Positions 1-64,000 of a DNA stretch of 64,000 nt are shown here, in pieces. A program made the translations under genes and the position numbers. Below the pieces are notes generated by a model that searched no databases, was not told the origin of the DNA, and was given only the letters and a program-made list of their open reading frames with translations. How positions within the stretch are numbered: the first letter of the stretch is position 1; each line of letters starts with the position of its first letter. Source of the stretch: Paenibacillus polymyxa (GTDB lineage Bacteria; Bacillota; Bacilli; Paenibacillales; Paenibacillaceae); the NCBI RefSeq assembly GCF_018614975.1, contig NZ_JAGGNR010000011.1, positions 1 through 64,000 on the forward strand, written 5' to 3'.

Positions 1-66
1 GGCTAAGGTATCTCAATGAACTAATTTTTGTTTTTTTAACTGTCTACTTTACAGGGAGCGGTTCAA

Positions 67-96
67 AGTCGCCAACTGGCGGCTTTTTTATTTTTC
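67..96 (+). terminator. Rho-independent terminator of a gene left of the window
   Basis: A 7-bp stem (AGTCGCC pairing with GGCGGCT, one G-T wobble) with loop AACT is followed by a run of seven T and then ATTTTT. No gene precedes it in the window, so it should end a rightward transcript that starts outside. Confidence 0.8.
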
Positions 97-235
97 AGAT
101 ATTAAATCTAAGTACTAATCAAAATAGGAAAGACGATTAACTCAGTTGAAATAGCATTTGAACTGCATCTAATCTATTATTCTATTTTGTATCAGGATAA
201 TTGCGGATTATATTTTAAATTGTTATCTGAGATAT

Positions 236-266
236 AAAAGGAAAAAAGTCCCTGAATTTAGGGACT
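236..266 (-). terminator. Hairpin, terminator-like on the minus strand
   Basis: A perfect 7-bp stem AGTCCCT/AGGGACT has a 6-nt loop. Read on the minus strand it is followed by TTTTTTCC, the form of an intrinsic terminator. No minus-strand gene ends here, so it may instead be a leader hairpin in front of the secreted repeat protein. The rest of positions 97-370 is AT-rich and shows no other gene or clear promoter. Confidence 0.4.
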
Positions 267-370
267 AATTTACTATGTCCTAAAATAAGGAAAATGACGA
301 TAATGATTCATCGGACTCCATTTATACATCTGTTGAGGGAGGAAATGGAGAAAAAACATAAAGGAGGAAT

Positions 371-3300
371 ATGAATTCCATGAGTTTAAGAAAAGGTTTT
401 ATTGTTTTTCTGATGGCTTTGTTGTTGATTGGAACCATGTATCCGACTAGCGGTTATGCGCTTTCGGATCATTCGGATGCCATAATAACAACTGAAAGTA
501 GCGCGGAGAATGTTGATGTTTCTATGGAGGAATCAGTTTTAACAGACGGCGAGAATCTGGATGTTATTGATCCGGATGTCTACGAAGAACCAGAAGGTGT
601 AGATGAAGTTATCGAAGAAGCAGAAGATGAAGCGACGGTAACTGATGATACATACGGGGGAAACTCTTTCTCTCCTCAAGCTATGGCTATGGCAGACGGA
701 ACTTTGACCATGAGTCCCGGAGATTCCTATACATTCACGAATAACGGAAGTGCCTCAAGATCGTTAAGTACCAATGCCGCGACTTCAAGAAGCAGTGCAT
801 ACGATTACGTTATTTATAGACCAGATGGCAGCATCATGAGCGAGAACATGAACTCTATTAGCAGTTTGTCAGTAGGTTCGGGGTATACAGCCGTGGTGAC
901 ATCCACGGGTCAAAATCCGTTTACAGTGACAATTCGTTCAGAATTTTCCTACAGTGTATCAGCTAACCCAGCCATGCTTAGGGTTACGTTATCCAAAGGA
1001 GAGAGCTATCGATACTTTAATGAAGGGACACAGTCAAGAGTTCTAAGTGCCGATACTTCCACAGCTCAGGACAGGAGGATAGATTACGCTTCTTACAGAG
1101 AAGATGGTAGTCTTGTAGCTTCCAATTTTGAAACGACGGGGAAACCTTCACTTGCAGAAGGGAACGAAATTATTATTACTGGAGCGGGCTCACAGCCTGT
1201 TAGTGTTGGATTTCCTTATGAAGTCTATAGCGGTGAATGGAGCGATGAGCCGGCCTATACGCGTACGACTCTACATCAGGGCGAGAGCTACCAGTTCACC
1301 AACATCAGTTCCAAATCAGATGCGCTCCAAAGTGATGGTTCCACCAAAGACAAACATGATTACGTTGTTTATCTTCCGGATGGAACGGAAAGTTCTACAG
1401 GGACGAATACGACCACTAAACCTACTGTAGCAGCCGGAAGAACGGCCGTTGTAACCTTGGTTACAGCAACGCCTGTAACATATGGTGTGCCCTATCGGAC
1501 ATTTGATGTCCAAAAAGCCGGTGGTGATGCAATTACTCGAATCACTGTATATCCTGGAGAATCTATGATTTTCAGTAATAATGGTTCGTTGGCCAATCCG
1601 ATAAAAAACAATGCAAGCAGTACTAATGGAGCCGTTTTTGACTATGTTCTTTATACAGCAGAAAACGTCGTTCATTCGGATGGATTCAACAAAAATACCA
1701 ATCCGATCATTCGCTCACAGGGGTACGCAGTCGTGACCGTAGCCGGGCAAGTCCCGATTGAGTTTAGTTACACGGATGATTTCTCGGTTGAAGAAAGTAT
1801 GGAGCCGGCATACCATCGCGTAACACTTAAACAGGGAGAAAGCGTGACATTTTGGAATAACAGCACCGATCGGGAATATCTAGACAGTGATGCATCCACC
1901 ACCCAAGGGCGGATTTTTGATTACGTCACCTATTATCCAGATGGTACAGAACGGAGTACAAGAAAAGCAACCACGGTTGAACCAGTTGTTTACTATGGAA
2001 ATAAAGCAGTAATCACAGGTGTATCTGCGGAGCCTGTAACCATAGGTGCGATTTTCACCATTTTTGATGTAGAGGACCGACCAAATGAAGCACTAAATAA
2101 GATTACCGTATCACCGGGCCAATCGGTCAAATTCCATAATGGAGGCTCACTCAGCAATCCAATACGGAGTAACGCCAAAAAAATAGGTGCGTTGTTTGAT
2201 ATTGTTGTGTATAAGGCAGACGGCAGAGCACATAGTGACAAATTCAATAGCAATGGTAGTCTCGCTACCATTCCTTCTGGTGGTGAAGCTATCGTTACCG
2301 TAGGGGGAAGTACACCTGTATTATTTGAATACACGGATGATTTCTCTGTCGTGGACAGCCAGGAACCGGCTTATCTGCGCGTGACATTGAACAAAGGTGA
2401 AAGCTATGCCTTCACCAATACAAGTTCGGATTCGGAAAGGCTCCGAAATGATGCTTCCAGCAGCGCGGGGCGGGTGTATGATTACACGATTTACAACGTA
2501 GATGGAACAGTGTCAAGCAGTAGAACGGCAACAGCGATTGAGGCGTATGTCTTGGATGGTAAAAAAGTTGTTGTTACCAACATCTCGGATCAACCCATAA
2601 CGTATGGTGGAATTTACCGCGTTTTCCGTGGACAAGATGATCAAGTCCCTTCACCAGAAACAGAAATCACTGTCAATCAAGGACAGAGTGCAGTATTTAC
2701 GAATCCGGATTCAAAACCTGCTCAACTTGAACGAATCGCAGGAGTAAATTCCGTTGTGGATTATACGGTCTACGATACATCCAATAAAGCACTGTATTTC
2801 GTGGAAGGTAAAAGTCATGCAACATGGGATATTCCAGCCGGTGCAACGCTTGTCGTTACTGTAGTATCTTCGGAACCTGTAACAATTCAATATGCCGTTC
2901 CTGTGACAGCCATCTCAAGTCAGGAGCCTGCACTTATCAAGCGAGATTTAGCGCCAAATAACACGGTGTTGTTCTCAAATACCTCACCTTATGAGGCTAT
3001 ACTCGTTGGTTCTCCTTCAGAAGGAGGAACCTATGATTACGTTATTCGAAATCAGAGTCAAGTGGTTGTTAAGGAAGGAAAGAACGCTACAGGAGGACAA
3101 TTTGTACCTGGAAAGTCTGACATTCAGGTGCATAATGTGTCAGCCCAAACGCTGAAATTTGTAGGTGCTTATCGGCACTTTACGGTCAAGGAAGTGGAAG
3201 TGGAGTTTCTGACTTTGTATGAAAACACAGAGACGGCGCTTCCGACAGTTCAGCAAGGGAATGTATACTACCGTTTTAGTCCTTATAGCTCTGATAAGTA

Positions 3301-3676
3301 TCGGATTGCCATAAAGGAATCAGGTGATTTTTCCATCGAACCTCGGATCGAATTGTATTCAGATAAGGAATTGAGCATTCCGGTAGCTGCTTCAATAGAG
3401 CAAGAACAGGTATATGGTGAGCAATATACCGTTCTTGAATGGGAGCTTGAAGGTGGACAGAATTATTATCTCAAGCTAAGTGAAAAAGAAGGAAAACCGA
3501 TTCAGGGAGCCATAAAAGCAGCATGGATGAACATTCGTAATGACAATAGCTATGAGTACGGCTATGGCAATCAATTGCTTAAAGTCGTTCTATTTACAGG
3601 AGATCAAATTGTATTTGAGTATGATCGCAACGGTAATTTAACGAAACGAACGAAAAAGATTTTCCCATTTAATTAA
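371..3676 (+). CDS. Large secreted tandem-repeat protein encoded ahead of the Rhs gene
   Basis: An exported 1101-aa protein of unknown function. Residues 1-31 form a signal peptide (hydrophobic FIVFLMALLLIGTMY, then SGYALS) and an acidic stretch follows (about 35-95). From about residue 105 to 950 there are roughly ten copies of a module of about 85-100 aa. Each has an opening like RVTLxxGESYxFTN, a central DYVVYxxDGT and a closing AVVTxxxxxPVT, suggesting beta-sandwich units. The C-terminus ends with one YD-like repeat (FEYDRNGNLTKR), the signature of Rhs proteins. The next gene begins 31 nt downstream on the same strand, so the two are probably co-transcribed. AAGGAGG lies 3 nt before the ATG at 371 and 12 nt before an in-frame ATG at 380, so the start is uncertain by three codons. 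It could be a surface anchor or delivery partner of the Rhs protein; that role is inferred. Confidence 0.85.
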   Translation: MNSMSLRKGFIVFLMALLLIGTMYPTSGYALSDHSDAIITTESSAENVDVSMEESVLTDGENLDVIDPDVYEEPEGVDEVIEEAEDEATVTDDTYGGNSFSPQAMAMADGTLTMSPGDSYTFTNNGSASRSLSTNAATSRSSAYDYVIYRPDGSIMSENMNSISSLSVGSGYTAVVTSTGQNPFTVTIRSEFSYSVSANPAMLRVTLSKGESYRYFNEGTQSRVLSADTSTAQDRRIDYASYREDGSLVASNFETTGKPSLAEGNEIIITGAGSQPVSVGFPYEVYSGEWSDEPAYTRTTLHQGESYQFTNISSKSDALQSDGSTKDKHDYVVYLPDGTESSTGTNTTTKPTVAAGRTAVVTLVTATPVTYGVPYRTFDVQKAGGDAITRITVYPGESMIFSNNGSLANPIKNNASSTNGAVFDYVLYTAENVVHSDGFNKNTNPIIRSQGYAVVTVAGQVPIEFSYTDDFSVEESMEPAYHRVTLKQGESVTFWNNSTDREYLDSDASTTQGRIFDYVTYYPDGTERSTRKATTVEPVVYYGNKAVITGVSAEPVTIGAIFTIFDVEDRPNEALNKITVSPGQSVKFHNGGSLSNPIRSNAKKIGALFDIVVYKADGRAHSDKFNSNGSLATIPSGGEAIVTVGGSTPVLFEYTDDFSVVDSQEPAYLRVTLNKGESYAFTNTSSDSERLRNDASSSAGRVYDYTIYNVDGTVSSSRTATAIEAYVLDGKKVVVTNISDQPITYGGIYRVFRGQDDQVPSPETEITVNQGQSAVFTNPDSKPAQLERIAGVNSVVDYTVYDTSNKALYFVEGKSHATWDIPAGATLVVTVVSSEPVTIQYAVPVTAISSQEPALIKRDLAPNNTVLFSNTSPYEAILVGSPSEGGTYDYVIRNQSQVVVKEGKNATGGQFVPGKSDIQVHNVSAQTLKFVGAYRHFTVKEVEVEFLTLYENTETALPTVQQGNVYYRFSPYSSDKYRIAIKESGDFSIEPRIELYSDKELSIPVAASIEQEQVYGEQYTVLEWELEGGQNYYLKLSEKEGKPIQGAIKAAWMNIRNDNSYEYGYGNQLLKVVLFTGDQIVFEYDRNGNLTKRTKKIFPFN

Positions 3677-3707
3677 GGATTGTCTAAATCTAGGTTGAGG
3701 TGATGGA

Positions 3708-6700
3708 GTGTTTAAGAAAATAACGATTATTTGGTTGTGCGTCATATTGGTTCTTAGTGGGTTCGGTTCTTTTGGATATGGAGGACAAGCAGCAGCGGCG
3801 GCAGAAGGTAGGGATTCCCTCCCTTCCGCTACCTACATTACTATCCATAGTTTAAAAGAGCAGTTTGGTATTAAGGAAGATTGGATTGAGAAAAAACTAG
3901 ATCAAGGATACTCGCTGTACCAGTTATATAAAGCTTTACAGACAGATCGCACAGGCGGCGAGGCTGCTGAAAAATGGCTAGAAGCACAAGAAATAAGCGA
4001 ACCAATTCAAATGGAGGAGCTACGCCCTTCCGGTTCATCACAGCAAAACAACTTCTCGATTAATGCTCTTAATGAGGATACTCCAGGTACGGGAACGACC
4101 GTGGACGAAACTGGACTTAACCATGTCGATATCCGGGACGATGCATCGCTGTACATGACATCTTATGGAGCAGAATCCATCTCTACTGCTACAGGGGAAA
4201 TGATGATTCAGAGTACTGACCTTTCTCTACCTGGACTCATTCCGTTTGATCTGACACGTGTCTATGACAGCGCTAGAGCCACTGGGCAACTTGGCGTTGA
4301 ATATGACGAAACGACACAAACGTATTCCAATAAGGTTACGCCACGCAAGGAAGAACTCTCTGCTGGATTGGGACAAGGCTGGCGCTGGGACATTCCTTTC
4401 ATGGAAAAGCGTGGCGATCATCAGTATATTCAGATTCCGGGCGTGGGCTATTACCGCTTAAACGCGAATCTGGAACTGGAAGGTTACGTATGGAATGACT
4501 TAACCATTAAGCAAGATGCCACTGTGACTGTTAATGGCGTATCTAGCACTTATCGTTTATCCATCCGTAACGGCTACGATTATCTATTTAATGAAGCCGG
4601 AGAACTGTTGCAAATTACAGATGGCTACCGAAATACGGTGAACTTTCACTATACGACATTGAACGGAAACCAAGCCATTGCAAGAATTGAAAACAGTGAA
4701 GGTCAGGCGTTGACATTTGCTTATGACAACCTGAAGGTTACTGTACAGCTTGCCGGAACGGATCGGAAAGCATCGTACACGCAACGCGAGGACGAAGGCA
4801 TTCGCATTTTGCGAGAATACACGGATGCTCTCGATCGGACAACGACGTATACGTACTATTATCCAGAATCCAAATTCAACTTTTTACCTGAGTTGCAAAG
4901 CAACCAAAATGCTCAAGGTGTGATGCATACAGCGTTGCTATCGCGCATTACAAGCCCTTCATCAGCTATAACGGATTATGCATATATTCCGGAGCTGAAG
5001 CAGATCGGCGAAGCTTCCTCCCATTTTATATTCAAAATAAGAGAACGTAAGAGTCAGTTTAGTACAACAGAAGGCGAAGGCGTTCTGGATAAGGTTAACT
5101 TTGAGTACTCTGGAGAAGATCTGGACACTTACGGTCAATCTGCAACATGGACAACAAAAGTGAAAGCAGAGAACACTGTAGATACTTGGACGTTCTCCAA
5201 AACGTTTAGCGCTGCAGCGCATCCAGATTTGGTTCACGCAGATAAGCACACGTTAACTGGAGATGACGTAACTTTTTCCACGGAGTTCCAGTACGACAGT
5301 CAAACGAAGCGAAACCTTCCGACTCAAACGACAGAGTGGGTGAGCAAGGGTGGTCGAACTAGTGAGAAGTTGACAACGACTATCACATACGATACAAACG
5401 GCATGGTGACATCCGAGAAACAAAGCACAGGTCAAGAATCAACTTATTCGTACGAAGTGGGCAAAGCGCCTTACAATTGGATCAAACCAGTGCGCATTAC
5501 CACAAAGGTGAACAGCGCACTGGAAAGATACACTGAGATAACATACAACAATCAAGGTGACATGTTGCGAACCACCACAAAAAACGGGTACGGTGGACAA
5601 TTGCTCTCCGATTCAGAAGTGACGCTGGATGACAAAGGGCGCGTCATTAGTACAACGGACAAAGGCGGGACGTTGGCCAAGGATCGTACGGCGACATTTA
5701 GCTACCCATCGAATGCAGGGCATTTGTTGGAATCGACATCGATGACTGTGCATGATGCTGCTGGCAAAGCGGAATCGCTTGTGGAATCGTATAGTTATAC
5801 ATCTGCAGGTGAACTAGAGACAACGACGAATGCTGCCGGAGAACAGGAAACCAATCAATATGATCTGGCAGGGCGTCTTCTTAAAATCAACCATGCCGAT
5901 GGTACACAATCAACGACGGCATACGATGATACCAATAACATTATTACGAGTACTTCAGCAGATGGCATTGTTACTTCACAACGGTACAATCCGCTAGGAT
6001 TGCTCGTGGAAGAGCAAACTGCGGACGCGACATTTAAATATGTCTATGATGGCGAAGGAAACGTGACGGCTTCGGAGGATGCCGAGGGGAATGTGACGAG
6101 GTATGTAGTTAACGCGTTTGGACAAACGACAGATACCCAATATTCGGATGGAACCACGTATAAAACAACGGTTGATCCTGTCGGGCAAACCGTGACTTAT
6201 CAGGATGCTTCTGGGTACCAAACTCGTGAGAAGAAAGACTTGCTGGGACGTGCAACAGCGGTAGAAGAATATCGGGACGGCGCATTTGTACCGTTGCAAC
6301 AAAACGAGTATGACCTTAGCGGAAACGTGACTGCTTCAATTGATGGTAATGGGGAGCGGACAACCTATACGTACGATGCGCTTGGTCAAATCGCGACGGC
6401 AACAACGCCTAAACAAGAAACCAGCCGTTATTTTTACAGCTATCAGGGGCAGGTAACCCAAGTTGTATCTGCCAACGGTCAAACCGTGACCAAACAGTAT
6501 GATGAATTGGGTCGGATCATCAAGCAGATCCCACCGATGCTGGATGGTTCTGCAATAACGTATTATTATGATAAAAAAAGCAATTTGATCAAAAAGCAAG
6601 ATCGGCTCGGAAAGATCACCGAGTATACGTATAATAGCGACAGCATGCTTACAGGATTCAAAAGTCCAGATACTTTAGTTTCGTATACTTACGACGAGAT

Positions 6701-8945
6701 GGGCCGCAGAACGTCGATGACAGATGATCACGGCAAAACGACCTATTCATACCGTGATACGGACGGTGTGCTCAGTGGGCTGGCCTTCCCGGATGGAACC
6801 CAACTGGAATATGAAAACAATACCCAGCAGCGGTTGGGATATACCTTGACTGATGCGAAAGGAAAATCCTTGCGAGTGCACGGTGAATTGGACTCGATGA
6901 ACCGCGTCACTTCGATGGATATCACTTCGGGAACAGGGGGCGCTTCGGTACTCGCAGCATCCGCTCAGACGCCTGTAGATCGAATGACCTTTAGCTACGC
7001 ATCAAACAGTTTGCTGGAAAACGTATCGTTTGGCAAAGGTCTTAGCACAAGCTACCAGTTTGACGGATATGATCTGTCGGGAGTCACCGTTTCCCAGGGA
7101 ACGACCGCCATTCATCAATTCAACTATGAATACGATGGAAACAAAAACATTACGTCCCGAACCCAGAACGGGACAACCGATCAGTTTACGTATGATGAAC
7201 TCAGCCGCATTCAAACGGAATCGGGTTCACAGCAGGAAGCATACACGTACGATCCGAATGGCAACCGTTACAGTACCGGTAGCGGTAAGGTATACGGGCT
7301 AAAAGATGCAGAATATACGTATGACAGCCAGAATCGATTGATCAAAGCGACTGGCGAAGGTAAGACCATAACGTATAGCTACAACGGGGATGGTTTGCTG
7401 TATCAACGCACCGAAGGCGACCAAACTAACCGGTATTATTACGATGAAGAAGCTAAACTGATCGCGGAAGCCCAAGTGGCGTCCGGGAAAGCTGAACTGA
7501 CTTACGCCTACATCTATGATCTGTATGGACAACTATGGTCACGTCAGGACAAGCAAACTGGAAAATTGGAATATTATCAATTCAATGGTCATGGCGATGT
7601 AGTTGGACTTGTAGATGATACTGGCCAAGTGTTGAACGAATATACGTATGACATCTGGGGCGGACCACTCACAACAGAAGAAACCGTTCCGAATGTTCTG
7701 CGTTATGCAGGAGAGTACTGGGATGGGACGGTAGGGCTTCAATACTTGCGAGCTCGTTGGTACGATCCAGGTATGGCCCGGTTTATTGGCGAGGACACGT
7801 ACGAAGGTGAACTGAATGATCCGTTGAGTTTGAATCTGTATTCGTATGTGAGCAATAATCCGTTGAAGTATGTGGATCCGAGTGGACACATCAAAAACAC
7901 GGCATACTATGAGATGGACCTTATGCTTAGAGATTCAATGTCGCTGAACAAAAAATCAACTGAATATTGGAGCAATCGAAGTCAACTTGGGGTTGTTTTC
8001 CAAAAAGTATATGGCGATAAAAACAATAATAGATTCAAATATTTGTATGACTTATTAACTCAAACGAGTCCTTATAAAAATAGTGCAGGGACCGCAGAGT
8101 GGGCAAAAAGCGAGCTATTAACAGCTTTGGACACGTACACTGATCGAACTTGGGCCCTAGCACAGTCTGTAGAGAGTCTAATTTATTCTGCGACCGGTCT
8201 TGTAGGAACAACCAAAGGTAAAGGGTCTACCGTTATCTCGAAAGGGTGTAATTGCTTTACAGCCGGTACTAAGGTACAAACAGACGAAGGGGATAAGAAT
8301 ATCGAAGACATTGAGGTCGGAGATAAGGTTCTCGCCAAGGATGAGAATAACCCTGATGGAGAATTGGCTTACAAGGAAGTGACGAACCTTTATCGCAATC
8401 AACGTGATGATATAATTAAACTATATGTTGAAGCGCAAATCATCGAGACGACCGACAACCATCCGTTTTGGGTTGAAGGTACAGGGTGGATGTTCGCAGA
8501 TGAACTTCAAGTTGGCGACAAACTCCAAAAAGCTGACGGAAGCAGCCTGACGATTGATAAGGTTGTATTAGTGAAACTGGATGAGCCAGTAACGGTGTAT
8601 AACTTTACAGTTGCTGACTTCCATACGTATTATGTGACGAATTTAGGGATATGGGTTCATAATACTAATTGTGACATTCTTCGTTCTCAAGGCAAGCCAT
8701 ATGAAAATCATACAATTGTAAAGAAAACCGATAAGCAGAGAAGTTTACCGACCGCTGGTAAACCGAATACCTCAGTAGACTTTTATGATGAGAAAGGCAC
8801 TCTGATGCAGAGAAGATATTATGACGAAAACGGGCGAGCAATACAAGACATAGATTACGAGCACTCAAATGGAGATAATAGCCATGTTTTTCCGCATAAT
8901 CATACTTGGGATTGGAGTAGCGGTTCACCAAAAAGAAGCAAATAG
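3708..8945 (+). CDS. Rhs/YD-repeat polymorphic toxin with HINT domain and C-terminal toxin
   Basis: A WapA-like contact-dependent toxin of 1745 aa starting at GTG, with GAGGTGAT a few bases upstream. Residues 1-32 form a signal peptide. About residues 160-1330 hold dozens of YD repeats (forms such as YDELGRI, YTYDALGQ) that would build the Rhs shell. The Rhs-associated core (RARWYDPGMARFIGEDTYEG, about 1348-1367, ending DPSG near 1390) marks the end of the conserved part. A pretoxin HINT (intein-like) domain runs from about 1514 (CNCFTAGTKVQT), through TTDNHPFW, to VHNTNC near 1655, and is expected to cleave off the tip. The last ~90 residues are the toxin, with a C-terminal HVFPHNHTWDW segment whose clustered His suggests a metal-dependent or acid-base nuclease. 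I do not recognise its family with certainty. The immunity gene follows after 30 nt. Confidence 0.92.
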   Translation: MFKKITIIWLCVILVLSGFGSFGYGGQAAAAAEGRDSLPSATYITIHSLKEQFGIKEDWIEKKLDQGYSLYQLYKALQTDRTGGEAAEKWLEAQEISEPIQMEELRPSGSSQQNNFSINALNEDTPGTGTTVDETGLNHVDIRDDASLYMTSYGAESISTATGEMMIQSTDLSLPGLIPFDLTRVYDSARATGQLGVEYDETTQTYSNKVTPRKEELSAGLGQGWRWDIPFMEKRGDHQYIQIPGVGYYRLNANLELEGYVWNDLTIKQDATVTVNGVSSTYRLSIRNGYDYLFNEAGELLQITDGYRNTVNFHYTTLNGNQAIARIENSEGQALTFAYDNLKVTVQLAGTDRKASYTQREDEGIRILREYTDALDRTTTYTYYYPESKFNFLPELQSNQNAQGVMHTALLSRITSPSSAITDYAYIPELKQIGEASSHFIFKIRERKSQFSTTEGEGVLDKVNFEYSGEDLDTYGQSATWTTKVKAENTVDTWTFSKTFSAAAHPDLVHADKHTLTGDDVTFSTEFQYDSQTKRNLPTQTTEWVSKGGRTSEKLTTTITYDTNGMVTSEKQSTGQESTYSYEVGKAPYNWIKPVRITTKVNSALERYTEITYNNQGDMLRTTTKNGYGGQLLSDSEVTLDDKGRVISTTDKGGTLAKDRTATFSYPSNAGHLLESTSMTVHDAAGKAESLVESYSYTSAGELETTTNAAGEQETNQYDLAGRLLKINHADGTQSTTAYDDTNNIITSTSADGIVTSQRYNPLGLLVEEQTADATFKYVYDGEGNVTASEDAEGNVTRYVVNAFGQTTDTQYSDGTTYKTTVDPVGQTVTYQDASGYQTREKKDLLGRATAVEEYRDGAFVPLQQNEYDLSGNVTASIDGNGERTTYTYDALGQIATATTPKQETSRYFYSYQGQVTQVVSANGQTVTKQYDELGRIIKQIPPMLDGSAITYYYDKKSNLIKKQDRLGKITEYTYNSDSMLTGFKSPDTLVSYTYDEMGRRTSMTDDHGKTTYSYRDTDGVLSGLAFPDGTQLEYENNTQQRLGYTLTDAKGKSLRVHGELDSMNRVTSMDITSGTGGASVLAASAQTPVDRMTFSYASNSLLENVSFGKGLSTSYQFDGYDLSGVTVSQGTTAIHQFNYEYDGNKNITSRTQNGTTDQFTYDELSRIQTESGSQQEAYTYDPNGNRYSTGSGKVYGLKDAEYTYDSQNRLIKATGEGKTITYSYNGDGLLYQRTEGDQTNRYYYDEEAKLIAEAQVASGKAELTYAYIYDLYGQLWSRQDKQTGKLEYYQFNGHGDVVGLVDDTGQVLNEYTYDIWGGPLTTEETVPNVLRYAGEYWDGTVGLQYLRARWYDPGMARFIGEDTYEGELNDPLSLNLYSYVSNNPLKYVDPSGHIKNTAYYEMDLMLRDSMSLNKKSTEYWSNRSQLGVVFQKVYGDKNNNRFKYLYDLLTQTSPYKNSAGTAEWAKSELLTALDTYTDRTWALAQSVESLIYSATGLVGTTKGKGSTVISKGCNCFTAGTKVQTDEGDKNIEDIEVGDKVLAKDENNPDGELAYKEVTNLYRNQRDDIIKLYVEAQIIETTDNHPFWVEGTGWMFADELQVGDKLQKADGSSLTIDKVVLVKLDEPVTVYNFTVADFHTYYVTNLGIWVHNTNCDILRSQGKPYENHTIVKKTDKQRSLPTAGKPNTSVDFYDEKGTLMQRRYYDENGRAIQDIDYEHSNGDNSHVFPHNHTWDWSSGSPKRSK
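7199..7880 (+). repeat. Rhs core segment duplicated downstream, copy 1
   Basis: This 3' part of the conserved Rhs core, up to the DPSG codons, recurs at 9440-10078 with near-identical bases over long stretches (offset about 2,196 nt in the well-conserved part). The identity ends at the toxin boundary, where the two tips diverge completely. Such a pair is a substrate for tip exchange by homologous recombination. Confidence 0.85.
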
Positions 8946-8975
8946 AACATTTATTTTCTTTACGGAGGTTGAGAA

Positions 8976-9356
8976 ATGATAAGTATTCATGACAATGAAA
9001 TTATTTCCTATGAGGTTGATTTTCAAAAGTCTAAAATCACATTGAACACATTAGGTGGTAGCGGAGATTCAGATACCACTTATATCGAGTTTATTGATGT
9101 ACTTGCTCATATGTTTGAAACACAGCTACAAGGAAGTATTATCCTTGATATTAGTACCTTTGATATAGACCGATTTTCTAAGCATAACAAGGAATTGTTA
9201 GAGAAACAGAAGAATTACGGGTGGCCGATGCATTATGAAACGATAGAGGATCTGCTTGAATATTTACAGAATGAAAATTATAACTATTATGTAATTTCGG
9301 CTTCATATGGCTTTAATGGATGGATTGTCGCTAAAGAATATGATATTTACAACTGA
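8976..9356 (+). CDS. Probable immunity protein to the Rhs tip toxin
   Basis: A 126-aa acidic, cytoplasmic protein without signal peptide or membrane segment. It starts 30 nt after the Rhs stop codon, with GGAGG 7 nt before ATG. Position directly after a polymorphic toxin tip, small size and acidity are the usual marks of a cognate immunity protein, which binds and blocks the toxin in the producing cell. I recognise no named immunity family in the sequence. It is followed at once by a terminator, so the Rhs transcript probably ends with this gene. Confidence 0.75.
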   Translation: MISIHDNEIISYEVDFQKSKITLNTLGGSGDSDTTYIEFIDVLAHMFETQLQGSIILDISTFDIDRFSKHNKELLEKQKNYGWPMHYETIEDLLEYLQNENYNYYVISASYGFNGWIVAKEYDIYN

Positions 9357-9371
9357 ATGGATATTTTAACT

Positions 9372-9410
9372 AGGCTTTGAGGATGTAAAACCTCAAGGCC
9401 TTTCTTTATG
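9372..9410 (+). terminator. Rho-independent terminator after the first Rhs immunity gene
   Basis: The stem AGGCTTTGAGG/CCTCAAGGCCT (one wobble/mismatch) with loop ATGTAAAA is followed by TTCTTTA. It begins 15 nt after the immunity stop codon and separates the intact Rhs operon from the displaced second tip. Confidence 0.8.
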
Positions 9411-9439
9411 ACGGATTGTATTATGAAGTGCGGCACCTG

Positions 9440-9644
9440 AGCTCAGTCGCATTCAAACGGAATCGGGTTCTCAGCAGTAAACACACACGTATGATCCGAA
9501 TGGCAACCGTTACAGTACCGATAGTGGTAAGGTATACGATCTGAAAGATGCAGAATATACGTATGACAGCCAGAATCGATTGATCAAAGCGACAGGCGAA
9601 GGCAAGACCATAACCTATAGCTATAACAGGGGATAGTTTGCTGT
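9440..9644 (+). pseudogene. Decayed 5' part of duplicated Rhs core
   Basis: This stretch matches the Rhs gene from about 7199 to 7450 but cannot be translated through. A GAA-type codon has become TAA (CAGCAGTAA near 9473), and a G-run change leads to GGGGATAG near 9630. About 47 nt are missing near 9660 compared with the intact copy (the segment coding the end of one YD repeat). It is the untranslated head of a displaced Rhs C-terminal cassette. Confidence 0.8.
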
Positions 9645-10745
9645 ATGAACGCACCGAAGGCGGAAGCCCAAGTGGCGTCCGGGAAAGCTGAACTGACTTA
9701 CGCCTACATCTATGATCTGTATGGACAACTATGGTCACGCCAGGAGAAACAAACTGGAAAATTGGAATACTACCAGTTCAATGGTCATGGCGATGTAGTC
9801 GGACTTGTGGATGATGCTGGTCAAGTATTGAGCGAGTACACGTATGACATCTGGGGTGGACCACTCACAACGGAAGAAACGGTTCCAAATGTTCTGCGTT
9901 ATGCTGGTGAATATTGGGATGAGACGGTAGGACTCCAGTATCTACGAGCTCGTTGGTACGATCCAGGCATGGCACGATTTATTGGCGAGGATACGTATGA
10001 AGGTGAACTGAATGATCCGTTGAGTTTGAACCTGTATTCGTATGTCAGTAATAACCCGTTAAAGTATGTGGATCCTAGCGGTAATATGGCAGAGCCTTAC
10101 TATGCTCAAGAACTCAGACATATGTTGAAGGATGCTAAAGCGAAAGGTTATAAAATAAATACTTCGAATTATAATCTGTATAAAAATACGATTCGAGATC
10201 GTTACAGTTTTAACTCTTTTTTAGATAAGAATCGGTATAATTACTTGTATGATATGGCATTGGGTAAAAGCCCTTATACTAAGTCTGCAGGTAATATTAG
10301 CTGGGCAACTGAACAGTTAGTAAGTGCGTTGATTAAAGGAAAAGAAGCAGAATATATAGCTGCACTTGCAATGGGATTTGTTGGTGGCAAAGCTACCGGA
10401 TCCAAGAAAGGGAAAGGCCAAGGCGGAGCTCTCAGTCCAACGGCTAAAATTAGTTTTAAATCAGATTTATTTAAACGGTATGAATCCCATGTATTTTCTC
10501 AGGATCACATTAAAAAAGGGATCATGAAACTTGGGAAAGATAGATTGTCTATTTTTAACAGTGTAACTAGTAAGATAGGTCAAGTTGATCCTAGTAAAAT
10601 TAAAATAGGTTCGAACCAGATGTTCACAAAAATCAACGGTCATGATGTAACAATTAGGTTTTTTGCTGACAAGAACGGCACCATAATTAATGTAGATGCC
10701 TTTATGGGCAAGACTACTCGCCTTCTTGGTAACCAAATTAATTAG
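9645..10745 (+). CDS. Orphan Rhs C-terminal cassette with a second toxin tip
   Basis: A 366-aa open frame without signal peptide. Residues 1-143 repeat the end of the Rhs core of the main gene (RARWYDPGMARFIGEDTYEG near 101, DPSG near 143). From about 147 on the sequence is unrelated to the first tip except for a shared pre-tip motif of the kind KSPYTKSAGNISWA. The last ~105 residues, beginning FSQDHIKKGIMKLGKDRLS and ending in INVDAFMG, form a small toxin-like domain. It resembles the type annotated as polymorphic toxin type 35 (from memory, unverified). There is no HINT domain. The start at 9645 has only a weak GGGGAT upstream, so the tip may be silent until recombined into the intact Rhs gene. 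Confidence 0.7.
   Translation: MNAPKAEAQVASGKAELTYAYIYDLYGQLWSRQEKQTGKLEYYQFNGHGDVVGLVDDAGQVLSEYTYDIWGGPLTTEETVPNVLRYAGEYWDETVGLQYLRARWYDPGMARFIGEDTYEGELNDPLSLNLYSYVSNNPLKYVDPSGNMAEPYYAQELRHMLKDAKAKGYKINTSNYNLYKNTIRDRYSFNSFLDKNRYNYLYDMALGKSPYTKSAGNISWATEQLVSALIKGKEAEYIAALAMGFVGGKATGSKKGKGQGGALSPTAKISFKSDLFKRYESHVFSQDHIKKGIMKLGKDRLSIFNSVTSKIGQVDPSKIKIGSNQMFTKINGHDVTIRFFADKNGTIINVDAFMGKTTRLLGNQIN
9661..10078 (+). repeat. Rhs core segment duplicated downstream, copy 2 (well-conserved part)
   Basis: Near-identical to 7465-7882 in the intact Rhs gene, covering the end of the Rhs core up to the DPSG codons. The similarity stops abruptly at the tip. See the first copy for the consequence. Confidence 0.85.
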
Positions 10746-10759
10746 AAATGAGGATTTTG

Positions 10760-11431
10760 ATGAATGATTTATCCATTCAGAATATTGTCAATGGGTTAGT
10801 GAATCAGTCGACTGGAGAGTCCATGGAAGAAGCAGAGAAGTTAATTCTTGACTATTTAAATAAGTTTCCTCAGGACGTAGACGCATGGGCAAGAGTAGTC
10901 TTATTGCAAACATTACCTCCTTTTGGAGATTATCAAAGAGCTATATCATTGTTAGATTCGGCAATGGAGTACAATGATAATGTTTCATATTTCACAATAC
11001 TTTCAAGTTTTTTCAGTGAATGGTTTATGGGTGGAATGAATGATTTCCAACTTGAAAAATTAATGCAATTAAAGAAAAACTCCAGTGATACACAAACGAA
11101 AGCCATTATATTGTATTTGATGGCATGGCATTACGAATCTACAAACAAAAATAAGTTTGTTACTCTTGTTGATCAATCAATTAAAACATGTGATTATCTT
11201 GTAATGAATTGGGTTGATTTAGGAAACTATTATTTACAAAATGGAGAAATGGATAGAGGAAAACTATTAATTCAGAGTGGATTGGCTAATGTTAAACTTA
11301 TTTATAAGGAAGATACATGTTACGAAGATTATGACTCACTAGATGTAATCAGGTTTATTAATGAACGAATTACTGGCGTCTTTATGACAGAGGGAAGATA
11401 CAATTCAATTGTTAATTTAACAACTACCTAA
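10760..11431 (+). CDS. Probable immunity protein of the orphan Rhs tip (TPR-like helical)
   Basis: A 223-aa soluble protein starting at the ATG at 10760, chosen because GAGG lies 6 nt upstream; an in-frame ATG at 10748 lacks a site. Helical segments with spaced Trp/Tyr/Ala (for example DAWARVVLLQTLP, WVDLGNYYLQNGEMDRGKLL) look like tetratricopeptide-type repeats, and the N-terminal half has the form SxExAExLILDYLNKFP. It directly follows the orphan toxin tip, with 14 nt between, so it is the best candidate for the cognate immunity protein. Helical-repeat immunity proteins are common, but this family assignment is inference. Confidence 0.65.
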   Translation: MNDLSIQNIVNGLVNQSTGESMEEAEKLILDYLNKFPQDVDAWARVVLLQTLPPFGDYQRAISLLDSAMEYNDNVSYFTILSSFFSEWFMGGMNDFQLEKLMQLKKNSSDTQTKAIILYLMAWHYESTNKNKFVTLVDQSIKTCDYLVMNWVDLGNYYLQNGEMDRGKLLIQSGLANVKLIYKEDTCYEDYDSLDVIRFINERITGVFMTEGRYNSIVNLTTT

Positions 11432-11607
11432 AATTCTTTTTTGAAAGAGGAATCAGCATAAAAACACAGTTGGTCTATAGTTGATAGAAGAATGCGAATT
11501 GATTAAATTCAGGTACTCACACGTTTCAAAGGTTATACAATGGGTGCAACTAACCCTTGATTCTTATTTAAAGTACAAATAAATTAAATTTTCAAAATGT
11601 AATGAAT

Positions 11608-11640
11608 AAGCCAGTCTATTAGCGGGCTGGTTTGTTCGTG
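11608..11640 (+). terminator. Terminator after the second toxin/immunity pair
   Basis: AAGCCAGTC pairs with GGCTGGTTT around an 8-nt loop (two wobbles). A moderately T-rich tail follows. The rest of the gap 11432-11763 shows no gene. Confidence 0.55.
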
Positions 11641-11763
11641 TTTGAGTCTTTTCAAAGGACCATGACAGGTGACGGGGCGAGTGCGCTTTAACATTGGATT
11701 CACCTGATCAATCCTGTACAATGAATAACGACAAAAACAACGGTAGATTAAGGATGGATCAGC

Positions 11764-12519
11764 ATGATACGAATTATTATTTCACCCGCCAAAAAGATGA
11801 AGATCGACACCGATCTTATGACTATCGCGCAGATGCCGCGTTTTATAAACGAATCAGAACAGCTATTGAGTGTGCTTCAAAAGTTATCCTATGACGAGCT
11901 CAAAGCGTTGTGGAAGTGTAACGATGCAATTGCCGAACAGAATATGAAGCGGATTCAGAATATGAATGTTAAGAATAATCTGACACCAGCAATATATGCC
12001 TATGAGGGTATTCAGTATCAATATATGGCACCGGGTGTTTTTCAAAATGAGGAACTGGCGTATCTTCAGCAGCATTTACGTATATTATCCGGTTTTTATG
12101 GCATGTTGCGTCCTTTGGATGGCGTTACCCCTTATCGGTTGGAGATGCAGGGCAAGTTGCAAGGTCCGGGCTTCAAAACGCTTTATCAATTCTGGGGTAG
12201 CAAACTCGCAGATCAGCTTCAATCAGAAAGCAACTACATCCTAAATCTGGCTTCCAAAGAGTATAGCAAAAATATTCTACCTTTTCTGAGTGAGGAAACC
12301 CGTTTCATTACTTGTGTATTTGGACAAATGGTCAATGGGAAGCTTGTTGAAAAGGCAACCTGGGCTAAAATGGCTAGGGGTGAAATGGTACGATATATGG
12401 CAGAGCATAAGATTACAGATGTGAGGGAGGTAAGAAACTTTGATCGGTTAAACTTCGCTTTTTCAGAAGAACGATCCGACGAGAGCACGTATGTATTCAT
12501 ACAAGCAGTGGGAAAGTAG
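11764..12519 (+). CDS. yaaA: Peroxide stress protein YaaA (UPF0246 family)
   Basis: A 251-aa cytoplasmic protein of the YaaA/DUF328 family, which in E. coli limits free iron and so lowers Fenton damage during peroxide stress. The family signatures are clear: the N-terminal IIISPAKKM, the central YxGIQYQYM region, LRILSGFYGMLRPLDGVTPY and the C-terminal REVRNFDRLNFAFSEERS. Length matches the family. The start is set by AAGGATGG 6 nt upstream of ATG. It is a lone gene between the toxin locus and the secreted-protein genes, preceded by a terminator; no operator is evident. Confidence 0.93.
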   Translation: MIRIIISPAKKMKIDTDLMTIAQMPRFINESEQLLSVLQKLSYDELKALWKCNDAIAEQNMKRIQNMNVKNNLTPAIYAYEGIQYQYMAPGVFQNEELAYLQQHLRILSGFYGMLRPLDGVTPYRLEMQGKLQGPGFKTLYQFWGSKLADQLQSESNYILNLASKEYSKNILPFLSEETRFITCVFGQMVNGKLVEKATWAKMARGEMVRYMAEHKITDVREVRNFDRLNFAFSEERSDESTYVFIQAVGK

Positions 12520-12565
12520 CCTACTGTACAACGGTAGGTTCCTATACAAAGTCGGCCCTTTAAGG

Positions 12566-12880
12566 TCACAATGAGAAAAGACGCAGGGATGTATATCCCT
12601 GCGCCTGATCAAGAATCAAATCTGTGTCTATCAATCCAGCCAACAAGGAGGAACCTGCAATTTTACCATCAGCATCGGTTAAGGGATTGAAGCCACTTCT
12701 TTTTTCCTCTGCTTTGTTCCACGCATCCTGGACTTCATGAAATGCATTCTTCAAGGTCGCCTGAGCAAATATACTAGCACAATTGTTAGCTGAAGAGTGA
12801 GCTGTCACTTCAAATTTAGGTGCGATTGAATTCGTATCCAAAGCTGATAAGCTTTTGGGCTTACTTCCCGTATTCCTCAT
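12566..12880 (-). CDS. Possible small protein of unknown function
   Basis: A 104-aa open frame on the minus strand with plausible composition (helical middle NAFHEVQDAWNKAEEKRSG, no membrane segment) but no family I recognise. AAGGA lies 12 nt before the ATG, longer than ideal. It could be translated with the secreted-protein gene upstream of it, or be a chance frame. Its last codons overlap an intrinsic terminator, which is possible but slightly lowers confidence. Confidence 0.4.
   Translation of the reverse strand: MRNTGSKPKSLSALDTNSIAPKFEVTAHSSANNCASIFAQATLKNAFHEVQDAWNKAEEKRSGFNPLTDADGKIAGSSLLAGLIDTDLILDQAQGYTSLRLFSL
12573..12603 (-). terminator. Rho-independent terminator, minus strand
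   Basis: The perfect 9-bp stem CGCAGGGAT/ATCCCTGCG with a 4-nt loop is followed on the minus strand by TCTTTTCTC. It would end the transcript of the secreted protein (start 13525) and of the small frame at 12880. Confidence 0.75.
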
Positions 12881-12961
12881 GATAGAACCAGATCCTTCTT
12901 CTGTAAAACATGTGCCATCGTAGAATGCAGTGCAATGACCTTCGCATATGGCATTTAGGAG

Positions 12962-13525
12962 TTAACGAACATTAATCCAAGCGGTCCACTTTGTTGGAAT
13001 ATTAATGGAATAGACTGTACCTACAAATTGTCCTCCTGTACTAGAGGCTTCATAAACCCAAGAATGGGCGAAAGCATCTATGGTACGATCACCGTCCAAA
13101 TCAATAGGCTCACTCCAGTTGTTATTCATTGTACTGCCAGCGAGTGTGCCGTAGTGACTGCTGTCATAACCAATCTGGAACGTAATACACTGAATCCAAG
13201 CCCCGCCATGATCATTGGTCGTAGAGAGCGGGTTGTTATTGAAGCCGTAAATTTCTTGACCGCCATTAGGAGATACAACACCGTATACATTAATATGAGA
13301 TACTTTCGGAGCAGGCGCAAACAGAACTGGACCACCCGCATTATCAGCCTTCTGCGATTCAAATTCAGCCTTAGCTGCTTTCACAGCTTCACGGAATTCT
13401 TTGGAATTAATAATTTCTTCCTTTGTCAACGGTTTGGCTTGAGTCACGTCACCATCTGCATAAGCAGCAACATTAAACGAAAGTACTAGAACAAGTATAA
13501 GAGCTAAACTAAACAATTTTCTCAT
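12962..13525 (-). CDS. Secreted DUF4879/YolA-like protein
   Basis: A 187-aa exported protein. The start at 13525 (MRKLFSLAL) is chosen over a frame opening 60 nt earlier because GGTGG precedes it and it places a standard signal peptide first (hydrophobic LALILVLVLSFNVAAYA, cleavage near AYA-DG). After a Lys/Glu-rich linker, the C-terminal 115 residues have repeated Gly/Asn/Trp features (NDHGGAWIQCITFQIGYDS, WSEPIDLDGDRTIDAFAHSW, GGQFVGTVYSIN). These resemble B. subtilis YolA-type DUF4879 proteins, a link from memory rather than a search. The function of the family is unknown to me. It may be an extracellular effector or antimicrobial, given its toxin-rich neighbourhood. Confidence 0.75.
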   Translation of the reverse strand: MRKLFSLALILVLVLSFNVAAYADGDVTQAKPLTKEEIINSKEFREAVKAAKAEFESQKADNAGGPVLFAPAPKVSHINVYGVVSPNGGQEIYGFNNNPLSTTNDHGGAWIQCITFQIGYDSSHYGTLAGSTMNNNWSEPIDLDGDRTIDAFAHSWVYEASSTGGQFVGTVYSINIPTKWTAWINVR

Positions 13526-14171
13526 AGCAATAAATTCCACCTTTCTTGTTATGGGTATTCTTTTACAAAAATATTGAAACGACAAATAGACCTGCTTGCA
13601 GATTAAAGCCTCTTGCCCTCCTTTCTTATGAAAATGGTTCTTCCCTCTTTTTCTTTACTGAAAACAGAAATAAAGGAGATAGAACTCTACAGGCTAGAAA
13701 ACTCTATGAAGTAGGAATGTATATGTAAAATGAATGCCTGCCAATAATTATGTGTTGCAGACAAAATGTAAAACTCATTTGAAAGCATTGATATCTTGGT
13801 TATATTAGGCTCGGATACCCATCTTAAAAATATAAGATTCAAAAATAAATATTTAAATTGTAATATATTCCATTTATACAAACATATAGTACACCTAATC
13901 ATCCGCACGAGTCAAGTTTCTTCATTAATACTATGATTTGTTAAAGTTTTCGGCTTGTCGTAGTAAAATGCCACAGTATCCTGTATTCGTAAAAGGAAAA
14001 CCCTCTGGAACATGTATACACCTACATAGAGATCGTATGGGGCTGAGGGACGGATATATATCATTTTGAGCGTGGATTCATGCAGTGAAATCAGGAGGTT
14101 AGGCGGATGTAATTGCCATTAAACTTCTGCTAACATAGTCCTATCATATCTTAGATGAGCGGTGAAAATGG
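13526..14171. other. Intergenic region between divergent genes
   Basis: An AT-rich 646-nt gap between the secreted-protein gene (minus) and the WXG100-like toxin (plus). I see no convincing gene. The last 20 nt (TTAGATGAGCGGT, then AAAA and the start) are nearly the same as those before the decayed paralogue at 21275, so the upstream region was duplicated with the gene. Confidence 0.5.
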
Positions 14172-15392
14172 ATGAATACCATTAAAGTTACCCCTGAACA
14201 GTTACATCACGTATCGAATCAAGTGGATCAGGCGAGACAACAAATGGAGCATATACGAGGTGAGCTGACAAGACAGATCGGGTTTATTCAGACGATGTGG
14301 ATGGGTGCGATGCAGGAGAGGTTTTATGATGAGTTTGAACGATCACGCCCCATACTAGATAAAGCGCTGGAGAGTATGGTGAACATCTCCAAGGAACTGA
14401 AGGATATCGCCACACGATTCGAGAATGCAGATGCTGAAACGGTGGGTCTGGGCAGTACTATGGGGCTGATGGGTGCGGCAGCGATGATGAAGACCTCAGG
14501 AAGTGATACCGGTTCGGGCGATAAGGGCTATAGGATGGCACAAGTCAATGTTTTTGGGAAATGGGTGTCGATGCCTGTCAACGAGAATGGTGTTACGGAT
14601 CAGGCTGCGCTCCAGGCTTACGAGAGAGATCAGGGGCATTTGGATTTTAATCGAATGCAAGCTGTAAATGTTGAACCGCCAGGGGAAGATGTTTTTGCGA
14701 TGCAGATCAAAGCTTTTGAAAATGGAATTCATCCCTTCACAGGCGAGCCCGTATCCGATAAGTATGCTCAGATGATGCTAACTTCCCTGAAGTTCAGCCA
14801 GCTATTTATGGCATTTCAGATGGTTCGCGGGAGTATGCCGGGTGGCAAAGGGCCGTTTCGCGTACCTTCTTCTCATCCAGCTGTGGCGAAGATTAAAAAG
14901 AATTTGGAAGCGGCTGAAGCGAAGAAAGGTAGTAATATTAAGAGGATGGGTAAAGAGACATACACTGGAGGCAGGAATCACAAAGAGGTGGATGATTTAG
15001 CTCGAGATCCTTCAGGTGGTGGTAAAATAGAACCAAAAAATATAAATGAAAGAGATGTTGGATTACAATTAGAAGCAAGAGGTGATTTAGGAAGAATAAT
15101 ACGTGATCCACAAGCAGATAAGGGCGCAGAGTTCATTGATACCACTACGGGCATAAAGTGGGACGTGAAGAGTTTTGAATCATATCCAAGTGGTAGGAAC
15201 GGAATACCTATAACCAATCCTAAAAAGGGTGCTTTTACTATTCAAAGTGGTATGCAAAAAATACATGAAGAATTTGCTAAGGGGCATGACGTAATTATTG
15301 ATACGAAAAAAATGGTGCCTGAGCATATTGAACAACTGAAGAAAGCAATTGATAAAGAAGGAATAGCAGATAGAATATTATGGTTCCCCTAA
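14172..15392 (+). CDS. WXG100-like secreted toxin with PD-(D/E)XK-like nuclease tip
   Basis: A 406-aa protein. Residues 1-95 form a WXG100-like helical hairpin (IKVTPEQLHHVSNQVDQ, with the WMG turn near residue 44), the export signal for the Type VII (ESX/Yuk) system. A linker follows (about 96-260). The C-terminal ~120 residues (from about 285) have the layout of a small DNase/tRNase: LEARGDLGRIIRDPQADKG, then GAEF near 319 and WDVKS near 332. These give the E-x(n)-D-x-K triad of PD-(D/E)XK nucleases. A similar tip occurs in some CdiA-type toxins (from memory). A pentapeptide-repeat gene starts 11 nt after the stop and is the likely antidote. No Type VII machinery is encoded in this window. 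Confidence 0.82.
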   Translation: MNTIKVTPEQLHHVSNQVDQARQQMEHIRGELTRQIGFIQTMWMGAMQERFYDEFERSRPILDKALESMVNISKELKDIATRFENADAETVGLGSTMGLMGAAAMMKTSGSDTGSGDKGYRMAQVNVFGKWVSMPVNENGVTDQAALQAYERDQGHLDFNRMQAVNVEPPGEDVFAMQIKAFENGIHPFTGEPVSDKYAQMMLTSLKFSQLFMAFQMVRGSMPGGKGPFRVPSSHPAVAKIKKNLEAAEAKKGSNIKRMGKETYTGGRNHKEVDDLARDPSGGGKIEPKNINERDVGLQLEARGDLGRIIRDPQADKGAEFIDTTTGIKWDVKSFESYPSGRNGIPITNPKKGAFTIQSGMQKIHEEFAKGHDVIIDTKKMVPEHIEQLKKAIDKEGIADRILWFP

Positions 15393-15403
15393 GGAGTGGA
15401 AAA

Positions 15404-16003
15404 ATGGAAGGAAAAGATATTATTAATATGTTTGCTTTGCATAAAAAGTGGGTTGAGACAATTGGTGATGAAGGTGAGCAGTTAAAGTTAGATGAAGTTG
15501 ATTTAAGAGTTTTTGACTTATCTGATGTATTACTTGAACAATCCTATTTAATAGATTGCACTTTTGATGATCTCAAACTGGAAAATGTTGATTTTCATTC
15601 ATCATTATTAGCCTCATCAACTTTTATCAAAGCATCTTTAGATAAATGTGATTTTTATAAATCAGATCTCAGGTATACGGATTTTTCCAACTGCATCATT
15701 AGAAATAGTAGATTTAGTAAAGGTGATTGTTGGGAAGCAGCATTTAATAACGCATGTTTAGTTGATTGTAATCTGATTAATGTATCTTTGCATTTAACCG
15801 ATTTTAGAAATGCAAGACTAGAAAATGTAGATATAAGTGTATCGACATTTAAAGATACGTTGTTAAACGGAGTAACACTAAAGAGTATTAAAGGGATAGA
15901 AGAAGCTTTTTTTCAGAGTATAAATATTGGCATACCGGAAAAACCAGTGTTGTTAGAAAAAGAGGAAGCTAGGAAATGGTTTTTAGAAAAATGTGAATCT
16001 TAA
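15404..16003 (+). CDS. Pentapeptide-repeat protein, probable immunity factor
   Basis: A 199-aa cytoplasmic protein. The start at 15404 (MEGKDIINMF) is chosen because AAGGAGTGG, which overlaps the toxin stop, lies just upstream; an earlier in-frame start would overlap the toxin. Residues ~35-165 carry A(D/N)LxX-type pentapeptides (VDLRVFDLSDVLLEQSYL, CDFYKSDLRYTDFSNC, ARLENVDISVSTF) that build a right-handed quadrilateral beta-helix. Known members protect gyrase or mimic DNA. A DNA-mimic protein next to a PD-(D/E)XK-like toxin is a sensible antidote (inference). Confidence 0.8.
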   Translation: MEGKDIINMFALHKKWVETIGDEGEQLKLDEVDLRVFDLSDVLLEQSYLIDCTFDDLKLENVDFHSSLLASSTFIKASLDKCDFYKSDLRYTDFSNCIIRNSRFSKGDCWEAAFNNACLVDCNLINVSLHLTDFRNARLENVDISVSTFKDTLLNGVTLKSIKGIEEAFFQSINIGIPEKPVLLEKEEARKWFLEKCES

Positions 16004-16209
16004 ATACTTATTTCATTACTTTAAAAAGGTTGATCTTAGTTAGGTACCACGATGATTGACCTGTTTGTCATATCTTCGTTTTATTCTGGCCATGTTGGCA
16101 GATAACAAAAACATTACAGTGAGAACAAATCTACTAACTTCTCTGAGAATACAATTGTATGGCGTGTGAACCTAGAGGATTTGCAAAAAAATTGAGGAAG
16201 ACTCTTTTA

Positions 16210-16642
16210 ATGAAAAATTGGAATAAATTGCAGCAAAATTTCGTACAAAAACTCTTAGAGTATTATCAACAAACGCGATATGAACTGGGTTATGATATTG
16301 CTTTTAATGAGAACTATCCCTTAGTTGAAACAACGGACCAAATTCTAGAGATGATTGAGTTAGATCGTATTGTGGTTCCCTATGGGAATATAAGGAAAGG
16401 CTGAGGTATTGGAGTACTATTTAATTGCTCCAGCTTGCGAACAACTGCAAAAGATCAGGTCGTCCGTGTAACATAAGGAGAAGATACATATTGGCTTCAT
16501 TCGGAAATTTACAGAATTAGACCCGATTCCTGACCCAAACATTGCAACAAAATTTTGTTTCGATAGAGCAGCACAAAGGTTATCCGTTTGTTTTATTAGA
16601 GAAAATGGATTTTTCCCTAATAGAACCACATTTGAATCTTAA
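16210..16642 (+). pseudogene. Frameshifted small immunity-like gene
   Basis: An open frame beginning MKNWNKLQQNFVQKLLEYY at 16210 (GAGGAAG 10 nt upstream) stops at 16402-16404. The +1 frame from 16400 continues coherently (EVLEYYLIAPACEQLQKIRSS), meets one in-frame TAA near 16470, and runs on as IHIGFIRKFTELDPIPDP to a stop at 16640-16642. One indel in the A/G-rich stretch near 16395 and one nonsense change would explain this, so the whole is read as a dead gene of about 144 codons. The family is unknown. It lies in a series of immunity-like genes. Confidence 0.6.
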
Positions 16643-16694
16643 TGTTTATTAAAACTTTGATTGGTTCCAGTTTGAGGGAGGAGATTATAATCTC

Positions 16695-17186
16695 ATGGGC
16701 ACTTCAGCTGTTATTTTAACGCAGAAAGATAAATATGCTCCAGAACAACTCCTTGCTTATACGATTGTTGCAGCTTTTCATTCGGAATCTGCTCTTTATT
16801 TCTATAACAACAAAACGTATACAAATGAAGGAGAATTTTTATATACAACGCTGAATATTAATCATAAGTCATTTACAGGGGACAATGAATTCTCATTGAT
16901 ATTCCATATTCACAGCATCAATAGCCTAAGTACTGACTTTTATTATCACGAAGATTTAGGTTTAGATACTAATTTATTATTATGCCAAGTCGGGCACATG
17001 GAGGATATCTATGGTAATCAAGAGTTAATACTTCATTTTATTTATGAATATCTCAAGTTGAATCCTGATGATTATTTTTGGATTGCGGACAATGATTGGG
17101 TATACAGCCGGGAGGAGATACAAAAACTGAAATCTTTACCGTACGACCCGGATTGGTGTTATAAAAACCCAAAGACTAACTTCTAA
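16695..17186 (+). CDS. Orphan immunity-like protein of unknown family
   Basis: A 163-aa protein without signal peptide or membrane helix, rich in aromatic and acidic residues, ending VYSREEIQKLKSLPYDPDWCYKN. GGGAGGAG lies about 14 nt before the ATG. No toxin gene precedes it directly. It sits in a row of small acidic proteins behind the WXG100 toxin, a layout typical of immunity arrays collected against tips of other strains. Its 3' end is repeated as a remnant at 17712-17807. Confidence 0.65.
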   Translation: MGTSAVILTQKDKYAPEQLLAYTIVAAFHSESALYFYNNKTYTNEGEFLYTTLNINHKSFTGDNEFSLIFHIHSINSLSTDFYYHEDLGLDTNLLLCQVGHMEDIYGNQELILHFIYEYLKLNPDDYFWIADNDWVYSREEIQKLKSLPYDPDWCYKNPKTNF

Positions 17187-17252
17187 ATTACGACAAAGGG
17201 AACATAAAGCTTTTTGATCCTGCTTTTTAATTAATATCGGAGGAGAGATATG

Positions 17253-17627
17253 ATGTATAAAATATTGGCAACAAAAGCTGAAATAGATAGATTAGTCGAA
17301 TCTTATTTCTGGATTATTGATTTTCCGAGAGCTTTAACATACTTCGGAGATCATGAGAGACATGGTTATGGTTCAGGTCCACTGGAGGTACAATTTTCAT
17401 CCTATCATATGCCAGAAGAGGAAGAGTATATTGGTGATCAGAAAGTGTGTTTTATTGGAGAGCCTCCAGCATACGATGAAGATGTAATGGCAGTGATGGA
17501 GCATGATGAATTTTATAACTATTTGATGATTTACAGTGAGAAGTACGTGGAGGAGCACCCAGAAGCTAAACAGGATATTTATAATTTATTAGATGTGGTA
17601 AAAAAAAGATTGGGTTTACATTCTTAA
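17253..17627 (+). CDS. Orphan immunity-like protein (possible CdiI type)
   Basis: A 124-aa acidic protein. GGAGGAG lies 7 nt before the ATG at 17253 and 4 nt before another ATG at 17250; the later one has better spacing. Sequence such as YFWIIDFPRALTYFGDHERHGYGSGPLEVQ and a C-terminal helix (DIYNLLDVVKKRL) fits a compact immunity domain. It reminds me of proteins annotated as ribonuclease-toxin immunity CdiI, but this is recollection only. It has no adjacent toxin. Confidence 0.65.
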   Translation: MYKILATKAEIDRLVESYFWIIDFPRALTYFGDHERHGYGSGPLEVQFSSYHMPEEEEYIGDQKVCFIGEPPAYDEDVMAVMEHDEFYNYLMIYSEKYVEEHPEAKQDIYNLLDVVKKRLGLHS

Positions 17628-17711
17628 CTTACTAATTGTGAATCATATATCATTTGCGAAGAACAACGAATGTTCGTTTATTTTATACGTCCATAGTATT
17701 CATAGTCCAAG

Positions 17712-17807
17712 TATTGGGTGTACAGTTTGGAAGATATGCAAGCACTAAAAACGTTACCGTATGACCCCGATTGGTGTTATAAAAATCCGAAAGCTCTTCC
17801 CACCTGA
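17712..17807 (+). pseudogene. 3'-end remnant of a paralogue of the 16695-17186 gene
   Basis: The frame WVYSLEDMQALKTLPYDPDW, then CYKNPKALPT and a stop at 17805-17807, matches the end of the 163-aa gene (WVYSREEIQKLKSLPYDPDW). Only about 30 codons remain and there is no start. It marks a tandem duplication followed by loss of most of one copy. Confidence 0.75.
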
Positions 17808-17959
17808 AATGTTGTGAGGAATGAGCTTTATTTGCATACAGAAAATAAACAAAGAAGGCGAGAGGCCAGCAAATAAGGGTGCTGGAAAAATTATTGCGGG
17901 GTATATTGATATGATTACATCCGCCTGTCCATTGTATTAAGAAGATTGGAGCTACGAAG

Positions 17960-18451
17960 ATGATTAAGTATAGATATACCATCGAATATAAAGAAGATTT
18001 CAACGAAGTTATTCTTGACTTAGGTAGGGATTCATCTTTAAAGAATGGTTATCTGATTAGTAATTCTTTGGGATCAGATATATTTGGAGACTTCGCCACG
18101 ATCCAGGAAGAGATCGGAAACTTAATCGAATTACTGATAGGGAAAATAACGTTATACGAGGGAGGAGGGAATGTGAACTTAATAAAATCTAACAAGTCTT
18201 TTACAACTTTTGAAGATATCTTTGCAGAAGAAGATGAAGAGGACAGTACATGTGAAATTGAGACGTTAGAATATATAAAGATACTATTGTTATGGGTAAA
18301 AGAGAACTTTCAATATAAAAGCCAGCAAGGCGTTATCTTGAAAGAAGAAGGGCAAGTAGCATTAGAGTGGATAAATAAAAAAATATTGAACTCTGTGAGA
18401 TTGAGAGCCAATAATCGCAAAAGATTGTTGACCATGCTAATCTTTTATTAG
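17960..18451 (+). CDS. Orphan immunity-like protein of unknown family
   Basis: A 163-aa protein with GGAG about 9 nt before ATG. The N-terminal part (MIKYRYTIEYKEDFNEVILDLG) looks like a beta-rich domain, a very acidic stretch follows (FAEEDEEDSTCEIE), and then a helical part. The last 15 residues are basic and hydrophobic (RLRANNRKRLLTMLIFY), unlike the rest, so the 3' end may be frameshifted. It closes the row of small genes behind the WXG100 toxin. Immunity function is inferred from position only. Confidence 0.6.
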   Translation: MIKYRYTIEYKEDFNEVILDLGRDSSLKNGYLISNSLGSDIFGDFATIQEEIGNLIELLIGKITLYEGGGNVNLIKSNKSFTTFEDIFAEEDEEDSTCEIETLEYIKILLLWVKENFQYKSQQGVILKEEGQVALEWINKKILNSVRLRANNRKRLLTMLIFY

Positions 18452-18616
18452 AAACGAACAATATTAAGCTTTATAAGTCTGTTGATTGTGGATAGTTTAT
18501 TCTTCAATGGGAAAGTATCTTAGTTGAAGGATCCATAAGCACATAGTAGCTCAAAAAAGTCATGTGTGTGTTGAAAACGCACATAATCTAATCTGGTGAA
18601 CTGATTTTGATCTGAA

Positions 18617-18665
18617 GACAGTTTTGTTATCGTAAAGAGCGCCAACAAAACTGTTCTCTTTTATT
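18617..18665 (+). terminator. Rho-independent terminator ending the immunity array
   Basis: The stem ACAGTTTTGTT/AACAAAACTGT (11 bp) with a 14-nt loop is followed by TCTCTTTTATTT. The flanking gap 18452-18869 holds nothing else I can support. Confidence 0.8.
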
Positions 18666-18884
18666 TGATATAACTAGTTGTTGATTCACACGTACTCTGT
18701 TATTTATTAGATGTTTGCGTGAATCAATTTCTATAGAAGCTTCTGCTAATAGTATTAATGGAAGTTATTCATTTTGGATACAAGAACACCGTTTGTCATA
18801 TTTGTCCATTTTGTGGTACGATAAGACAGTTAATCTTTTGCCTATGTTTAGAAAATTCTGTTATTCGGGGTGACCATTACAAAA

Positions 18885-19664
18885 ATGAGCAATCCATTCT
18901 TTATATCCAATACTTCAACTAAATTTAAAATAAGTTTTTCTATTGCTGGCATAATAATATTGTGGGGCTCAATTTTTGCACTAAAAAAGTACACGCCTGA
19001 TCTGAACCTTATTAAAGAACCGAGAATTCTTTACTATGCAATCCTTGTCACTCTTATATCGGCTATGGGTTCTTTATTAGGAGTAATAATGATTTTGAGT
19101 CATTTAAATTACAAAAATAAAATCAATCAATTTATATTGTTCTTGTTAATGGGCATCTTAATAGGCGTTAGTGTGTATAATAGCCTTACAAGAATTGTAC
19201 TTATAACATTGATTGTAGATGCAATTATATTTTTTATAGTAGTTATATTGTTTAAAGTATACTCGACAATTACCACTATGATTGTTACCTCTTTCATATA
19301 TTTGTTACTTGTTATGAGTAGTAGTGCATTGCTGTTTTTATTTGTCCCCAATTTCACAATTAATCTTAATAGTATACTCTATACTCTGATTACATTATTT
19401 CTAATTTTATATCGCATAGTAGGAGTATGGGTTAATCAGTTTTTTATTTCTGTTGTTATGAGTCAGAAAAAAATTAAACACGAATACACTTATGAGGTTT
19501 TAGTATCACATATCAACTTAATCTATATAGTGATTTTCATATTAATAAATTCTACTGGATTAATTTATATGCAGGGAGATTACAATTTTTACAATGTACT
19601 TAATAATTGCTTTATTACTGCTATTGCGATCAATCAGGTTAAATGGCGAAGTTTTAAATTTTGA
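18885..19664 (+). CDS. Multi-pass membrane protein of unknown function
   Basis: A 259-aa protein with about seven hydrophobic helices (for example FSIAGIIILWGSIFALK, LVTLISAMGSLLGVIMIL, FILFLLMGILIGVSVY, FIYLLLVMSSSALLFLF, LYTLITLFLILYRIVG). There is no recognisable domain or motif between them. The ATG at 18885 follows GGGGTG by 12 nt; the GTG at 18870 would add five residues but has no site. Base composition is very AT-rich, like other genes of this island. It has no obvious partner. Confidence 0.6.
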   Translation: MSNPFFISNTSTKFKISFSIAGIIILWGSIFALKKYTPDLNLIKEPRILYYAILVTLISAMGSLLGVIMILSHLNYKNKINQFILFLLMGILIGVSVYNSLTRIVLITLIVDAIIFFIVVILFKVYSTITTMIVTSFIYLLLVMSSSALLFLFVPNFTINLNSILYTLITLFLILYRIVGVWVNQFFISVVMSQKKIKHEYTYEVLVSHINLIYIVIFILINSTGLIYMQGDYNFYNVLNNCFITAIAINQVKWRSFKF

Positions 19665-19824
19665 TTTCATTAGCTGTGTACACAGCATATTACGTTAACT
19701 GAAAGAACGCCTTAAAGCTTTGTAAGAAATTCATTCGCAACGTCCTGTTTATTGAAAAAAATATGTAATAATTGGAATGTGTTTCTTCTCAATATTTGAG
19801 GCAGATAATATATGAGGTGTTAAT

Positions 19825-20916
19825 GTGAGCGAAGATATTAGTATGAATAAAGAGATGGAAAAGAAACTAGACAATTTAACGCAACTTTTTTTGGAACAGT
19901 ATAGAGACCAACAAGAATATCTTAATAAATATTATCCTACTGATATTCCTAATGATCTATGTAATCATGCATTTATACAAGGAATTAAGTTTGAGAATAG
20001 TTTCTCGCCTAAAGTTTATGACTTTGTTCAGATAATGAAATGTGATGATGAAGAGCTATTCATATGGACTCATTCAAAAGATACAGACACCGCGTTAGTC
20101 TCAATGGTATCGAGTAATGTGAAGAATAAAAACTTCTGGAAGAATATTGGAGTTGTTATTCAGCTTGCTTATTCTTACTCAAGAGACTTTGAGCACACAA
20201 TGGATTTAAAATATAGATGGTGCTATTATTTTAATCCTAATAAATCATTATATGAACATGAATTATTTCGGGACTCTGATAAATTTGGGCTATTAAATGG
20301 TACTATCTTGAAGCTTACTGAACTATGTGATTTATCCCCAGTTATGGAGTTGTTATTAAGAGATGATAAGGCATTTACTGCTATGAGTATTTTTTATTCT
20401 TCAATGAAAATTCATTATTGTTGTTTGATATGTGAGTTGGAAAAATATCCGTTTAGGAAGCATGCAAGTCATGAACCTGATATATGGGAACAAGCGAATG
20501 TAATTTCTGTTTACGAAACTGCAATCGTCCAAGCGTGTAGATGTGTCGAGGCCTTAATTGGAAAACCACCAAATAAGGAAAAGAAAGGTCGATTTTCAGA
20601 ACATAAACAAATGTGGGTTGATCAGTTTGGTATAAATCCAGAGGATTTATACCAAAAATCTGGTACAACATACATTGATTTTTACTATTATTTATTTGAG
20701 CTTAGAAACACTGCAGCACATAGTTATGGAACAATACCCTTTGGTCTTGAAAGGAAGCAAGCTGTAGATGCACAGTGCTTTGCTTCATTATTACTTGATG
20801 GGTATGTCATGAAACATGTCATTCAAGAGAAAGAAGCGATTAAAAAATTAAGCATTAATCAAAGTATAATAGAGAAAGTCAATGAGACAATGAATACATC
20901 TAAAACGTCTGAATAA
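19825..20916 (+). CDS. HEPN-motif protein, possible RNase/abortive-infection factor
   Basis: A 363-aa soluble protein starting at GTG, with GAGGTG 5 nt upstream. The N-terminal ~220 residues are of unknown fold. Near residue 295 the segment YLFELRNTAAHSYG contains RNTAAH, the R-x4-H motif of HEPN ribonucleases, set in a helical region (YETAIVQACRCVEALIG before it). HEPN proteins cut RNA in toxin-antitoxin and phage-defence systems; ApeA-type proteins have a similar RNxxAHS motif. No antitoxin (MNT) gene is adjacent. A non-toxic HEPN protein is possible, and only the motif supports the call. Confidence 0.6.
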   Translation: MSEDISMNKEMEKKLDNLTQLFLEQYRDQQEYLNKYYPTDIPNDLCNHAFIQGIKFENSFSPKVYDFVQIMKCDDEELFIWTHSKDTDTALVSMVSSNVKNKNFWKNIGVVIQLAYSYSRDFEHTMDLKYRWCYYFNPNKSLYEHELFRDSDKFGLLNGTILKLTELCDLSPVMELLLRDDKAFTAMSIFYSSMKIHYCCLICELEKYPFRKHASHEPDIWEQANVISVYETAIVQACRCVEALIGKPPNKEKKGRFSEHKQMWVDQFGINPEDLYQKSGTTYIDFYYYLFELRNTAAHSYGTIPFGLERKQAVDAQCFASLLLDGYVMKHVIQEKEAIKKLSINQSIIEKVNETMNTSKTSE

Positions 20917-21274
20917 ATTCCGAAGCATTAAAATTATGGGTCGACGTCCTGTTTTAACTCTAGGGAGAAGGTGTTCCAGAATCTAGGCCCTGGTTCGCAA
21001 GATGCAAATAACATAGAAGTGGAATCATCTCACAACCCTGTGAGGCAAGTCCGTCGGACCCGGCGCGTACGTGCCTTAATCCTTTCAAGTTCGTAGATAA
21101 GAACGTTATCTGAAACAAAATAGAGAAATGAACAGCTTACTATTAATTTAAGAAGGCAAAAAGATGGTTGCAGAGTAATTAAAAAATAGAATTAGAATTC
21201 CACACTAAATAGTGGTAGAAATTGCTGTAATGTTATCACATAATCTATTGAGCTTAGATGAGCGGTTAAAACGG
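20917..21274. other. Intergenic region with short palindromes
   Basis: A gap of about 360 nt before the decayed WXG100 gene. Around 21049-21074 there are two short palindromes (GTCCGTCGGAC and GGCGCGTACGTGCC) more GC-rich than their surroundings. They resemble recombination scars or a structured RNA fragment, but I can assign no function. Confidence 0.3.
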
Positions 21275-21935
21275 ATGAGCACAATCAAATTTACACCTGA
21301 TCAACTACATCATGCATCGAATCGGCTGGATCAGGCAAGACAACGGTTGGAGCATATTTGCATTGAACTGACGCGACAGATCATATTCATTCAGATGATG
21401 TGGATGACGCAGGAGCGAGTTTACTGTGAGTTTGAGCAGTCGCGCCCTGTACTGGATAAAGGATTGGAGGGCATGGTGGGCGCCTCCAAGGAACTCAAGG
21501 ATATCGCAACCCGTTTCGAGCAAGCCGGTGCTCGTTAGGTTAGTTTAAGTAGTGCAGTGCAACGATGGTCGCTGGCGTGATGGCTGTAACTGTAAAGTCG
21601 ACAGGGGAGGTCGATGCAGAATCAGGTGGTAAGGGGTATTGAATGTCGTATAAATCTGTACTCGGTGGCTGGTTGCCTGTGAATGAGAAAGTTTTAACAA
21701 TGGATCAGGTTGCCCTTTAGGCTTAGAAGCGAGATAAAGGCAATCTGGATATAAATGGCATGCAAGTAGTGAATGCAGAACTGCCGGGGGAAAATAACTT
21801 TGAGTTCCAGATCCATTCACAAGCGAGCCTGAGTCTAATTCGTATGCTCAAACAATGCTTGCTTCTCTCAAGCTAAGTCAGGTTCATGGATCTTCAGGGG
21901 ATATGCGGGAATATGCCGGGTGGCGAGAATAAAAA
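21275..21935 (+). pseudogene. Decayed paralogue of the WXG100-like toxin
   Basis: The first ~88 codons stay open and match the toxin at 14172 (STIKFTPDQLHHASNRLDQA, KELKDIATRFEQA). Two residues of the WMG turn region are altered (WMTQ) and there is a stop at 21536-21538. Downstream the DNA still resembles the linker of the intact gene, up to the counterpart of MPGG (ATATGCCGGGTGG near 21912), but with several stops and indels. The nuclease tip and any immunity gene are missing; the Mrr/STAND gene lies there instead on the other strand. Confidence 0.8.
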
Positions 21936-21953
21936 ATAATATTGATATTGCAA

Positions 21954-21990
21954 ATGACGGATTATCTAATTTAATTTGATAATCCGTCAT
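21954..21990 (-). terminator. Perfect 13-bp stem-loop after the STAND gene
   Basis: ATGACGGATTATC and GATAATCCGTCAT form a perfect 13-bp stem with an 11-nt AT-rich loop. It starts 16 nt past the stop codon of the minus-strand STAND gene. A U-run lies before rather than after the stem, so it may protect the 3' end instead of being a classic terminator. Confidence 0.45.
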
Positions 21991-22005
21991 GAAAAAAATA
22001 TCATA

Positions 22006-24351
22006 TTATTTAATTTCGCGTTCAAAAATAGCTTCAACCTCAGAGAAAGTTAACCCACCTGAACGACTGTAGTTATACTCATCATCTACATCTTTAAAAT
22101 AAGAATCAATTACACTTTCTAAATCATTGTTGCTAAGATCAAATGAAGCCGGAAGGGTAATAAGATCAGTTATACTGCTGTCTAATAAGGATAGTTTTTC
22201 TTGTATCTCTTTTTCAATGTCATCAGTTATTTTTTTTTCTAGAGTCGCCACTATAGCATCTTTATCAAGATCTACTTCTTCATGATCTCTAAAATAGTAG
22301 ACTTTAGTATTCTCCTCAAGTAACTTTTCAATTTCTCTATTATCGCAGTAGCTTGATACATCTATATCCTCTACATATGATAGTATTGCATCAATCAGTG
22401 TTTCTTCAAATAAAGAATCCGACCATGATAAGTCTAAATCGTTTTTTGAATAAAAATTATTTAGTAGGTTTATTGTAAAAATCGACTCATCTAAATCTAA
22501 ATGGTGTAATAAATTTCGAATATCATTTTCTTCTTCGATGAATTCATTGACACAGTAGTATGAATATAATTCTTCATCAAGCAAATACTCTAATACCTCT
22601 GGATGAGATAACCATTCTTTTTCTGAATAATTAAAACAGTAGGAATTACTTAAATAATTAAAAATGATTTGCTTGTAGTTATTATTTTTTATTTTAAATC
22701 GGCAAATAAAGGATGTTAGAAAATAGTTTTTCTCTTTTTCAGTAACAAAATCAATCTCCGTTATTTTTTCATTAATGATAAGTTGGGAATATACACCAGG
22801 TAAATCTTCCTTTGAATAACATCGTTCAAACTGTTTAAAATTACAAATTGAATTGCGTACTTCATTTAATTCCAATCTATTATTTACGAAAACTTGTTTT
22901 AAATAATCATTAACAGAAGGGTTTATTACTCCAATATATCTTTTCCCTTTATAATCAATAACATTTATAATAGACTGGTTTAAACGTGATAAAACAAGAT
23001 CAAAGTTATCTCTAGTATAATCCATATTTTTCATTCTTAACAAACGATTCTCAAAGCACTTCTTCAATACGTCATATTCGATAGTGGTATCGGTTAAAGA
23101 ATATAGTACAATTAAGAAAGCTCTATCGACTTCTTGGAGTCGTCGGTCAAATTCATTTTTCCATATATCATTTGGATTTTGTAAATTAGTATAAATAAAT
23201 TCAAAATATTTCAGAGGATTTAATTTCAAATAATTATCAGGATAAGTTACATACTCGATAATACGAGGTGTGTAATTGTTGTGATTAACAATCTTTAGAT
23301 AATTTTTATTAGCTTTAATGTCATTATAGTAATCAACGGGAATACTTTTGTGGGTTAAATGGTTGTAAAATATTTTTGCTTTCTCTAAAGGACTTATTTC
23401 ATCCATATTTATAGTGAAATTCCTTATTTTTCTTTGTTGAAAGAAATTGTTGAAATCAATAGATCGTTCTTTTGCTTCATTGAATATAGTAATCCTTGAA
23501 TTTAAAATAAGCTTTTTATTATTTGATAGTTTTACAAATTTTATTAAGGAAAGTAATTCGTTTTCTTGAGTTTGCTTCATATTGAAATAATGTTGGCCGA
23601 GGCAATCATCTAATAATACAATTTCTTTGGAAGTTTTTTCACTCGATAGTGATTTTTTTATATCATTAATGTCTCCATTGGTTGTATATCTTACCCTATA
23701 ACCTTGGGTAGCATAGTACAAAACAATCATTTTCGATGTAATTGTTTTACCAACCCCCGGTCCTCCTGTTATCATAAGTAATCCACTTTTATCCAAATGT
23801 TCTATGCAGTGTTCATAAGCTTTAGTTTGAACAAAAAAATTACATTCTTCTTCTATATCACTAAGGAGTGTTTCACAATCAATAAATATATTTTGGTTAT
23901 AAATCTCGTCTAAAATTTTCGATGCGTACAACCATAACTTGTAATGCTTTCTTACAATATCGGAATTCTCTGGTTTTTGTAGAAATTCGTCAATTTCTTT
24001 TAATGTAATGATATTTTGATCCGTTAGCATAAAATCAGAAAACATACTATATATTTCTCTGGTATTTCCTTCAGTAAGTTGCATTCCACAACAGATATAG
24101 TACTGAGAAGGTTTCCATTTATGGACATTGTCAATTTCCTTTTTTAAGGAAGTACGAAGGTTAGGAAACTTGCTTCCAATGTAATGTTTAACCTGTATAA
24201 TAATGTTATGGTTATAAATATTATCTGTTAGATCAATGCCGCCATCTCTACCTTTGGAAAATAATCGCAAGCGTGTTGAGAGTTTTTTCTCCATTACATC
24301 TTTACACAGTTCTTCGAATTCAACATCGTTTAGATTTGCATAATTAAACAC
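22006..24351 (-). CDS. Mrr-type nuclease fused to STAND (nSTAND3-like) NTPase, likely antiphage protein
   Basis: A 781-aa cytoplasmic protein. Residues 1-~110 form a restriction-endonuclease-like (Mrr/PD-(D/E)XK) domain: KGRDGGIDL near 33-41 and IIIQVKHY near 50-57 supply the D-x(n)-QxK catalytic pattern. Residues ~165-420 form a P-loop NTPase with Walker A GGPGVGKT (about 196-203) and Walker B IVLLDDCLG (about 240), plus an LNSR-type sensor segment (KLILNSRI). This order matches proteins now annotated as nSTAND3-domain NTPases. The remaining ~350 residues are helical and acidic and probably act as sensor. STAND ATPases with nuclease effectors sense phage proteins and degrade DNA (known for Avs). 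The gene is AT-rich, stands alone, and replaces the lost end of a toxin gene, all signs of an acquired defence island. Confidence 0.82.
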   Translation of the reverse strand: MFNYANLNDVEFEELCKDVMEKKLSTRLRLFSKGRDGGIDLTDNIYNHNIIIQVKHYIGSKFPNLRTSLKKEIDNVHKWKPSQYYICCGMQLTEGNTREIYSMFSDFMLTDQNIITLKEIDEFLQKPENSDIVRKHYKLWLYASKILDEIYNQNIFIDCETLLSDIEEECNFFVQTKAYEHCIEHLDKSGLLMITGGPGVGKTITSKMIVLYYATQGYRVRYTTNGDINDIKKSLSSEKTSKEIVLLDDCLGQHYFNMKQTQENELLSLIKFVKLSNNKKLILNSRITIFNEAKERSIDFNNFFQQRKIRNFTINMDEISPLEKAKIFYNHLTHKSIPVDYYNDIKANKNYLKIVNHNNYTPRIIEYVTYPDNYLKLNPLKYFEFIYTNLQNPNDIWKNEFDRRLQEVDRAFLIVLYSLTDTTIEYDVLKKCFENRLLRMKNMDYTRDNFDLVLSRLNQSIINVIDYKGKRYIGVINPSVNDYLKQVFVNNRLELNEVRNSICNFKQFERCYSKEDLPGVYSQLIINEKITEIDFVTEKEKNYFLTSFICRFKIKNNNYKQIIFNYLSNSYCFNYSEKEWLSHPEVLEYLLDEELYSYYCVNEFIEEENDIRNLLHHLDLDESIFTINLLNNFYSKNDLDLSWSDSLFEETLIDAILSYVEDIDVSSYCDNREIEKLLEENTKVYYFRDHEEVDLDKDAIVATLEKKITDDIEKEIQEKLSLLDSSITDLITLPASFDLSNNDLESVIDSYFKDVDDEYNYSRSGGLTFSEVEAIFEREIK

Positions 24352-24634
24352 AACATCACCCTTTTTTTATTATGTACATTTAACTCTAATTTCTTAAAAA
24401 TTCCTTACTGTCTAATTATAGCCTAAAGCTTGAATAAAGAGCATATTTTAGTGTGTTTTCAGTGCAAACTATTTCTGTTTTATTAGCTAATTGTAAATTT
24501 CACTACAGAGCTTCTACAGATATATGGTAATTATAACTATTAATTCACCTCATACAATCGATTTAGCGCATTTTCCGCTAAATTCTCATCCCGCCTCATC
24601 TCTTGATGTACAATCTTTCTGAGGTGACTATAGC

Positions 24635-24916
24635 ATGAAGGATAATATGTCAAACCTGATCGAAGATTTGTTTCACGGAAACTTGCGTTTGGACGAGTCG
24701 ATTCAACCTAAACAAGCCGAGTATCGCGAAATTAACAGTCAAATATCGGACATCATGCAAAATTACAAAGCAATGCTTCCAGACGCAGAATACGATGCTT
24801 TGGAGCAACTGACCGATTTGATCGGACGGTCCACATCCATGTACGTGGAAGCGGCGTTTGAGCAGGGTTTTCGCACAGGTGGCAGACTCATTATTGAGAT
24901 TTTACGCAAAGGTTGA
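24635..24916 (+). CDS. DUF6809 family small protein
   Basis: A 93-aa helical, cytoplasmic protein with GAGGTGA 7 nt before ATG. The pattern LIEDLFHGNLRLDE near the N-terminus and YVEAAFEQGFRTGGRLIIEIL at the C-terminus is that of the DUF6809 family, common in Firmicutes and of unknown function. It stands alone; the next gene is convergent and shares a terminator with it. Nothing in the upstream gap 24352-24634 beyond AT-rich sequence. Confidence 0.8.
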   Translation: MKDNMSNLIEDLFHGNLRLDESIQPKQAEYREINSQISDIMQNYKAMLPDAEYDALEQLTDLIGRSTSMYVEAAFEQGFRTGGRLIIEILRKG

Positions 24917-25020
24917 GCATGAGCGTCTATCCATCTAGAACCCATATCAGCAGACTGTTCAGCTCAGCCGAATTTAACAGAACACAACGTAATTCGACCC
25001 AAATCACCTCCGTCGAATCT

Positions 25021-25080
25021 CAAAAATCCCCTTCTCCAAAACCGCCATTAAGGACGGTGGTGGGGAAGGGGATTTCTTAA
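25021..25080. terminator. Bidirectional terminator between DUF6809 gene and pectate lyase
   Basis: A long stem pairs AAAATCCCCTTC with GAAGGGGATTT and contains an inner ACCGCC/GGTGGT stem. On the minus strand the tail is ATTTTTGAG; on the plus strand it is ATTTCTTAAAC. It lies 10 nt past the pectate lyase stop codon. Confidence 0.8.
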
Positions 25081-25089
25081 ACTATTATA

Positions 25090-26469
25090 TTACCGCGCCC
25101 CAATATTCGTACCCGATGGCGTACCTGAGCCAATCAGATCACTACCACCCGCAAGCTTCAGGAAATTACCCAAAACAGGCGTTCCGTCCGCGCTACGCGT
25201 TACCGAAGGCACGAGGGAGACAAAGTCGGCTGCGCTGGCGAGCAGGCCTTTGGCGTTCTCGCTTTTTTTGTTTTTCCACCAGACGTTAGTGCTGCTGACG
25301 TCAGTCCCGCTTGTTTTGTCACTGGCGCCGCCTTGGAAGGAAAGGTTGTTGGTGAAGATGTGGGTGCCTACATCAAAGGCAAAGTTGCTTTGCCCGTTGT
25401 TCCAGGAGGTATTATTTTTCATCTGGATCGAACCTGGATTGCTGTTGTAGGTGAAGCCATGCTTTTTATTATTAAAAGCAATATTGTTCTCAACGATATG
25501 ATTCACTGCAATCTTCTCACCGCCAAGCTTAAAGCCGTTGCCATCGCTGTTGGAGGTGGAGGTACCGTCTGACGTTGCACCGTTGGCGTAGGCGATGCTG
25601 TTACGGATCGTGACCGCGCCGATGGCGCCTGTATCCGTTTTGCTATAGAGATCCCAGCCATCGTCCACGTTATAGGCCGCAATACAACCATCGAAGACGT
25701 TGCCCGGGCCTACGGTCAGTTTGGCCGCAAAACCATCTGCATCCTCGCCGTCATCCGGGTCATAGTTGTTGTGGGAGTAGGAACGAATGACTTCGTTATA
25801 AGCAGGCCATTCAGTCTTGGCGGCGGTGGAAGCATAACGTCCCATTTGAATCCCCGTATCCCGATTGTGATGAGCCTCGATCTGCTCCAGGCGGTTGTAG
25901 CTGCCACCGATAAAGATTCCGTTGTCACCCGCACCTTTCACCTCAAGACCTTTGACGAACCAGTAGTCTCCGAACATTTGCAGTCCACGATTGGTGGAAG
26001 CGAAGGCTTGAGCGGAGAAATCAAGGACCGGTTTTTCCGATCCATAAGCCACCAGATTTTTACGTTGTGAGGAGGTGCCGCTGTTACCACGTTCAATGGT
26101 AATGGTCTGCGAGAAGCTGTAGGTTCCGCCGCGTAGATAGATCGTTTTGCCCGGTGCGATCTGGGTTAATGCGTTAGCGAGTGACGTAGGGCTGTTGATG
26201 GTGCCCGGATTGCTGGCTGAGCCGTTAGGCGCGACATAGAGATCACCCACAGCAAGTGTCACACTTGAGGTGGCAGCTGCTTCTGATGGGTTATTTTGCA
26301 AGCTACTCTCGATCAGTTCTGCCGCACCAACCGACCCACCACCAATCAATAAAAGAGGAAACGCAGCACTCAGACAGATCAGGGCCATTTTTGATTTGAG
26401 GGAACGTTCCTTCAGGGAATGTACAGATCGTGCAGACACATGAGTAGATGTGGATGGGAATAATTTCAT
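25090..26469 (-). CDS. Secreted pectate lyase, right-handed beta-helix (PL9-like)
   Basis: A 459-aa exported enzyme expected to cleave polygalacturonate by beta-elimination. A basic, longer-than-usual N-terminus precedes the hydrophobic core of the signal peptide (MALICLSAAFPLLLIGGGSVGAA, about residues 28-50). The mature part opens with YVAPNGSASNPGT and GKTIYLRGGTYSF, then parallel beta-helix coils. These include YNRLEQIEAHHNRDTGIQMG, the calcium-site-type DPDDGEDADGFAAKL near residue 240, and NVDDGWDLYSK, hallmark segments of PL9 lyases (DG-x-D and NxxDGWDLY). AAGGAGG lies 7 nt before the ATG. A cre site about 130 nt upstream suggests carbon catabolite repression. Confidence 0.9.
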   Translation of the reverse strand: MKLFPSTSTHVSARSVHSLKERSLKSKMALICLSAAFPLLLIGGGSVGAAELIESSLQNNPSEAAATSSVTLAVGDLYVAPNGSASNPGTINSPTSLANALTQIAPGKTIYLRGGTYSFSQTITIERGNSGTSSQRKNLVAYGSEKPVLDFSAQAFASTNRGLQMFGDYWFVKGLEVKGAGDNGIFIGGSYNRLEQIEAHHNRDTGIQMGRYASTAAKTEWPAYNEVIRSYSHNNYDPDDGEDADGFAAKLTVGPGNVFDGCIAAYNVDDGWDLYSKTDTGAIGAVTIRNSIAYANGATSDGTSTSNSDGNGFKLGGEKIAVNHIVENNIAFNNKKHGFTYNSNPGSIQMKNNTSWNNGQSNFAFDVGTHIFTNNLSFQGGASDKTSGTDVSSTNVWWKNKKSENAKGLLASAADFVSLVPSVTRSADGTPVLGNFLKLAGGSDLIGSGTPSGTNIGAR

Positions 26470-26574
26470 TAATAGACCTCCTTGGTTAATGGAAAATAGA
26501 ATGCGTGAGCTGTTGCGGTATGCCGTACAGATGCATCAATGAAGGAGCTCATTGCGATGGGATGATTACTCTCT

Positions 26575-26605
26575 GTACAGCATAGTTTTATGGTAAATGT
26601 TGTAA
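26575..26605 (-). promoter_or_regulatory. Putative promoter of the pectate lyase gene
   Basis: On the minus strand TTTACA, 16 nt and TATGCT form a sigma-A-like pair. The -35 box lies inside the cre site, which fits blocking of RNA polymerase by CcpA. This is by eye only; the start point is not known. Confidence 0.4.
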
Positions 26606-26614
26606 ACGTTATCT
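26600..26614 (-). promoter_or_regulatory. cre site (CcpA operator) upstream of pectate lyase
   Basis: TTGTAAACGTTATCT on the plus strand fits the Bacillales consensus WTGNAANCGNWNNCW at every fixed position. It lies about 130 nt before the pectate lyase start and overlaps its putative -35 box, the usual place for glucose repression of plant-polymer enzymes. Confidence 0.7.
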
Positions 26615-26914
26615 TCAATAATCATTTGATCAGATGGGTCTAGACACAGGCAGTTAGGCGTAGTCGCTCCCAGTGCCTGGAGTTTCACAGGTTACGTGTA
26701 ATCCTGACATTGGCTGGTAGCCCTGATTTAACGATGAATCATCTGAAATGAACCTAGAGATGCACGCTTTTACAACCCTAAAGGCACGAGACTCACCCTC
26801 AATCCACCCAAATGAACTTCGCATTTTCCAAAAAAAGAGCAGCACGCATTCAATAGGGGGAGCGTAATCATAATCTGTGCCCTCTATCGAAATGATGGGG
26901 CAATCAACGCATAA

Positions 26915-26962
26915 CAAAAAGCCCCATAGCGGCTGCCAGAGGCAACGAGACTATTGGGGCGA
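26915..26962 (-). terminator. Terminator downstream of catalase
   Basis: GCCCCAATAG and CTATGGGGC pair on the minus strand (one mismatch) around a 21-nt loop and are followed by TTTTTGTTAT. It lies about 150 nt past the catalase stop. The intervening 26963-27111 shows no gene. Confidence 0.75.
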
Positions 26963-27111
26963 TGTTGAAGTGGCATTATCTGATCATTGTAGGCACTGTC
27001 CTGCATGGCAAGGCTCATCGAATCAAGCGATGTGCTCTATTAAACCAGCGCTGGGACTTATCGATCCGAACAATCTCATGCATAGGCCAGAGTTCTACAA
27101 CGCTGTCCACC

Positions 27112-28704
27112 TTAATATCCGTCCGTCTCACGACTGCGCTTCTTCGCTTGCTCGACACTTGGTTCATGTTTCGGTTGGACTGTCGCACTATCATCTGTTG
27201 GCACAGAAGCCAATCCTTCCGCCACACGCCGACCGTAGTCTGCATCCGCCTGGGTAAAATAAGAGATCATGCGCTCCCGGATATCCGGTTTGCATTGTGC
27301 CAATGCGCCGACCATGTTGCTGATCAGCTCATCCCGCTCCCAATCTTCGAATGCCCGGTAGGTATCCCCGGCTTGTCCAAAATCATTCGTACGTTCGATC
27401 TTCTCACGCAGTAGCCTGCCTTCCACCAACGGTTCATGTTCCGGGCCGCGAGGTGTAGCTTCTTTTAATCCACCAAGGGAGGAAGGCTCGTAGTTCACAT
27501 GTGGATTCTGCCCAGGTGCACGATCCACCTGATATTGCATCTGCCCGCCGCTCTGATTGGTCGCAACACGGTTCTTCGGCGCATTCACAGGTAGTTGCAG
27601 GTAGTTCGCACCGACCCGGTGACGCTGGGTATCCGAATAGGAGAAGGTGCGTCCTTGCAGCAGCTTGTCATCTGAGAAATCGAGCCCGTCCACCAATACA
27701 CCGGTGCCAAATGCCGCTTGCTCCACTTCATTGAAATAATCCTCGGGATTGCGATTCAGCGTCATTTTGCCCACAGGTAGAAAAGGAAACTGCTCCTGCG
27801 GCCACAACTTGGTCGGGTCCAGCGGGTCGAAATCCAACTCCGGATGCTCGCCGTCTTCCATCACTTGAACGCACAGCTCCCATTCGGGATAGTTGCCTTG
27901 TTCAATCGCATGATATAGATCCAGCGTGGCATGGTTGAAATTCTGCCCTTGAATCTCGCTGGCATCTTTTTGCAGCAGGTTGCGTATCCCTTGATTGAGC
28001 GGTTCCCAGTGGTATTTGATGAGTACGCCTGTGCCTTCCTGATTGACCCACTTGTATGTATTAACACCCGACCCTTGCATCTGCCGATAATTCGCTGGAA
28101 TGCCCCATGGAGAGAAGAGGAATGTCACCATATGGGTAGCTTCAGGGCTTAGTGATACAAAGTCGAAAAAACGCTCCATATCCTGTGCATTGGTCAACGG
28201 GTCTGGCTTGAAGGCGTGTACCATATCCGGGAATTTAAGCGGGTCACGAATGAAAAAGATTTTCAGGTTGTTACCGACGAGATCCCAGTTGCCATCTTCG
28301 GTATAAAATTTCACGGCAAAGCCACGCGGGTCCCGCAGCGTCTCGGGAGAATGTCCACCGTGAATAACCGTTGAGAATCGAACGAATACGGGGGTTTCTT
28401 TTCCTTTTTCCTGAAACAGACGTGCCCGTGTATATTTGGATACCGGTTCATTCCCGGCCGTTCCATACGCTTCGAATATGCCATGAGCGCCAGCGCCGCG
28501 GGCATGCACTACCCGTTCCGGAATGCGTTCGCGGTCGAAGTGAGTAATCTTTTCGAGAAAGTGATAGTTCTCCAGCGTCGTTGGTCCCCGGCTGCCAACG
28601 GTTCGAACATTCTGATTGTCCGTGATAGGGTGACCCTGTCGGTCCGTTAATGTCTCGGGAGTCGTGTCTGAGGAATGCTCAGATTGTGAAGAATGGTTAT
28701 TCAT
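27112..28704 (-). CDS. katA: Monofunctional haem catalase
   Basis: A 530-aa cytoplasmic enzyme that converts hydrogen peroxide to water and oxygen. The start at 28704 ([11 protein letters not shown]) is chosen because AAGGCGGTG precedes it by about 6 nt; an upstream in-frame ATG has no site. The active-site His lies in [12 protein letters not shown], the Asn in the [15 protein letters not shown] region, and the haem-ligand Tyr in [12 protein letters not shown]. The clade-3-like length and the C-terminal tail of Lys/Glu repeats are normal. It is divergent from the helicase gene. Upstream, ATAATTAAATTTT near 28830 is only a partial match to a PerR box, so peroxide control is possible but not shown. 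Confidence 0.95.
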
Positions 28705-28890
28705 GGAGAGAGCACCGCCTTTCCTTAAAGTGGATTCCTGTATATATTTTCCCTGTGCATCTGTTCTATACATTGAACCCCGCAATTAACCTCGCAAAAA
28801 AAGCTTGTCACGAGCCTAACTGCGTGCGATAATTAAATTTTGCCCTGCGGCCTTTTTTGAACGGAAAATAAAAGAGGACCGCGTCTAAGA

Positions 28891-30873
28891 ATGGAGGCTG
28901 ACCTAGGATTGTCTACACAACGTTATCCTTTTGCATATGATCCGGCAGAACCCTTTGTATCCCGTCTGGGAGAATGGGTTGCCGATGTTTTTTACGATAT
29001 TTTGCCAGAGTCCGGCTTCGAGGTACGGGATGAACAGATTTTTATGGCGTACCAGCTCGAACGGGCCTATGGAGATAAAAAGACGATTATGGCTGAGGCC
29101 GGAGTAGGGACAGGCAAGACGTTAGTCTATCTGCTCTACGCGGTCTGTTATGCACGTTATACAGGCAAACCGGCGGTGATCGCCTGTGCCGATGAGTCCT
29201 TGATTGAACAACTCGTGAAGCCCGGCGGAGATATTGCGAAGCTGGCTGCACATCTGGACTTGGAAGTGGACGCACGTCTGGGCAAATCCCCGGACCAATA
29301 CGTCTGTCTGAACAAATTAAGTGCGATGCGATTTGCGGATGAGGATGCGCCTGTTATTGAAGAAGTACATGAGAGTCTGCCGGATTTTGTGAACACGCCG
29401 GGTACACTTCAGGCCTTCCATCCGTATGGTGACCGCAAACAGTATCCGCATCTGAATGATCGTCAGTGGAACAAAATCAACTGGGACCCGTTCCAGGATT
29501 GTTTTGTTTGTCCAAAAAGACAACGCTGCGGCCTGACGCTGTCGCGTGACCACTACCGTCGTTCCAAGGACATCATCATCTGTTCCCATGATTATTACAT
29601 GGAGCATGTCTGGAGCTATGATGCGCGCAAACGCGAGGGCCAACTGCCCCTGCTGCCCGATCACAGCTCGGTTGTATTTGATGAAGGACATTTGCTGGAA
29701 GAAGCAGCCCTGAACGCACTGAGCTACAAACTGAAACACCGTATCTTCGAGGAACTCGTGACTCGCCTGCTTGAAGGAGAGATTCGTGAATCGCTCGCGG
29801 AGCGTGTGGATGAAGCCATTGAGAGCAGTGAGCGACTGTTTGCGTTGCTGGATACGTATACGGTGGCAATTCCCGGATCGGTACGCAAAGAAGTTCGGGT
29901 AGAAGCACCGTTGCTGCATGAGATTGAACGGTTGACCAACGTGCTGGATGCGATTGGCGAAGAACTGGTATTTGAGAGTGGATTGTTCTCGCTGGATGGT
30001 TATCAGATGCGTGTCGTGGAAGAACATCTGGACATGATTCAGTCTGCACTTGCGTTGTTCCGTAAGGAAGATGGTTACATCTGCTGGGCGGAAGAGAGCG
30101 AGGATGAGACGACCTTATCGATCATGCCGCGTACCGTGAAGGAAATGCTGAACGAGCGTGTGTTCAACACAGGCATTCCCATCGTGTTCTCCTCCGCAAC
30201 GTTATCTGTGGACAGTTCATTCCGTTATGTAGCGGACAGCCTGGGTATTGAGGATTTTGTATCGTTCTCGGTGGCTTCCCCGTATGATTATGCGGATAAA
30301 ATGAAGATGAAGATTACAGATGAAGCTACACCGGGTCACCCGGAGAACGAACATCGGTTGCGTGACGCGGTGTCGATGCTTCAGGAGAGTGGAGGACGTG
30401 CGCTGATCCTGTTCCGTACGATGGAGGAACTGCGTGCGTTCAAACAGGATATTGTTCATGTGCCTGAAGCAGAAGGGTTGCGCTTTATGTATGAGGGCGA
30501 CCGGGAGATCAGTGACCTGATTGCAGCGTTCCAGCAGGATGAGGAGAGTGTGCTGTGCTCCGTTAATCTGTGGGAAGGACTCGACGTTCCAGGACCATCG
30601 TTGTCCAACGTCATGATCTGGTCGCTTCCGTATCCGCCGCAGGACCCTGTGTTCAATGCAAAACGCAGTGCATCGGCAGCACCATACGAAGAGATCGATC
30701 TTCCGTATATGCTCCTGCGTGTGAAGCAAGGTCTCGGACGTCTGATTCGGACAAGCACGGATTCGGGTTCTGCGGTCATTCTCGATGAATCACTGCATAC
30801 CAAAAAGGAAGCCAAAGACCGCATTGCGGCTCTGCTTCCTGAAGGTGTGGAATGGACAACCCTGACACACTGA
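28891..30873 (+). CDS. ATP-dependent DNA helicase of the DinG/XPD (Rad3) superfamily
   Basis: A 660-aa superfamily 2 helicase that should unwind DNA 5' to 3' in repair or replication-fork processing. Walker A is AGVGTGKT near residue 70, the DEAH-box variant is DEGH near 264, and motif III/IV-type SSATLS lies near 434. The C-terminal motif VI includes KQGLGRLIRTSTDSG. Four cysteines (near 138, then CFVCPKRQRC at about 204-213) have the spacing of the XPD/DinG 4Fe-4S cluster. It lacks the N-terminal exonuclease of Bacillus DinG, so it is closer to YoaA-like forms. GAGGA lies 11 nt before the ATG. It is a lone gene ending at a strong terminator. Confidence 0.93.
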   Translation: MEADLGLSTQRYPFAYDPAEPFVSRLGEWVADVFYDILPESGFEVRDEQIFMAYQLERAYGDKKTIMAEAGVGTGKTLVYLLYAVCYARYTGKPAVIACADESLIEQLVKPGGDIAKLAAHLDLEVDARLGKSPDQYVCLNKLSAMRFADEDAPVIEEVHESLPDFVNTPGTLQAFHPYGDRKQYPHLNDRQWNKINWDPFQDCFVCPKRQRCGLTLSRDHYRRSKDIIICSHDYYMEHVWSYDARKREGQLPLLPDHSSVVFDEGHLLEEAALNALSYKLKHRIFEELVTRLLEGEIRESLAERVDEAIESSERLFALLDTYTVAIPGSVRKEVRVEAPLLHEIERLTNVLDAIGEELVFESGLFSLDGYQMRVVEEHLDMIQSALALFRKEDGYICWAEESEDETTLSIMPRTVKEMLNERVFNTGIPIVFSSATLSVDSSFRYVADSLGIEDFVSFSVASPYDYADKMKMKITDEATPGHPENEHRLRDAVSMLQESGGRALILFRTMEELRAFKQDIVHVPEAEGLRFMYEGDREISDLIAAFQQDEESVLCSVNLWEGLDVPGPSLSNVMIWSLPYPPQDPVFNAKRSASAAPYEEIDLPYMLLRVKQGLGRLIRTSTDSGSAVILDESLHTKKEAKDRIAALLPEGVEWTTLTH

Positions 30874-30952
30874 CCAGCTTACGTTACATGTTTTTGCTTT
30901 ATTTGATGATAAGGTTTCTTATGATGATACGGCTTCTTACCATATAAGTTCT

Positions 30953-31008
30953 AGTTCTTGTTCTCTGCGGATTCACCATCCGTATGTGAGCAAGAGCTTA
31001 TTTTTTTA
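30953..31008 (+). terminator. Rho-independent terminator after the helicase gene
   Basis: The outer stem AGTTCTTGT/GCAAGAGCT and the inner stem CGGAT/ATCCG are followed by TATTTTTTTATTC. The rest of the gap 30874-31333, between convergent genes, shows no gene. Confidence 0.8.
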
Positions 31009-31333
31009 TTCTGATGGTTCCTCTGGATTTCTCTTCCCTTTTTTTCGAGGGATTTCTCCTCACTTCCAATCGCTCCAAAATTCTAACGAACCTCAGTAAC
31101 GTTTAACCCGCCAAAAATGGCTTTTCAGCCTAGAAATCGAGCGAATTTGGAGAAATAACGTCGCTGTGATTCATTAGCCGTCAAACCTGCGCAAATAGGA
31201 CCGAATAGCATGTGTAAGGTTCATTAGAACCAATAATGCTAAATGAACGCTAATAAGGAGCTTCCTCTTGTCATGCTCATGACTTATGGGACGGGGGATA
31301 GCCTCTTTTTGATGTGCCCAGATTTTAGCTGTG

Positions 31334-32302
31334 TTAAAAAATATCCATGCTCAAATACCGTTCCCCGGTATCCGGCGCAATGCAGAGCACCCGGTGTCCC
31401 GGCCCCAGTTCCTTCGCGATGCGAAGGGCGGCCCACACCGAAGCCCCAGAGGAAGGGCCGAGCAGCAGCCCTTCCCGGGCAGCAAGCTGCCGCATCGTAT
31501 CCAGTGCGTCCTCATCGGACACCTGGATGATGGCATCCCATACGTCGGTATTCAGAATGTCCGGAATGAACCCCGGACTTGTACCGACGAGCTTGTGCGG
31601 TCCGGGCTCGCCGCCGGACAGCACCGGAGAACCTTTGGGCTCCACCGCATAGATGCGAATACCGGGTAGCTGCTTGCGCAGCTCTTCCCCGGTGCCGGTA
31701 ATGGTTCCGCCGGTTCCCGCCGTAGCGATGAAGGCGTCCAGCCTGCCATCCATCTGCTGCATAATCTCGGGAGCCGTCGTGATCCGGTGAATATCCGGGT
31801 TCGCCTGATTCTCGAATTGCTGGGGAATGAAGCTGCCTGGAATGTCGGCCTGAAGCCCTTTCGCTTTGCGAATCGCACCAGGCATCCGCTCCGCAGCAGG
31901 GGTAAGCACGACATCTGCGCCGTAGGCTTTCAGAATGTTGATGCGCTCCTTAGACATATTGTCCGGCATGATCAGAATGGCTTTATATCCTTTGGCAGCG
32001 GCATTCATCGCCAGACCGATGCCCGTATTGCCGCTGGTGGGTTCGATAATCGTTGCTCCGGGGAGCAGGTGTCCTGCACGTTCAGCCTGAACGATCAGGT
32101 TGTAGGCCGCACGGTCCTTGACGCTACCGCTTGGGTTGAAATATTCCAGCTTGACGTACACGTCAGCGGAGTCGCTGCCCGTGAGTCGGTTCAGTTTAAC
32201 GGCGGGGGTCTGGCCGATCAGCTGGGTGACATCTGAGGCAACGAGCGGATGGCGATGTGTATGATTTTTTGAAGGTGAATGAGCATGTGAACTTGTATCC
32301 AT
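31334..32302 (-). CDS. cysK: Cysteine synthase (O-acetylserine sulfhydrylase, PLP-dependent)
   Basis: A 322-aa cytoplasmic enzyme of cysteine biosynthesis that joins sulfide to O-acetylserine. The PLP lysine lies in NPSGSVKDRAAYN near residue 60, the substrate loop is EPTSGNTGIGLA near 87, and the phosphate-binding loop is TAGTGGTITGTGEEL near 196. The C-terminal GPSSGASVWAAL carries the pyridine-contacting Ser. An extra His-rich N-terminus (HAHSPSKNHTHRHP) of about 20 residues precedes the domain and is unusual. AAGGAG lies 9 nt before the ATG. No T-box or clear CymR site was seen upstream. It could use another acceptor, but CysK is the simplest call. Confidence 0.93.
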   Translation of the reverse strand: MDTSSHAHSPSKNHTHRHPLVASDVTQLIGQTPAVKLNRLTGSDSADVYVKLEYFNPSGSVKDRAAYNLIVQAERAGHLLPGATIIEPTSGNTGIGLAMNAAAKGYKAILIMPDNMSKERINILKAYGADVVLTPAAERMPGAIRKAKGLQADIPGSFIPQQFENQANPDIHRITTAPEIMQQMDGRLDAFIATAGTGGTITGTGEELRKQLPGIRIYAVEPKGSPVLSGGEPGPHKLVGTSPGFIPDILNTDVWDAIIQVSDEDALDTMRQLAAREGLLLGPSSGASVWAALRIAKELGPGHRVLCIAPDTGERYLSMDIF

Positions 32303-32709
32303 GATGTACAGCTCCTTGATTGATAAGACGTGGAGAGCATATCCCTTTCCCAGATTGGAATGGTTGGATATGTCTACTCCATCTTAAAGAACGCAGCCTG
32401 CTATGGTCAACCTGTATGGTCTGAAAAATCGTCCGGAGTTGTGACTTCTTCCAGTAAACGCAGAAGGTAAGCGCGCTGATAGAGGTTCCTGAAGAGATAA
32501 AACACATCAAAGAAACAACAAAGGAACATTTAAAGAACCACCGAATGAATCACTCTTAGAAATGTTTGAAGAGATTTACTCAGTGTTCACAGCAAGGAGC
32601 AAGTAGGCTTAGCCGCACAGTTGATCAGCATGATAACCAAACTCATTATACTGCGCGTCAGGAGATACCTGCATTGAGCGCGTCTGCCTACACTCAACTG
32701 TCGAGTTCA
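32303..32709. other. Intergenic region with a possible coding remnant
   Basis: About 400 nt between two minus-strand genes. On the plus strand, around 32520-32607, a coherent short frame reads KGTFKEPPNESLLEMFEEIY and then SVFTARSK and a stop, with no start or further similarity. It may be a relic of a lost gene. The remainder should hold the cysK promoter, which I could not place. Confidence 0.3.
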
Positions 32710-33093
32710 TCAAGTTTGTGTCAGATCCATCTGTAGATGCCGACTAAGCTCTTTTTTCACTTCATTCCGCGCAAATGTCCACAGCATATAGAAACGCTGC
32801 ATATATCCTCTGCACAAATACTGTGTTTCGATACCATCCGTTTCCCGCTTCTCCTCCAGAACCTTGACACCACGGCTTCTCATCTGTTTGCGAAGTGCAA
32901 GCATTTCCTTGAGTACATTATTCTGAATACGGGTCAGGGACAGGATGTAGACTTCGGGCATTTTGAGCTGCAACGTATCCAACGTGCGAATATCCCGTTC
33001 AAGCACATCCAGCAGGAGGGTGCGTACAACCATGCTTTTAATCAGACGATGGTCTTCATCCGCAGGGGATGGGGCGGAAGGGGAGGATGACAT
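32710..33093 (-). CDS. Small helical protein, YhjD-like
   Basis: A 127-aa cytoplasmic, basic, helical protein with AAGGAAG 7 nt before the ATG. The segments MVVRTLLLDVLERDIRTLD, KMPEVYILSLTRIQNNVLKEM, VKVLEEKRETDGIETQYLCR and the C-terminal RNEVKKELSRHLQMDL remind me of the B. subtilis sporulation-associated YhjD family. That is recollection, not a search. It stands alone; the function is unknown. Confidence 0.7.
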   Translation of the reverse strand: MSSSPSAPSPADEDHRLIKSMVVRTLLLDVLERDIRTLDTLQLKMPEVYILSLTRIQNNVLKEMLALRKQMRSRGVKVLEEKRETDGIETQYLCRGYMQRFYMLWTFARNEVKKELSRHLQMDLTQT

Positions 33094-33462
33094 ATGTTCA
33101 CTTCCTTAACCTTTAATTGGAATTATATATTTACAGAACATGTGTTCCTATATTATAATCAATATATGTAATCGAGATACACAATACAACCGAGAAATAT
33201 TGGAAGAAACCTCTAACGTGTTTTCCTAAAGATACAGATCGTGAATGAGGCTAAGGATTTAAGGACAAGCCTGCTCCAAAATAAGGTATAATTTATGGGT
33301 ATTGCAGGAAACCTAAGGCCATAAACCAAATAAGCCCAGTCTGCTACAGAAGTCATTACAAGCAATGAATTAAAGCAATGAATTGCAATAATGATTCAAG
33401 GATGTCTCGCCTTAACACGATAACGCCAGGTCAACGAGAAGAAGCAGTTGGCAAAATGAGCA
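33094..33462. other. Intergenic region
   Basis: No gene seen. A perfect TATAAT on the plus strand near 33286 has no good -35 box at 16-18 nt. The short direct repeat AGCAATGAATT occurs twice near 33362 and 33375. Confidence 0.3.
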
Positions 33463-33493
33463 ACAAAAAAGCCCCTGCCTTGGGCGGCGGGGC
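33463..33493 (-). terminator. Terminator of the TIR-like operon
   Basis: On the minus strand GCCCCGCC and GGCAGGGGC pair (one bulge) and are followed by TTTTTTGTTG. It lies about 50 nt past the stop codon of the 77-aa gene. Confidence 0.75.
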
Positions 33494-33542
33494 CTATGGA
33501 ATACTGCCGATTCAGCGGCAGGCTTGATGATGTGTTCAGAAA

Positions 33543-33776
33543 TCAAGCAAGATATTGAGGCTTTTCGTAGAACGCCTCTTTTTCAAGGATGACCTTATAA
33601 GGTCTTTCCTTGCCCTTCAGGGAGGGCCCAATGGTAGTTAGCGGTACGGCCGGCTTGTGGAAACGATCTTCTTCCTTGGGTTCCGGAACCGGTCGTGATG
33701 ATTCGGGCGCAGAACTGAGGCGTACCTTTTTTTCGCTGCCCCAGCGCTTGCTTATTTTTTTCGTTTCCGGTTTCAT
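33543..33776 (-). CDS. Small basic protein coupled to the TIR-like gene
   Basis: A 77-aa Lys/Pro/Arg-rich, probably disordered protein (KISKRWGSEKKVRLSSAPES, RPYKVILEKEAF). Its ATG overlaps the stop codon of the TIR-like gene (ATGA, 4 nt), with GGAGG 9 nt upstream inside that gene, so the two are translationally coupled. I recognise no family. Coupling to a TIR-like gene suggests an accessory, inhibitor or adaptor in the same system. Confidence 0.7.
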   Translation of the reverse strand: MKPETKKISKRWGSEKKVRLSSAPESSRPVPEPKEEDRFHKPAVPLTTIGPSLKGKERPYKVILEKEAFYEKPQYLA

Positions 33777-34810
33777 TCCGGTTCGCCTCCTAACAAATCG
33801 TTGATGGCGTTGAACAGTTGACGATTCTGTAGGTCAATCTGCTGAAATACCGCCTCATCCGCTTCAATATGTCCAATAATGTGAACGGTAATTACATACC
33901 TCTTGGCTACAGGATAGCATAGCAGATACTCTTTCTCAAGGTAATCATCATACAGGTTGATCTTGATCTTGTTTTCCCGGTAAGAATCAATTACCAGGAT
34001 CCGCTTGGGATCATCCGGTTGTTTGTCGTCGTTAGCGGACAAGTCATACTTTCTTCCCGGTTCTCCAACATTACCACATAATTGCTCAATATAACCACTG
34101 TCATCTGTACGGTATATGGCTGTGCCACGTACAGTGAATGGAGGATGAGAGACAAAGGCGGTACGCAGGGCATCGCTCATTCGCTCCAGCATCTTGGCAT
34201 CTGCTTTGCGGATACGCAGCAATTCCCTAAAGAACCGCAGTAACTTAAGCAGTTGTAACCTTGCTTCTCCCTCAGTGCGTTTATGCTTCTCAATGATGTT
34301 TTCTAATTCTGGATCACTCCAGGGTCCTTGCTCCTCAATACTGTCTGCGATTTTGGAACATGCCACGGACACGGCTGGTGCCCACTTTCCGTCAGAACGA
34401 ATTTCATATACGAGTGGATTTAATCCCAGCAGATCTGTGGGCATACGCAATCCTTCGACCTTGGTCGTGTCCTTGATGTCCGTAATATCCTCAGGAAGAA
34501 TGAAAAAAATACGTTTTCGCCCCAGACGGCCCATAAACAGACCCATCTCCAGCATTGTATTATCCCGGACCGACGCGTAGTACTTTCCGCGAATTTTGGA
34601 TATATCATCCGGATGAAAAATAAAAATGGCGAAGTCAGTCGTACGGACCTCTACTTCCAGATCGTCCATGGTATAGCTGCTTGGATTAAAAACCCCGGAG
34701 TACCAAGGGGTAACTTCAGCTGAAAAACGTAAGTTTTCGTGTACTGCGGCTGCAATCGGCTTCGCTTCCAGCGAGCAGCCAATAAAGACTCTTGGCTTTA
34801 ACGTTTTCAT
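33773..34810 (-). CDS. TIR-like (PF10137/CAP12-type) domain with GAF-like C-terminal domain
   Basis: A 345-aa cytoplasmic protein. Residues 1-~160 form the TIR-like nucleotide-binding domain seen in CBASS/Pycsar effectors. VFIGCSLEAKPIAAAVHENL starts it, WYSGVFNPSSYTMDDLE follows, and DNTMLEMGLFMGRLGRKRIF near residues 82-101 carries the conserved catalytic-type Glu. Such domains cut NAD+ when activated. A charged helical linker (about 165-215) leads to a domain of about 130 residues (FTVRGTAIYRTDDSGY, ILVIDSYRENKIKINL, YVITVHIIGHIEADEAVFQQ) whose strand pattern and terminal helix look GAF-like. GAGGCGG lies 4 nt before the ATG. No cyclase gene is adjacent, so it is not a complete CBASS. A stand-alone sensor-effector is the inference. 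Confidence 0.82.
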   Translation of the reverse strand: MKTLKPRVFIGCSLEAKPIAAAVHENLRFSAEVTPWYSGVFNPSSYTMDDLEVEVRTTDFAIFIFHPDDISKIRGKYYASVRDNTMLEMGLFMGRLGRKRIFFILPEDITDIKDTTKVEGLRMPTDLLGLNPLVYEIRSDGKWAPAVSVACSKIADSIEEQGPWSDPELENIIEKHKRTEGEARLQLLKLLRFFRELLRIRKADAKMLERMSDALRTAFVSHPPFTVRGTAIYRTDDSGYIEQLCGNVGEPGRKYDLSANDDKQPDDPKRILVIDSYRENKIKINLYDDYLEKEYLLCYPVAKRYVITVHIIGHIEADEAVFQQIDLQNRQLFNAINDLLGGEPE

Positions 34811-35215
34811 CAGTCCGCCTCGCTTAAACCATAGTGGGATTCAATTGTTATATTATACCATAAAAAGCAGAGTGAGTCTGGAAACGTCTGAACTGGACAA
34901 AGAATAAGCCGATTACGTTTGCTATAGTGTATGTGCGAAAGGAAAATGATTCCTTTAAAAAGCATAAGAAAATAAAAAAAGGCCTCAATTTGTCACAGTT
35001 GGGTGACTGACAGTTATTTTTGGAAGCTTTAGTCATAGAATAAAGGAGCAGGTTGCACCATTAGGAAGCATTGCTTACCCTGGTGTTGCCGTATGACTGC
35101 TGGAGTAGTCCAAAGGCTGCTTTATGCCTGTTTTTGAAAGGTCTGCTGTTTAGACCCGGTCACGTTGGTGTTATATAATAGAAAAAGCAAGTTAGCTCTG
35201 GTGTTTAAACTGAAT
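34811..35215. other. Intergenic region, left part
   Basis: No gene seen. A TATAAT at 35174-35179 is preceded 19 nt away by TTTAGA, a weak promoter pair that would read into the structured element to the right. Confidence 0.3.
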
Positions 35216-35412
35216 GAGCTTGCAACTGCTGTATGTTGGACTTATAAATTACACAAGAACGAAGAGTACAGAAACCCGGCGTTCGTCTATAAGCTATCCG
35301 AAAAGAAAGCTGCTTCGGAAGCATAAGCTATCACAGGATTTTTCCCAAAAGGGAAAATGAAATTCAAAAAATCCGGGGATAACAGCGTTCGAAAGAGGGA
35401 ACTGTAATCGAA
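35216..35412 (+). ncRNA. Structured intergenic element, candidate leader or recurrent repeat
   Basis: A ~200-nt non-coding block rich in nested complementarity: GGATTTTT pairs with AAAAAATCC around a CCC-AAAA-GGG hairpin (35336-35375), and AGCTGCTTC/GGAAGCATAAGCT folds near 35309. It contains the direct repeats ATAAGCTATC (35289 and 35323) and GCGTTCG (near 35279 and 35385). I have an unverified memory of very similar blocks between genes in other Paenibacillus sequences. It lies 330 nt before the YitT gene and could be a riboregulator or a dispersed repeat. Confidence 0.4.
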
Positions 35413-35746
35413 GTGGTAAGTGTAAAATTAAATGTTCAAGCTTCTGCAATGTAGTTATTTTTCAGTTTAACTAAGCACAGCTAACACAACAGAACAGAAA
35501 GGATCAGGATACCATGAGTCCCCGAAGGACAATCTCCCCAAGGACAATCTGGAAACGTTACGATCTCTCATACACATAGCGCCCCTTGTAGAGTACACCA
35601 ACCGATTTCAAAAAAACGGCTGACTCTGCGAAAGAGGGGATTGGAATGAATATTCGAAGGACGTACACGATGATTTTTTCCAGGCTTGCCTTTTGCAGGG
35701 CACGGTCGGTCTAAAAAACCAACCTACAAACTGCGAGGGAACCTGA

Positions 35747-36481
35747 ATGAAGAGAACATCGTTAACCTTACAACACGTTAAAACAGAGGCGATCAAATTC
35801 GCTATTATGCTACTTGGTACATTTATTTTGGCATTTGCCTATTATCACATTAACTTTCAGAATCATTTATCGGAGGGCGGATTTGTCGGTCTGGCCTTAC
35901 TGGGGAAATACGCAACCGGCTTATCACCTGCCATCGGTATGTTGTTACTGGACATTCCGGTCATGATCCTGGCCTGGTTCCTCAAAGGCTGGAAATTCAT
36001 GATTCAGGCATTGCTTGGCGTCGGTGCATTTTCCCTATTCTATGACGGCTTCGAACGATATTCCACACTGGTGATTTCGTTTAACGGTAATCTGTGGATT
36101 CCTGCACTTTTATCCGGTGTATTGACCGGGGTAGGGGCTGGAATCGTGCTTCGATTCGGCGGAGCGACAGGCGGAGATGATATACTCGCCGTGCTGGTTA
36201 GCCGCTGGAAGGGATGGAAGCTGGGAACAGTTTTCTTTGTCAGTGATGCTTTTGTATTGGGATTGTCACTTTTCTTTCTTCCGGTAAAAGAAACTTTATA
36301 TACGATTCTGGCCGTCTGGATTGCCAGCAAGGTCATTACGTACGTTGTTAGTGTTCCGGCGCGGGGAACCTTTGTTACGACTTCCGCTGTGAAAATGCCG
36401 ATACCATCCGTTGCAGCCAAGGCAGTTAACGCTGCTGCTGTTTCACAACGGACTACGGTGGCTAGAGGGGTATCCCATTAA
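35747..36481 (+). CDS. YitT family membrane protein
   Basis: A 244-aa integral membrane protein with about five or six helices (FAIMLLGTFILAFAYYHI, GFVGLALLGKYATGL, IGMLLLDIPVMILAWFL, and a fourth starting ALLSGVLTGVGAGIVL). The YitT signatures GGFVGLA and GGATGGDDILA are present. The usual C-terminal cytoplasmic DUF2179 domain is missing; a short tail of about 50 residues rich in Ala/Val/Thr replaces it. GAGGG lies 8 nt before the ATG. The transport substrate of the family is unknown to me. It is a lone gene with a long leader and its own terminator. Confidence 0.85.
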   Translation: MKRTSLTLQHVKTEAIKFAIMLLGTFILAFAYYHINFQNHLSEGGFVGLALLGKYATGLSPAIGMLLLDIPVMILAWFLKGWKFMIQALLGVGAFSLFYDGFERYSTLVISFNGNLWIPALLSGVLTGVGAGIVLRFGGATGGDDILAVLVSRWKGWKLGTVFFVSDAFVLGLSLFFLPVKETLYTILAVWIASKVITYVVSVPARGTFVTTSAVKMPIPSVAAKAVNAAAVSQRTTVARGVSH

Positions 36482-36550
36482 CCATACGTTTCAGAACAAC
36501 CATAACCTGTATGCATCATATTCAGGCCTTGATTAGTTAAAGTTCATATA

Positions 36551-36600
36551 AAATCCCCTTTGTCTGCTCTTCAGTAGCAAAAGGGGATTTTATTGTTTTC
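36551..36600 (+). terminator. Terminator after the YitT gene
   Basis: AAATCCCCTTT pairs with AAAGGGGATTT around an 18-nt loop and is followed by TATTGTTTTC. It may also serve the convergent DUF2188 gene. Confidence 0.8.
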
Positions 36601-36683
36601 GCTTATGGAATGATTTATATTCGCTGAACTGTGGATGACAGCCCACTGTGAATACAACCATTTTCCGAGGTCATCCGATTTAT

Positions 36684-37154
36684 TCAGGGCTTGATCGAAG
36701 AAGCAATCTGACCATCCTGATTATGAATAATGGCCCGAATGTTTTGTTTGCTACTGAGTTCTTTGGCCTTATCCACAGCTTCTGCCTTAGTATCAAATGT
36801 GGACAGATAGGTAGACTTTCCTTCTTCCTTGATCGCCCAGCCTGAGTCGGTAGGCACGACATGGATGTTATCATGACTTTTGGACGAAGAAACGGGCTCA
36901 GAATGACGACGATCCGTGGAAGACGACTTATTGGGGTTGGAATGTTCGGAAGAAGATGTGGAGTCCGATTTCGAACTTTCCGGCACGGGATGGTTTTCAT
37001 CCCATTCTTCCGCTTTAGCTGTCGCTATAGCAATCGAGCGCCCTTCCTCATACCCGTCATCGAGCAGAGCATTGGCAATCTCAATGGCTTTATGTCTGAC
37101 ACGTGGTTCCAGGTTCTTCATGGATACCGGATAATCCTGTTTGTTCCAAGGCAT
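36684..37154 (-). CDS. DUF2188 domain protein
   Basis: A 156-aa soluble protein in three parts. The N-terminal ~50 residues (MPWNKQDYPVSMKNLEPRVR, EEGRSIAIATAKAEEW) form a small helical unit common in Bacillales stress proteins. A Ser/Lys/Glu-rich disordered linker covers about 55-97. The C-terminal ~55 residues (IHVVPTDSGWAIKEEGKSTY, TKAEAVDKAKELSSKQN, IIHNQDGQI) match the DUF2188 pattern. AGGAGGGG lies 5 nt before the ATG. The function is unknown. It is divergent from amj. Confidence 0.85.
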   Translation of the reverse strand: MPWNKQDYPVSMKNLEPRVRHKAIEIANALLDDGYEEGRSIAIATAKAEEWDENHPVPESSKSDSTSSSEHSNPNKSSSTDRRHSEPVSSSKSHDNIHVVPTDSGWAIKEEGKSTYLSTFDTKAEAVDKAKELSSKQNIRAIIHNQDGQIASSIKP

Positions 37155-37355
37155 ATGAACCCCTCCTGTACAATAATGGATTAGTTGTATATTACCCTGT
37201 GAGGGGAGGGATAAACGATAAACGGGACGGTCAGTGTATGTGATTAAGGATGATCCAGAAGCGTCTCGTTTCTATACTTTTGCAAGCCGGAGGAGTATAA
37301 TGCTGTCCATGAAAGAAATAAGTTCAATAACAGGAAGATAAAGGAGTACATACAT

Positions 37356-38156
37356 ATGTTTAGTCTTAGCCTGGCAATCCCTATGCTGTTTACCATGCTG
37401 ATTCATGCCGCAGATAGCTTGTCATACGCGCTCCGCCTTGGTGGTTTACGCACCCGCAGAATCGCGCTGGCCATTTCATTGGCAGGTATCTTGCTGCTGG
37501 TCTCTCGAACCTCGAATATGGCCCAGGGTCCAATGGTAGGTAATCTGGTGGATACCGCGACACGTGGAGCCAATCCACACTTTGCAGCACAACTGCATTG
37601 GTTAATGGGTGCGGCAACAATAGGAACAGCATTAGCCATATTATGTTTCCCAACCATGGTGAAGCTCTCTTCGAGAATGGTCGTACATTTTGAAGCAGCC
37701 GGTTCCATCCCTGCAATGGTCCGCGGTATGCTGAAACGAAGCAAGATTAGAAATGCAATGTATTACATCACCCCGCCATCGTGGAAGATGGCCAAACGAT
37801 TGGTAAGGCATGGGATGCCAAGAAGGTTAATGTTGCTGAATGTAGCTGTAACCGCAATCTACACCACGGGTGTTCTGTCCAGCTTGTACGCAGCTTACCT
37901 TTATCCAGCGCAAGCTGTAGCTGCATCCCAATCAACAGGGTTAATTAACGGAATAGCGACTATTTTATTAACCATCCTGATTGATCCACGGATTTCCCTG
38001 CTCAGTGACAAATCATTACGTGGCGAGATTCGTTTGGATCGGATGAATCAGATCTACGGCTGTATGCTCGTATCCCGTCTGTTCGGTACAGTTTTAGCAC
38101 AGTTGTTATTAATTCCATTTGCGTATTGGATCGGTTGGATTGTAAGTATGATGTGA
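37356..38156 (+). CDS. amj: Lipid II flippase Amj
   Basis: A 266-aa polytopic membrane protein of the Amj (YdaH) family, which in B. subtilis flips the peptidoglycan precursor lipid II when MurJ is absent or inhibited. The family start MFSLSLAIPMLFTMLIHAAD, the region YALRLGGLRTRRIALAISLA and RTSNMAQGPMVGNLVD, and the C-terminal DKSLRGEIRLDRMNQIYG are clear. AAGGAG lies 9 nt before the ATG. In Bacillus amj is controlled by SigM; I could not see a convincing SigM promoter here. It is a lone gene ending at a strong terminator. Confidence 0.92.
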   Translation: MFSLSLAIPMLFTMLIHAADSLSYALRLGGLRTRRIALAISLAGILLLVSRTSNMAQGPMVGNLVDTATRGANPHFAAQLHWLMGAATIGTALAILCFPTMVKLSSRMVVHFEAAGSIPAMVRGMLKRSKIRNAMYYITPPSWKMAKRLVRHGMPRRLMLLNVAVTAIYTTGVLSSLYAAYLYPAQAVAASQSTGLINGIATILLTILIDPRISLLSDKSLRGEIRLDRMNQIYGCMLVSRLFGTVLAQLLLIPFAYWIGWIVSMM

Positions 38157-38162
38157 TAGAGG

Positions 38163-38214
38163 CTGGCCTTATCAGGAATGTATTCATACATCCTGAGGGC
38201 CAGTTTTTTATGAT
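38163..38214 (+). terminator. Rho-independent terminator after amj
   Basis: CTGGCC and TCAGGA pair with TCCTGA and GGCCAG (one internal loop) and are followed by TTTTTTATG. Confidence 0.85.
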
Positions 38215-38312
38215 TCCGGCTCAAAGTGAATCATAAAAAAGACAAAAAAACTTATTTTATATTGAAAATTTACATAATAGGTTATCAAACTGCAAAATAT
38301 TTAAAACAACAG

Positions 38313-38321
38313 TGGTATACT
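38313..38321 (+). promoter_or_regulatory. Putative extended -10 promoter of the pab-NRPS cluster
   Basis: TGGTATACT gives an extended -10 box (TGN-TATACT) in the AT-rich leader about 415 nt before pabA. The -35 region (TGCAAA at 38291) is weak. The remaining leader to 38735 has no gene and no T-box or other riboswitch I can recognise. Confidence 0.35.
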
Positions 38322-38735
38322 TGTTTAATATGGGTTATTATGAAATAGGGATTGGTTTTCACTTTAATTCCCAACAATTGAGAATATTACATGATACATA
38401 ATGTTACGCTTCAGATAACTTCCATTTTTTACCACAAAAAGGCAACCAGACGTCGTTCTCTTTGCTTCTCCTTTACAAGTCACTTTTTCCGGAAATCAAC
38501 CCTCTGATCAGATTTCACTAACGCTATAGTGAATATCATTTGCGTATAACACAAAACAATGAACTTCATTAAACCGAACAGTCTGTTTTTTTGGGTCTTC
38601 AGGACCTGTATTCTTCTTAACATAACTAAGATCAGAACGGCTATTTATAATGCGTTGTAGACCGAATAGTCAGTCTCCCAGCTCGTAAGTCATCCTTTTC
38701 TGGATTTTAATTCAATATTGGAGGGATACCTGCTT

Positions 38736-39341
38736 ATGATCGTCATGATTGATAACTTTGATTCTTTCACGTATAACCTTGTGCAGTACTTCGCTGATTT
38801 GGGTGAGAGCGTAAACGTGTATCGTAATGATGCTATTACGGTAAAAGAATTGGAAGAGATATCGCCGAATTATATCGTGATTTCTCCAGGTCCATCTAAT
38901 CCGTCTAACGCCGGAGTTTCTCTTGAAGTGATTCGATATTTTGCTGGAAAGATTCCAATTCTTGGTGTATGTCTTGGCCATCAGGCTATTGCTCAGGCAT
39001 TTGGAGGCAAAGTGGAATCAGCAAAGCATCTTATGCATGGCAAAACCTCGGATATCACGCATGATGGCAAAATGTTATTTCAAGGTATGCCTGCCGTGCT
39101 GAACGTGGCAAGATATCACTCGCTTATTGTCAATCCGGATCTCCCGGAAGAATTGGAAGTCACCGCATGGTCCAGCGATGGGGAAGTGATGGGACTTCGT
39201 CATAAGAAATGGAGTATAGAAGGGGTTCAGTTCCATCCGGAATCCATTATTACACCATCCGGCAAACAGATTCTGGCTAACTTTCTGCAGAACTGTTCTT
39301 ATCAAAAGACAGGTTCCGACTCAAGTTACGTTACGCTCTAA
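38736..39341 (+). CDS. pabA: Aminodeoxychorismate synthase, glutamine amidotransferase subunit (PabA)
   Basis: A 201-aa class I glutamine amidotransferase that releases ammonia from glutamine for the partner PabB. The start at 38736 (MIVMIDNFDSFTYNL) follows GGAGGG by about 11 nt. The oxyanion loop SPGPSNPSNAG, the nucleophile Cys in GVCLGHQAI near residue 74, and the His/Glu in VQFHPESI near 165 are all present. TrpG has the same fold; the PabA call rests on the next gene, a PabB-PabC fusion 28 nt downstream. Placement at the head of an NRPS operon suggests it supplies a precursor for the peptide rather than folate. Confidence 0.88.
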   Translation: MIVMIDNFDSFTYNLVQYFADLGESVNVYRNDAITVKELEEISPNYIVISPGPSNPSNAGVSLEVIRYFAGKIPILGVCLGHQAIAQAFGGKVESAKHLMHGKTSDITHDGKMLFQGMPAVLNVARYHSLIVNPDLPEELEVTAWSSDGEVMGLRHKKWSIEGVQFHPESIITPSGKQILANFLQNCSYQKTGSDSSYVTL

Positions 39342-39369
39342 ACTAACTTCTCAAGGAGGTATTCTTTGA

Positions 39370-41166
39370 ATGAATCAATCAGATGTCCATCCGTATATCT
39401 TATTTGATTTTGTAGGCGAGGATCGTTGTAAACAGCGCAAAATCTTCAGGAATCCTGTTGAAGTCATTAAAGCTACATCCATTGAAGAGGTAAAACCAGC
39501 GTTGCGGCAGATTCAGGATGCTGTTGATAAGGGATATTATGCAGTAGGTTATGTGTCCTATGAAGCTGCGCCGGCTTTCGATCCCGCTTTTCGAGTTCAT
39601 TCAGATGTGGCTTTACCGCTCATATGGTTTGGTATTTTTGAAGGGTATGATACAGATTATGCATCTTCATCTGATGAATATCGGATCTCAGGATGGGAAC
39701 CAACGGTTACAGAGAAGACCTATCATCAGAATATACATAAAATTCACGAGGCCATCGCGCGGGGAGACACCTATCAGGTCAATTATACGATGCGTCTTCG
39801 GTCGGAATATGAGGGTGACCCTTACGCTTTCTATACAAAGCTATGTGATGCACAACAGGCGGATTACTCAGCCATGCTGCAACTCGGTGATATTAGTATT
39901 TTAAGTGCTTCACCTGAATTGTTTTTCAAAAAGAATGGAAATCAACTGGAGACTCGTCCGATGAAAGGAACAGTGAAACGGGGGTTCTACCAGGAACAGG
40001 ACGACGAATTAGCTGACTGGCTGTATCAATCCCCCAAAAATCGGGCTGAAAATGTGATGATTACGGATTTACTTCGGAATGATCTTAGTGTAATTGCCGA
40101 GACGGGAAGTGTGCATGTACCGAGACTTTTCGATATTGAGAAATATTATACTCTGTTTCAAATGACCTCTACCGTTACAGCAAATACCAGGACAAACATA
40201 CAGTTGGAGGATATGTTCGCAGCACTTTTTCCCTGTGGTTCCATCACTGGAGCACCTAAAATCAGCACAATGGACTTAATATATGAACTGGAAGATACGC
40301 CAAGGGAGATTTATTGCGGATCGATCGGCATGTTGAGTCCGGATGGTTCATCCATTTTTAATGTAGCGATTCGGACGGTGTGGATTGATCATCAGCGTAA
40401 TCAGGCTGAATATGGTGTGGGTGGGGGCATCACCTGGGATTCGACAGCTTCGGATGAATATGCAGAGGCCAAAACAAAAGCGTTGATGCTAACGGAACAA
40501 AAGCCATATTTTGAATTGTTGGAATCGCTTCGATTAGAGAACGGGCAGTATTTTCTCTTGGAGAGGCACCTTGACCGGATGATGGATTCTGCATCCTATT
40601 TTAACTTTGAGGCGATTAGAGAGGATATTCATAATCAACTGACTGCTTATGCCAGCAAACATTCAACCGGCCTGCATAAGGTCAGAGTTTTGTTATCTCC
40701 ATTAGGACAAATTTCGGTTGAGAGTACGCCTCTTACTGAAACAAAAGAAACCCAGACGGTAGCTCTCGCGAAATCACCGATCTCTTCCAGTGAGCGTTTT
40801 TTATATCACAAGACAACGTATCGGGACATGTACGACGTTCATCGTATGGCGTGTGGAAATGGCTATGATGTTCTGCTGTGGAATGAGCAGAGGGAGCTTA
40901 CTGAATTCACTACAGGAAATGTTGTCATTGAGCAACAGGGTGAAAAATATACTCCACCTAGAGATAGGGGATTATTAGCAGGCACATTACGAAATCAACT
41001 CCTGTATGACGGAGTTCTTGAGGAAAAGGTATTAACATACAGAGACATCATCGAAGCAACAAATATATGGCTCATCAATAGTGTCCGTGGGTGGATCCGC
41101 GTTGAAGTTTCACAGGAAAGTCTGGACCATTCGTTACATGAACTCACCATTACCTCAGGGCAGTGA
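39370..41166 (+). CDS. pabB: Aminodeoxychorismate synthase/lyase fusion (PabB-PabC), makes p-aminobenzoate
   Basis: A 598-aa bifunctional enzyme. Residues ~1-375 form the chorismate-utilising domain: RPMKGTVKRG near residue 198 has Lys where anthranilate synthase has Ala (PIAGT), the hallmark of aminodeoxychorismate synthases. ENVMITDLLRNDLS near 221, GSITGAPKI near 292, and GVGGGITWDS near 352 are core motifs. Residues ~380-598 form a class IV aminotransferase-fold lyase. HKTTYRDMYD near 479 supplies the PLP Lys, and TTGNVVIEQQGEKYTPP and RGLLAGTLRN form the cofactor pocket. Together with PabA it should convert chorismate to p-aminobenzoate. AAGGAGG precedes the ATG. Its stop overlaps the region just before the first NRPS gene, so the genes are coupled. 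Confidence 0.92.
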   Translation: MNQSDVHPYILFDFVGEDRCKQRKIFRNPVEVIKATSIEEVKPALRQIQDAVDKGYYAVGYVSYEAAPAFDPAFRVHSDVALPLIWFGIFEGYDTDYASSSDEYRISGWEPTVTEKTYHQNIHKIHEAIARGDTYQVNYTMRLRSEYEGDPYAFYTKLCDAQQADYSAMLQLGDISILSASPELFFKKNGNQLETRPMKGTVKRGFYQEQDDELADWLYQSPKNRAENVMITDLLRNDLSVIAETGSVHVPRLFDIEKYYTLFQMTSTVTANTRTNIQLEDMFAALFPCGSITGAPKISTMDLIYELEDTPREIYCGSIGMLSPDGSSIFNVAIRTVWIDHQRNQAEYGVGGGITWDSTASDEYAEAKTKALMLTEQKPYFELLESLRLENGQYFLLERHLDRMMDSASYFNFEAIREDIHNQLTAYASKHSTGLHKVRVLLSPLGQISVESTPLTETKETQTVALAKSPISSSERFLYHKTTYRDMYDVHRMACGNGYDVLLWNEQRELTEFTTGNVVIEQQGEKYTPPRDRGLLAGTLRNQLLYDGVLEEKVLTYRDIIEATNIWLINSVRGWIRVEVSQESLDHSLHELTITSGQ

Positions 41167-41183
41167 AAGGAGAAACCGTTCGA

Positions 41184-44100
41184 ATGTCATTTCATACTAG
41201 CCTCCAACGTTTTATAAGACATGAGCTCCCGGTTCAACAACTTTCAATATCCATGCGGGCAATGACCACTTCCGGGACTTGGAATGAACATTGGACCCAA
41301 CCGACTGCTTCCAGCGTATTGAAAAAACAGGAACATTTCAAATATGGTCAGAGAGCGAAGTTGTGGGATTCACAACCAATTCTTTCGGCGGGGGAACCAG
41401 CAATTCTGATAGGCAAACCACTTGATTATGCAGGACATCCTAAGACACTCATTGAGGCTTTTGATCTGACCGTCAGGAATCATCCAAAGAAGAAATTGCA
41501 TTATAAGATGGAAAATGGGGAAGTCCGAATATCAGATTATATGGAATTGTCTCAGAATGCTGAACGCATCCTTCAAGGACTGAATCAACAAGGTGTCCGG
41601 CCAGGAGAATCCGTCATTTTGCAAATTGAACGCATAGACCACTTAGTAGCTGTACTCTGGGCTTGTATACTTGGCGGTATGAACCCAGCACCACTGAAGC
41701 CAGCCCTTCATTTGCCATCCGATCACGTGGATCACCACAAGCTGAAACAGGTGTGGAAGTTATTGAATTGTCCACTCATTGTAGGAGATTCCGCAGGTAC
41801 TTTCGAAGGGGAGGGCAAACGTGAAGAAGCGGTGATTTCGGTAAATGAGCTGCTGCGGCATAACTGTTCTCAGGAAAGGCACAGTAGTGACCCGCATGCG
41901 CCTGTCCTTACCCTCTTTACATCAGGGACAACAGGTACTCCGAAGTGTGTCCGGTATCAGAATCGCCAGATCCTTGCGAATATTATAGGCATCAAACAAC
42001 ATCTAGGCCTGACTTCTGAAGAGATTACCTTGAATTGGATGCCTCTCTATCATGCTGGTGGATTGTTAACCAATCATATCCTCGGAGTTGTGTTGGGCAG
42101 TGAACAAGTGCTAAGTTCCGTTGAGCGTTTTTTGGATTCCCCCACTTCGTGGTTGGAAGATATAGAGGAGCATCAAGTCACATTCACCTGGGCCCCTAAT
42201 TTTGCCTATGCACAGATGAATCGGCATGAAACCGTCCATGCCAGGCAATGGGACTTGTCATCTATTCGAACCATATTGAATGTAGGTCAGCCAATCTCAG
42301 CTCAGACAGGCAAAGAATTCCTTCATCAATTAGTTCCGTTTGGGCTTAGAGCTGATAGCGTTGTTCCTGCATATGGCATGACTGAGTTTTCGGGCAGTCT
42401 CTGCTTCAGCAGAACGTTTGATCATTCCGAGACAGGTGGAATTCAGCATATTGTTAAGGGGTCGTTGGATAGCAAAGTGATCTTTGCAGACTCCTCCAAT
42501 ACTGACGACACAATAGTCTTTGTCGAGATTGGAGAGGTGATTCCCGGCATAAGTCTGCGTATAGTAAATGATTGCAATGTTCCGCTTCCAGAAGCTCATG
42601 TAGGGAGAGTTCAACTCAAGGGAGATTCAATCATAACGGAATACTTCAAGAACAAGGAAGCAACTAACAACGTATTGACAGACGATGGATGGTTCGAATC
42701 AGGTGATCTCGGTTTTGTTAAAGGTGGAAAGTTGACATTAACAGGAAGAGAAAAAGATGTGCTGATCATGAACGGAAAAAATCTATACAACTATGAGATT
42801 GAAGCCGTGATGAAGCAAGTATACGGTGTTGATGCTGACTACGTGGCAGCAGCAGGAATATCTGGTGGAGAATCCGGCAATGATCAGCTGTTGTTATTTT
42901 ATACACCCCAGAATGACGACGAAGGCTTAGATCTGTTCGTCATTCAGGAGATGAGAGGTAACATATCAAGACAATTTGGCGTCAATCCGAGGTTTATCGT
43001 ACCGGTTAGCAAAAGGGAATTCCCTCGTACACCTACAGGTAAAATCCAGCGGCTACAACTTGTAGATTTACTTCTTGATGGCCAATTTGATGAAACACTC
43101 AACCGAATAGAATGTATGCTGCATGAACGTCAGCAGGCTCAGATGATGATGGAAGAAGAGGTTGCAGCAGCTTCTGTTGAACAGGCAACTCGGGTACAGG
43201 TGGAAGAAGAGGGTTCCGGGGGAGCACAGATCCAGCAGGGCAAGCTGTGCATTATTCACTACACATCAGAGCAGGATGATTGCCATGAGGCTTTGGTGTA
43301 CACCAAAGTACGTGAATATGTAAAGGAACACAATGTTCTTCTTGACCGAATTGAAGTGTACAGACAACCTCATGTGGGTGAAGGAGCATCGGTCTCTTCT
43401 GAGCACTATCCATTTCTTGAAAAAGCATTTCAATCGGTCTTGGGAGTAACCCAAGTGACCAACCATGATGATTTTTTTCAACTCGGTGGGGACTCCCTTC
43501 GCATGACTCGTCTGCTCGCCATGATTGCTTCAGAGTATAAGGTGCGTATTCCGGTACAGCGTTTTTTCAGACAAGCAACGATCAATGGAATTCTTCAGGA
43601 ATTGCAGAATGCGGAACCGTTGAAGAATCATATTCCTATCCCGGTACAGCAGCAACGAACAGAGAAACTTCCGCTTACATTGAAACAAAAAAGCCAATGG
43701 GTTCTGCACACGATTGCTCCAGAGAGCGCCTTTTATACCAATACTTTTTCAATTCACTTTACCGGTGTTTTTCATATATACAGACTTCAGAATGCTGTAC
43801 AAGCACTGATTATGCGGCATGAGGCCTTGCGTGTTCGCTACGGTATTCAAGATGGGGAACCTTATCAATATGTTACGGAGCTAGGATCTGAAATAGAAAT
43901 TAGACGGATAGATCTTACCCAGCTTCAGGAGAATGAAAGGCATGTTGGAATCAGGATGGAGATTGATCGGGAAGCAAACTTGCGGTTTGACCTTGTGAAC
44001 GATGCATGTCTTCGTATGTGCCTGATTGATTGCAGCCCGGACAAGCATATCCTGGTTGTGTCCATGCATCACATTATATCTGATGGCTGGTCAGTGGAGA

Positions 44101-44954
44101 TTTTTACCAACGAATTGGTGCAATTGTATAACTCGGAGTTGGGAGATTCGCAGCGAATGTTATCACCACTTTCTGTCTCCTACTCGGATTATGTGCTGTG
44201 GCAATCCTCCATGGAGCAGGGCAGTGATTCTCCCCTGTGGGAACTAAAAGAGTACTGGATCAATAAGCTAAACCGAACATTACCTATTATACAGGTACCC
44301 TGTGATTTTCCATATCCTGAGGCCAGAGCGTACAACGGAAATACGATCGAACGTATCGTAGATTCCCAGTTGACTTCCAGGACATTAGCGAAGGCAAACC
44401 GGTCAGGGGTTACGCTCTTTATGCTCTTATTCGCGGTGTATGGCTACCTAATCCATCGTTTTAGCAGACAGCCCTATATTCCCATTGGTACCGTAATGTC
44501 CAACAGGACCCGTGCCGAGGTGGAGGGTCTCATTGGATTTGTCGCGAATACCGTTATTTTATCCGTCGAGTTTAGTGAAGATATGACGTTTGATGATCTG
44601 CTGGAACAAGTTAAAGGAATGTCCCTGGATGCCTATCAACATCAGGAAGTACCTATAGAAATGCTGCTACCTGACCTTTCGTATCATACGGCACCGGGAT
44701 CAACACCGGGTTTTCAAGTCATGTTCACACTGCAAAATGAATTTACACACCAATATCAGCTTCAGGACGTATCTGTACAGTTGATGATTGAAGCAGGAAG
44801 TACTTCCAAGTATGACTTGATTCTACATGTATATGAAGAGTCCGATATTCTTAGGCTGCGTATGGAATACAACACGGATTTGTACAGAATGGAAACCATC
44901 GAAAGGCTTCTTCAATTCTATATCACCATGCTGGAAGGGGTTGTTGAGCATTAA
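41184..44954 (+). CDS. NRPS loading protein: acyl/aryl-AMP ligase - carrier - condensation
   Basis: A 1256-aa protein that should adenylate a carboxylic acid starter, load it on its carrier domain and condense it with the first amino acid. The start at 41184 follows AAAGGAG by 11 nt; a GTG at 41163 is less likely. The ligase domain (about 55-650) has LFTSGTTGTPKC near 245, NWMPLYHAGGL and PAYGMTEFSG, and TGREKDVLIMNGKNLYNYE. This pattern is of fatty/aryl-acyl-AMP ligases rather than amino-acid A domains. After a Glu/Gln-rich linker, the carrier Ser lies in FFQLGGDSLRMTR near 767. The condensation domain (about 830-1255) has MHHIISDGWS near 960. Next to pabABC, p-aminobenzoate is the prime substrate candidate (inference); a fatty acid is the alternative. 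The frame ends at a TAA exactly where the next module begins. Confidence 0.88.
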   Translation: MSFHTSLQRFIRHELPVQQLSISMRAMTTSGTWNEHWTQPTASSVLKKQEHFKYGQRAKLWDSQPILSAGEPAILIGKPLDYAGHPKTLIEAFDLTVRNHPKKKLHYKMENGEVRISDYMELSQNAERILQGLNQQGVRPGESVILQIERIDHLVAVLWACILGGMNPAPLKPALHLPSDHVDHHKLKQVWKLLNCPLIVGDSAGTFEGEGKREEAVISVNELLRHNCSQERHSSDPHAPVLTLFTSGTTGTPKCVRYQNRQILANIIGIKQHLGLTSEEITLNWMPLYHAGGLLTNHILGVVLGSEQVLSSVERFLDSPTSWLEDIEEHQVTFTWAPNFAYAQMNRHETVHARQWDLSSIRTILNVGQPISAQTGKEFLHQLVPFGLRADSVVPAYGMTEFSGSLCFSRTFDHSETGGIQHIVKGSLDSKVIFADSSNTDDTIVFVEIGEVIPGISLRIVNDCNVPLPEAHVGRVQLKGDSIITEYFKNKEATNNVLTDDGWFESGDLGFVKGGKLTLTGREKDVLIMNGKNLYNYEIEAVMKQVYGVDADYVAAAGISGGESGNDQLLLFYTPQNDDEGLDLFVIQEMRGNISRQFGVNPRFIVPVSKREFPRTPTGKIQRLQLVDLLLDGQFDETLNRIECMLHERQQAQMMMEEEVAAASVEQATRVQVEEEGSGGAQIQQGKLCIIHYTSEQDDCHEALVYTKVREYVKEHNVLLDRIEVYRQPHVGEGASVSSEHYPFLEKAFQSVLGVTQVTNHDDFFQLGGDSLRMTRLLAMIASEYKVRIPVQRFFRQATINGILQELQNAEPLKNHIPIPVQQQRTEKLPLTLKQKSQWVLHTIAPESAFYTNTFSIHFTGVFHIYRLQNAVQALIMRHEALRVRYGIQDGEPYQYVTELGSEIEIRRIDLTQLQENERHVGIRMEIDREANLRFDLVNDACLRMCLIDCSPDKHILVVSMHHIISDGWSVEIFTNELVQLYNSELGDSQRMLSPLSVSYSDYVLWQSSMEQGSDSPLWELKEYWINKLNRTLPIIQVPCDFPYPEARAYNGNTIERIVDSQLTSRTLAKANRSGVTLFMLLFAVYGYLIHRFSRQPYIPIGTVMSNRTRAEVEGLIGFVANTVILSVEFSEDMTFDDLLEQVKGMSLDAYQHQEVPIEMLLPDLSYHTAPGSTPGFQVMFTLQNEFTHQYQLQDVSVQLMIEAGSTSKYDLILHVYEESDILRLRMEYNTDLYRMETIERLLQFYITMLEGVVEH

Positions 44955-47412
44955 GCTGTCGAGTCTGAATACATTGCCTGATACCGAGAGGCGTATACTT
45001 CTGGAGCAATTCAATGATACGAAGACCACATACCCGCGAGAAGCAACACTGATCAGTTTGTTTGAGGAGCAGACGAAACGATCCAGTGAACGGGTTGCCT
45101 TGCGTTATGAACATACGGAGATGACGTATGCATCATTAAATAGTAAGGCCAACCGCTTGGCGTTATATCTTCGACAGCAAGGCGTGAAACCAAATCAGGT
45201 TGTAGGCATTTTGTTTTCACGTTCACCCGGTATGGTTATCAGCATTCTTGCCGTACTTAAAGCAGGTGGAGCTTATATGCCGATTGATCCCGAGTACCCG
45301 AAGGAACGTATTCAATACATGCTTGAAGATAGCAAAGCGCAATTCTGTATTACGGAAGAGCAGGAGTATCTGCCTGAAGAAATGTCGATTAAGGCAATCG
45401 TTCCAGACCTGCTGGATGACGATGGGATAGAGGGCAACTTCGCTACAAATCCGAAACAAGTGAATCGACCATCGGATTTGGCTTACATCATCTACACATC
45501 AGGATCAACGGGCAAACCAAAAGGGGTCATGATTGAACATTCCAATGTGGTCAGGCTGCTTTTTAATGACCGAAACTTGTTTGACTTCAGTGAAGAAGAT
45601 GTGTGGACACTGTTCCATTCATTCTGTTTTGATTTTTCGGTATGGGAGATGTATGGGGCGTTATTGTATGGTGCCAGATTAATTATAGTTCCTCTGAATG
45701 TGACAAGAGAGCCAGCACAATTCTTATCATTACTACAGAAGGAACAGGTCACCATTTTGAACCAAACTCCGACTGCCTTTTACCGAATGGCTAGATTGGA
45801 AGTACAGTCAGACTTGGATACACCGCTGGCTGTTCGAAAGGTGATCTTCGGTGGAGAAGCTCTTCAACCTATACAACTACTGGAATGGAAGAAGAAATAT
45901 CCTCAAGCTCAACTAATTAATATGTATGGAATTACGGAAACCACGGTACATGTGACATATAAGGAAATGGAATGGGATGATATCCAAGGTAAAACAAGCA
46001 ACATCGGGAAACCCATCCCTACGCTTCAAATTTATATTCTCGATGAACAGCGGGAATTGGTTCCGATCGGTGTGGAAGGGGAGATTTATGTTGGCGGTGA
46101 AGGCTTGGCTAGGGGATACCTGAACCGAGAAGAACTGACCGCCGAACGGTTTGTTCCCCATCCCTTTGCCCCCTCGCAGCGGTTATATCGAACTGGAGAT
46201 CTCGCCCGCTGGCAGATGAACGGTGAACTTGAATATTTGGGAAGGATCGATCACCAAGTGAAGATCAGAGGTTTCCGAATTGAGCTTGGTGAAATCGAAA
46301 CCAGACTTTTGGAGATAGGTGGAATACAGCAAGCAGTTGTTACGGTGAGGGAAGGGGATGCAGGAGAGAGCGTTCTTTGTGCATATTATGTCTCTGAACG
46401 ACTTCAGCAGAGTAAAGATTTACGAACAAAGCTGTCTCACCATCTGCCGCAGTATATGCTGCCTGCTCACTATATTCAAATGAAGGCCTTGCCAATGACA
46501 CTGAGCAACAAAGTCGATATCAGAGCGCTTCCCGCTCCTATCGACAGTGTGACTCCAATGGATGTTACCGATTTGGTTATGCCAAGCCATGAACTGGAAT
46601 GGCAGATGCTGAACATTTGGCAGGAGATGTTGGATAACCGCAATATGGGGGTAGAGTGTGATTACTTTGAGCTTGGCGGAGACTCCATTCGTGTAATTGA
46701 ACTGATCAGCCGAATGAACAGAGAGCTTGGACTTCATATCCAAATTGCTGATATGTACGATTATCCAACGATTCGCGAACTGGCTAAACATCGTACTTCT
46801 CTTCATGCACCCGATAACGTCCGGAACGAGATTGAGATGGAGTTATTACAGATGCGTACAGAGTGGCTGGCGAACCCGACATTACGAGCCTTGTTACCCT
46901 CCAATGTGGAAGACGTGTATCCCATGAGCGATATTCAGCAGGGAATGGTGTTCCATTACATGAAAAATGAAGGTCTGGGTGTATATCACGATCAGTTTAT
47001 ATATCAGATTCATGAGCATCGAATTCAGGCGCTGAATCTTCGCAAAGTCATGATGGAACTTATAAACAGGCATCCGATTCTGCGTACCGGTTTCAATATT
47101 TCTGATTTTCCCGTACCTGTCCAATATAGTTGTGAACGTATACATTTTGATATTCAGGAGGTCCTACTGGATAGTCTGGATAGCGAATCGATAGAACAGG
47201 AAATTCGGAAATACATGGAGCTTGACCGGAAGCGGCCATTTGATATCCAGCATGCTCCCCTCTGGCGTCTGGTGATTTTCACCTCCCAGGAGGAGTCATA
47301 TGTGGGGTGGATCTTTCATCATGCCATTCTGGATGGATGGAGCGTTGCCGTCTTTATGTCGGAATTACTGAATTTGTACGGTGCTCTCAAAGGAGGGGAA
47401 GTCAGTGCCTGA
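44944..47412 (+). CDS. NRPS module: adenylation (Thr) - carrier - N-lobe of condensation
   Basis: A frame of about 822 aa lying +1 to the preceding gene. No ATG is available near the junction; TTG at 44944 follows GGAAGG by 5 nt and overlaps the previous stop. A sequencing or natural frameshift joining both frames is equally possible. The A domain (about 5-510) has YTSGSTGKPKGV near 184 and FDFSVWE. Reading the ten pocket positions by eye gives DFWNIGMVHK, the established threonine code. The carrier Ser lies in YFELGGDSIRVIE near 579. A condensation N-lobe follows (YPMSDIQQGMVFHYM, with the catalytic FHHAILDGWS near 792), then the frame stops at TGA 47410-47412 about 28 residues later, in mid-domain. 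Confidence 0.8.
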   Translation: MSIKLSSLNTLPDTERRILLEQFNDTKTTYPREATLISLFEEQTKRSSERVALRYEHTEMTYASLNSKANRLALYLRQQGVKPNQVVGILFSRSPGMVISILAVLKAGGAYMPIDPEYPKERIQYMLEDSKAQFCITEEQEYLPEEMSIKAIVPDLLDDDGIEGNFATNPKQVNRPSDLAYIIYTSGSTGKPKGVMIEHSNVVRLLFNDRNLFDFSEEDVWTLFHSFCFDFSVWEMYGALLYGARLIIVPLNVTREPAQFLSLLQKEQVTILNQTPTAFYRMARLEVQSDLDTPLAVRKVIFGGEALQPIQLLEWKKKYPQAQLINMYGITETTVHVTYKEMEWDDIQGKTSNIGKPIPTLQIYILDEQRELVPIGVEGEIYVGGEGLARGYLNREELTAERFVPHPFAPSQRLYRTGDLARWQMNGELEYLGRIDHQVKIRGFRIELGEIETRLLEIGGIQQAVVTVREGDAGESVLCAYYVSERLQQSKDLRTKLSHHLPQYMLPAHYIQMKALPMTLSNKVDIRALPAPIDSVTPMDVTDLVMPSHELEWQMLNIWQEMLDNRNMGVECDYFELGGDSIRVIELISRMNRELGLHIQIADMYDYPTIRELAKHRTSLHAPDNVRNEIEMELLQMRTEWLANPTLRALLPSNVEDVYPMSDIQQGMVFHYMKNEGLGVYHDQFIYQIHEHRIQALNLRKVMMELINRHPILRTGFNISDFPVPVQYSCERIHFDIQEVLLDSLDSESIEQEIRKYMELDRKRPFDIQHAPLWRLVIFTSQEESYVGWIFHHAILDGWSVAVFMSELLNLYGALKGGEVSA

Positions 47413-50400
47413 TCCGTTAAAAACGAGCTACAAAGATTATGTTATAGATCAGATGGCCCAATCTAGAAATTCGTCCATTATAGAGTATTGGCGTGAAGAA
47501 CTGGCGGATTATCGAAAATATTCATTCCCGGAACAGTCCGAGATTCATCATGGCAATTCAGTAGCCAACTCAACAGTGACTCTCCTCCCATCGGAACTGT
47601 ACACCCAGTTAAAAGAAGCGGCACGTAATCAGCGTGTTACGGTTAAATCCTTGTGTCTGTCTGCATTCGTCACTTCATTATATATGTTGTCCTATGAGGA
47701 TGATATCCTGATCGGGCTTGTCGAGAATGGACGTCCTGTCCATGAGGATGGAGCACGCATATTGGGCTGTTTCCTAAATACCGTTCCTATGCGCATGCAA
47801 TTTGACTCTCTGGTGAACTGGGGGGACATTACTCAAAATGTATATCATAAACAAGCCGCACTCAAAAAGTATGGCCGGTTGTCCCTTGTTCAGATTCTAA
47901 ATGCAATTGGGGAGCAAAGCAGCCGAGAAAATCCGCTATTTGATATCGCCTTTAACTATATTGATTTTCATGTGTATGAGTCTGTGGAAAAAGGAATGTT
48001 TGAATTTAAATCTTACAGCTATGAGAAAACAAACACTCTCCTTGATTTTAGTATTTCAGTAACTCTTGGTGAGTTGTCCGTCAAGATGGTGTCATCTTAT
48101 CCAACAGCTTTCACAGATCGGCTGCTTGACGTATATCTGAGGGTTCTTGGTTGCTTGATTGCCAAACCTGAACAGAAGATCGATACAGTCGATATTATCA
48201 CGGAGGAAGAATACACGTTACTGGGAACTTACAATGATTCAACAGCCGAATACCCTTATGAGGCAACCGTTGTAGAACTGCTGGAGCAGCAGGTTATACA
48301 GCAATCTGAGCGAACCGCAATTGTCATGAGGGAGGAGCAGTTATCATACCGAGAATTCGGTATGCGAGTTGATCAGTTTGCAATTCAGTTGCTCGAATCC
48401 GGTGTTGAACCTGGACAGAATATTGGACTTATTTCAAGGCGGTCCATAGAAATGATAACGGCCATTTTCGCCATTTTGAAAGCAGGATGTACCTATATTC
48501 CGCTGGATCCGGAGTTCCCGACTGAGCGAATTCGTACCATACTTGTAGATAGTGATGTGGCTGTACTTATTGCTGAGAAAGATCTGTTCATCAGCGGCTA
48601 TGAAGGCAAGCAGATTAATCTGGTCAAGCAAGAACAGATGCAGAGTGACGGCGAGCGGCAAGCTGTGGACATGTTCACGAAATGCCACAGATCCGCTGAA
48701 GATGTGGCCTATATCATGTATACATCGGGGTCTACAGGTAAACCGAAGGGTGTACAAACGACACACCGTAACATTGTGAAAACCGTAATCAATAACGGTT
48801 TTATGGATATTCATGAAACAGACCGGATGTTGCAACTCTCCAACTATGCATTTGATGGTTCAACATATGAAATATTCGGTGCTTTACTCAATGGAGCTAC
48901 GCTAGTGCTGATTCCCAAGGAAACCGTCCTCAATGTGTCGGAGCTTGCTGATACGCTGGAGCGTGAACGAATCACTTCGGCTTTTATGACTGCTGTACTG
49001 TTCAATGCCGTTGTCGAGTGGGATGTTCAATGTTTGAAACATGTGAGAAGGCTTTTCTTTGGCGGAGAGGCTGGATCCAAAAAGCATGTGGAGAAGGCTC
49101 TGCAGGTTCTGGGGAATGATCGGATTGCTAACGGATATGGTCCGACGGAAACGACCGTTTTTGCAGCGACTTATCTGGTCAATCATCGTTTGCTGGATTA
49201 TAACACTGTTCCCATCGGAAGACCTGTTCACAATACCCAGGCTCATGTAATGAATCGAAAAGGACAACTTCAACCTGTTGGAGTACCTGGCGAGTTGTAT
49301 ATTTCCGGAGATGGGCTTGCGCAAGGTTACCTGCATCAGGCTGAGTTGACCGAAGAACGTTTTGTAATCGGCTCTGCTGGAGAAAGAATGTACAGAACAG
49401 GCGACCTCGTTCGCTGGCTGCCGGATGGAAACCTCGAGTACATGGGAAGGTTGGATCAGCAAGTGAAGATTCGTGGAAATCGGATTGAACTTGGCGAAAT
49501 TGAGAGCAGGCTATCCAGGATTGAATCGATTCAGGATGCTGTGGTCATGACAGAGAAGGATGAGCAGGGACATACCTATTTATGCGCGTATATCGTCCCG
49601 AGTGATAACAAAACTCCTGTGTTGGATTGGAAAAAAGAGCTGAGGCAGAGCCTGCCTGAATATATGGTTCCCAATACGTTCGTTACACTGGAAGCCTTCC
49701 CCATGACACTGAACGGTAAGCTCGACCGGAAGGCACTTCCCAAGCCCACGAGAAGACAGACCAACCATTTCGTTGCTCCGGCTAATGTGTTTGAAGAGAA
49801 ATTAGCACGTATCTGGGAAGAGATTCTGGATATACAGAGCGTCGGAGTAGAGGAGCATTTCTTCGAAATTGGAGGGCATTCACTTAAAGCTATGATGCTT
49901 GTGGCCAGAGTGCAGAAGGAAACCGGCGTAAAGGTTTCACTACAGGATGTATTCATCATGCCTACGATTCGGGAGATGGCCATGTGGATCATGGCAGCAC
50001 GCTCGACAGACCACCCTGGAGAAGAACTTGTGCCCATACCCTACAGGGACACGTACCCGGCGTCTTCTATCCAACAACGGATGTACATTGTTCAGCAAAT
50101 GGAAAATGCAGGTGTAAGCTACAATATGCCTTTCCTGCTTCGGTTAAATGGCAAGCTGGATGTGAATGCCTTGGAGAGATCAATGCAGATGCTGATTCAG
50201 AGACATGAGGCATTGAGAACTTCATTCGAGTTACACCATGGTGAACTGCGGCAGCGTATTCACGGACCTGATCAGATATCTCTTGAACCGTTGCGCCTCG
50301 AAAAAGCCCCATTAGCAGAGACGGAAGAATCGGCTATCCAGACGTTTGCTGAACAATTCATCCAGCCATTTGATCTGGGAGAAGCTCCTTTGTTCCGAAG

Positions 50401-53400
50401 AGGTTTACTTCGGCTTAACGAGGAGTGTCATGTGCTACTGCTTGACCTGCACCATATTATTTCGGATGGACGATCCATAGAGATCCTGATATCCGACTGG
50501 GTTCGGTTATATCAGGGGCAGTACCTTTCGGACCTGAGTGTGCAGTACAAGGATTATGCTGTCTGGGAACAGGAGAAATATCTTCAACAAGAGGCATATA
50601 ACAAAAGTCAGGAGTACTGGTTGTCCTTGTACAAAATCGAAGTCCCTGTTCTTGAAATACCAACAGATCATCTGCGCTCGCCGATCCGCCGTTTTGAGGG
50701 AAGTCGTGTGAACTTAACGTTAGAGTCTGCTCTCGTGAGTCAATTAAAAGATGCAGCAATGACCAATCAACAGACCTTATTTATGCTTATGATGGCATCC
50801 TATCAGATTCTGTTGTCCAAATATGCGGCGGCAGAAGATGTTATAGTGGGCACTCCTTTCACATGCAGAGATACCATCCAGCATGAACAAATGGTAGGCA
50901 TGTTCGCCAACACGCTGGCACTTCGAAGTGAACCCAAGGCAGAACTGACGGTAAGTGTATATCTGGAGAAGATGAGAGAAATTACGCTGGCAGCCTATCA
51001 ATACGGCCGATACCCACTGGAAGACTTGATAGATCGCTTGTCACTGCCGTTTGATTCAAGCCGACATCCATTGTTCGACACGATGTTTATGCTACAGGAT
51101 TCGGCAACAGCACAGATGCATATACCGGGACTTGAGATCGAGTATGCAGAGTGGGATCATCATGCATCAAAATTTGACATGACATGGGTCTGCACATTAT
51201 CCGAAGATGATATGACGTTATCGGTTGAATATCGAACTGATCTGTGGGAGTCACATACCGTAAAACGGATGTTACAACATTATGTACATTTGCTGCAGCA
51301 GATCGTAACTGTCCCGGAACTGAAAATTGGGGAGCTGGAGCTTGTAACCGAATCTGACATTGCACAGATAAATGAATGGAATAACAGCGATGCTGATTAT
51401 CCTCAAGATGCTTCTGTGGCTGAGTTGTTTGAGCAGCAGGTTGAGCTCGGCAGCGCGAATCCGGCTGTCGTGATGGACGGGGACCGGGTTACGTATCAGG
51501 AGTTAAATCATCGCGTGAATCGTCTTGCACGACACCTTATTTCACAGGGCGTTCAGCCTGGGCAACGTGTCGGGCTCATCATGGATCGCTCCATTGAGGT
51601 CATTGTTGCAATGCTTGCCATTGTCAAGAGCGGGGGGGCATACGTCCCTATTGACCCGAGCTTTCCAGCGGACAGGAAGACATACATGCTGATGGATAGC
51701 GGGGCAAGATGGCTGATTGCAGACCATCCTGATCAGATCCCCAACTATAAGGGTGAAGCTCTGATTTTTAATGAAAATGTCTGGGCACACGAATCCAATC
51801 AGAACCCGGTTTTCATCCGTAATAATGTGAATAACAGCGCATATGCCGAGTCTTCTGGACCGGAAGATCCCTTATATGTCATGTACACCTCTGGTTCCAC
51901 CGGAACCCCAAAAGGGGTAATTACGACACACCGCAATGTGATCAAGACGGTAATTCATAATGGTTACGTGGATATCACCCCTGACGACCGCCTGCTACAG
52001 ATATCTAATTATGCTTTTGACGGATCGACTTTCGACATCTATGGTGCCCTGTTACACGGTGCTGAACTTGTTCTTTTGAAACGCGAAGAGGTGCTGGATG
52101 GGAGTGCGCTCGCCAAGGCCATTCGCGAACAACATATCACGATCGCCTTCATGACAACGGCACTATTTAACACACTGGTAGATCTGGATCCAGCATCCTT
52201 GAACGGGACTAGGAAAATTCTCTTTGGCGGTGAGAAAGTATCAGCGACACATGTCAAAAAGGCTGTTGATCTGCTTGGAAAGCATAGACTTGTACATGTA
52301 TATGGCCCGACAGAAACGACGGTATTTGCCACATTTTACTCCATCGTTTCTGGTGAATACATTCCAATTGGTCAGCCAACGAATAACACAAAAGTGTATG
52401 TGCTGAACCATGAAGGCAAGCGATTGCCTGTTGGTATTCCCGGCGAGTTGCATATAGGTGGACAAGGACTTGCCCAAGGATATTTGGGACAACCGGAGCT
52501 CACCCGTGACAAATTTATAGCTAGCCCATTTATTCCGGGAGAACGTCTATATCGGACTGGAGATCTGGTTAAATGGCTGCCGGATGGAAATCTGGAATTC
52601 ATTGATCGAATAGACCATCAAGTGAAGATTCGTGGCAATCGGATCGAACTAGGGGAAGTAGAGGGACGCCTGCGTAAGCTGTCAGGTATCCATGAAGCAA
52701 TAGTGATGGCCGATCGTGACGATCAGGGTCACTCCTATCTATGTGCGTACACTCTACTTCAGGATGGAGAAGCCAAGCAGTCCTTTCAAGATCTGGTAAC
52801 GATGTGGAAGCAGGAACTCAAGCAACAAATGCCGGAATATATGGTTCCAACTGTCTTTTCCATTTTGAGTGAGATACCGCTTACTGCGAATGGAAAGATT
52901 GATCGGAAGAAACTTCCGAAGCCGACGATTGTACGAGGGCAGCAATATGTTCCAGCAGAGAATCCGGTCCAAAAGAGCTTGATTGAGATATGGGAAAGTG
53001 TTCTAGGCATTAAGAAGATAGGAATACAGGATCATTTCTTTGAATTGGGCGGACACTCACTGAAAGCCATGTTGCTAGTAGGCAAGATTCATCAGGAATT
53101 TGATGTCAGACTTACCTTGCTGGATATATTCCAGACCCCAATTCTTCGGGACATGGCTGGATGGATTCTGAAGGCCGCTCGGAATCAATACAGAGCCATT
53201 GAGCCGGCTCCAGTGATGCAATCATATCCTGTTACTTCGGTTCAGAAACAGATTTATTACGCCCAACAATATGAAAACAGTGGAACAAGTTATAACATGC
53301 CGATGTTATTTGAAATCTCAGGAGCATTAGACACGGCTCGTCTGGAAGCATGTTTTAGACGGATCATCGCACGCCATGAAGCCCTGCGGACATCATTCAA

Positions 53401-56400
53401 TATGGAATATAGCGAATTGATTCAACGCATTCATTCGATAGATGAAGTGAAGTGGAAGCTTGAAAGGTGGACTATGGATTCATTGGAAGCCTCGATCCAG
53501 GAATCTGATGGAACTGAAACAGATCCAATGTCTGGCGTGATGTCCACTTTTGTTAAGCCGTTTGATTTGGCAGAAGCACCGCTGATCAGGGCAAGTGTAA
53601 TTGAATTCGATAGGGAACGGTATGTACTGGCGCTGGATACACATCACATCGTGTCTGACGGAGTATCTACTCATCTGATATATGATGAACTGTTTAATCT
53701 TTATCAGGTACGGGCACTTGATCCGATCCGTGTTCAATACAAGGATTATGTGATGTGGAAGCAGAAACAGCAGATGAGCCGTACCTATGAGGAAGCACAG
53801 CAGTTCTGGTTGGATCAGTACTCGGGATTTGAGAGTTCCGCAGAACTTCCAATGGATCGTGCACGTCCTGCCATCAGATCGTACCGGGGGGCATCCTATA
53901 CATTTGGTTTGCCAAGTAAGAAGGTACAGGAGTTGAAAAGAGCAGCTGCCGGTTACGGGGCTACTCCATTCATCCTTCTTTTATCGGTGTATGGCCTGAT
54001 GTTGTCTAAATATACGGGTGATGAGAACATCACCATAGGGGCACCGATTGCCGGACGAGAACATGTAGATGTAGAGCCGACTGTGGGGATGTTTGTAAAC
54101 ACGCTGCCTTTGAAGCTTAATCCAGCTGCTGATCTGACGGTTGGTGAATATATCCAGCATGTCAAAAAATATATGATGGCAGTACATGAACGTGGTATGT
54201 ATTCTCTCAGTGATCTATTAGACAAACTTCATTTTTCTTTTCAGCCGAACCGCAACCCCTTATTTGACACACTGTTTGTACTGCAGGATATGACGCTTCC
54301 CGTCAAAACACTTCAAGATATATCTGTTCGCAAGTTGGATTGGCATGGACAGCAGGCCAAATTCGATATGTCCTGGGTATGGCATGAAGATGGGGATGAA
54401 CTCGTGGCTGAGGTTGAATACAGTTCAGATTTATGGGACCGGGTTACCGTCGAACAAATGACTCGTCATTATGTTTATTTGCTGGAACAACTATTGAATA
54501 GCATGGATACGAAACTGCGTGAGCTGGAGCTGCTTACCCCGCTAGAACAAAAGTATTTTAGAGAGCTTAATAAAACCGATGCTGAATATCCAAGAGATTG
54601 GACTGTTACGGATGCATTTGAATCCATGGTATCAGAACAACCAGAACACGAGGCACTCCTGTACGGCACAGAGAGTGTGACTTATGGACAACTGAACGAA
54701 CACGTAAACCGGATGACGGCATTACTCAAGCGACGTGGAATTAAGCCTGGTGACTACGTCGGACTGTTAACACATCGTAAACCGGAGATGATCATTGCCA
54801 TCCTGGCGATATTAAAAGCAGGAGGAACGTATGTCCCTCTCGATCCCAAATTCCCTGAAGACCGACTAACATACATTTTACGGGACAGTGGAGCGCAGTG
54901 GCTCATCATGGAGCAGAATCAGACCCTTGATTCCTACACGGGAACAATCATCCCCCTGCTCGAACCACAAGTTTATGCAGAAGAGAGTTCAATACAGACA
55001 CCAATCTCCTATTCAGCAGAGCAGCCTGTCTATGTCATGTATACCTCAGGATCTACCGGGATGCCCAAAGGTGTGATAACGAGTCACCGCAATGTAGTGA
55101 AAACCTGTATCAATAACGGATTTGTTGAAATTGGGCGAGAGGATCGAATGTTACAGTTGTCCAATTATGCATTTGATGGCGCCACATATGAAATTTTTGG
55201 AGCACTTCTTAATGGCGCAACACTCGTGCTTATGCCTAATCAACATGTTCATGATGTGTCGTATCTTACAAGCACATTGAGACAAGAGAGGATCACGAGC
55301 CTCTTCATGACAACTTCCCTGTTTAACACGGTAGTTGATTATGACGTACACAGTCTGCGTAGTATGAGGAAGCTGTTTATTGGCGGCGAAGCTGCCTCGG
55401 TGAATCATGTGATTAAAGCGTTGGATGTACTGGGAGAACATCGGATTGTAAATGGTTATGGCCCAACCGAGACGACCGTTTTTGCAGCAACGTATTCCAT
55501 TGATGAGAGAGTAAGGGAAACCGGGCGTGTTCCCATTGGCCGAGCCATTCATAATACAAGGCTCTATGTATTGAATACATGGGGCAAGCTCCAACCTGTG
55601 GGAGTTCCTGGAGAATTGTACATCGGAGGCGAGGGTCTGGCTGCCGGATATCTGGGACAACCGGAGCTGACAGAAGAGAGATTTCTGGCCTGGCACATGG
55701 AAGGGGAAGACAGGGTCTATCGTACAGGAGACCTCGTAAGATGGTTGAAGGATGGCACCATTGAGTACTTGGGTAGATTGGATCAGCAAGTGAAAATCCG
55801 TGGAAATCGGATTGAGCTGGCAGAGATCGAGGAGCACATCCTTGCTCTAAAAGGGGTCAACGAAACTGTAGTTACTGCACATCGTGATGACCAAGGGCAT
55901 TCCATGTTGGCGGCGTATGTTGTAATTGACCCTGCAAGTGTACTTGCCTTGAATGAAACGAAGAATGAGCATCAAGCGGAGAACTGGAGAAGAATCTTAA
56001 AAGAAACACTTCCTGAGTATATGATTCCATCCATATTCATCGAGCTCTCATCCTTACCGCTTACACGGAACGGGAAGCTGGACCGAAAAGCTCTGCCAAA
56101 ACCTGACCTTGCTAGACTGTCTTCAAATTATGTGGCTCCTTCAACACATACGGAGAAGGAACTGGCACAATTATGGACTGAAGTTCTGGATCTCACCCAA
56201 GCGGGCTTGCATGATCATTTCTTCGAAATGGGCGGGCATTCACTAAAAGCAATGGTTCTCTTAGCGAAGCTTCAGGAGAAATGGGCCATCAAATTAAGCA
56301 TGCCGGATTTGTTTAATGCTCCAACGCTGCAACAGATGGCCTCCTTGATTGACCAAGGGGATAAGCAGAATCATACTCGTATCCCGCGTGTCAAAGAACA

Positions 56401-59400
56401 AGACGATTATCCCGTGTCGTCGGCACAGAAGAGACTATATCTGGTGGAACAGTTCGAGGATACCGGGACAAGTTACAATATGCCCATGGTACTGAGGATA
56501 AACGGGAAACCCGATGTGATCCGTCTGGAGCTTGCGCTGAAAGGACTTATTCATCGGCATGAATCACTAAGAACCTCCTTTAGAATGGTTGATGGTGAGC
56601 TACGACAGCACATTCATGACCTGAAGGACATGCATTGGAAACTGGAACTTAGAGCCGAACCTGAAACGCTTGCTGGTCTTGAGAGGAATGAACAGCTGGC
56701 TCGGTATATGGGCACATTTGTCCGGCCCTTCGATCTTGGATGTGCTCCCCTTATGAGAGCAGGGTTATGTGTACTTTCAGACATAGAATATGTGTTGGTC
56801 TTGGACATGCATCACATTGTTTCGGACGGAGTGACGACCGGAATTCTGTATCAGGATTTTATTCAGCTCTATCAGGGACATCCTCTTGATGAGATGACAG
56901 TTCAATATAGGGATTACACAGTGTGGATGAGTGAACAGAAGAACAAGTCGGCCTACCTGACGAGTGAAGATTACTGGCTTAAACGGTACGAGAAAGACAT
57001 CACTGTATTGGACATCCTCACAGAGGGTCGTCGCCCAAGCCGGCGACAATTCACAGGTTCTTCCCATACGTTTGAACTGAGTCCTCAGCTGAGTGGCGCA
57101 GTGAAACAGTTGGCACAACAGACAGATGCAACACTCTTCATGGTGATGTTGGCAGCGTATAACATTCTTTTGTCCAAGTACACGGGGGAAAAAGATATTG
57201 TTGTGGGCATTCCGTTTGCGGGGAGGACTCATACGGATATCTCTTCCGTTGCAGGTATGTTCGTTAACACATTGGCGCTGAGACAAGAATTGTGTGGTGA
57301 TCTCCGGATTCACGAGTGGATCGGTCATGTGCGCAGGGACACGTTGCTGGCTTATGAACATGGAGAGTACCCATTGAATGAACTTATTGAGAAGCTGCAA
57401 ATCGCAAGAGATCCAGAGCGCAATCCGTTATTTGACACCATGTTTGTTCTACAGGATGCCAAACCCCGGACGGTAGAACTGCAAGAGTTGCATATTGAAC
57501 CTCTGGATTGGACGAGTAACACTTCTAAATTCGATATGACTTGGGTAGTTCACGAGAATCAGGAATCTCTTAAACTGACCATAGAATATGCGACAGACCT
57601 TTACGAACATTCTCAGATGGAAAATATGGCGCTTCATTATGAGCATGTGTTAAGACAAATATCCACCTCTCCGGACATATTACTGGACGAGATCAGGCTG
57701 ATCACTCCCTCGGAAGAGCAGGAGATCCTGGAACAGTTCAACGACACTTACGCAGAGTATCCGCGTGATCGTACGATTAGCCAGCTGTTTGAAACCCAAG
57801 CATCGCTTCGTCCCCATCATACGGCGTTGCACTTTTATGGGGAGACGCTATCTTACCAGGAGCTTCACCAGAAGGCTTGTCAGCTTGCCAGCTATCTTGA
57901 GCAGAGCGGCTTAAGCCGTGGAGATGCTGTCGGCTTGTTGGCAGACCGTTCGATTGACATGATTGTGTCGATCTTGGGAATCTTGCGAGCAGGAGGCGTA
58001 TATGTTCCGCTGGATCCATCCTATCCACAAGAGAGAATGATCTACATGCTCGAACACTGTAATGCAAGTATGCTCGTTGCTCCATCGGATAGACCTCTCC
58101 CTGGGTTCAAAGGGTTCGTGGTTCCATTGGAAGAGTCCAGTCGAACTCTATTAGAGAAAAACACATTATCCGTTCAATACGATGATAATCCAACGACATT
58201 ACCGGATGAAGCGACCATGCCAGCGTACATTATGTATACTTCAGGATCGACCGGATTACCGAAAGGTGTGGTCACTACACACCGAAATGTCATAAAGACA
58301 GCGATGAATAATGGATTTATCCATATCCGTGAACAGGATCGGATGTTACAGCTCTCCAACTATGCCTTTGACGGATCAACTTATGAGATCTTCGGTTCAT
58401 TATTGAACGGGGCAACGCTTGTACTGATCAGCAGAGAGGACATGCTGGATATCAACAAGCTTTCCTCAATTATGAAGGGGCAACGGATCACATCTGCCTT
58501 TGTAACTAGTGTACTGTTTAATGCGCTGGTCGATCATGATGTAACCTGTCTGCAACATGTGCATCGATTATTCGTTGGAGGAGAGGCACTTTCCAAATCT
58601 CATGTCATGCAAGCTCATCAATATCTGGGAGACGACCGGATCGCGAATGGGTATGGTCCGACCGAAACAACTGTTTTTGCAACGACATATAATGTTAGGC
58701 GTAATCTGGCAGGTCACAGTTCAGTTCCTATTGGAAGACCCATTCATAATACGAAAGCCTATATTCTCAATGCGCAAGGCCATCTTTTACCTGTGGGTGT
58801 AGCCGGTGAACTGTACATTTCCGGTGAGGGTGTAGCAGAGAAATATGTTGGGGATCCGGATCTGACGCTGAACAAGTTTCTGGAAGATCCATTCTGTCCC
58901 GGTCAACGAATGTACCGGACAGGGGACAGAGTCCGCTGGATGTCTGATGGCTGTATAGAATTTCTTACACGGATCGATCATCAGGTCAAAATTCGCGGAC
59001 ACCGAATTGAACCGGGAGAGATTGAGTCTAGGCTGATACAACATTCTGACGTACAGGAAGCGGTCGTTGTTCCCCGTCAGGACAATACAGGACATTATCT
59101 GTGTGCTTATATCGTTTCATCGGAAGGATTCCAAGAACAAGAGCTCAGAAAGTACGTTCAGCAGAGTTTGCCCGAATACATGGTGCCGTCGTATTTTGTA
59201 TCGATCGCCAAGCTCCCGGTAACGCGTAACGGCAAGCTGGATCGAGGAGTTCTCCCGGCACCGGATCTGAACATCATAAAAGGGGATTACCGTGCACCTG
59301 TAACTCAAGAAGAAGAAATATTGGCCCAAGTCTGGTCAGAAGTACTGGGTGTGGAACGTGTGGGAATCGACGACAACTACTTTGTCCTCGGAGGGGATTC

Positions 59401-60919
59401 CATTAAATCCATACAGATTGCTTCAAGACTCACTCGTCATCAGATTCGACTACAGGTCAAGCATTTGATGTTGTATCCGACAATCGCGGAGTGTGCCGAG
59501 TTTTTGGAACCTATGGAAACGAGGAAAGAGCAACGAGACATCATTGAAGGAGACATCCCTCTCACTCCAATACAACAATGGTTCTTTGCACAGGGGTACA
59601 GCAACATGAATCACTGGAATCAATCCATGATGCTATACAACCGAGAAGGGTGGGATACGTACACGGTAAATGAGGTGTTCCATAAACTTTGTGAGCACCA
59701 CGATGCGCTACGTATCCGATTCGATATCCAGCCGGATGGTGTGGTACAGCGTGTTTCCCCAATAGACAAGGATAAGGATTTCCCTGTGGAAATACATGAA
59801 GTGGAAGCTGACGGGGATCATGCCCACCTTGAACGTCTTGCAACAGCGATTCAATCCAGGGTGAACCTGGGACATGACTTAATTCAGCTTGGTGTGTTCA
59901 GAACACCTGAAGGTGACCATCTGCTTATTGCTATGCATCACCTTATTATTGACGGTGTATCGTGGCGAATTCTGCTGGAAGATTTCCACTGCATGTATCA
60001 GGCTATTCTCCTGGGTGACAAGATGGTGAAGTTGCCTGAGAAGACGGATTCTTATGCCTTCTGGAGTCGTGAACTTCAGAACGTAGCCACAGCGGAAGAG
60101 ATGAAGCGTCAACAAGCATACTGGCACAAGCTAAATCAGAAAGCACTACAACTTCGCGATCATCACGATAAACCTGGTTTGCTCAAGCATAGCAAAATAG
60201 TGACTTTGGAAGTGGAACCTTACAGAACGCGACAGCTATTGACTGAAGTTCATCGTGCGTATCACACCGAAGTTATGGATATTCTTTTGACAGCCCTCTC
60301 CATGACGTATGCAAAAGACATTGTTATCGATCTTGAAGGACACGGTAGAGAAGGCATACTGGACCATGTGGATACCACAAGGACCGTAGGCTGGTTTACC
60401 ACGATCTATCCTGTGCTTCTCCTTACAACTCATGAAGAACTTGGTGAAGCGCTGCGTCATACGAAAGAAATGCTTCGTGGCATTCCTGGCAAGGGAACCG
60501 GGTATTCAATCCTGAAATATCTGACTACCGGGTTCGCTTTTGAGGGGGCGGCGTGTGATCCCGACATTGTCTTTAATTATCTGGGGCAATTTGGAGGAGA
60601 TACACAAGGCGAGTCGTTCGCCATGTCACCCTTGCCTATGGGGGAGTTGATCAGTCCACTTAACCGAATGTCCCATTTTGAAGAGTGGAACTGTGTTGTC
60701 GATCAGGGGAAATTCCAATTGATCCTTCGCTATGATCCTTCAAGAATGGATGAGAGAGAGGCTATGGAGCAAGTTACCCGCTATGGCTCGAATCTGGAGA
60801 GATTGATTGTACACTGCCTGACTCGTGAAGCCGAGGAATTTACACCCAGCGACTTTAGCGATGCAGATCTCACGTTGGATGAACTTGATGATATCTCGGA
60901 TATCATTGGCAAGCTGTGA
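47405..60919 (+). CDS. NRPS: condensation C-lobe, four A-T modules, terminal epimerisation
   Basis: About 4504 aa (13.5 kb). GTG at 47405 has a perfect AAAGGAGGGG 6 nt upstream, overlapping the end of the previous frame by 8 nt. The order is: condensation C-lobe (nt 47405-48200); A2-T2 (48220-49990); C (50035-51340); A3-T3 (51360-53170); C (53215-54540); A4-T4 (54545-56360); C (56400-57715); A5-T5 (57720-59515); E (59545-60880). Specificity codes by eye are A2, A4 and A5 DGYFFGGVFK (unknown, hydrophobic pocket) and A3 DGFFLGVVFK (isoleucine type). Carriers before condensation domains are GGHSL; the last is GGDSI, as expected before an E domain. E motifs are HHLIIDGVSW, LEGHGRE, TVGWFTTIYP and FNYLGQF, so residue 5 should become D. 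No thioesterase is present; synthesis continues in the next gene. Confidence 0.9.
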   Translation: MPDPLKTSYKDYVIDQMAQSRNSSIIEYWREELADYRKYSFPEQSEIHHGNSVANSTVTLLPSELYTQLKEAARNQRVTVKSLCLSAFVTSLYMLSYEDDILIGLVENGRPVHEDGARILGCFLNTVPMRMQFDSLVNWGDITQNVYHKQAALKKYGRLSLVQILNAIGEQSSRENPLFDIAFNYIDFHVYESVEKGMFEFKSYSYEKTNTLLDFSISVTLGELSVKMVSSYPTAFTDRLLDVYLRVLGCLIAKPEQKIDTVDIITEEEYTLLGTYNDSTAEYPYEATVVELLEQQVIQQSERTAIVMREEQLSYREFGMRVDQFAIQLLESGVEPGQNIGLISRRSIEMITAIFAILKAGCTYIPLDPEFPTERIRTILVDSDVAVLIAEKDLFISGYEGKQINLVKQEQMQSDGERQAVDMFTKCHRSAEDVAYIMYTSGSTGKPKGVQTTHRNIVKTVINNGFMDIHETDRMLQLSNYAFDGSTYEIFGALLNGATLVLIPKETVLNVSELADTLERERITSAFMTAVLFNAVVEWDVQCLKHVRRLFFGGEAGSKKHVEKALQVLGNDRIANGYGPTETTVFAATYLVNHRLLDYNTVPIGRPVHNTQAHVMNRKGQLQPVGVPGELYISGDGLAQGYLHQAELTEERFVIGSAGERMYRTGDLVRWLPDGNLEYMGRLDQQVKIRGNRIELGEIESRLSRIESIQDAVVMTEKDEQGHTYLCAYIVPSDNKTPVLDWKKELRQSLPEYMVPNTFVTLEAFPMTLNGKLDRKALPKPTRRQTNHFVAPANVFEEKLARIWEEILDIQSVGVEEHFFEIGGHSLKAMMLVARVQKETGVKVSLQDVFIMPTIREMAMWIMAARSTDHPGEELVPIPYRDTYPASSIQQRMYIVQQMENAGVSYNMPFLLRLNGKLDVNALERSMQMLIQRHEALRTSFELHHGELRQRIHGPDQISLEPLRLEKAPLAETEESAIQTFAEQFIQPFDLGEAPLFRRGLLRLNEECHVLLLDLHHIISDGRSIEILISDWVRLYQGQYLSDLSVQYKDYAVWEQEKYLQQEAYNKSQEYWLSLYKIEVPVLEIPTDHLRSPIRRFEGSRVNLTLESALVSQLKDAAMTNQQTLFMLMMASYQILLSKYAAAEDVIVGTPFTCRDTIQHEQMVGMFANTLALRSEPKAELTVSVYLEKMREITLAAYQYGRYPLEDLIDRLSLPFDSSRHPLFDTMFMLQDSATAQMHIPGLEIEYAEWDHHASKFDMTWVCTLSEDDMTLSVEYRTDLWESHTVKRMLQHYVHLLQQIVTVPELKIGELELVTESDIAQINEWNNSDADYPQDASVAELFEQQVELGSANPAVVMDGDRVTYQELNHRVNRLARHLISQGVQPGQRVGLIMDRSIEVIVAMLAIVKSGGAYVPIDPSFPADRKTYMLMDSGARWLIADHPDQIPNYKGEALIFNENVWAHESNQNPVFIRNNVNNSAYAESSGPEDPLYVMYTSGSTGTPKGVITTHRNVIKTVIHNGYVDITPDDRLLQISNYAFDGSTFDIYGALLHGAELVLLKREEVLDGSALAKAIREQHITIAFMTTALFNTLVDLDPASLNGTRKILFGGEKVSATHVKKAVDLLGKHRLVHVYGPTETTVFATFYSIVSGEYIPIGQPTNNTKVYVLNHEGKRLPVGIPGELHIGGQGLAQGYLGQPELTRDKFIASPFIPGERLYRTGDLVKWLPDGNLEFIDRIDHQVKIRGNRIELGEVEGRLRKLSGIHEAIVMADRDDQGHSYLCAYTLLQDGEAKQSFQDLVTMWKQELKQQMPEYMVPTVFSILSEIPLTANGKIDRKKLPKPTIVRGQQYVPAENPVQKSLIEIWESVLGIKKIGIQDHFFELGGHSLKAMLLVGKIHQEFDVRLTLLDIFQTPILRDMAGWILKAARNQYRAIEPAPVMQSYPVTSVQKQIYYAQQYENSGTSYNMPMLFEISGALDTARLEACFRRIIARHEALRTSFNMEYSELIQRIHSIDEVKWKLERWTMDSLEASIQESDGTETDPMSGVMSTFVKPFDLAEAPLIRASVIEFDRERYVLALDTHHIVSDGVSTHLIYDELFNLYQVRALDPIRVQYKDYVMWKQKQQMSRTYEEAQQFWLDQYSGFESSAELPMDRARPAIRSYRGASYTFGLPSKKVQELKRAAAGYGATPFILLLSVYGLMLSKYTGDENITIGAPIAGREHVDVEPTVGMFVNTLPLKLNPAADLTVGEYIQHVKKYMMAVHERGMYSLSDLLDKLHFSFQPNRNPLFDTLFVLQDMTLPVKTLQDISVRKLDWHGQQAKFDMSWVWHEDGDELVAEVEYSSDLWDRVTVEQMTRHYVYLLEQLLNSMDTKLRELELLTPLEQKYFRELNKTDAEYPRDWTVTDAFESMVSEQPEHEALLYGTESVTYGQLNEHVNRMTALLKRRGIKPGDYVGLLTHRKPEMIIAILAILKAGGTYVPLDPKFPEDRLTYILRDSGAQWLIMEQNQTLDSYTGTIIPLLEPQVYAEESSIQTPISYSAEQPVYVMYTSGSTGMPKGVITSHRNVVKTCINNGFVEIGREDRMLQLSNYAFDGATYEIFGALLNGATLVLMPNQHVHDVSYLTSTLRQERITSLFMTTSLFNTVVDYDVHSLRSMRKLFIGGEAASVNHVIKALDVLGEHRIVNGYGPTETTVFAATYSIDERVRETGRVPIGRAIHNTRLYVLNTWGKLQPVGVPGELYIGGEGLAAGYLGQPELTEERFLAWHMEGEDRVYRTGDLVRWLKDGTIEYLGRLDQQVKIRGNRIELAEIEEHILALKGVNETVVTAHRDDQGHSMLAAYVVIDPASVLALNETKNEHQAENWRRILKETLPEYMIPSIFIELSSLPLTRNGKLDRKALPKPDLARLSSNYVAPSTHTEKELAQLWTEVLDLTQAGLHDHFFEMGGHSLKAMVLLAKLQEKWAIKLSMPDLFNAPTLQQMASLIDQGDKQNHTRIPRVKEQDDYPVSSAQKRLYLVEQFEDTGTSYNMPMVLRINGKPDVIRLELALKGLIHRHESLRTSFRMVDGELRQHIHDLKDMHWKLELRAEPETLAGLERNEQLARYMGTFVRPFDLGCAPLMRAGLCVLSDIEYVLVLDMHHIVSDGVTTGILYQDFIQLYQGHPLDEMTVQYRDYTVWMSEQKNKSAYLTSEDYWLKRYEKDITVLDILTEGRRPSRRQFTGSSHTFELSPQLSGAVKQLAQQTDATLFMVMLAAYNILLSKYTGEKDIVVGIPFAGRTHTDISSVAGMFVNTLALRQELCGDLRIHEWIGHVRRDTLLAYEHGEYPLNELIEKLQIARDPERNPLFDTMFVLQDAKPRTVELQELHIEPLDWTSNTSKFDMTWVVHENQESLKLTIEYATDLYEHSQMENMALHYEHVLRQISTSPDILLDEIRLITPSEEQEILEQFNDTYAEYPRDRTISQLFETQASLRPHHTALHFYGETLSYQELHQKACQLASYLEQSGLSRGDAVGLLADRSIDMIVSILGILRAGGVYVPLDPSYPQERMIYMLEHCNASMLVAPSDRPLPGFKGFVVPLEESSRTLLEKNTLSVQYDDNPTTLPDEATMPAYIMYTSGSTGLPKGVVTTHRNVIKTAMNNGFIHIREQDRMLQLSNYAFDGSTYEIFGSLLNGATLVLISREDMLDINKLSSIMKGQRITSAFVTSVLFNALVDHDVTCLQHVHRLFVGGEALSKSHVMQAHQYLGDDRIANGYGPTETTVFATTYNVRRNLAGHSSVPIGRPIHNTKAYILNAQGHLLPVGVAGELYISGEGVAEKYVGDPDLTLNKFLEDPFCPGQRMYRTGDRVRWMSDGCIEFLTRIDHQVKIRGHRIEPGEIESRLIQHSDVQEAVVVPRQDNTGHYLCAYIVSSEGFQEQELRKYVQQSLPEYMVPSYFVSIAKLPVTRNGKLDRGVLPAPDLNIIKGDYRAPVTQEEEILAQVWSEVLGVERVGIDDNYFVLGGDSIKSIQIASRLTRHQIRLQVKHLMLYPTIAECAEFLEPMETRKEQRDIIEGDIPLTPIQQWFFAQGYSNMNHWNQSMMLYNREGWDTYTVNEVFHKLCEHHDALRIRFDIQPDGVVQRVSPIDKDKDFPVEIHEVEADGDHAHLERLATAIQSRVNLGHDLIQLGVFRTPEGDHLLIAMHHLIIDGVSWRILLEDFHCMYQAILLGDKMVKLPEKTDSYAFWSRELQNVATAEEMKRQQAYWHKLNQKALQLRDHHDKPGLLKHSKIVTLEVEPYRTRQLLTEVHRAYHTEVMDILLTALSMTYAKDIVIDLEGHGREGILDHVDTTRTVGWFTTIYPVLLLTTHEELGEALRHTKEMLRGIPGKGTGYSILKYLTTGFAFEGAACDPDIVFNYLGQFGGDTQGESFAMSPLPMGELISPLNRMSHFEEWNCVVDQGKFQLILRYDPSRMDEREAMEQVTRYGSNLERLIVHCLTREAEEFTPSDFSDADLTLDELDDISDIIGKL

Positions 60920-61002
60920 GCATTCCGGTGATTCCTGAGAATGAACAGGGGATCTCCGGGGCTCCTTCGGCTATCTATAGATTTAAGGGGAGGACATAAG
61001 GG

Positions 61003-64000
61003 ATGATGAACAAACCGGAAATTGCTGATATTTATCCATTATCTCCAATGCAAGAAGCACTGCTGTTTCATTCGCTTTACGACCAGGGAGACGTATATTT
61101 CGAGCAAATGACTTTTACGATTGATGGGTTCGTCGATGTTAAGGCATTGGAACGCTCCATGAACAAAGTTATCGAGAGATATGATACGCTGCGGACGATC
61201 TTTATTCACGACAAAATCAACAAGCCGAGACAAATCGTGTTGCGAAACAGAAAAGTTAAATTGGAATACATTCAATTGACTGAGCCTGATCCTATCGAGC
61301 AACGGAAGATGATCCGGCAGATAGCGGAAGAAGATCGCCAGCGGTCTTTTGATTTGTCCAAAGATATCCTGCTACGCTTGCAAATGATCCAAACCGGCCC
61401 GGCGGCATATACGCTGATCTGGAGCAATCATCATATTCTTATTGATGGATGGTGCCTGGGTATCATTTTTCAGGAATGGTTCTCCCTCTACAAACAGGAG
61501 ATTCACGGAACACCTGCACAACTTGATCGTGTTATTCCCTATAAACGGTATATTAAATGGTTGGGTGAACAGCAGGAGTCGGAAGCCAGAACCTATTGGA
61601 AGAATTATCTCGCTGGTTATGAGATCGGAGCGGACTTCCCTGCGGAAATAGCTTCGGATTCAGCGGAACCACCGTCGATTCAGGAGATTACGTTTAATTT
61701 GGGCAAGGGGCTGACAGATCAATTAATGGATGTTAGCCGTAAATATCAGGTCACGATGAGCAGTCTTTTTCAGACATTATGGGGAGTAGTACTTCAATAC
61801 TACAGCAATTCTGACGATGTGGTATTTGGAACCGTAGTGTCTGGAAGGTCGGCTGCCATACCGAATGTGGAGAAAATTGTAGGTTTGTTCATTAACGCTG
61901 TACCCGTAAGAATAACGTCGAAGAATGAGAAACAGTCATTTGCCCAATTACTGAAAGAGACACATCAAAATGCCATTTTGTCCGAGGAGTTTAGCTATCT
62001 GTCTCTCGCTGAAGTGCAGGCGGAAGCGGGTCAGAATGGTCAGCTTTTTAATCATATCATGGTGTATGAAAACTACCCGTCCAGTGCCAGCATGTTTGAT
62101 ACCAAACAGTTCGAACTGGGATTTGATATTACTTCCATTGAAGCCTATGAACATACCAATTATGATCTGAACATTTCCATAGGTCCAGGTGAGGAGATTC
62201 GGGTCAAGATCAATTACAACCAGCAGGTATATTCGGGTTCTTTTATCGAGCGATTGTTTATACACCTGAAACAAGCCTGTCTAATAATCGCGCGAGAACC
62301 TGAGATAGGTGTTTCAGATATTCGTATCCTGACCCCGGAAGAAAACAATATGTTGGCGATAGGGAACGAGACCACAGCAGACTATCCGAGGAACCAGTCC
62401 ATTTCAGAATTATTTATTCGACAGGTGGAGTTATATCCTGATCATCCAGCGATTCAATTAGCTTACCAGACGTGGACTTATGCAGAACTCCATGCTCTGG
62501 TTGAAGATTGGGCCAAAGCTATACAATGGCATGGCATAAAGCCAGGAGACAAGGTAGGTCTGGTTGCCCGGAAATCCATGGAGATGATTGCAGGCATGTT
62601 GGCTATTATTCGGGCTGGCGCTGCCTATATTCCACTTGACCCCACATTTCCGGCCGATAGATTGACCCATATGCTTCACGATAGTGGCGCACGATCCCTG
62701 CTTCGTTTCACTGAATTAGAATTGCCCAACTATGAGGGACATATCTTAACCTTGGATATGTTGATGATGCATGAACGTTCATTCAAACCGAACAATCACC
62801 ATGAGATTGATTTTCTTTCGGGTCCACGGGATGCCGCGTACATTATCTATACTTCAGGTTCGACTGGAAAACCTAAGGGTGTGGTTGCAACTCATCAAAA
62901 TATCATCAAGACTGTGCGAAATAATGGTTATGTGGAACTGAACTCCAAAGACCGGATTCTGCAAATTTCGAATTATGCTTTTGATGGGGCTACCTTCGAT
63001 ATATACGGGGCATTGTTGAATGGCTCGACGCTTGTACTGACTACTGAAGAACAGATGCAGAATGTAGCTTCGCTTGCCGATATGTTCATCAAGGAAAAGG
63101 TTACGGTCGCTTTTATGACAACTGCGCTATTTAACACGATGGTGGATTGGAACCCGAGCTGTTTCAGCAAGGTAAGGCATCTTTTGTTTGGCGGTGAGAA
63201 AGCTTCAATCAGGCATCTGAACAAAGCATTTGCTGTCTTGGGACCAGAACGATTATTGCACATGTATGGGCCGACAGAAACGACGGTGTATGCGACATAT
63301 TATCCGATTACGCAGCCTGATCTCGTACCCATAGGCAAACCAATCCACAACACAACTGCTTATGTCATGAACTCCAAACGTAATCCGATGCCTATTGGTG
63401 TGACTGGAGAATTATACATTGGCGGTGAAGGGTTGGCCAGTTACCTGAATGCTCCAGAATTGATGCTGGAACGCTTTGTGGATAACCCATATGCTCCGAA
63501 TGAGAAAATGTATAAAACTGGGGATTTGGTTAAACGTCTGCCTGATGGAAATTTGGAGTTTGTAGACCGTAAGGATCATCAGGTCAAAATCAGGGGTCAC
63601 CGCATTGAGCTGGGAGAGGTGCAGGAGAAGATGAGGGCTCTTTCCGGAGTGGAAGATGTTCTTGTTACAACATGGCGGGATGGGCAGGGGAGTTCCAACT
63701 TAAGTGCATATATCATCCCTGTTCAATATGCAGATGCTCATGTGGAGCAGAATCAGCAAATTCAGGATTGGAAGTTGGCGTTGAAAGCCCGCTTACCAGA
63801 ATATATGATTCCTGCTGAATTCCAGATTCTTCGTGCATTTCCGCTTAATTCTAATGGCAAAATCGATCGGAAAAACCTTCCTATTCCAAAGGTGATGGGT
63901 CAACCCAAAAATCAGCCACTGTCTGGAGATACCGAACAGAAGCTGGCTCAGATCTGGGAAGATGTATTGGGCATTAAACCAGGTGCCGGGGATCACTTTT
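61003..64000 (+). CDS. NRPS (partial): condensation - adenylation (Ile-like) - carrier start
   Basis: The gene runs off the right end of the window; 999 codons are seen. ATG 61003 (or 61006) follows AAGGGGAGG, 84 nt after the previous stop. The condensation domain opens with YPLSPMQEALLFHSLY and has SNHHILIDGWCLG. Its SPMQEALLFH start is typical of domains that accept a D-residue from an upstream E domain, which agrees with the end of the preceding protein. The A domain (nt about 62340-63880) has YTSGSTGKPKGV and YGPTETTVYATY; the pocket code by eye is DGFFLGMVYK, close to the isoleucine code DGFFLGVVYK. The carrier domain begins near 63930 and is cut before its GG(H/D)S serine. More modules and the release domain must lie to the right. 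Confidence 0.9.
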   Translation, partial: MMNKPEIADIYPLSPMQEALLFHSLYDQGDVYFEQMTFTIDGFVDVKALERSMNKVIERYDTLRTIFIHDKINKPRQIVLRNRKVKLEYIQLTEPDPIEQRKMIRQIAEEDRQRSFDLSKDILLRLQMIQTGPAAYTLIWSNHHILIDGWCLGIIFQEWFSLYKQEIHGTPAQLDRVIPYKRYIKWLGEQQESEARTYWKNYLAGYEIGADFPAEIASDSAEPPSIQEITFNLGKGLTDQLMDVSRKYQVTMSSLFQTLWGVVLQYYSNSDDVVFGTVVSGRSAAIPNVEKIVGLFINAVPVRITSKNEKQSFAQLLKETHQNAILSEEFSYLSLAEVQAEAGQNGQLFNHIMVYENYPSSASMFDTKQFELGFDITSIEAYEHTNYDLNISIGPGEEIRVKINYNQQVYSGSFIERLFIHLKQACLIIAREPEIGVSDIRILTPEENNMLAIGNETTADYPRNQSISELFIRQVELYPDHPAIQLAYQTWTYAELHALVEDWAKAIQWHGIKPGDKVGLVARKSMEMIAGMLAIIRAGAAYIPLDPTFPADRLTHMLHDSGARSLLRFTELELPNYEGHILTLDMLMMHERSFKPNNHHEIDFLSGPRDAAYIIYTSGSTGKPKGVVATHQNIIKTVRNNGYVELNSKDRILQISNYAFDGATFDIYGALLNGSTLVLTTEEQMQNVASLADMFIKEKVTVAFMTTALFNTMVDWNPSCFSKVRHLLFGGEKASIRHLNKAFAVLGPERLLHMYGPTETTVYATYYPITQPDLVPIGKPIHNTTAYVMNSKRNPMPIGVTGELYIGGEGLASYLNAPELMLERFVDNPYAPNEKMYKTGDLVKRLPDGNLEFVDRKDHQVKIRGHRIELGEVQEKMRALSGVEDVLVTTWRDGQGSSNLSAYIIPVQYADAHVEQNQQIQDWKLALKARLPEYMIPAEFQILRAFPLNSNGKIDRKNLPIPKVMGQPKNQPLSGDTEQKLAQIWEDVLGIKPGAGDHF

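What the first reader, a model, noticed from the sequence alone, without database searches (positions are those of the whole stretch)
38736..44954. pabA-pabBC heads an NRPS operon: possible p-aminobenzoate-capped peptide
Seen: PabA, a PabB-PabC fusion with the Lys of PMKGT, then a non-amino-acid AMP ligase-carrier-condensation protein, all tightly spaced. Known: PabB-type synthase plus PabC lyase makes p-aminobenzoate; A(L) loading domains start peptides with acyl or aryl acids. Inference: the loading domain activates p-aminobenzoate (or a derivative) and the product is an aryl-capped peptide beginning PABA-Thr. I know of no such Paenibacillus peptide, but cannot search.
Basis: partly seen in the sequence, partly recalled or inferred. 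Interest (0 to 1): 0.72.

Follow-up and report, generated by a model that had tools for sequence, protein, structure and literature searches.

The report
PABA-primed peptide synthetase, condensation domain split
A soil Paenibacillus carries an uncharacterised assembly line that probably starts a greasy peptide with p-aminobenzoate and threonine, and that is cut into separate proteins at two unusual points, one of them inside a single enzyme domain, an arrangement found in nine related genomes.

Summary
pabA, a pabB-pabC fusion and an AMP-ligase/carrier/condensation protein lie in tandem at 38736-44954 and head a four-protein NRPS line. The same order occurs in 9 of 394 family genomes searched, in three genera, with catalytic motifs kept. 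A separate folate operon exists, so these pab genes look dedicated. The loading ligase does not group with fatty-acyl-AMP-ligase-type rows. It forms its own clade (100/100); its nearest solved relatives are the keto-acid ligase StsA and McyG, and its pocket is invariant in 9 of 9. It lacks the published signature of albicidin/cystobactamid PABA A domains. PABA as starter therefore rests on gene linkage, not on a pocket match: likely, not shown. Predicted product: 4-aminobenzoyl-Thr plus eight aliphatic residues, one epimerised, released by a terminal C domain. The most unusual feature lies outside the given coordinates: one C domain is divided between two genes at its donor/acceptor lobe boundary (47389-47412), and the Thr module is divided between C and A. 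Both splits stand in 9 of 9. Engineered NRPSs are cut in the same linker regions.

The parts
38736..39341 (+). pabA: glutamine amidotransferase subunit of ADC synthase, GVCLGHQ and GVQFHPES intact
39370..41166 (+). pabB-pabC fusion: ADC synthase with Lys (RPMKGT) plus class-IV PLP domain, presumed ADC lyase (FLYHKTT)
41163..44954 (+). NRPS1: loading AMP ligase (about 41367-43124), carrier (43416-43598), full C domain (43662-44951)
44938..44954 (+). C][A gene boundary within the Thr module: NRPS1 stop overlaps NRPS2 start, +1 register in 9 of 9
44941..47412 (+). NRPS2: Thr A domain (45061-46122), carrier (46609-46791), N-lobe only of the next C domain (46906-47400). Start codon uncertain (TTG 44941 or 44944); the longest ORF opens at 44827
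47389..47412 (+). Split point inside a C domain: Shine-Dalgarno-like AAAGGAGGGG (47389-47398), GTG start (47405), TGA stop (47410-47412); an NTG start 8 nt before the end of the stop in 9 of 9
47405..60919 (+). NRPS3: C-lobe of the split C domain (to 48220), then A-T, three C-A-T, and a terminal E domain (59546-60874). The mechanical ORF opens at an earlier in-frame GTG, 47381
61003..64000 (+). NRPS4 (continues outside the window to contig position 74988): four C-A-T and a terminal C domain with HHAISDG, no thioesterase

Best explanation
A dedicated PabA/PabBC pair makes p-aminobenzoate, which the adjacent loading ligase adenylates and puts on its carrier. The first C domain joins it to Thr. 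Eight further modules add aliphatic (Val/Ile-type) residues; the fifth amino acid, the last one of NRPS3, is epimerised. A terminal C domain, not a thioesterase, releases the chain, perhaps by cyclising onto the Thr hydroxyl. The line is made as separate, translationally coupled proteins. NRPS1 and NRPS2 part between C and A. NRPS2 and NRPS3 part between the donor and acceptor lobes of one C domain, so the two lobes must assemble to catalyse and would also serve as the docking contact. Shown here: gene order, domain content, intact catalytic motifs, conservation, both split points. Inferred: PABA as substrate, product structure, lobe assembly, release mode.
For: Same gene order in 9 of 394 genomes. 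pabBC-like matches at E<=1e-100 in 18 of 394 genomes, including all nine; Fisher p 8e-14, not corrected for relatedness. Separate folate operon with dihydropteroate synthase, and a trpE operon, in this genome. Ligase clade 100/100 and pocket AGLWLVAGS in 9 of 9 against VGVWLGSSG-like rows; 19 columns fixed in the nine and absent from the other rows. A Trp that supports the benzene ring in McyG (PMC11253843 passage) has a counterpart here by my reading of the alignment. Split C: Pfam 1-165 ends NRPS2 and 162-454 opens NRPS3; HHAILDG kept in 9 of 9; same register, Shine-Dalgarno-like stretch and NTG start in 9 of 9. Both lobes look under purifying selection: omega 0.26 and 0.14 for G000-G082, 0.13 and 0.08 for G143-G108. 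A PABA synthase gene beside an NRPS goes with a lipopeptide whose NMR table lists PABA and Thr in Burkholderia gladioli (PMC7866175 abstract and passages).
Against: No ligase-substrate evidence. The nearest solved relatives take a keto acid or Phe; aryl-acid ligases are far. The albicidin-type PABA signature is absent from all nine cluster regions. Best ligase-only NCBIfam models are fatty-acid ligases, below cut-off. No lyase-specific model reaches its cut-off for the PabC part. The code DGYFFGGVFK had no hit in papers, so the eight later residues are guesses by resemblance. Two splits in the same +1 register could instead be ribosomal frameshifts, and in 4 of 9 genomes NRPS3 also has an earlier in-frame start. 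Lobe assembly was not modelled or tested.
Confidence: 0.66

Rival explanations
1. The loading ligase activates an alpha-keto, alpha-hydroxy or other carboxylic acid, as its relatives do, and the pab genes supply PABA for something else (release nucleophile, folate under self-inhibition).
For: Nearest solved relatives are StsA (alpha-ketoisocaproate) and McyG. The Met of the YGMTE motif is shared with StsA.
Against: No KR domain follows the ligase here, whereas the two keto-type relatives scanned both have one. The pocket differs at fixed positions. None of the 17 genomes that hold the other non-FAAL ligases of the tree is in the pabBC list at E<=1e-100. Against this point, two of the nine (G263, G268) also carry a keto-type-like ligase elsewhere, outside the tree.
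Confidence: 0.2
2. NRPS1/2 and NRPS2/3 are joined by programmed +1 ribosomal frameshifting, so the C domain is whole in a fraction of the product.
For: The next gene lies in the +1 register at both junctions in 9 of 9; the joined sequence aligns as a C domain of normal length.
Against: The stop codon varies at junction 2 (TGA 3, TAG 5, TAA 1). The stop lies 9 nt further on in 4 of 9 at junction 1. A Shine-Dalgarno-like stretch and an NTG start sit in place in 9 of 9 at junction 2. By eye I saw no slippery site kept in all nine.
Confidence: 0.2
3. The pab enzymes make PABA that a gene elsewhere modifies, and the cap is a substituted aryl acid.
For: The loading pocket is new and unassigned.
Against: No hydroxylase, N-oxygenase or methyltransferase among the genes that I scanned with Pfam from pabA to the thioesterase in this genome.
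Confidence: 0.1
4. The splits are decay or sequencing error, and the cluster is dead.
For: In any single genome the gene overlaps look like frameshifts.
Against: The same splits in nine genomes as far apart as 46.5% over the first 760 residues of NRPS1; purifying selection on both lobes.
Confidence: 0.03

Closest known systems
Haereogladiodin (hgdd) cluster, Burkholderia gladioli (PMC7866175, abstract and passages only)
   Same: A PABA synthase gene next to an NRPS; the NMR table lists PABA and then Thr in the lipopeptide
   Different: There a starter C domain adds a fatty acid first and PABA is listed after Tyr and Leu; here the ligase and carrier come first and no C domain precedes them
Albicidin, cystobactamid and lapcin PABA-NRPSs (PMC8837603 and PMC7966384, passages only)
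   Same: PABA built into a nonribosomal peptide
   Different: They use a recognisable PABA A-domain class with a DNA signature that is absent from all nine cluster regions here
StsA keto-acid loading module (6ulw/6ulx) and McyG loading domain (4r0m)
   Same: Closest solved sequences to the ligase, 410 and 333 bits; Trp in the pocket and Met after the YG/FG
   Different: No KR domain; against StsA, Ala for Ile at the pocket mouth, Tyr for Asp before the His, VGQ for GAE
Engineered type S and XUC NRPSs (PMC9315016, PMC10443035, PMC11546977, passages only)
   Same: Divided or joined in the C-A linker and between the C-domain donor and acceptor subdomains
   Different: Those are laboratory constructs, the type S ones held together by synthetic zippers; here both cuts are natural. 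I compared the regions, not the exact residues
DhbE/DhbF-type aryl-capped NRPSs (recalled)
   Same: Aryl acid loaded first, then an amino acid added by the first C domain
   Different: 2,3-dihydroxybenzoate ligases score only about 50-62 bits against this domain

Membership tests
Fatty-acyl-AMP ligases (FAAL) | Groups with FAAL-type sequences in a tree | tested here: not met
   The nine ligases form a clade 100/100 apart from four FAAL-type rows, labelled so by their recalled HDMG motif and not by function; solved entries named fatty-acyl or fatty-acid AMP ligase reach at most 124 bits against 410 for StsA. NCBIfam fatty-acid ligase models match below their cut-offs
StsA-type keto-acid loading modules | Ligase followed by a KR domain | tested here: not met
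   No KR in NRPS1; KR present in both keto-type relatives scanned, from L061 and L059
StsA-type keto-acid loading modules | Activates an alpha-keto acid | not testable with these tools
   Needs an enzyme assay
Albicidin/cystobactamid-type PABA A domains | DNA signature ARAARA-N11-TTYGCNRT-N7-AARGAR (PMC8837603, passage) | tested here: not met
   0 hits in the nine cluster regions, both strands
PabA/PabB (ADC synthase) | PabA Cys and His/Glu motifs, PabB Lys motif | tested here: met
   All three motifs in 9 of 9
PabC (ADC lyase) | Class-IV PLP domain with Lys motif; lyase-specific model | tested here: inconclusive
   Aminotran_4 and FLYHKTT in 9 of 9, but no lyase model reaches its cut-off, and a second motif was not matched by my pattern in G082
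Aryl-capped NRPS initiation | Loading domain activates an aryl acid | not testable with these tools
   Linkage only
Split NRPS (type S-like) | C domain divided between two genes at the lobe boundary | tested here: met
   Pfam 1-165 in NRPS2, 162-454 in NRPS3; boundary conserved in 9 of 9
Split NRPS (type S-like) | The two parts assemble and catalyse | not testable with these tools
   Needs biochemistry

The most novel reading that the evidence does not exclude
A natural counterpart of the engineered split NRPS: one condensation domain is made as two polypeptides, divided at the donor/acceptor lobe boundary, and the preceding module is divided at C][A. The small middle protein (A-Thr, carrier, donor lobe) then plugs into the next synthetase by lobe complementation. 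The line is primed with p-aminobenzoate by a new, separate class of loading ligase.
Probability: 0.5. Interest if true: 0.77.

Novelty: new variant of a known kind. Interest (0 to 1): 0.64.

Why it matters
If PABA is the starter, this is a PABA-primed peptide family in Paenibacillus with a loading ligase unlike the known PABA A domains, so mining by their signature would miss it. If the C domain works as two proteins, evolution has used the same regions as NRPS engineers to divide an assembly line, without zippers. That would offer a natural interface to copy and a direct test of how the two lobes cooperate.

Tried and rejected
Fatty-acyl loading was rejected by tree, pocket and PDB scores, although fatty-acid ligase models are the best ligase-only NCBIfam matches, below cut-off. 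A shared role of these pab genes with folate was made unlikely by a separate folate operon. Assembly error as the cause of the splits was rejected by nine genomes. Readthrough at the NRPS2 stop gives little: the next in-frame stop comes after 6-17 codons. An unusually strict synonymous constraint at the junction was not convincing: the 34-codon unchanged run at the end of NRPS2 against G082 is second to a 51-codon run elsewhere in that gene, and G143-G108 shows ordinary changes there. Promoter-like matches in 38100-48000 are fewer than in shuffles (12 against a mean of 22.0) and terminator-like ones about as many (11 against 8.0), so I use none; five Rfam matches upstream of pabA are all below gathering scores. 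Six specificity codes were searched in papers; only DGFFLGVVYK had a hit, one paper that I did not open. Four other C-lobe-only domains in this genome open their proteins; I saw no N-lobe match next to them, so I do not count them as the same thing. I did not run structure prediction: by my reading of its rule the usable alignment would have held three close sequences.

Searches behind the statement that I found no printed account: PABA with Paenibacillus peptides or NRPSs, P. amylolyticus/xylanexedens clusters, split C domains. They cover open-licence PubMed Central papers only; most listed papers were seen as listings; MIBiG was not available.

Full report
The genes. pabA (38736-39341), a pabB-pabC fusion (39370-41166) and an AMP-ligase/carrier/condensation gene (41163-44954) lie in tandem on the + strand. 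The PabB part passes the TIGR00553 cut-off (366.7 bits against 328.4), and its RPMKGT lines up with the TRPIKGT of a solved p-aminobenzoate synthase, 1k0e. PabA keeps GVCLGHQ and GVQFHPES, and the PabC part carries FLYHKTT; these motifs are present in 9 of 9 clusters. The PabC assignment is the weakest of the three. No lyase-specific NCBIfam model reaches its cut-off, solved lyases match only weakly, and a second PabC motif was not matched by my pattern in one of the nine (G082).

Dedicated or folate? This genome has two other PabB-like matches. One lies in a folate operon: chorismate-binding enzyme, glutamine amidotransferase, class-IV aminotransferase, dihydropteroate synthase (above its cut-off) and HPPK. 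Its PabB-like protein falls below both the TrpE and the PabB cut-offs, so the pab name there comes from context. The other is trpE, above its cut-off, among genes that I read by eye as a trp operon. So the NRPS pab genes are a second set. Each of the eight relatives also has weaker PabB/TrpE-like matches elsewhere; I did not read their surroundings, apart from a second, closer copy in G268.

How widespread? Searching the ligase part against 394 genomes of the family gave 162 with a match at E<=1e-40, most of them other ligase kinds. Nine, this genome included, have the close type (48% identity or more). Only two candidates per genome were scored in that call, so nine is a lower bound. A genus search that scored up to 13 per genome found the same five in 75. 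In 398 genomes drawn from the class, no close relative appeared beyond three already known (two scored per genome). In all nine the order pabA, pabBC, NRPS1, NRPS2, NRPS3, NRPS4 is the same; in G263 the contig ends inside NRPS4. Two of the nine match named contigs by length: Paenibacillus xylanexedens DE0301 (ligase part 93% identical) and P. amylolyticus 27C64 (86%). Close pabBC relatives (E<=1e-100) occur in 18 of 394 genomes: the nine and nine others. I mapped the surroundings in eight of those nine others and of the second copy in G268; G261 was not fetched. None of these stretches (7.8 to 35 kb) held relatives of NRPS1-4, apart from a weak 22% match of one ligase-like ORF in G256.

The loading ligase. 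Its best solved relatives are StsA (410 bits) and McyG (333 bits). Three polyketide-synthase entries reach about 152 bits, entries named fatty-acyl or fatty-acid AMP ligase at most 124, and 2,3-dihydroxybenzoate ligases about 50-62. In NCBIfam the best ligase-only models are fatty-acid ligases, below their cut-offs. In a tree of 31 rows (nine cluster ligases, StsA, and the 21 other ligases for which one search gave loci, out of many more matches) the nine form one clade with support 100/100, apart from the four FAAL-type rows. I named those four from the HDMG motif, which is recall. The nine pocket positions read AGLWLVAGS in 9 of 9, against forms like VGVWLGSSG in keto-type rows and DMISFGVLG in FAAL-type rows. 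Nineteen columns are fixed in the nine and absent from the other rows. A review states that StsA takes alpha-ketoisocaproate and that a Trp of McyG supports the benzene ring of its substrate (PMC11253843, passages); a Trp stands at what I read as the matching position here. The published DNA signature of albicidin/cystobactamid PABA A domains (PMC8837603, passages) has no hit in any of the nine cluster regions. So the ligase is neither a FAAL-type row nor a known PABA A domain. PABA as its substrate is inferred from gene linkage.

Modules and product. After the loading ligase there are nine A domains in this genome: Thr (DFWNIGMVHK, 9 of 9 genomes), then DGYFFGGVFK-like or DGFFLG(V/M)V(F/Y)K-like codes. 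I read the latter as Val/Ile-type from recalled codes such as bacitracin Ile; position 278 was misread by my pattern in a few rows. In the other genomes the pattern found 7 to 9 A domains. With complete NRPS4 genes, five of eight genomes show nine and three (G041, G108, G271) show eight; I did not settle whether those three have one module less or escape the pattern. NRPS3 ends in an E domain (EGHGRE, 9 of 9). NRPS4 ends in a C domain with an HH(A/G)xxDG motif in 8 of 8 complete copies. It has no thioesterase by Pfam in this genome and none by motif in the other seven. TetR, MFS and a separate thioesterase follow in this genome. The thioesterase is confirmed in G271 and G143, and the MFS gene in G268 and G041; I saw no thioesterase ORF just after the MFS gene in the latter two. 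The prediction is 4-aminobenzoyl-Thr followed by eight aliphatic residues, the fifth amino acid epimerised, released by the terminal C domain.

The two splits. NRPS2 ends with Pfam Condensation positions 1-165, and NRPS3 opens with 162-454. So one C domain is coded by two genes, cut in the loop between the last donor-lobe stretch (ELLxLY) and the YKDY of the acceptor lobe. Set end to end it has the length of the cluster's whole C domains (435 against 436-442 letters taken; three genomes). The same cut stands in 9 of 9 genomes. NRPS2 keeps HHAILDG. The next frame is +1, an NTG start (GTG in five, TTG in four) sits 8 nt before the end of the stop, and a purine-rich Shine-Dalgarno-like stretch lies just upstream. 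In four genomes, this one included, an earlier in-frame start also exists. The stop is TGA in 3, TAG in 5 and TAA in 1. NRPS1/NRPS2 part at the C-A linker, also in +1 register in 9 of 9, with the stop 9 nt further on in four of them; the NRPS2 start codon is uncertain. Substitution rates fit purifying selection on both lobes: omega 0.26 and 0.14 (G000-G082), 0.13 and 0.08 (G143-G108); the close pair G000-G148 gives 0.28 and 0.34 on few changes. Of 44 Condensation matches in this genome, this is the only N-lobe and C-lobe pair in adjacent genes that I saw; four C-lobe-only matches and one further N-lobe-only match also exist. In a quick tree without support values the joined domain groups with the C domain that follows the E domain, although I found no E domain in the Thr module; I cannot explain this.

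Meaning of the splits. Engineers split NRPSs at the C-A linker and, in some constructs, within the C domain between donor and acceptor subdomains (PMC9315016, PMC11546977, PMC10443035; passages). I found no report of a natural NRPS with its C domain so divided in the searches made, which cover open-licence papers only. Separate coupled proteins fit the start sites better than programmed frameshifting, but only proteomics can decide.

Verdict. The PABA cap is likely but unproven. The conserved split C domain is the part that would surprise a specialist most.

Noticed in passing
G000:C50:16369, C40:2635, C45:4797, C4:58397 (loci L098-L101): Four other NRPS proteins in this genome open with only the acceptor lobe of a C domain (Pfam from about position 185), with no N-lobe match seen next to them; one further N-lobe-only match lies at C4:298584-299114.
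   Followed up: partly
G000:C24 folate operon (L006): The folate-operon PabB-like protein has RPIAGT (Ala) while the NRPS PabB has RPMKGT (Lys); the former falls below both PabB and TrpE cut-offs.
   Followed up: partly
L086 (G256:C1:2472001-2492000), about 5116-7482 in the reverse-complemented map: Another pabA-pabBC pair sits in a different gene group with a ligase-like ORF and, by eye, glycosyltransferase-like ORFs.
   Followed up: no
G268:C1:1672931-1674793 (L062): A second pabBC-like gene (64% identical over part) without NRPS neighbours in the 20 kb read.
   Followed up: partly
window 33773-34810, - strand: A CAP12/Pycsar-type TIR effector-like protein by Pfam and PADLOC.
   Followed up: partly
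window 3708-8945, + strand: RHS-repeat protein with a pretoxin HINT domain.
   Followed up: no
window 22006-24351, - strand: nSTAND3 NTPase with a restriction-endonuclease-like N-terminus.
   Followed up: no
window 46906-48220: The split C domain groups with the C domain that follows the E domain in a tree without support values, though no E domain was found in the Thr module.
   Followed up: partly
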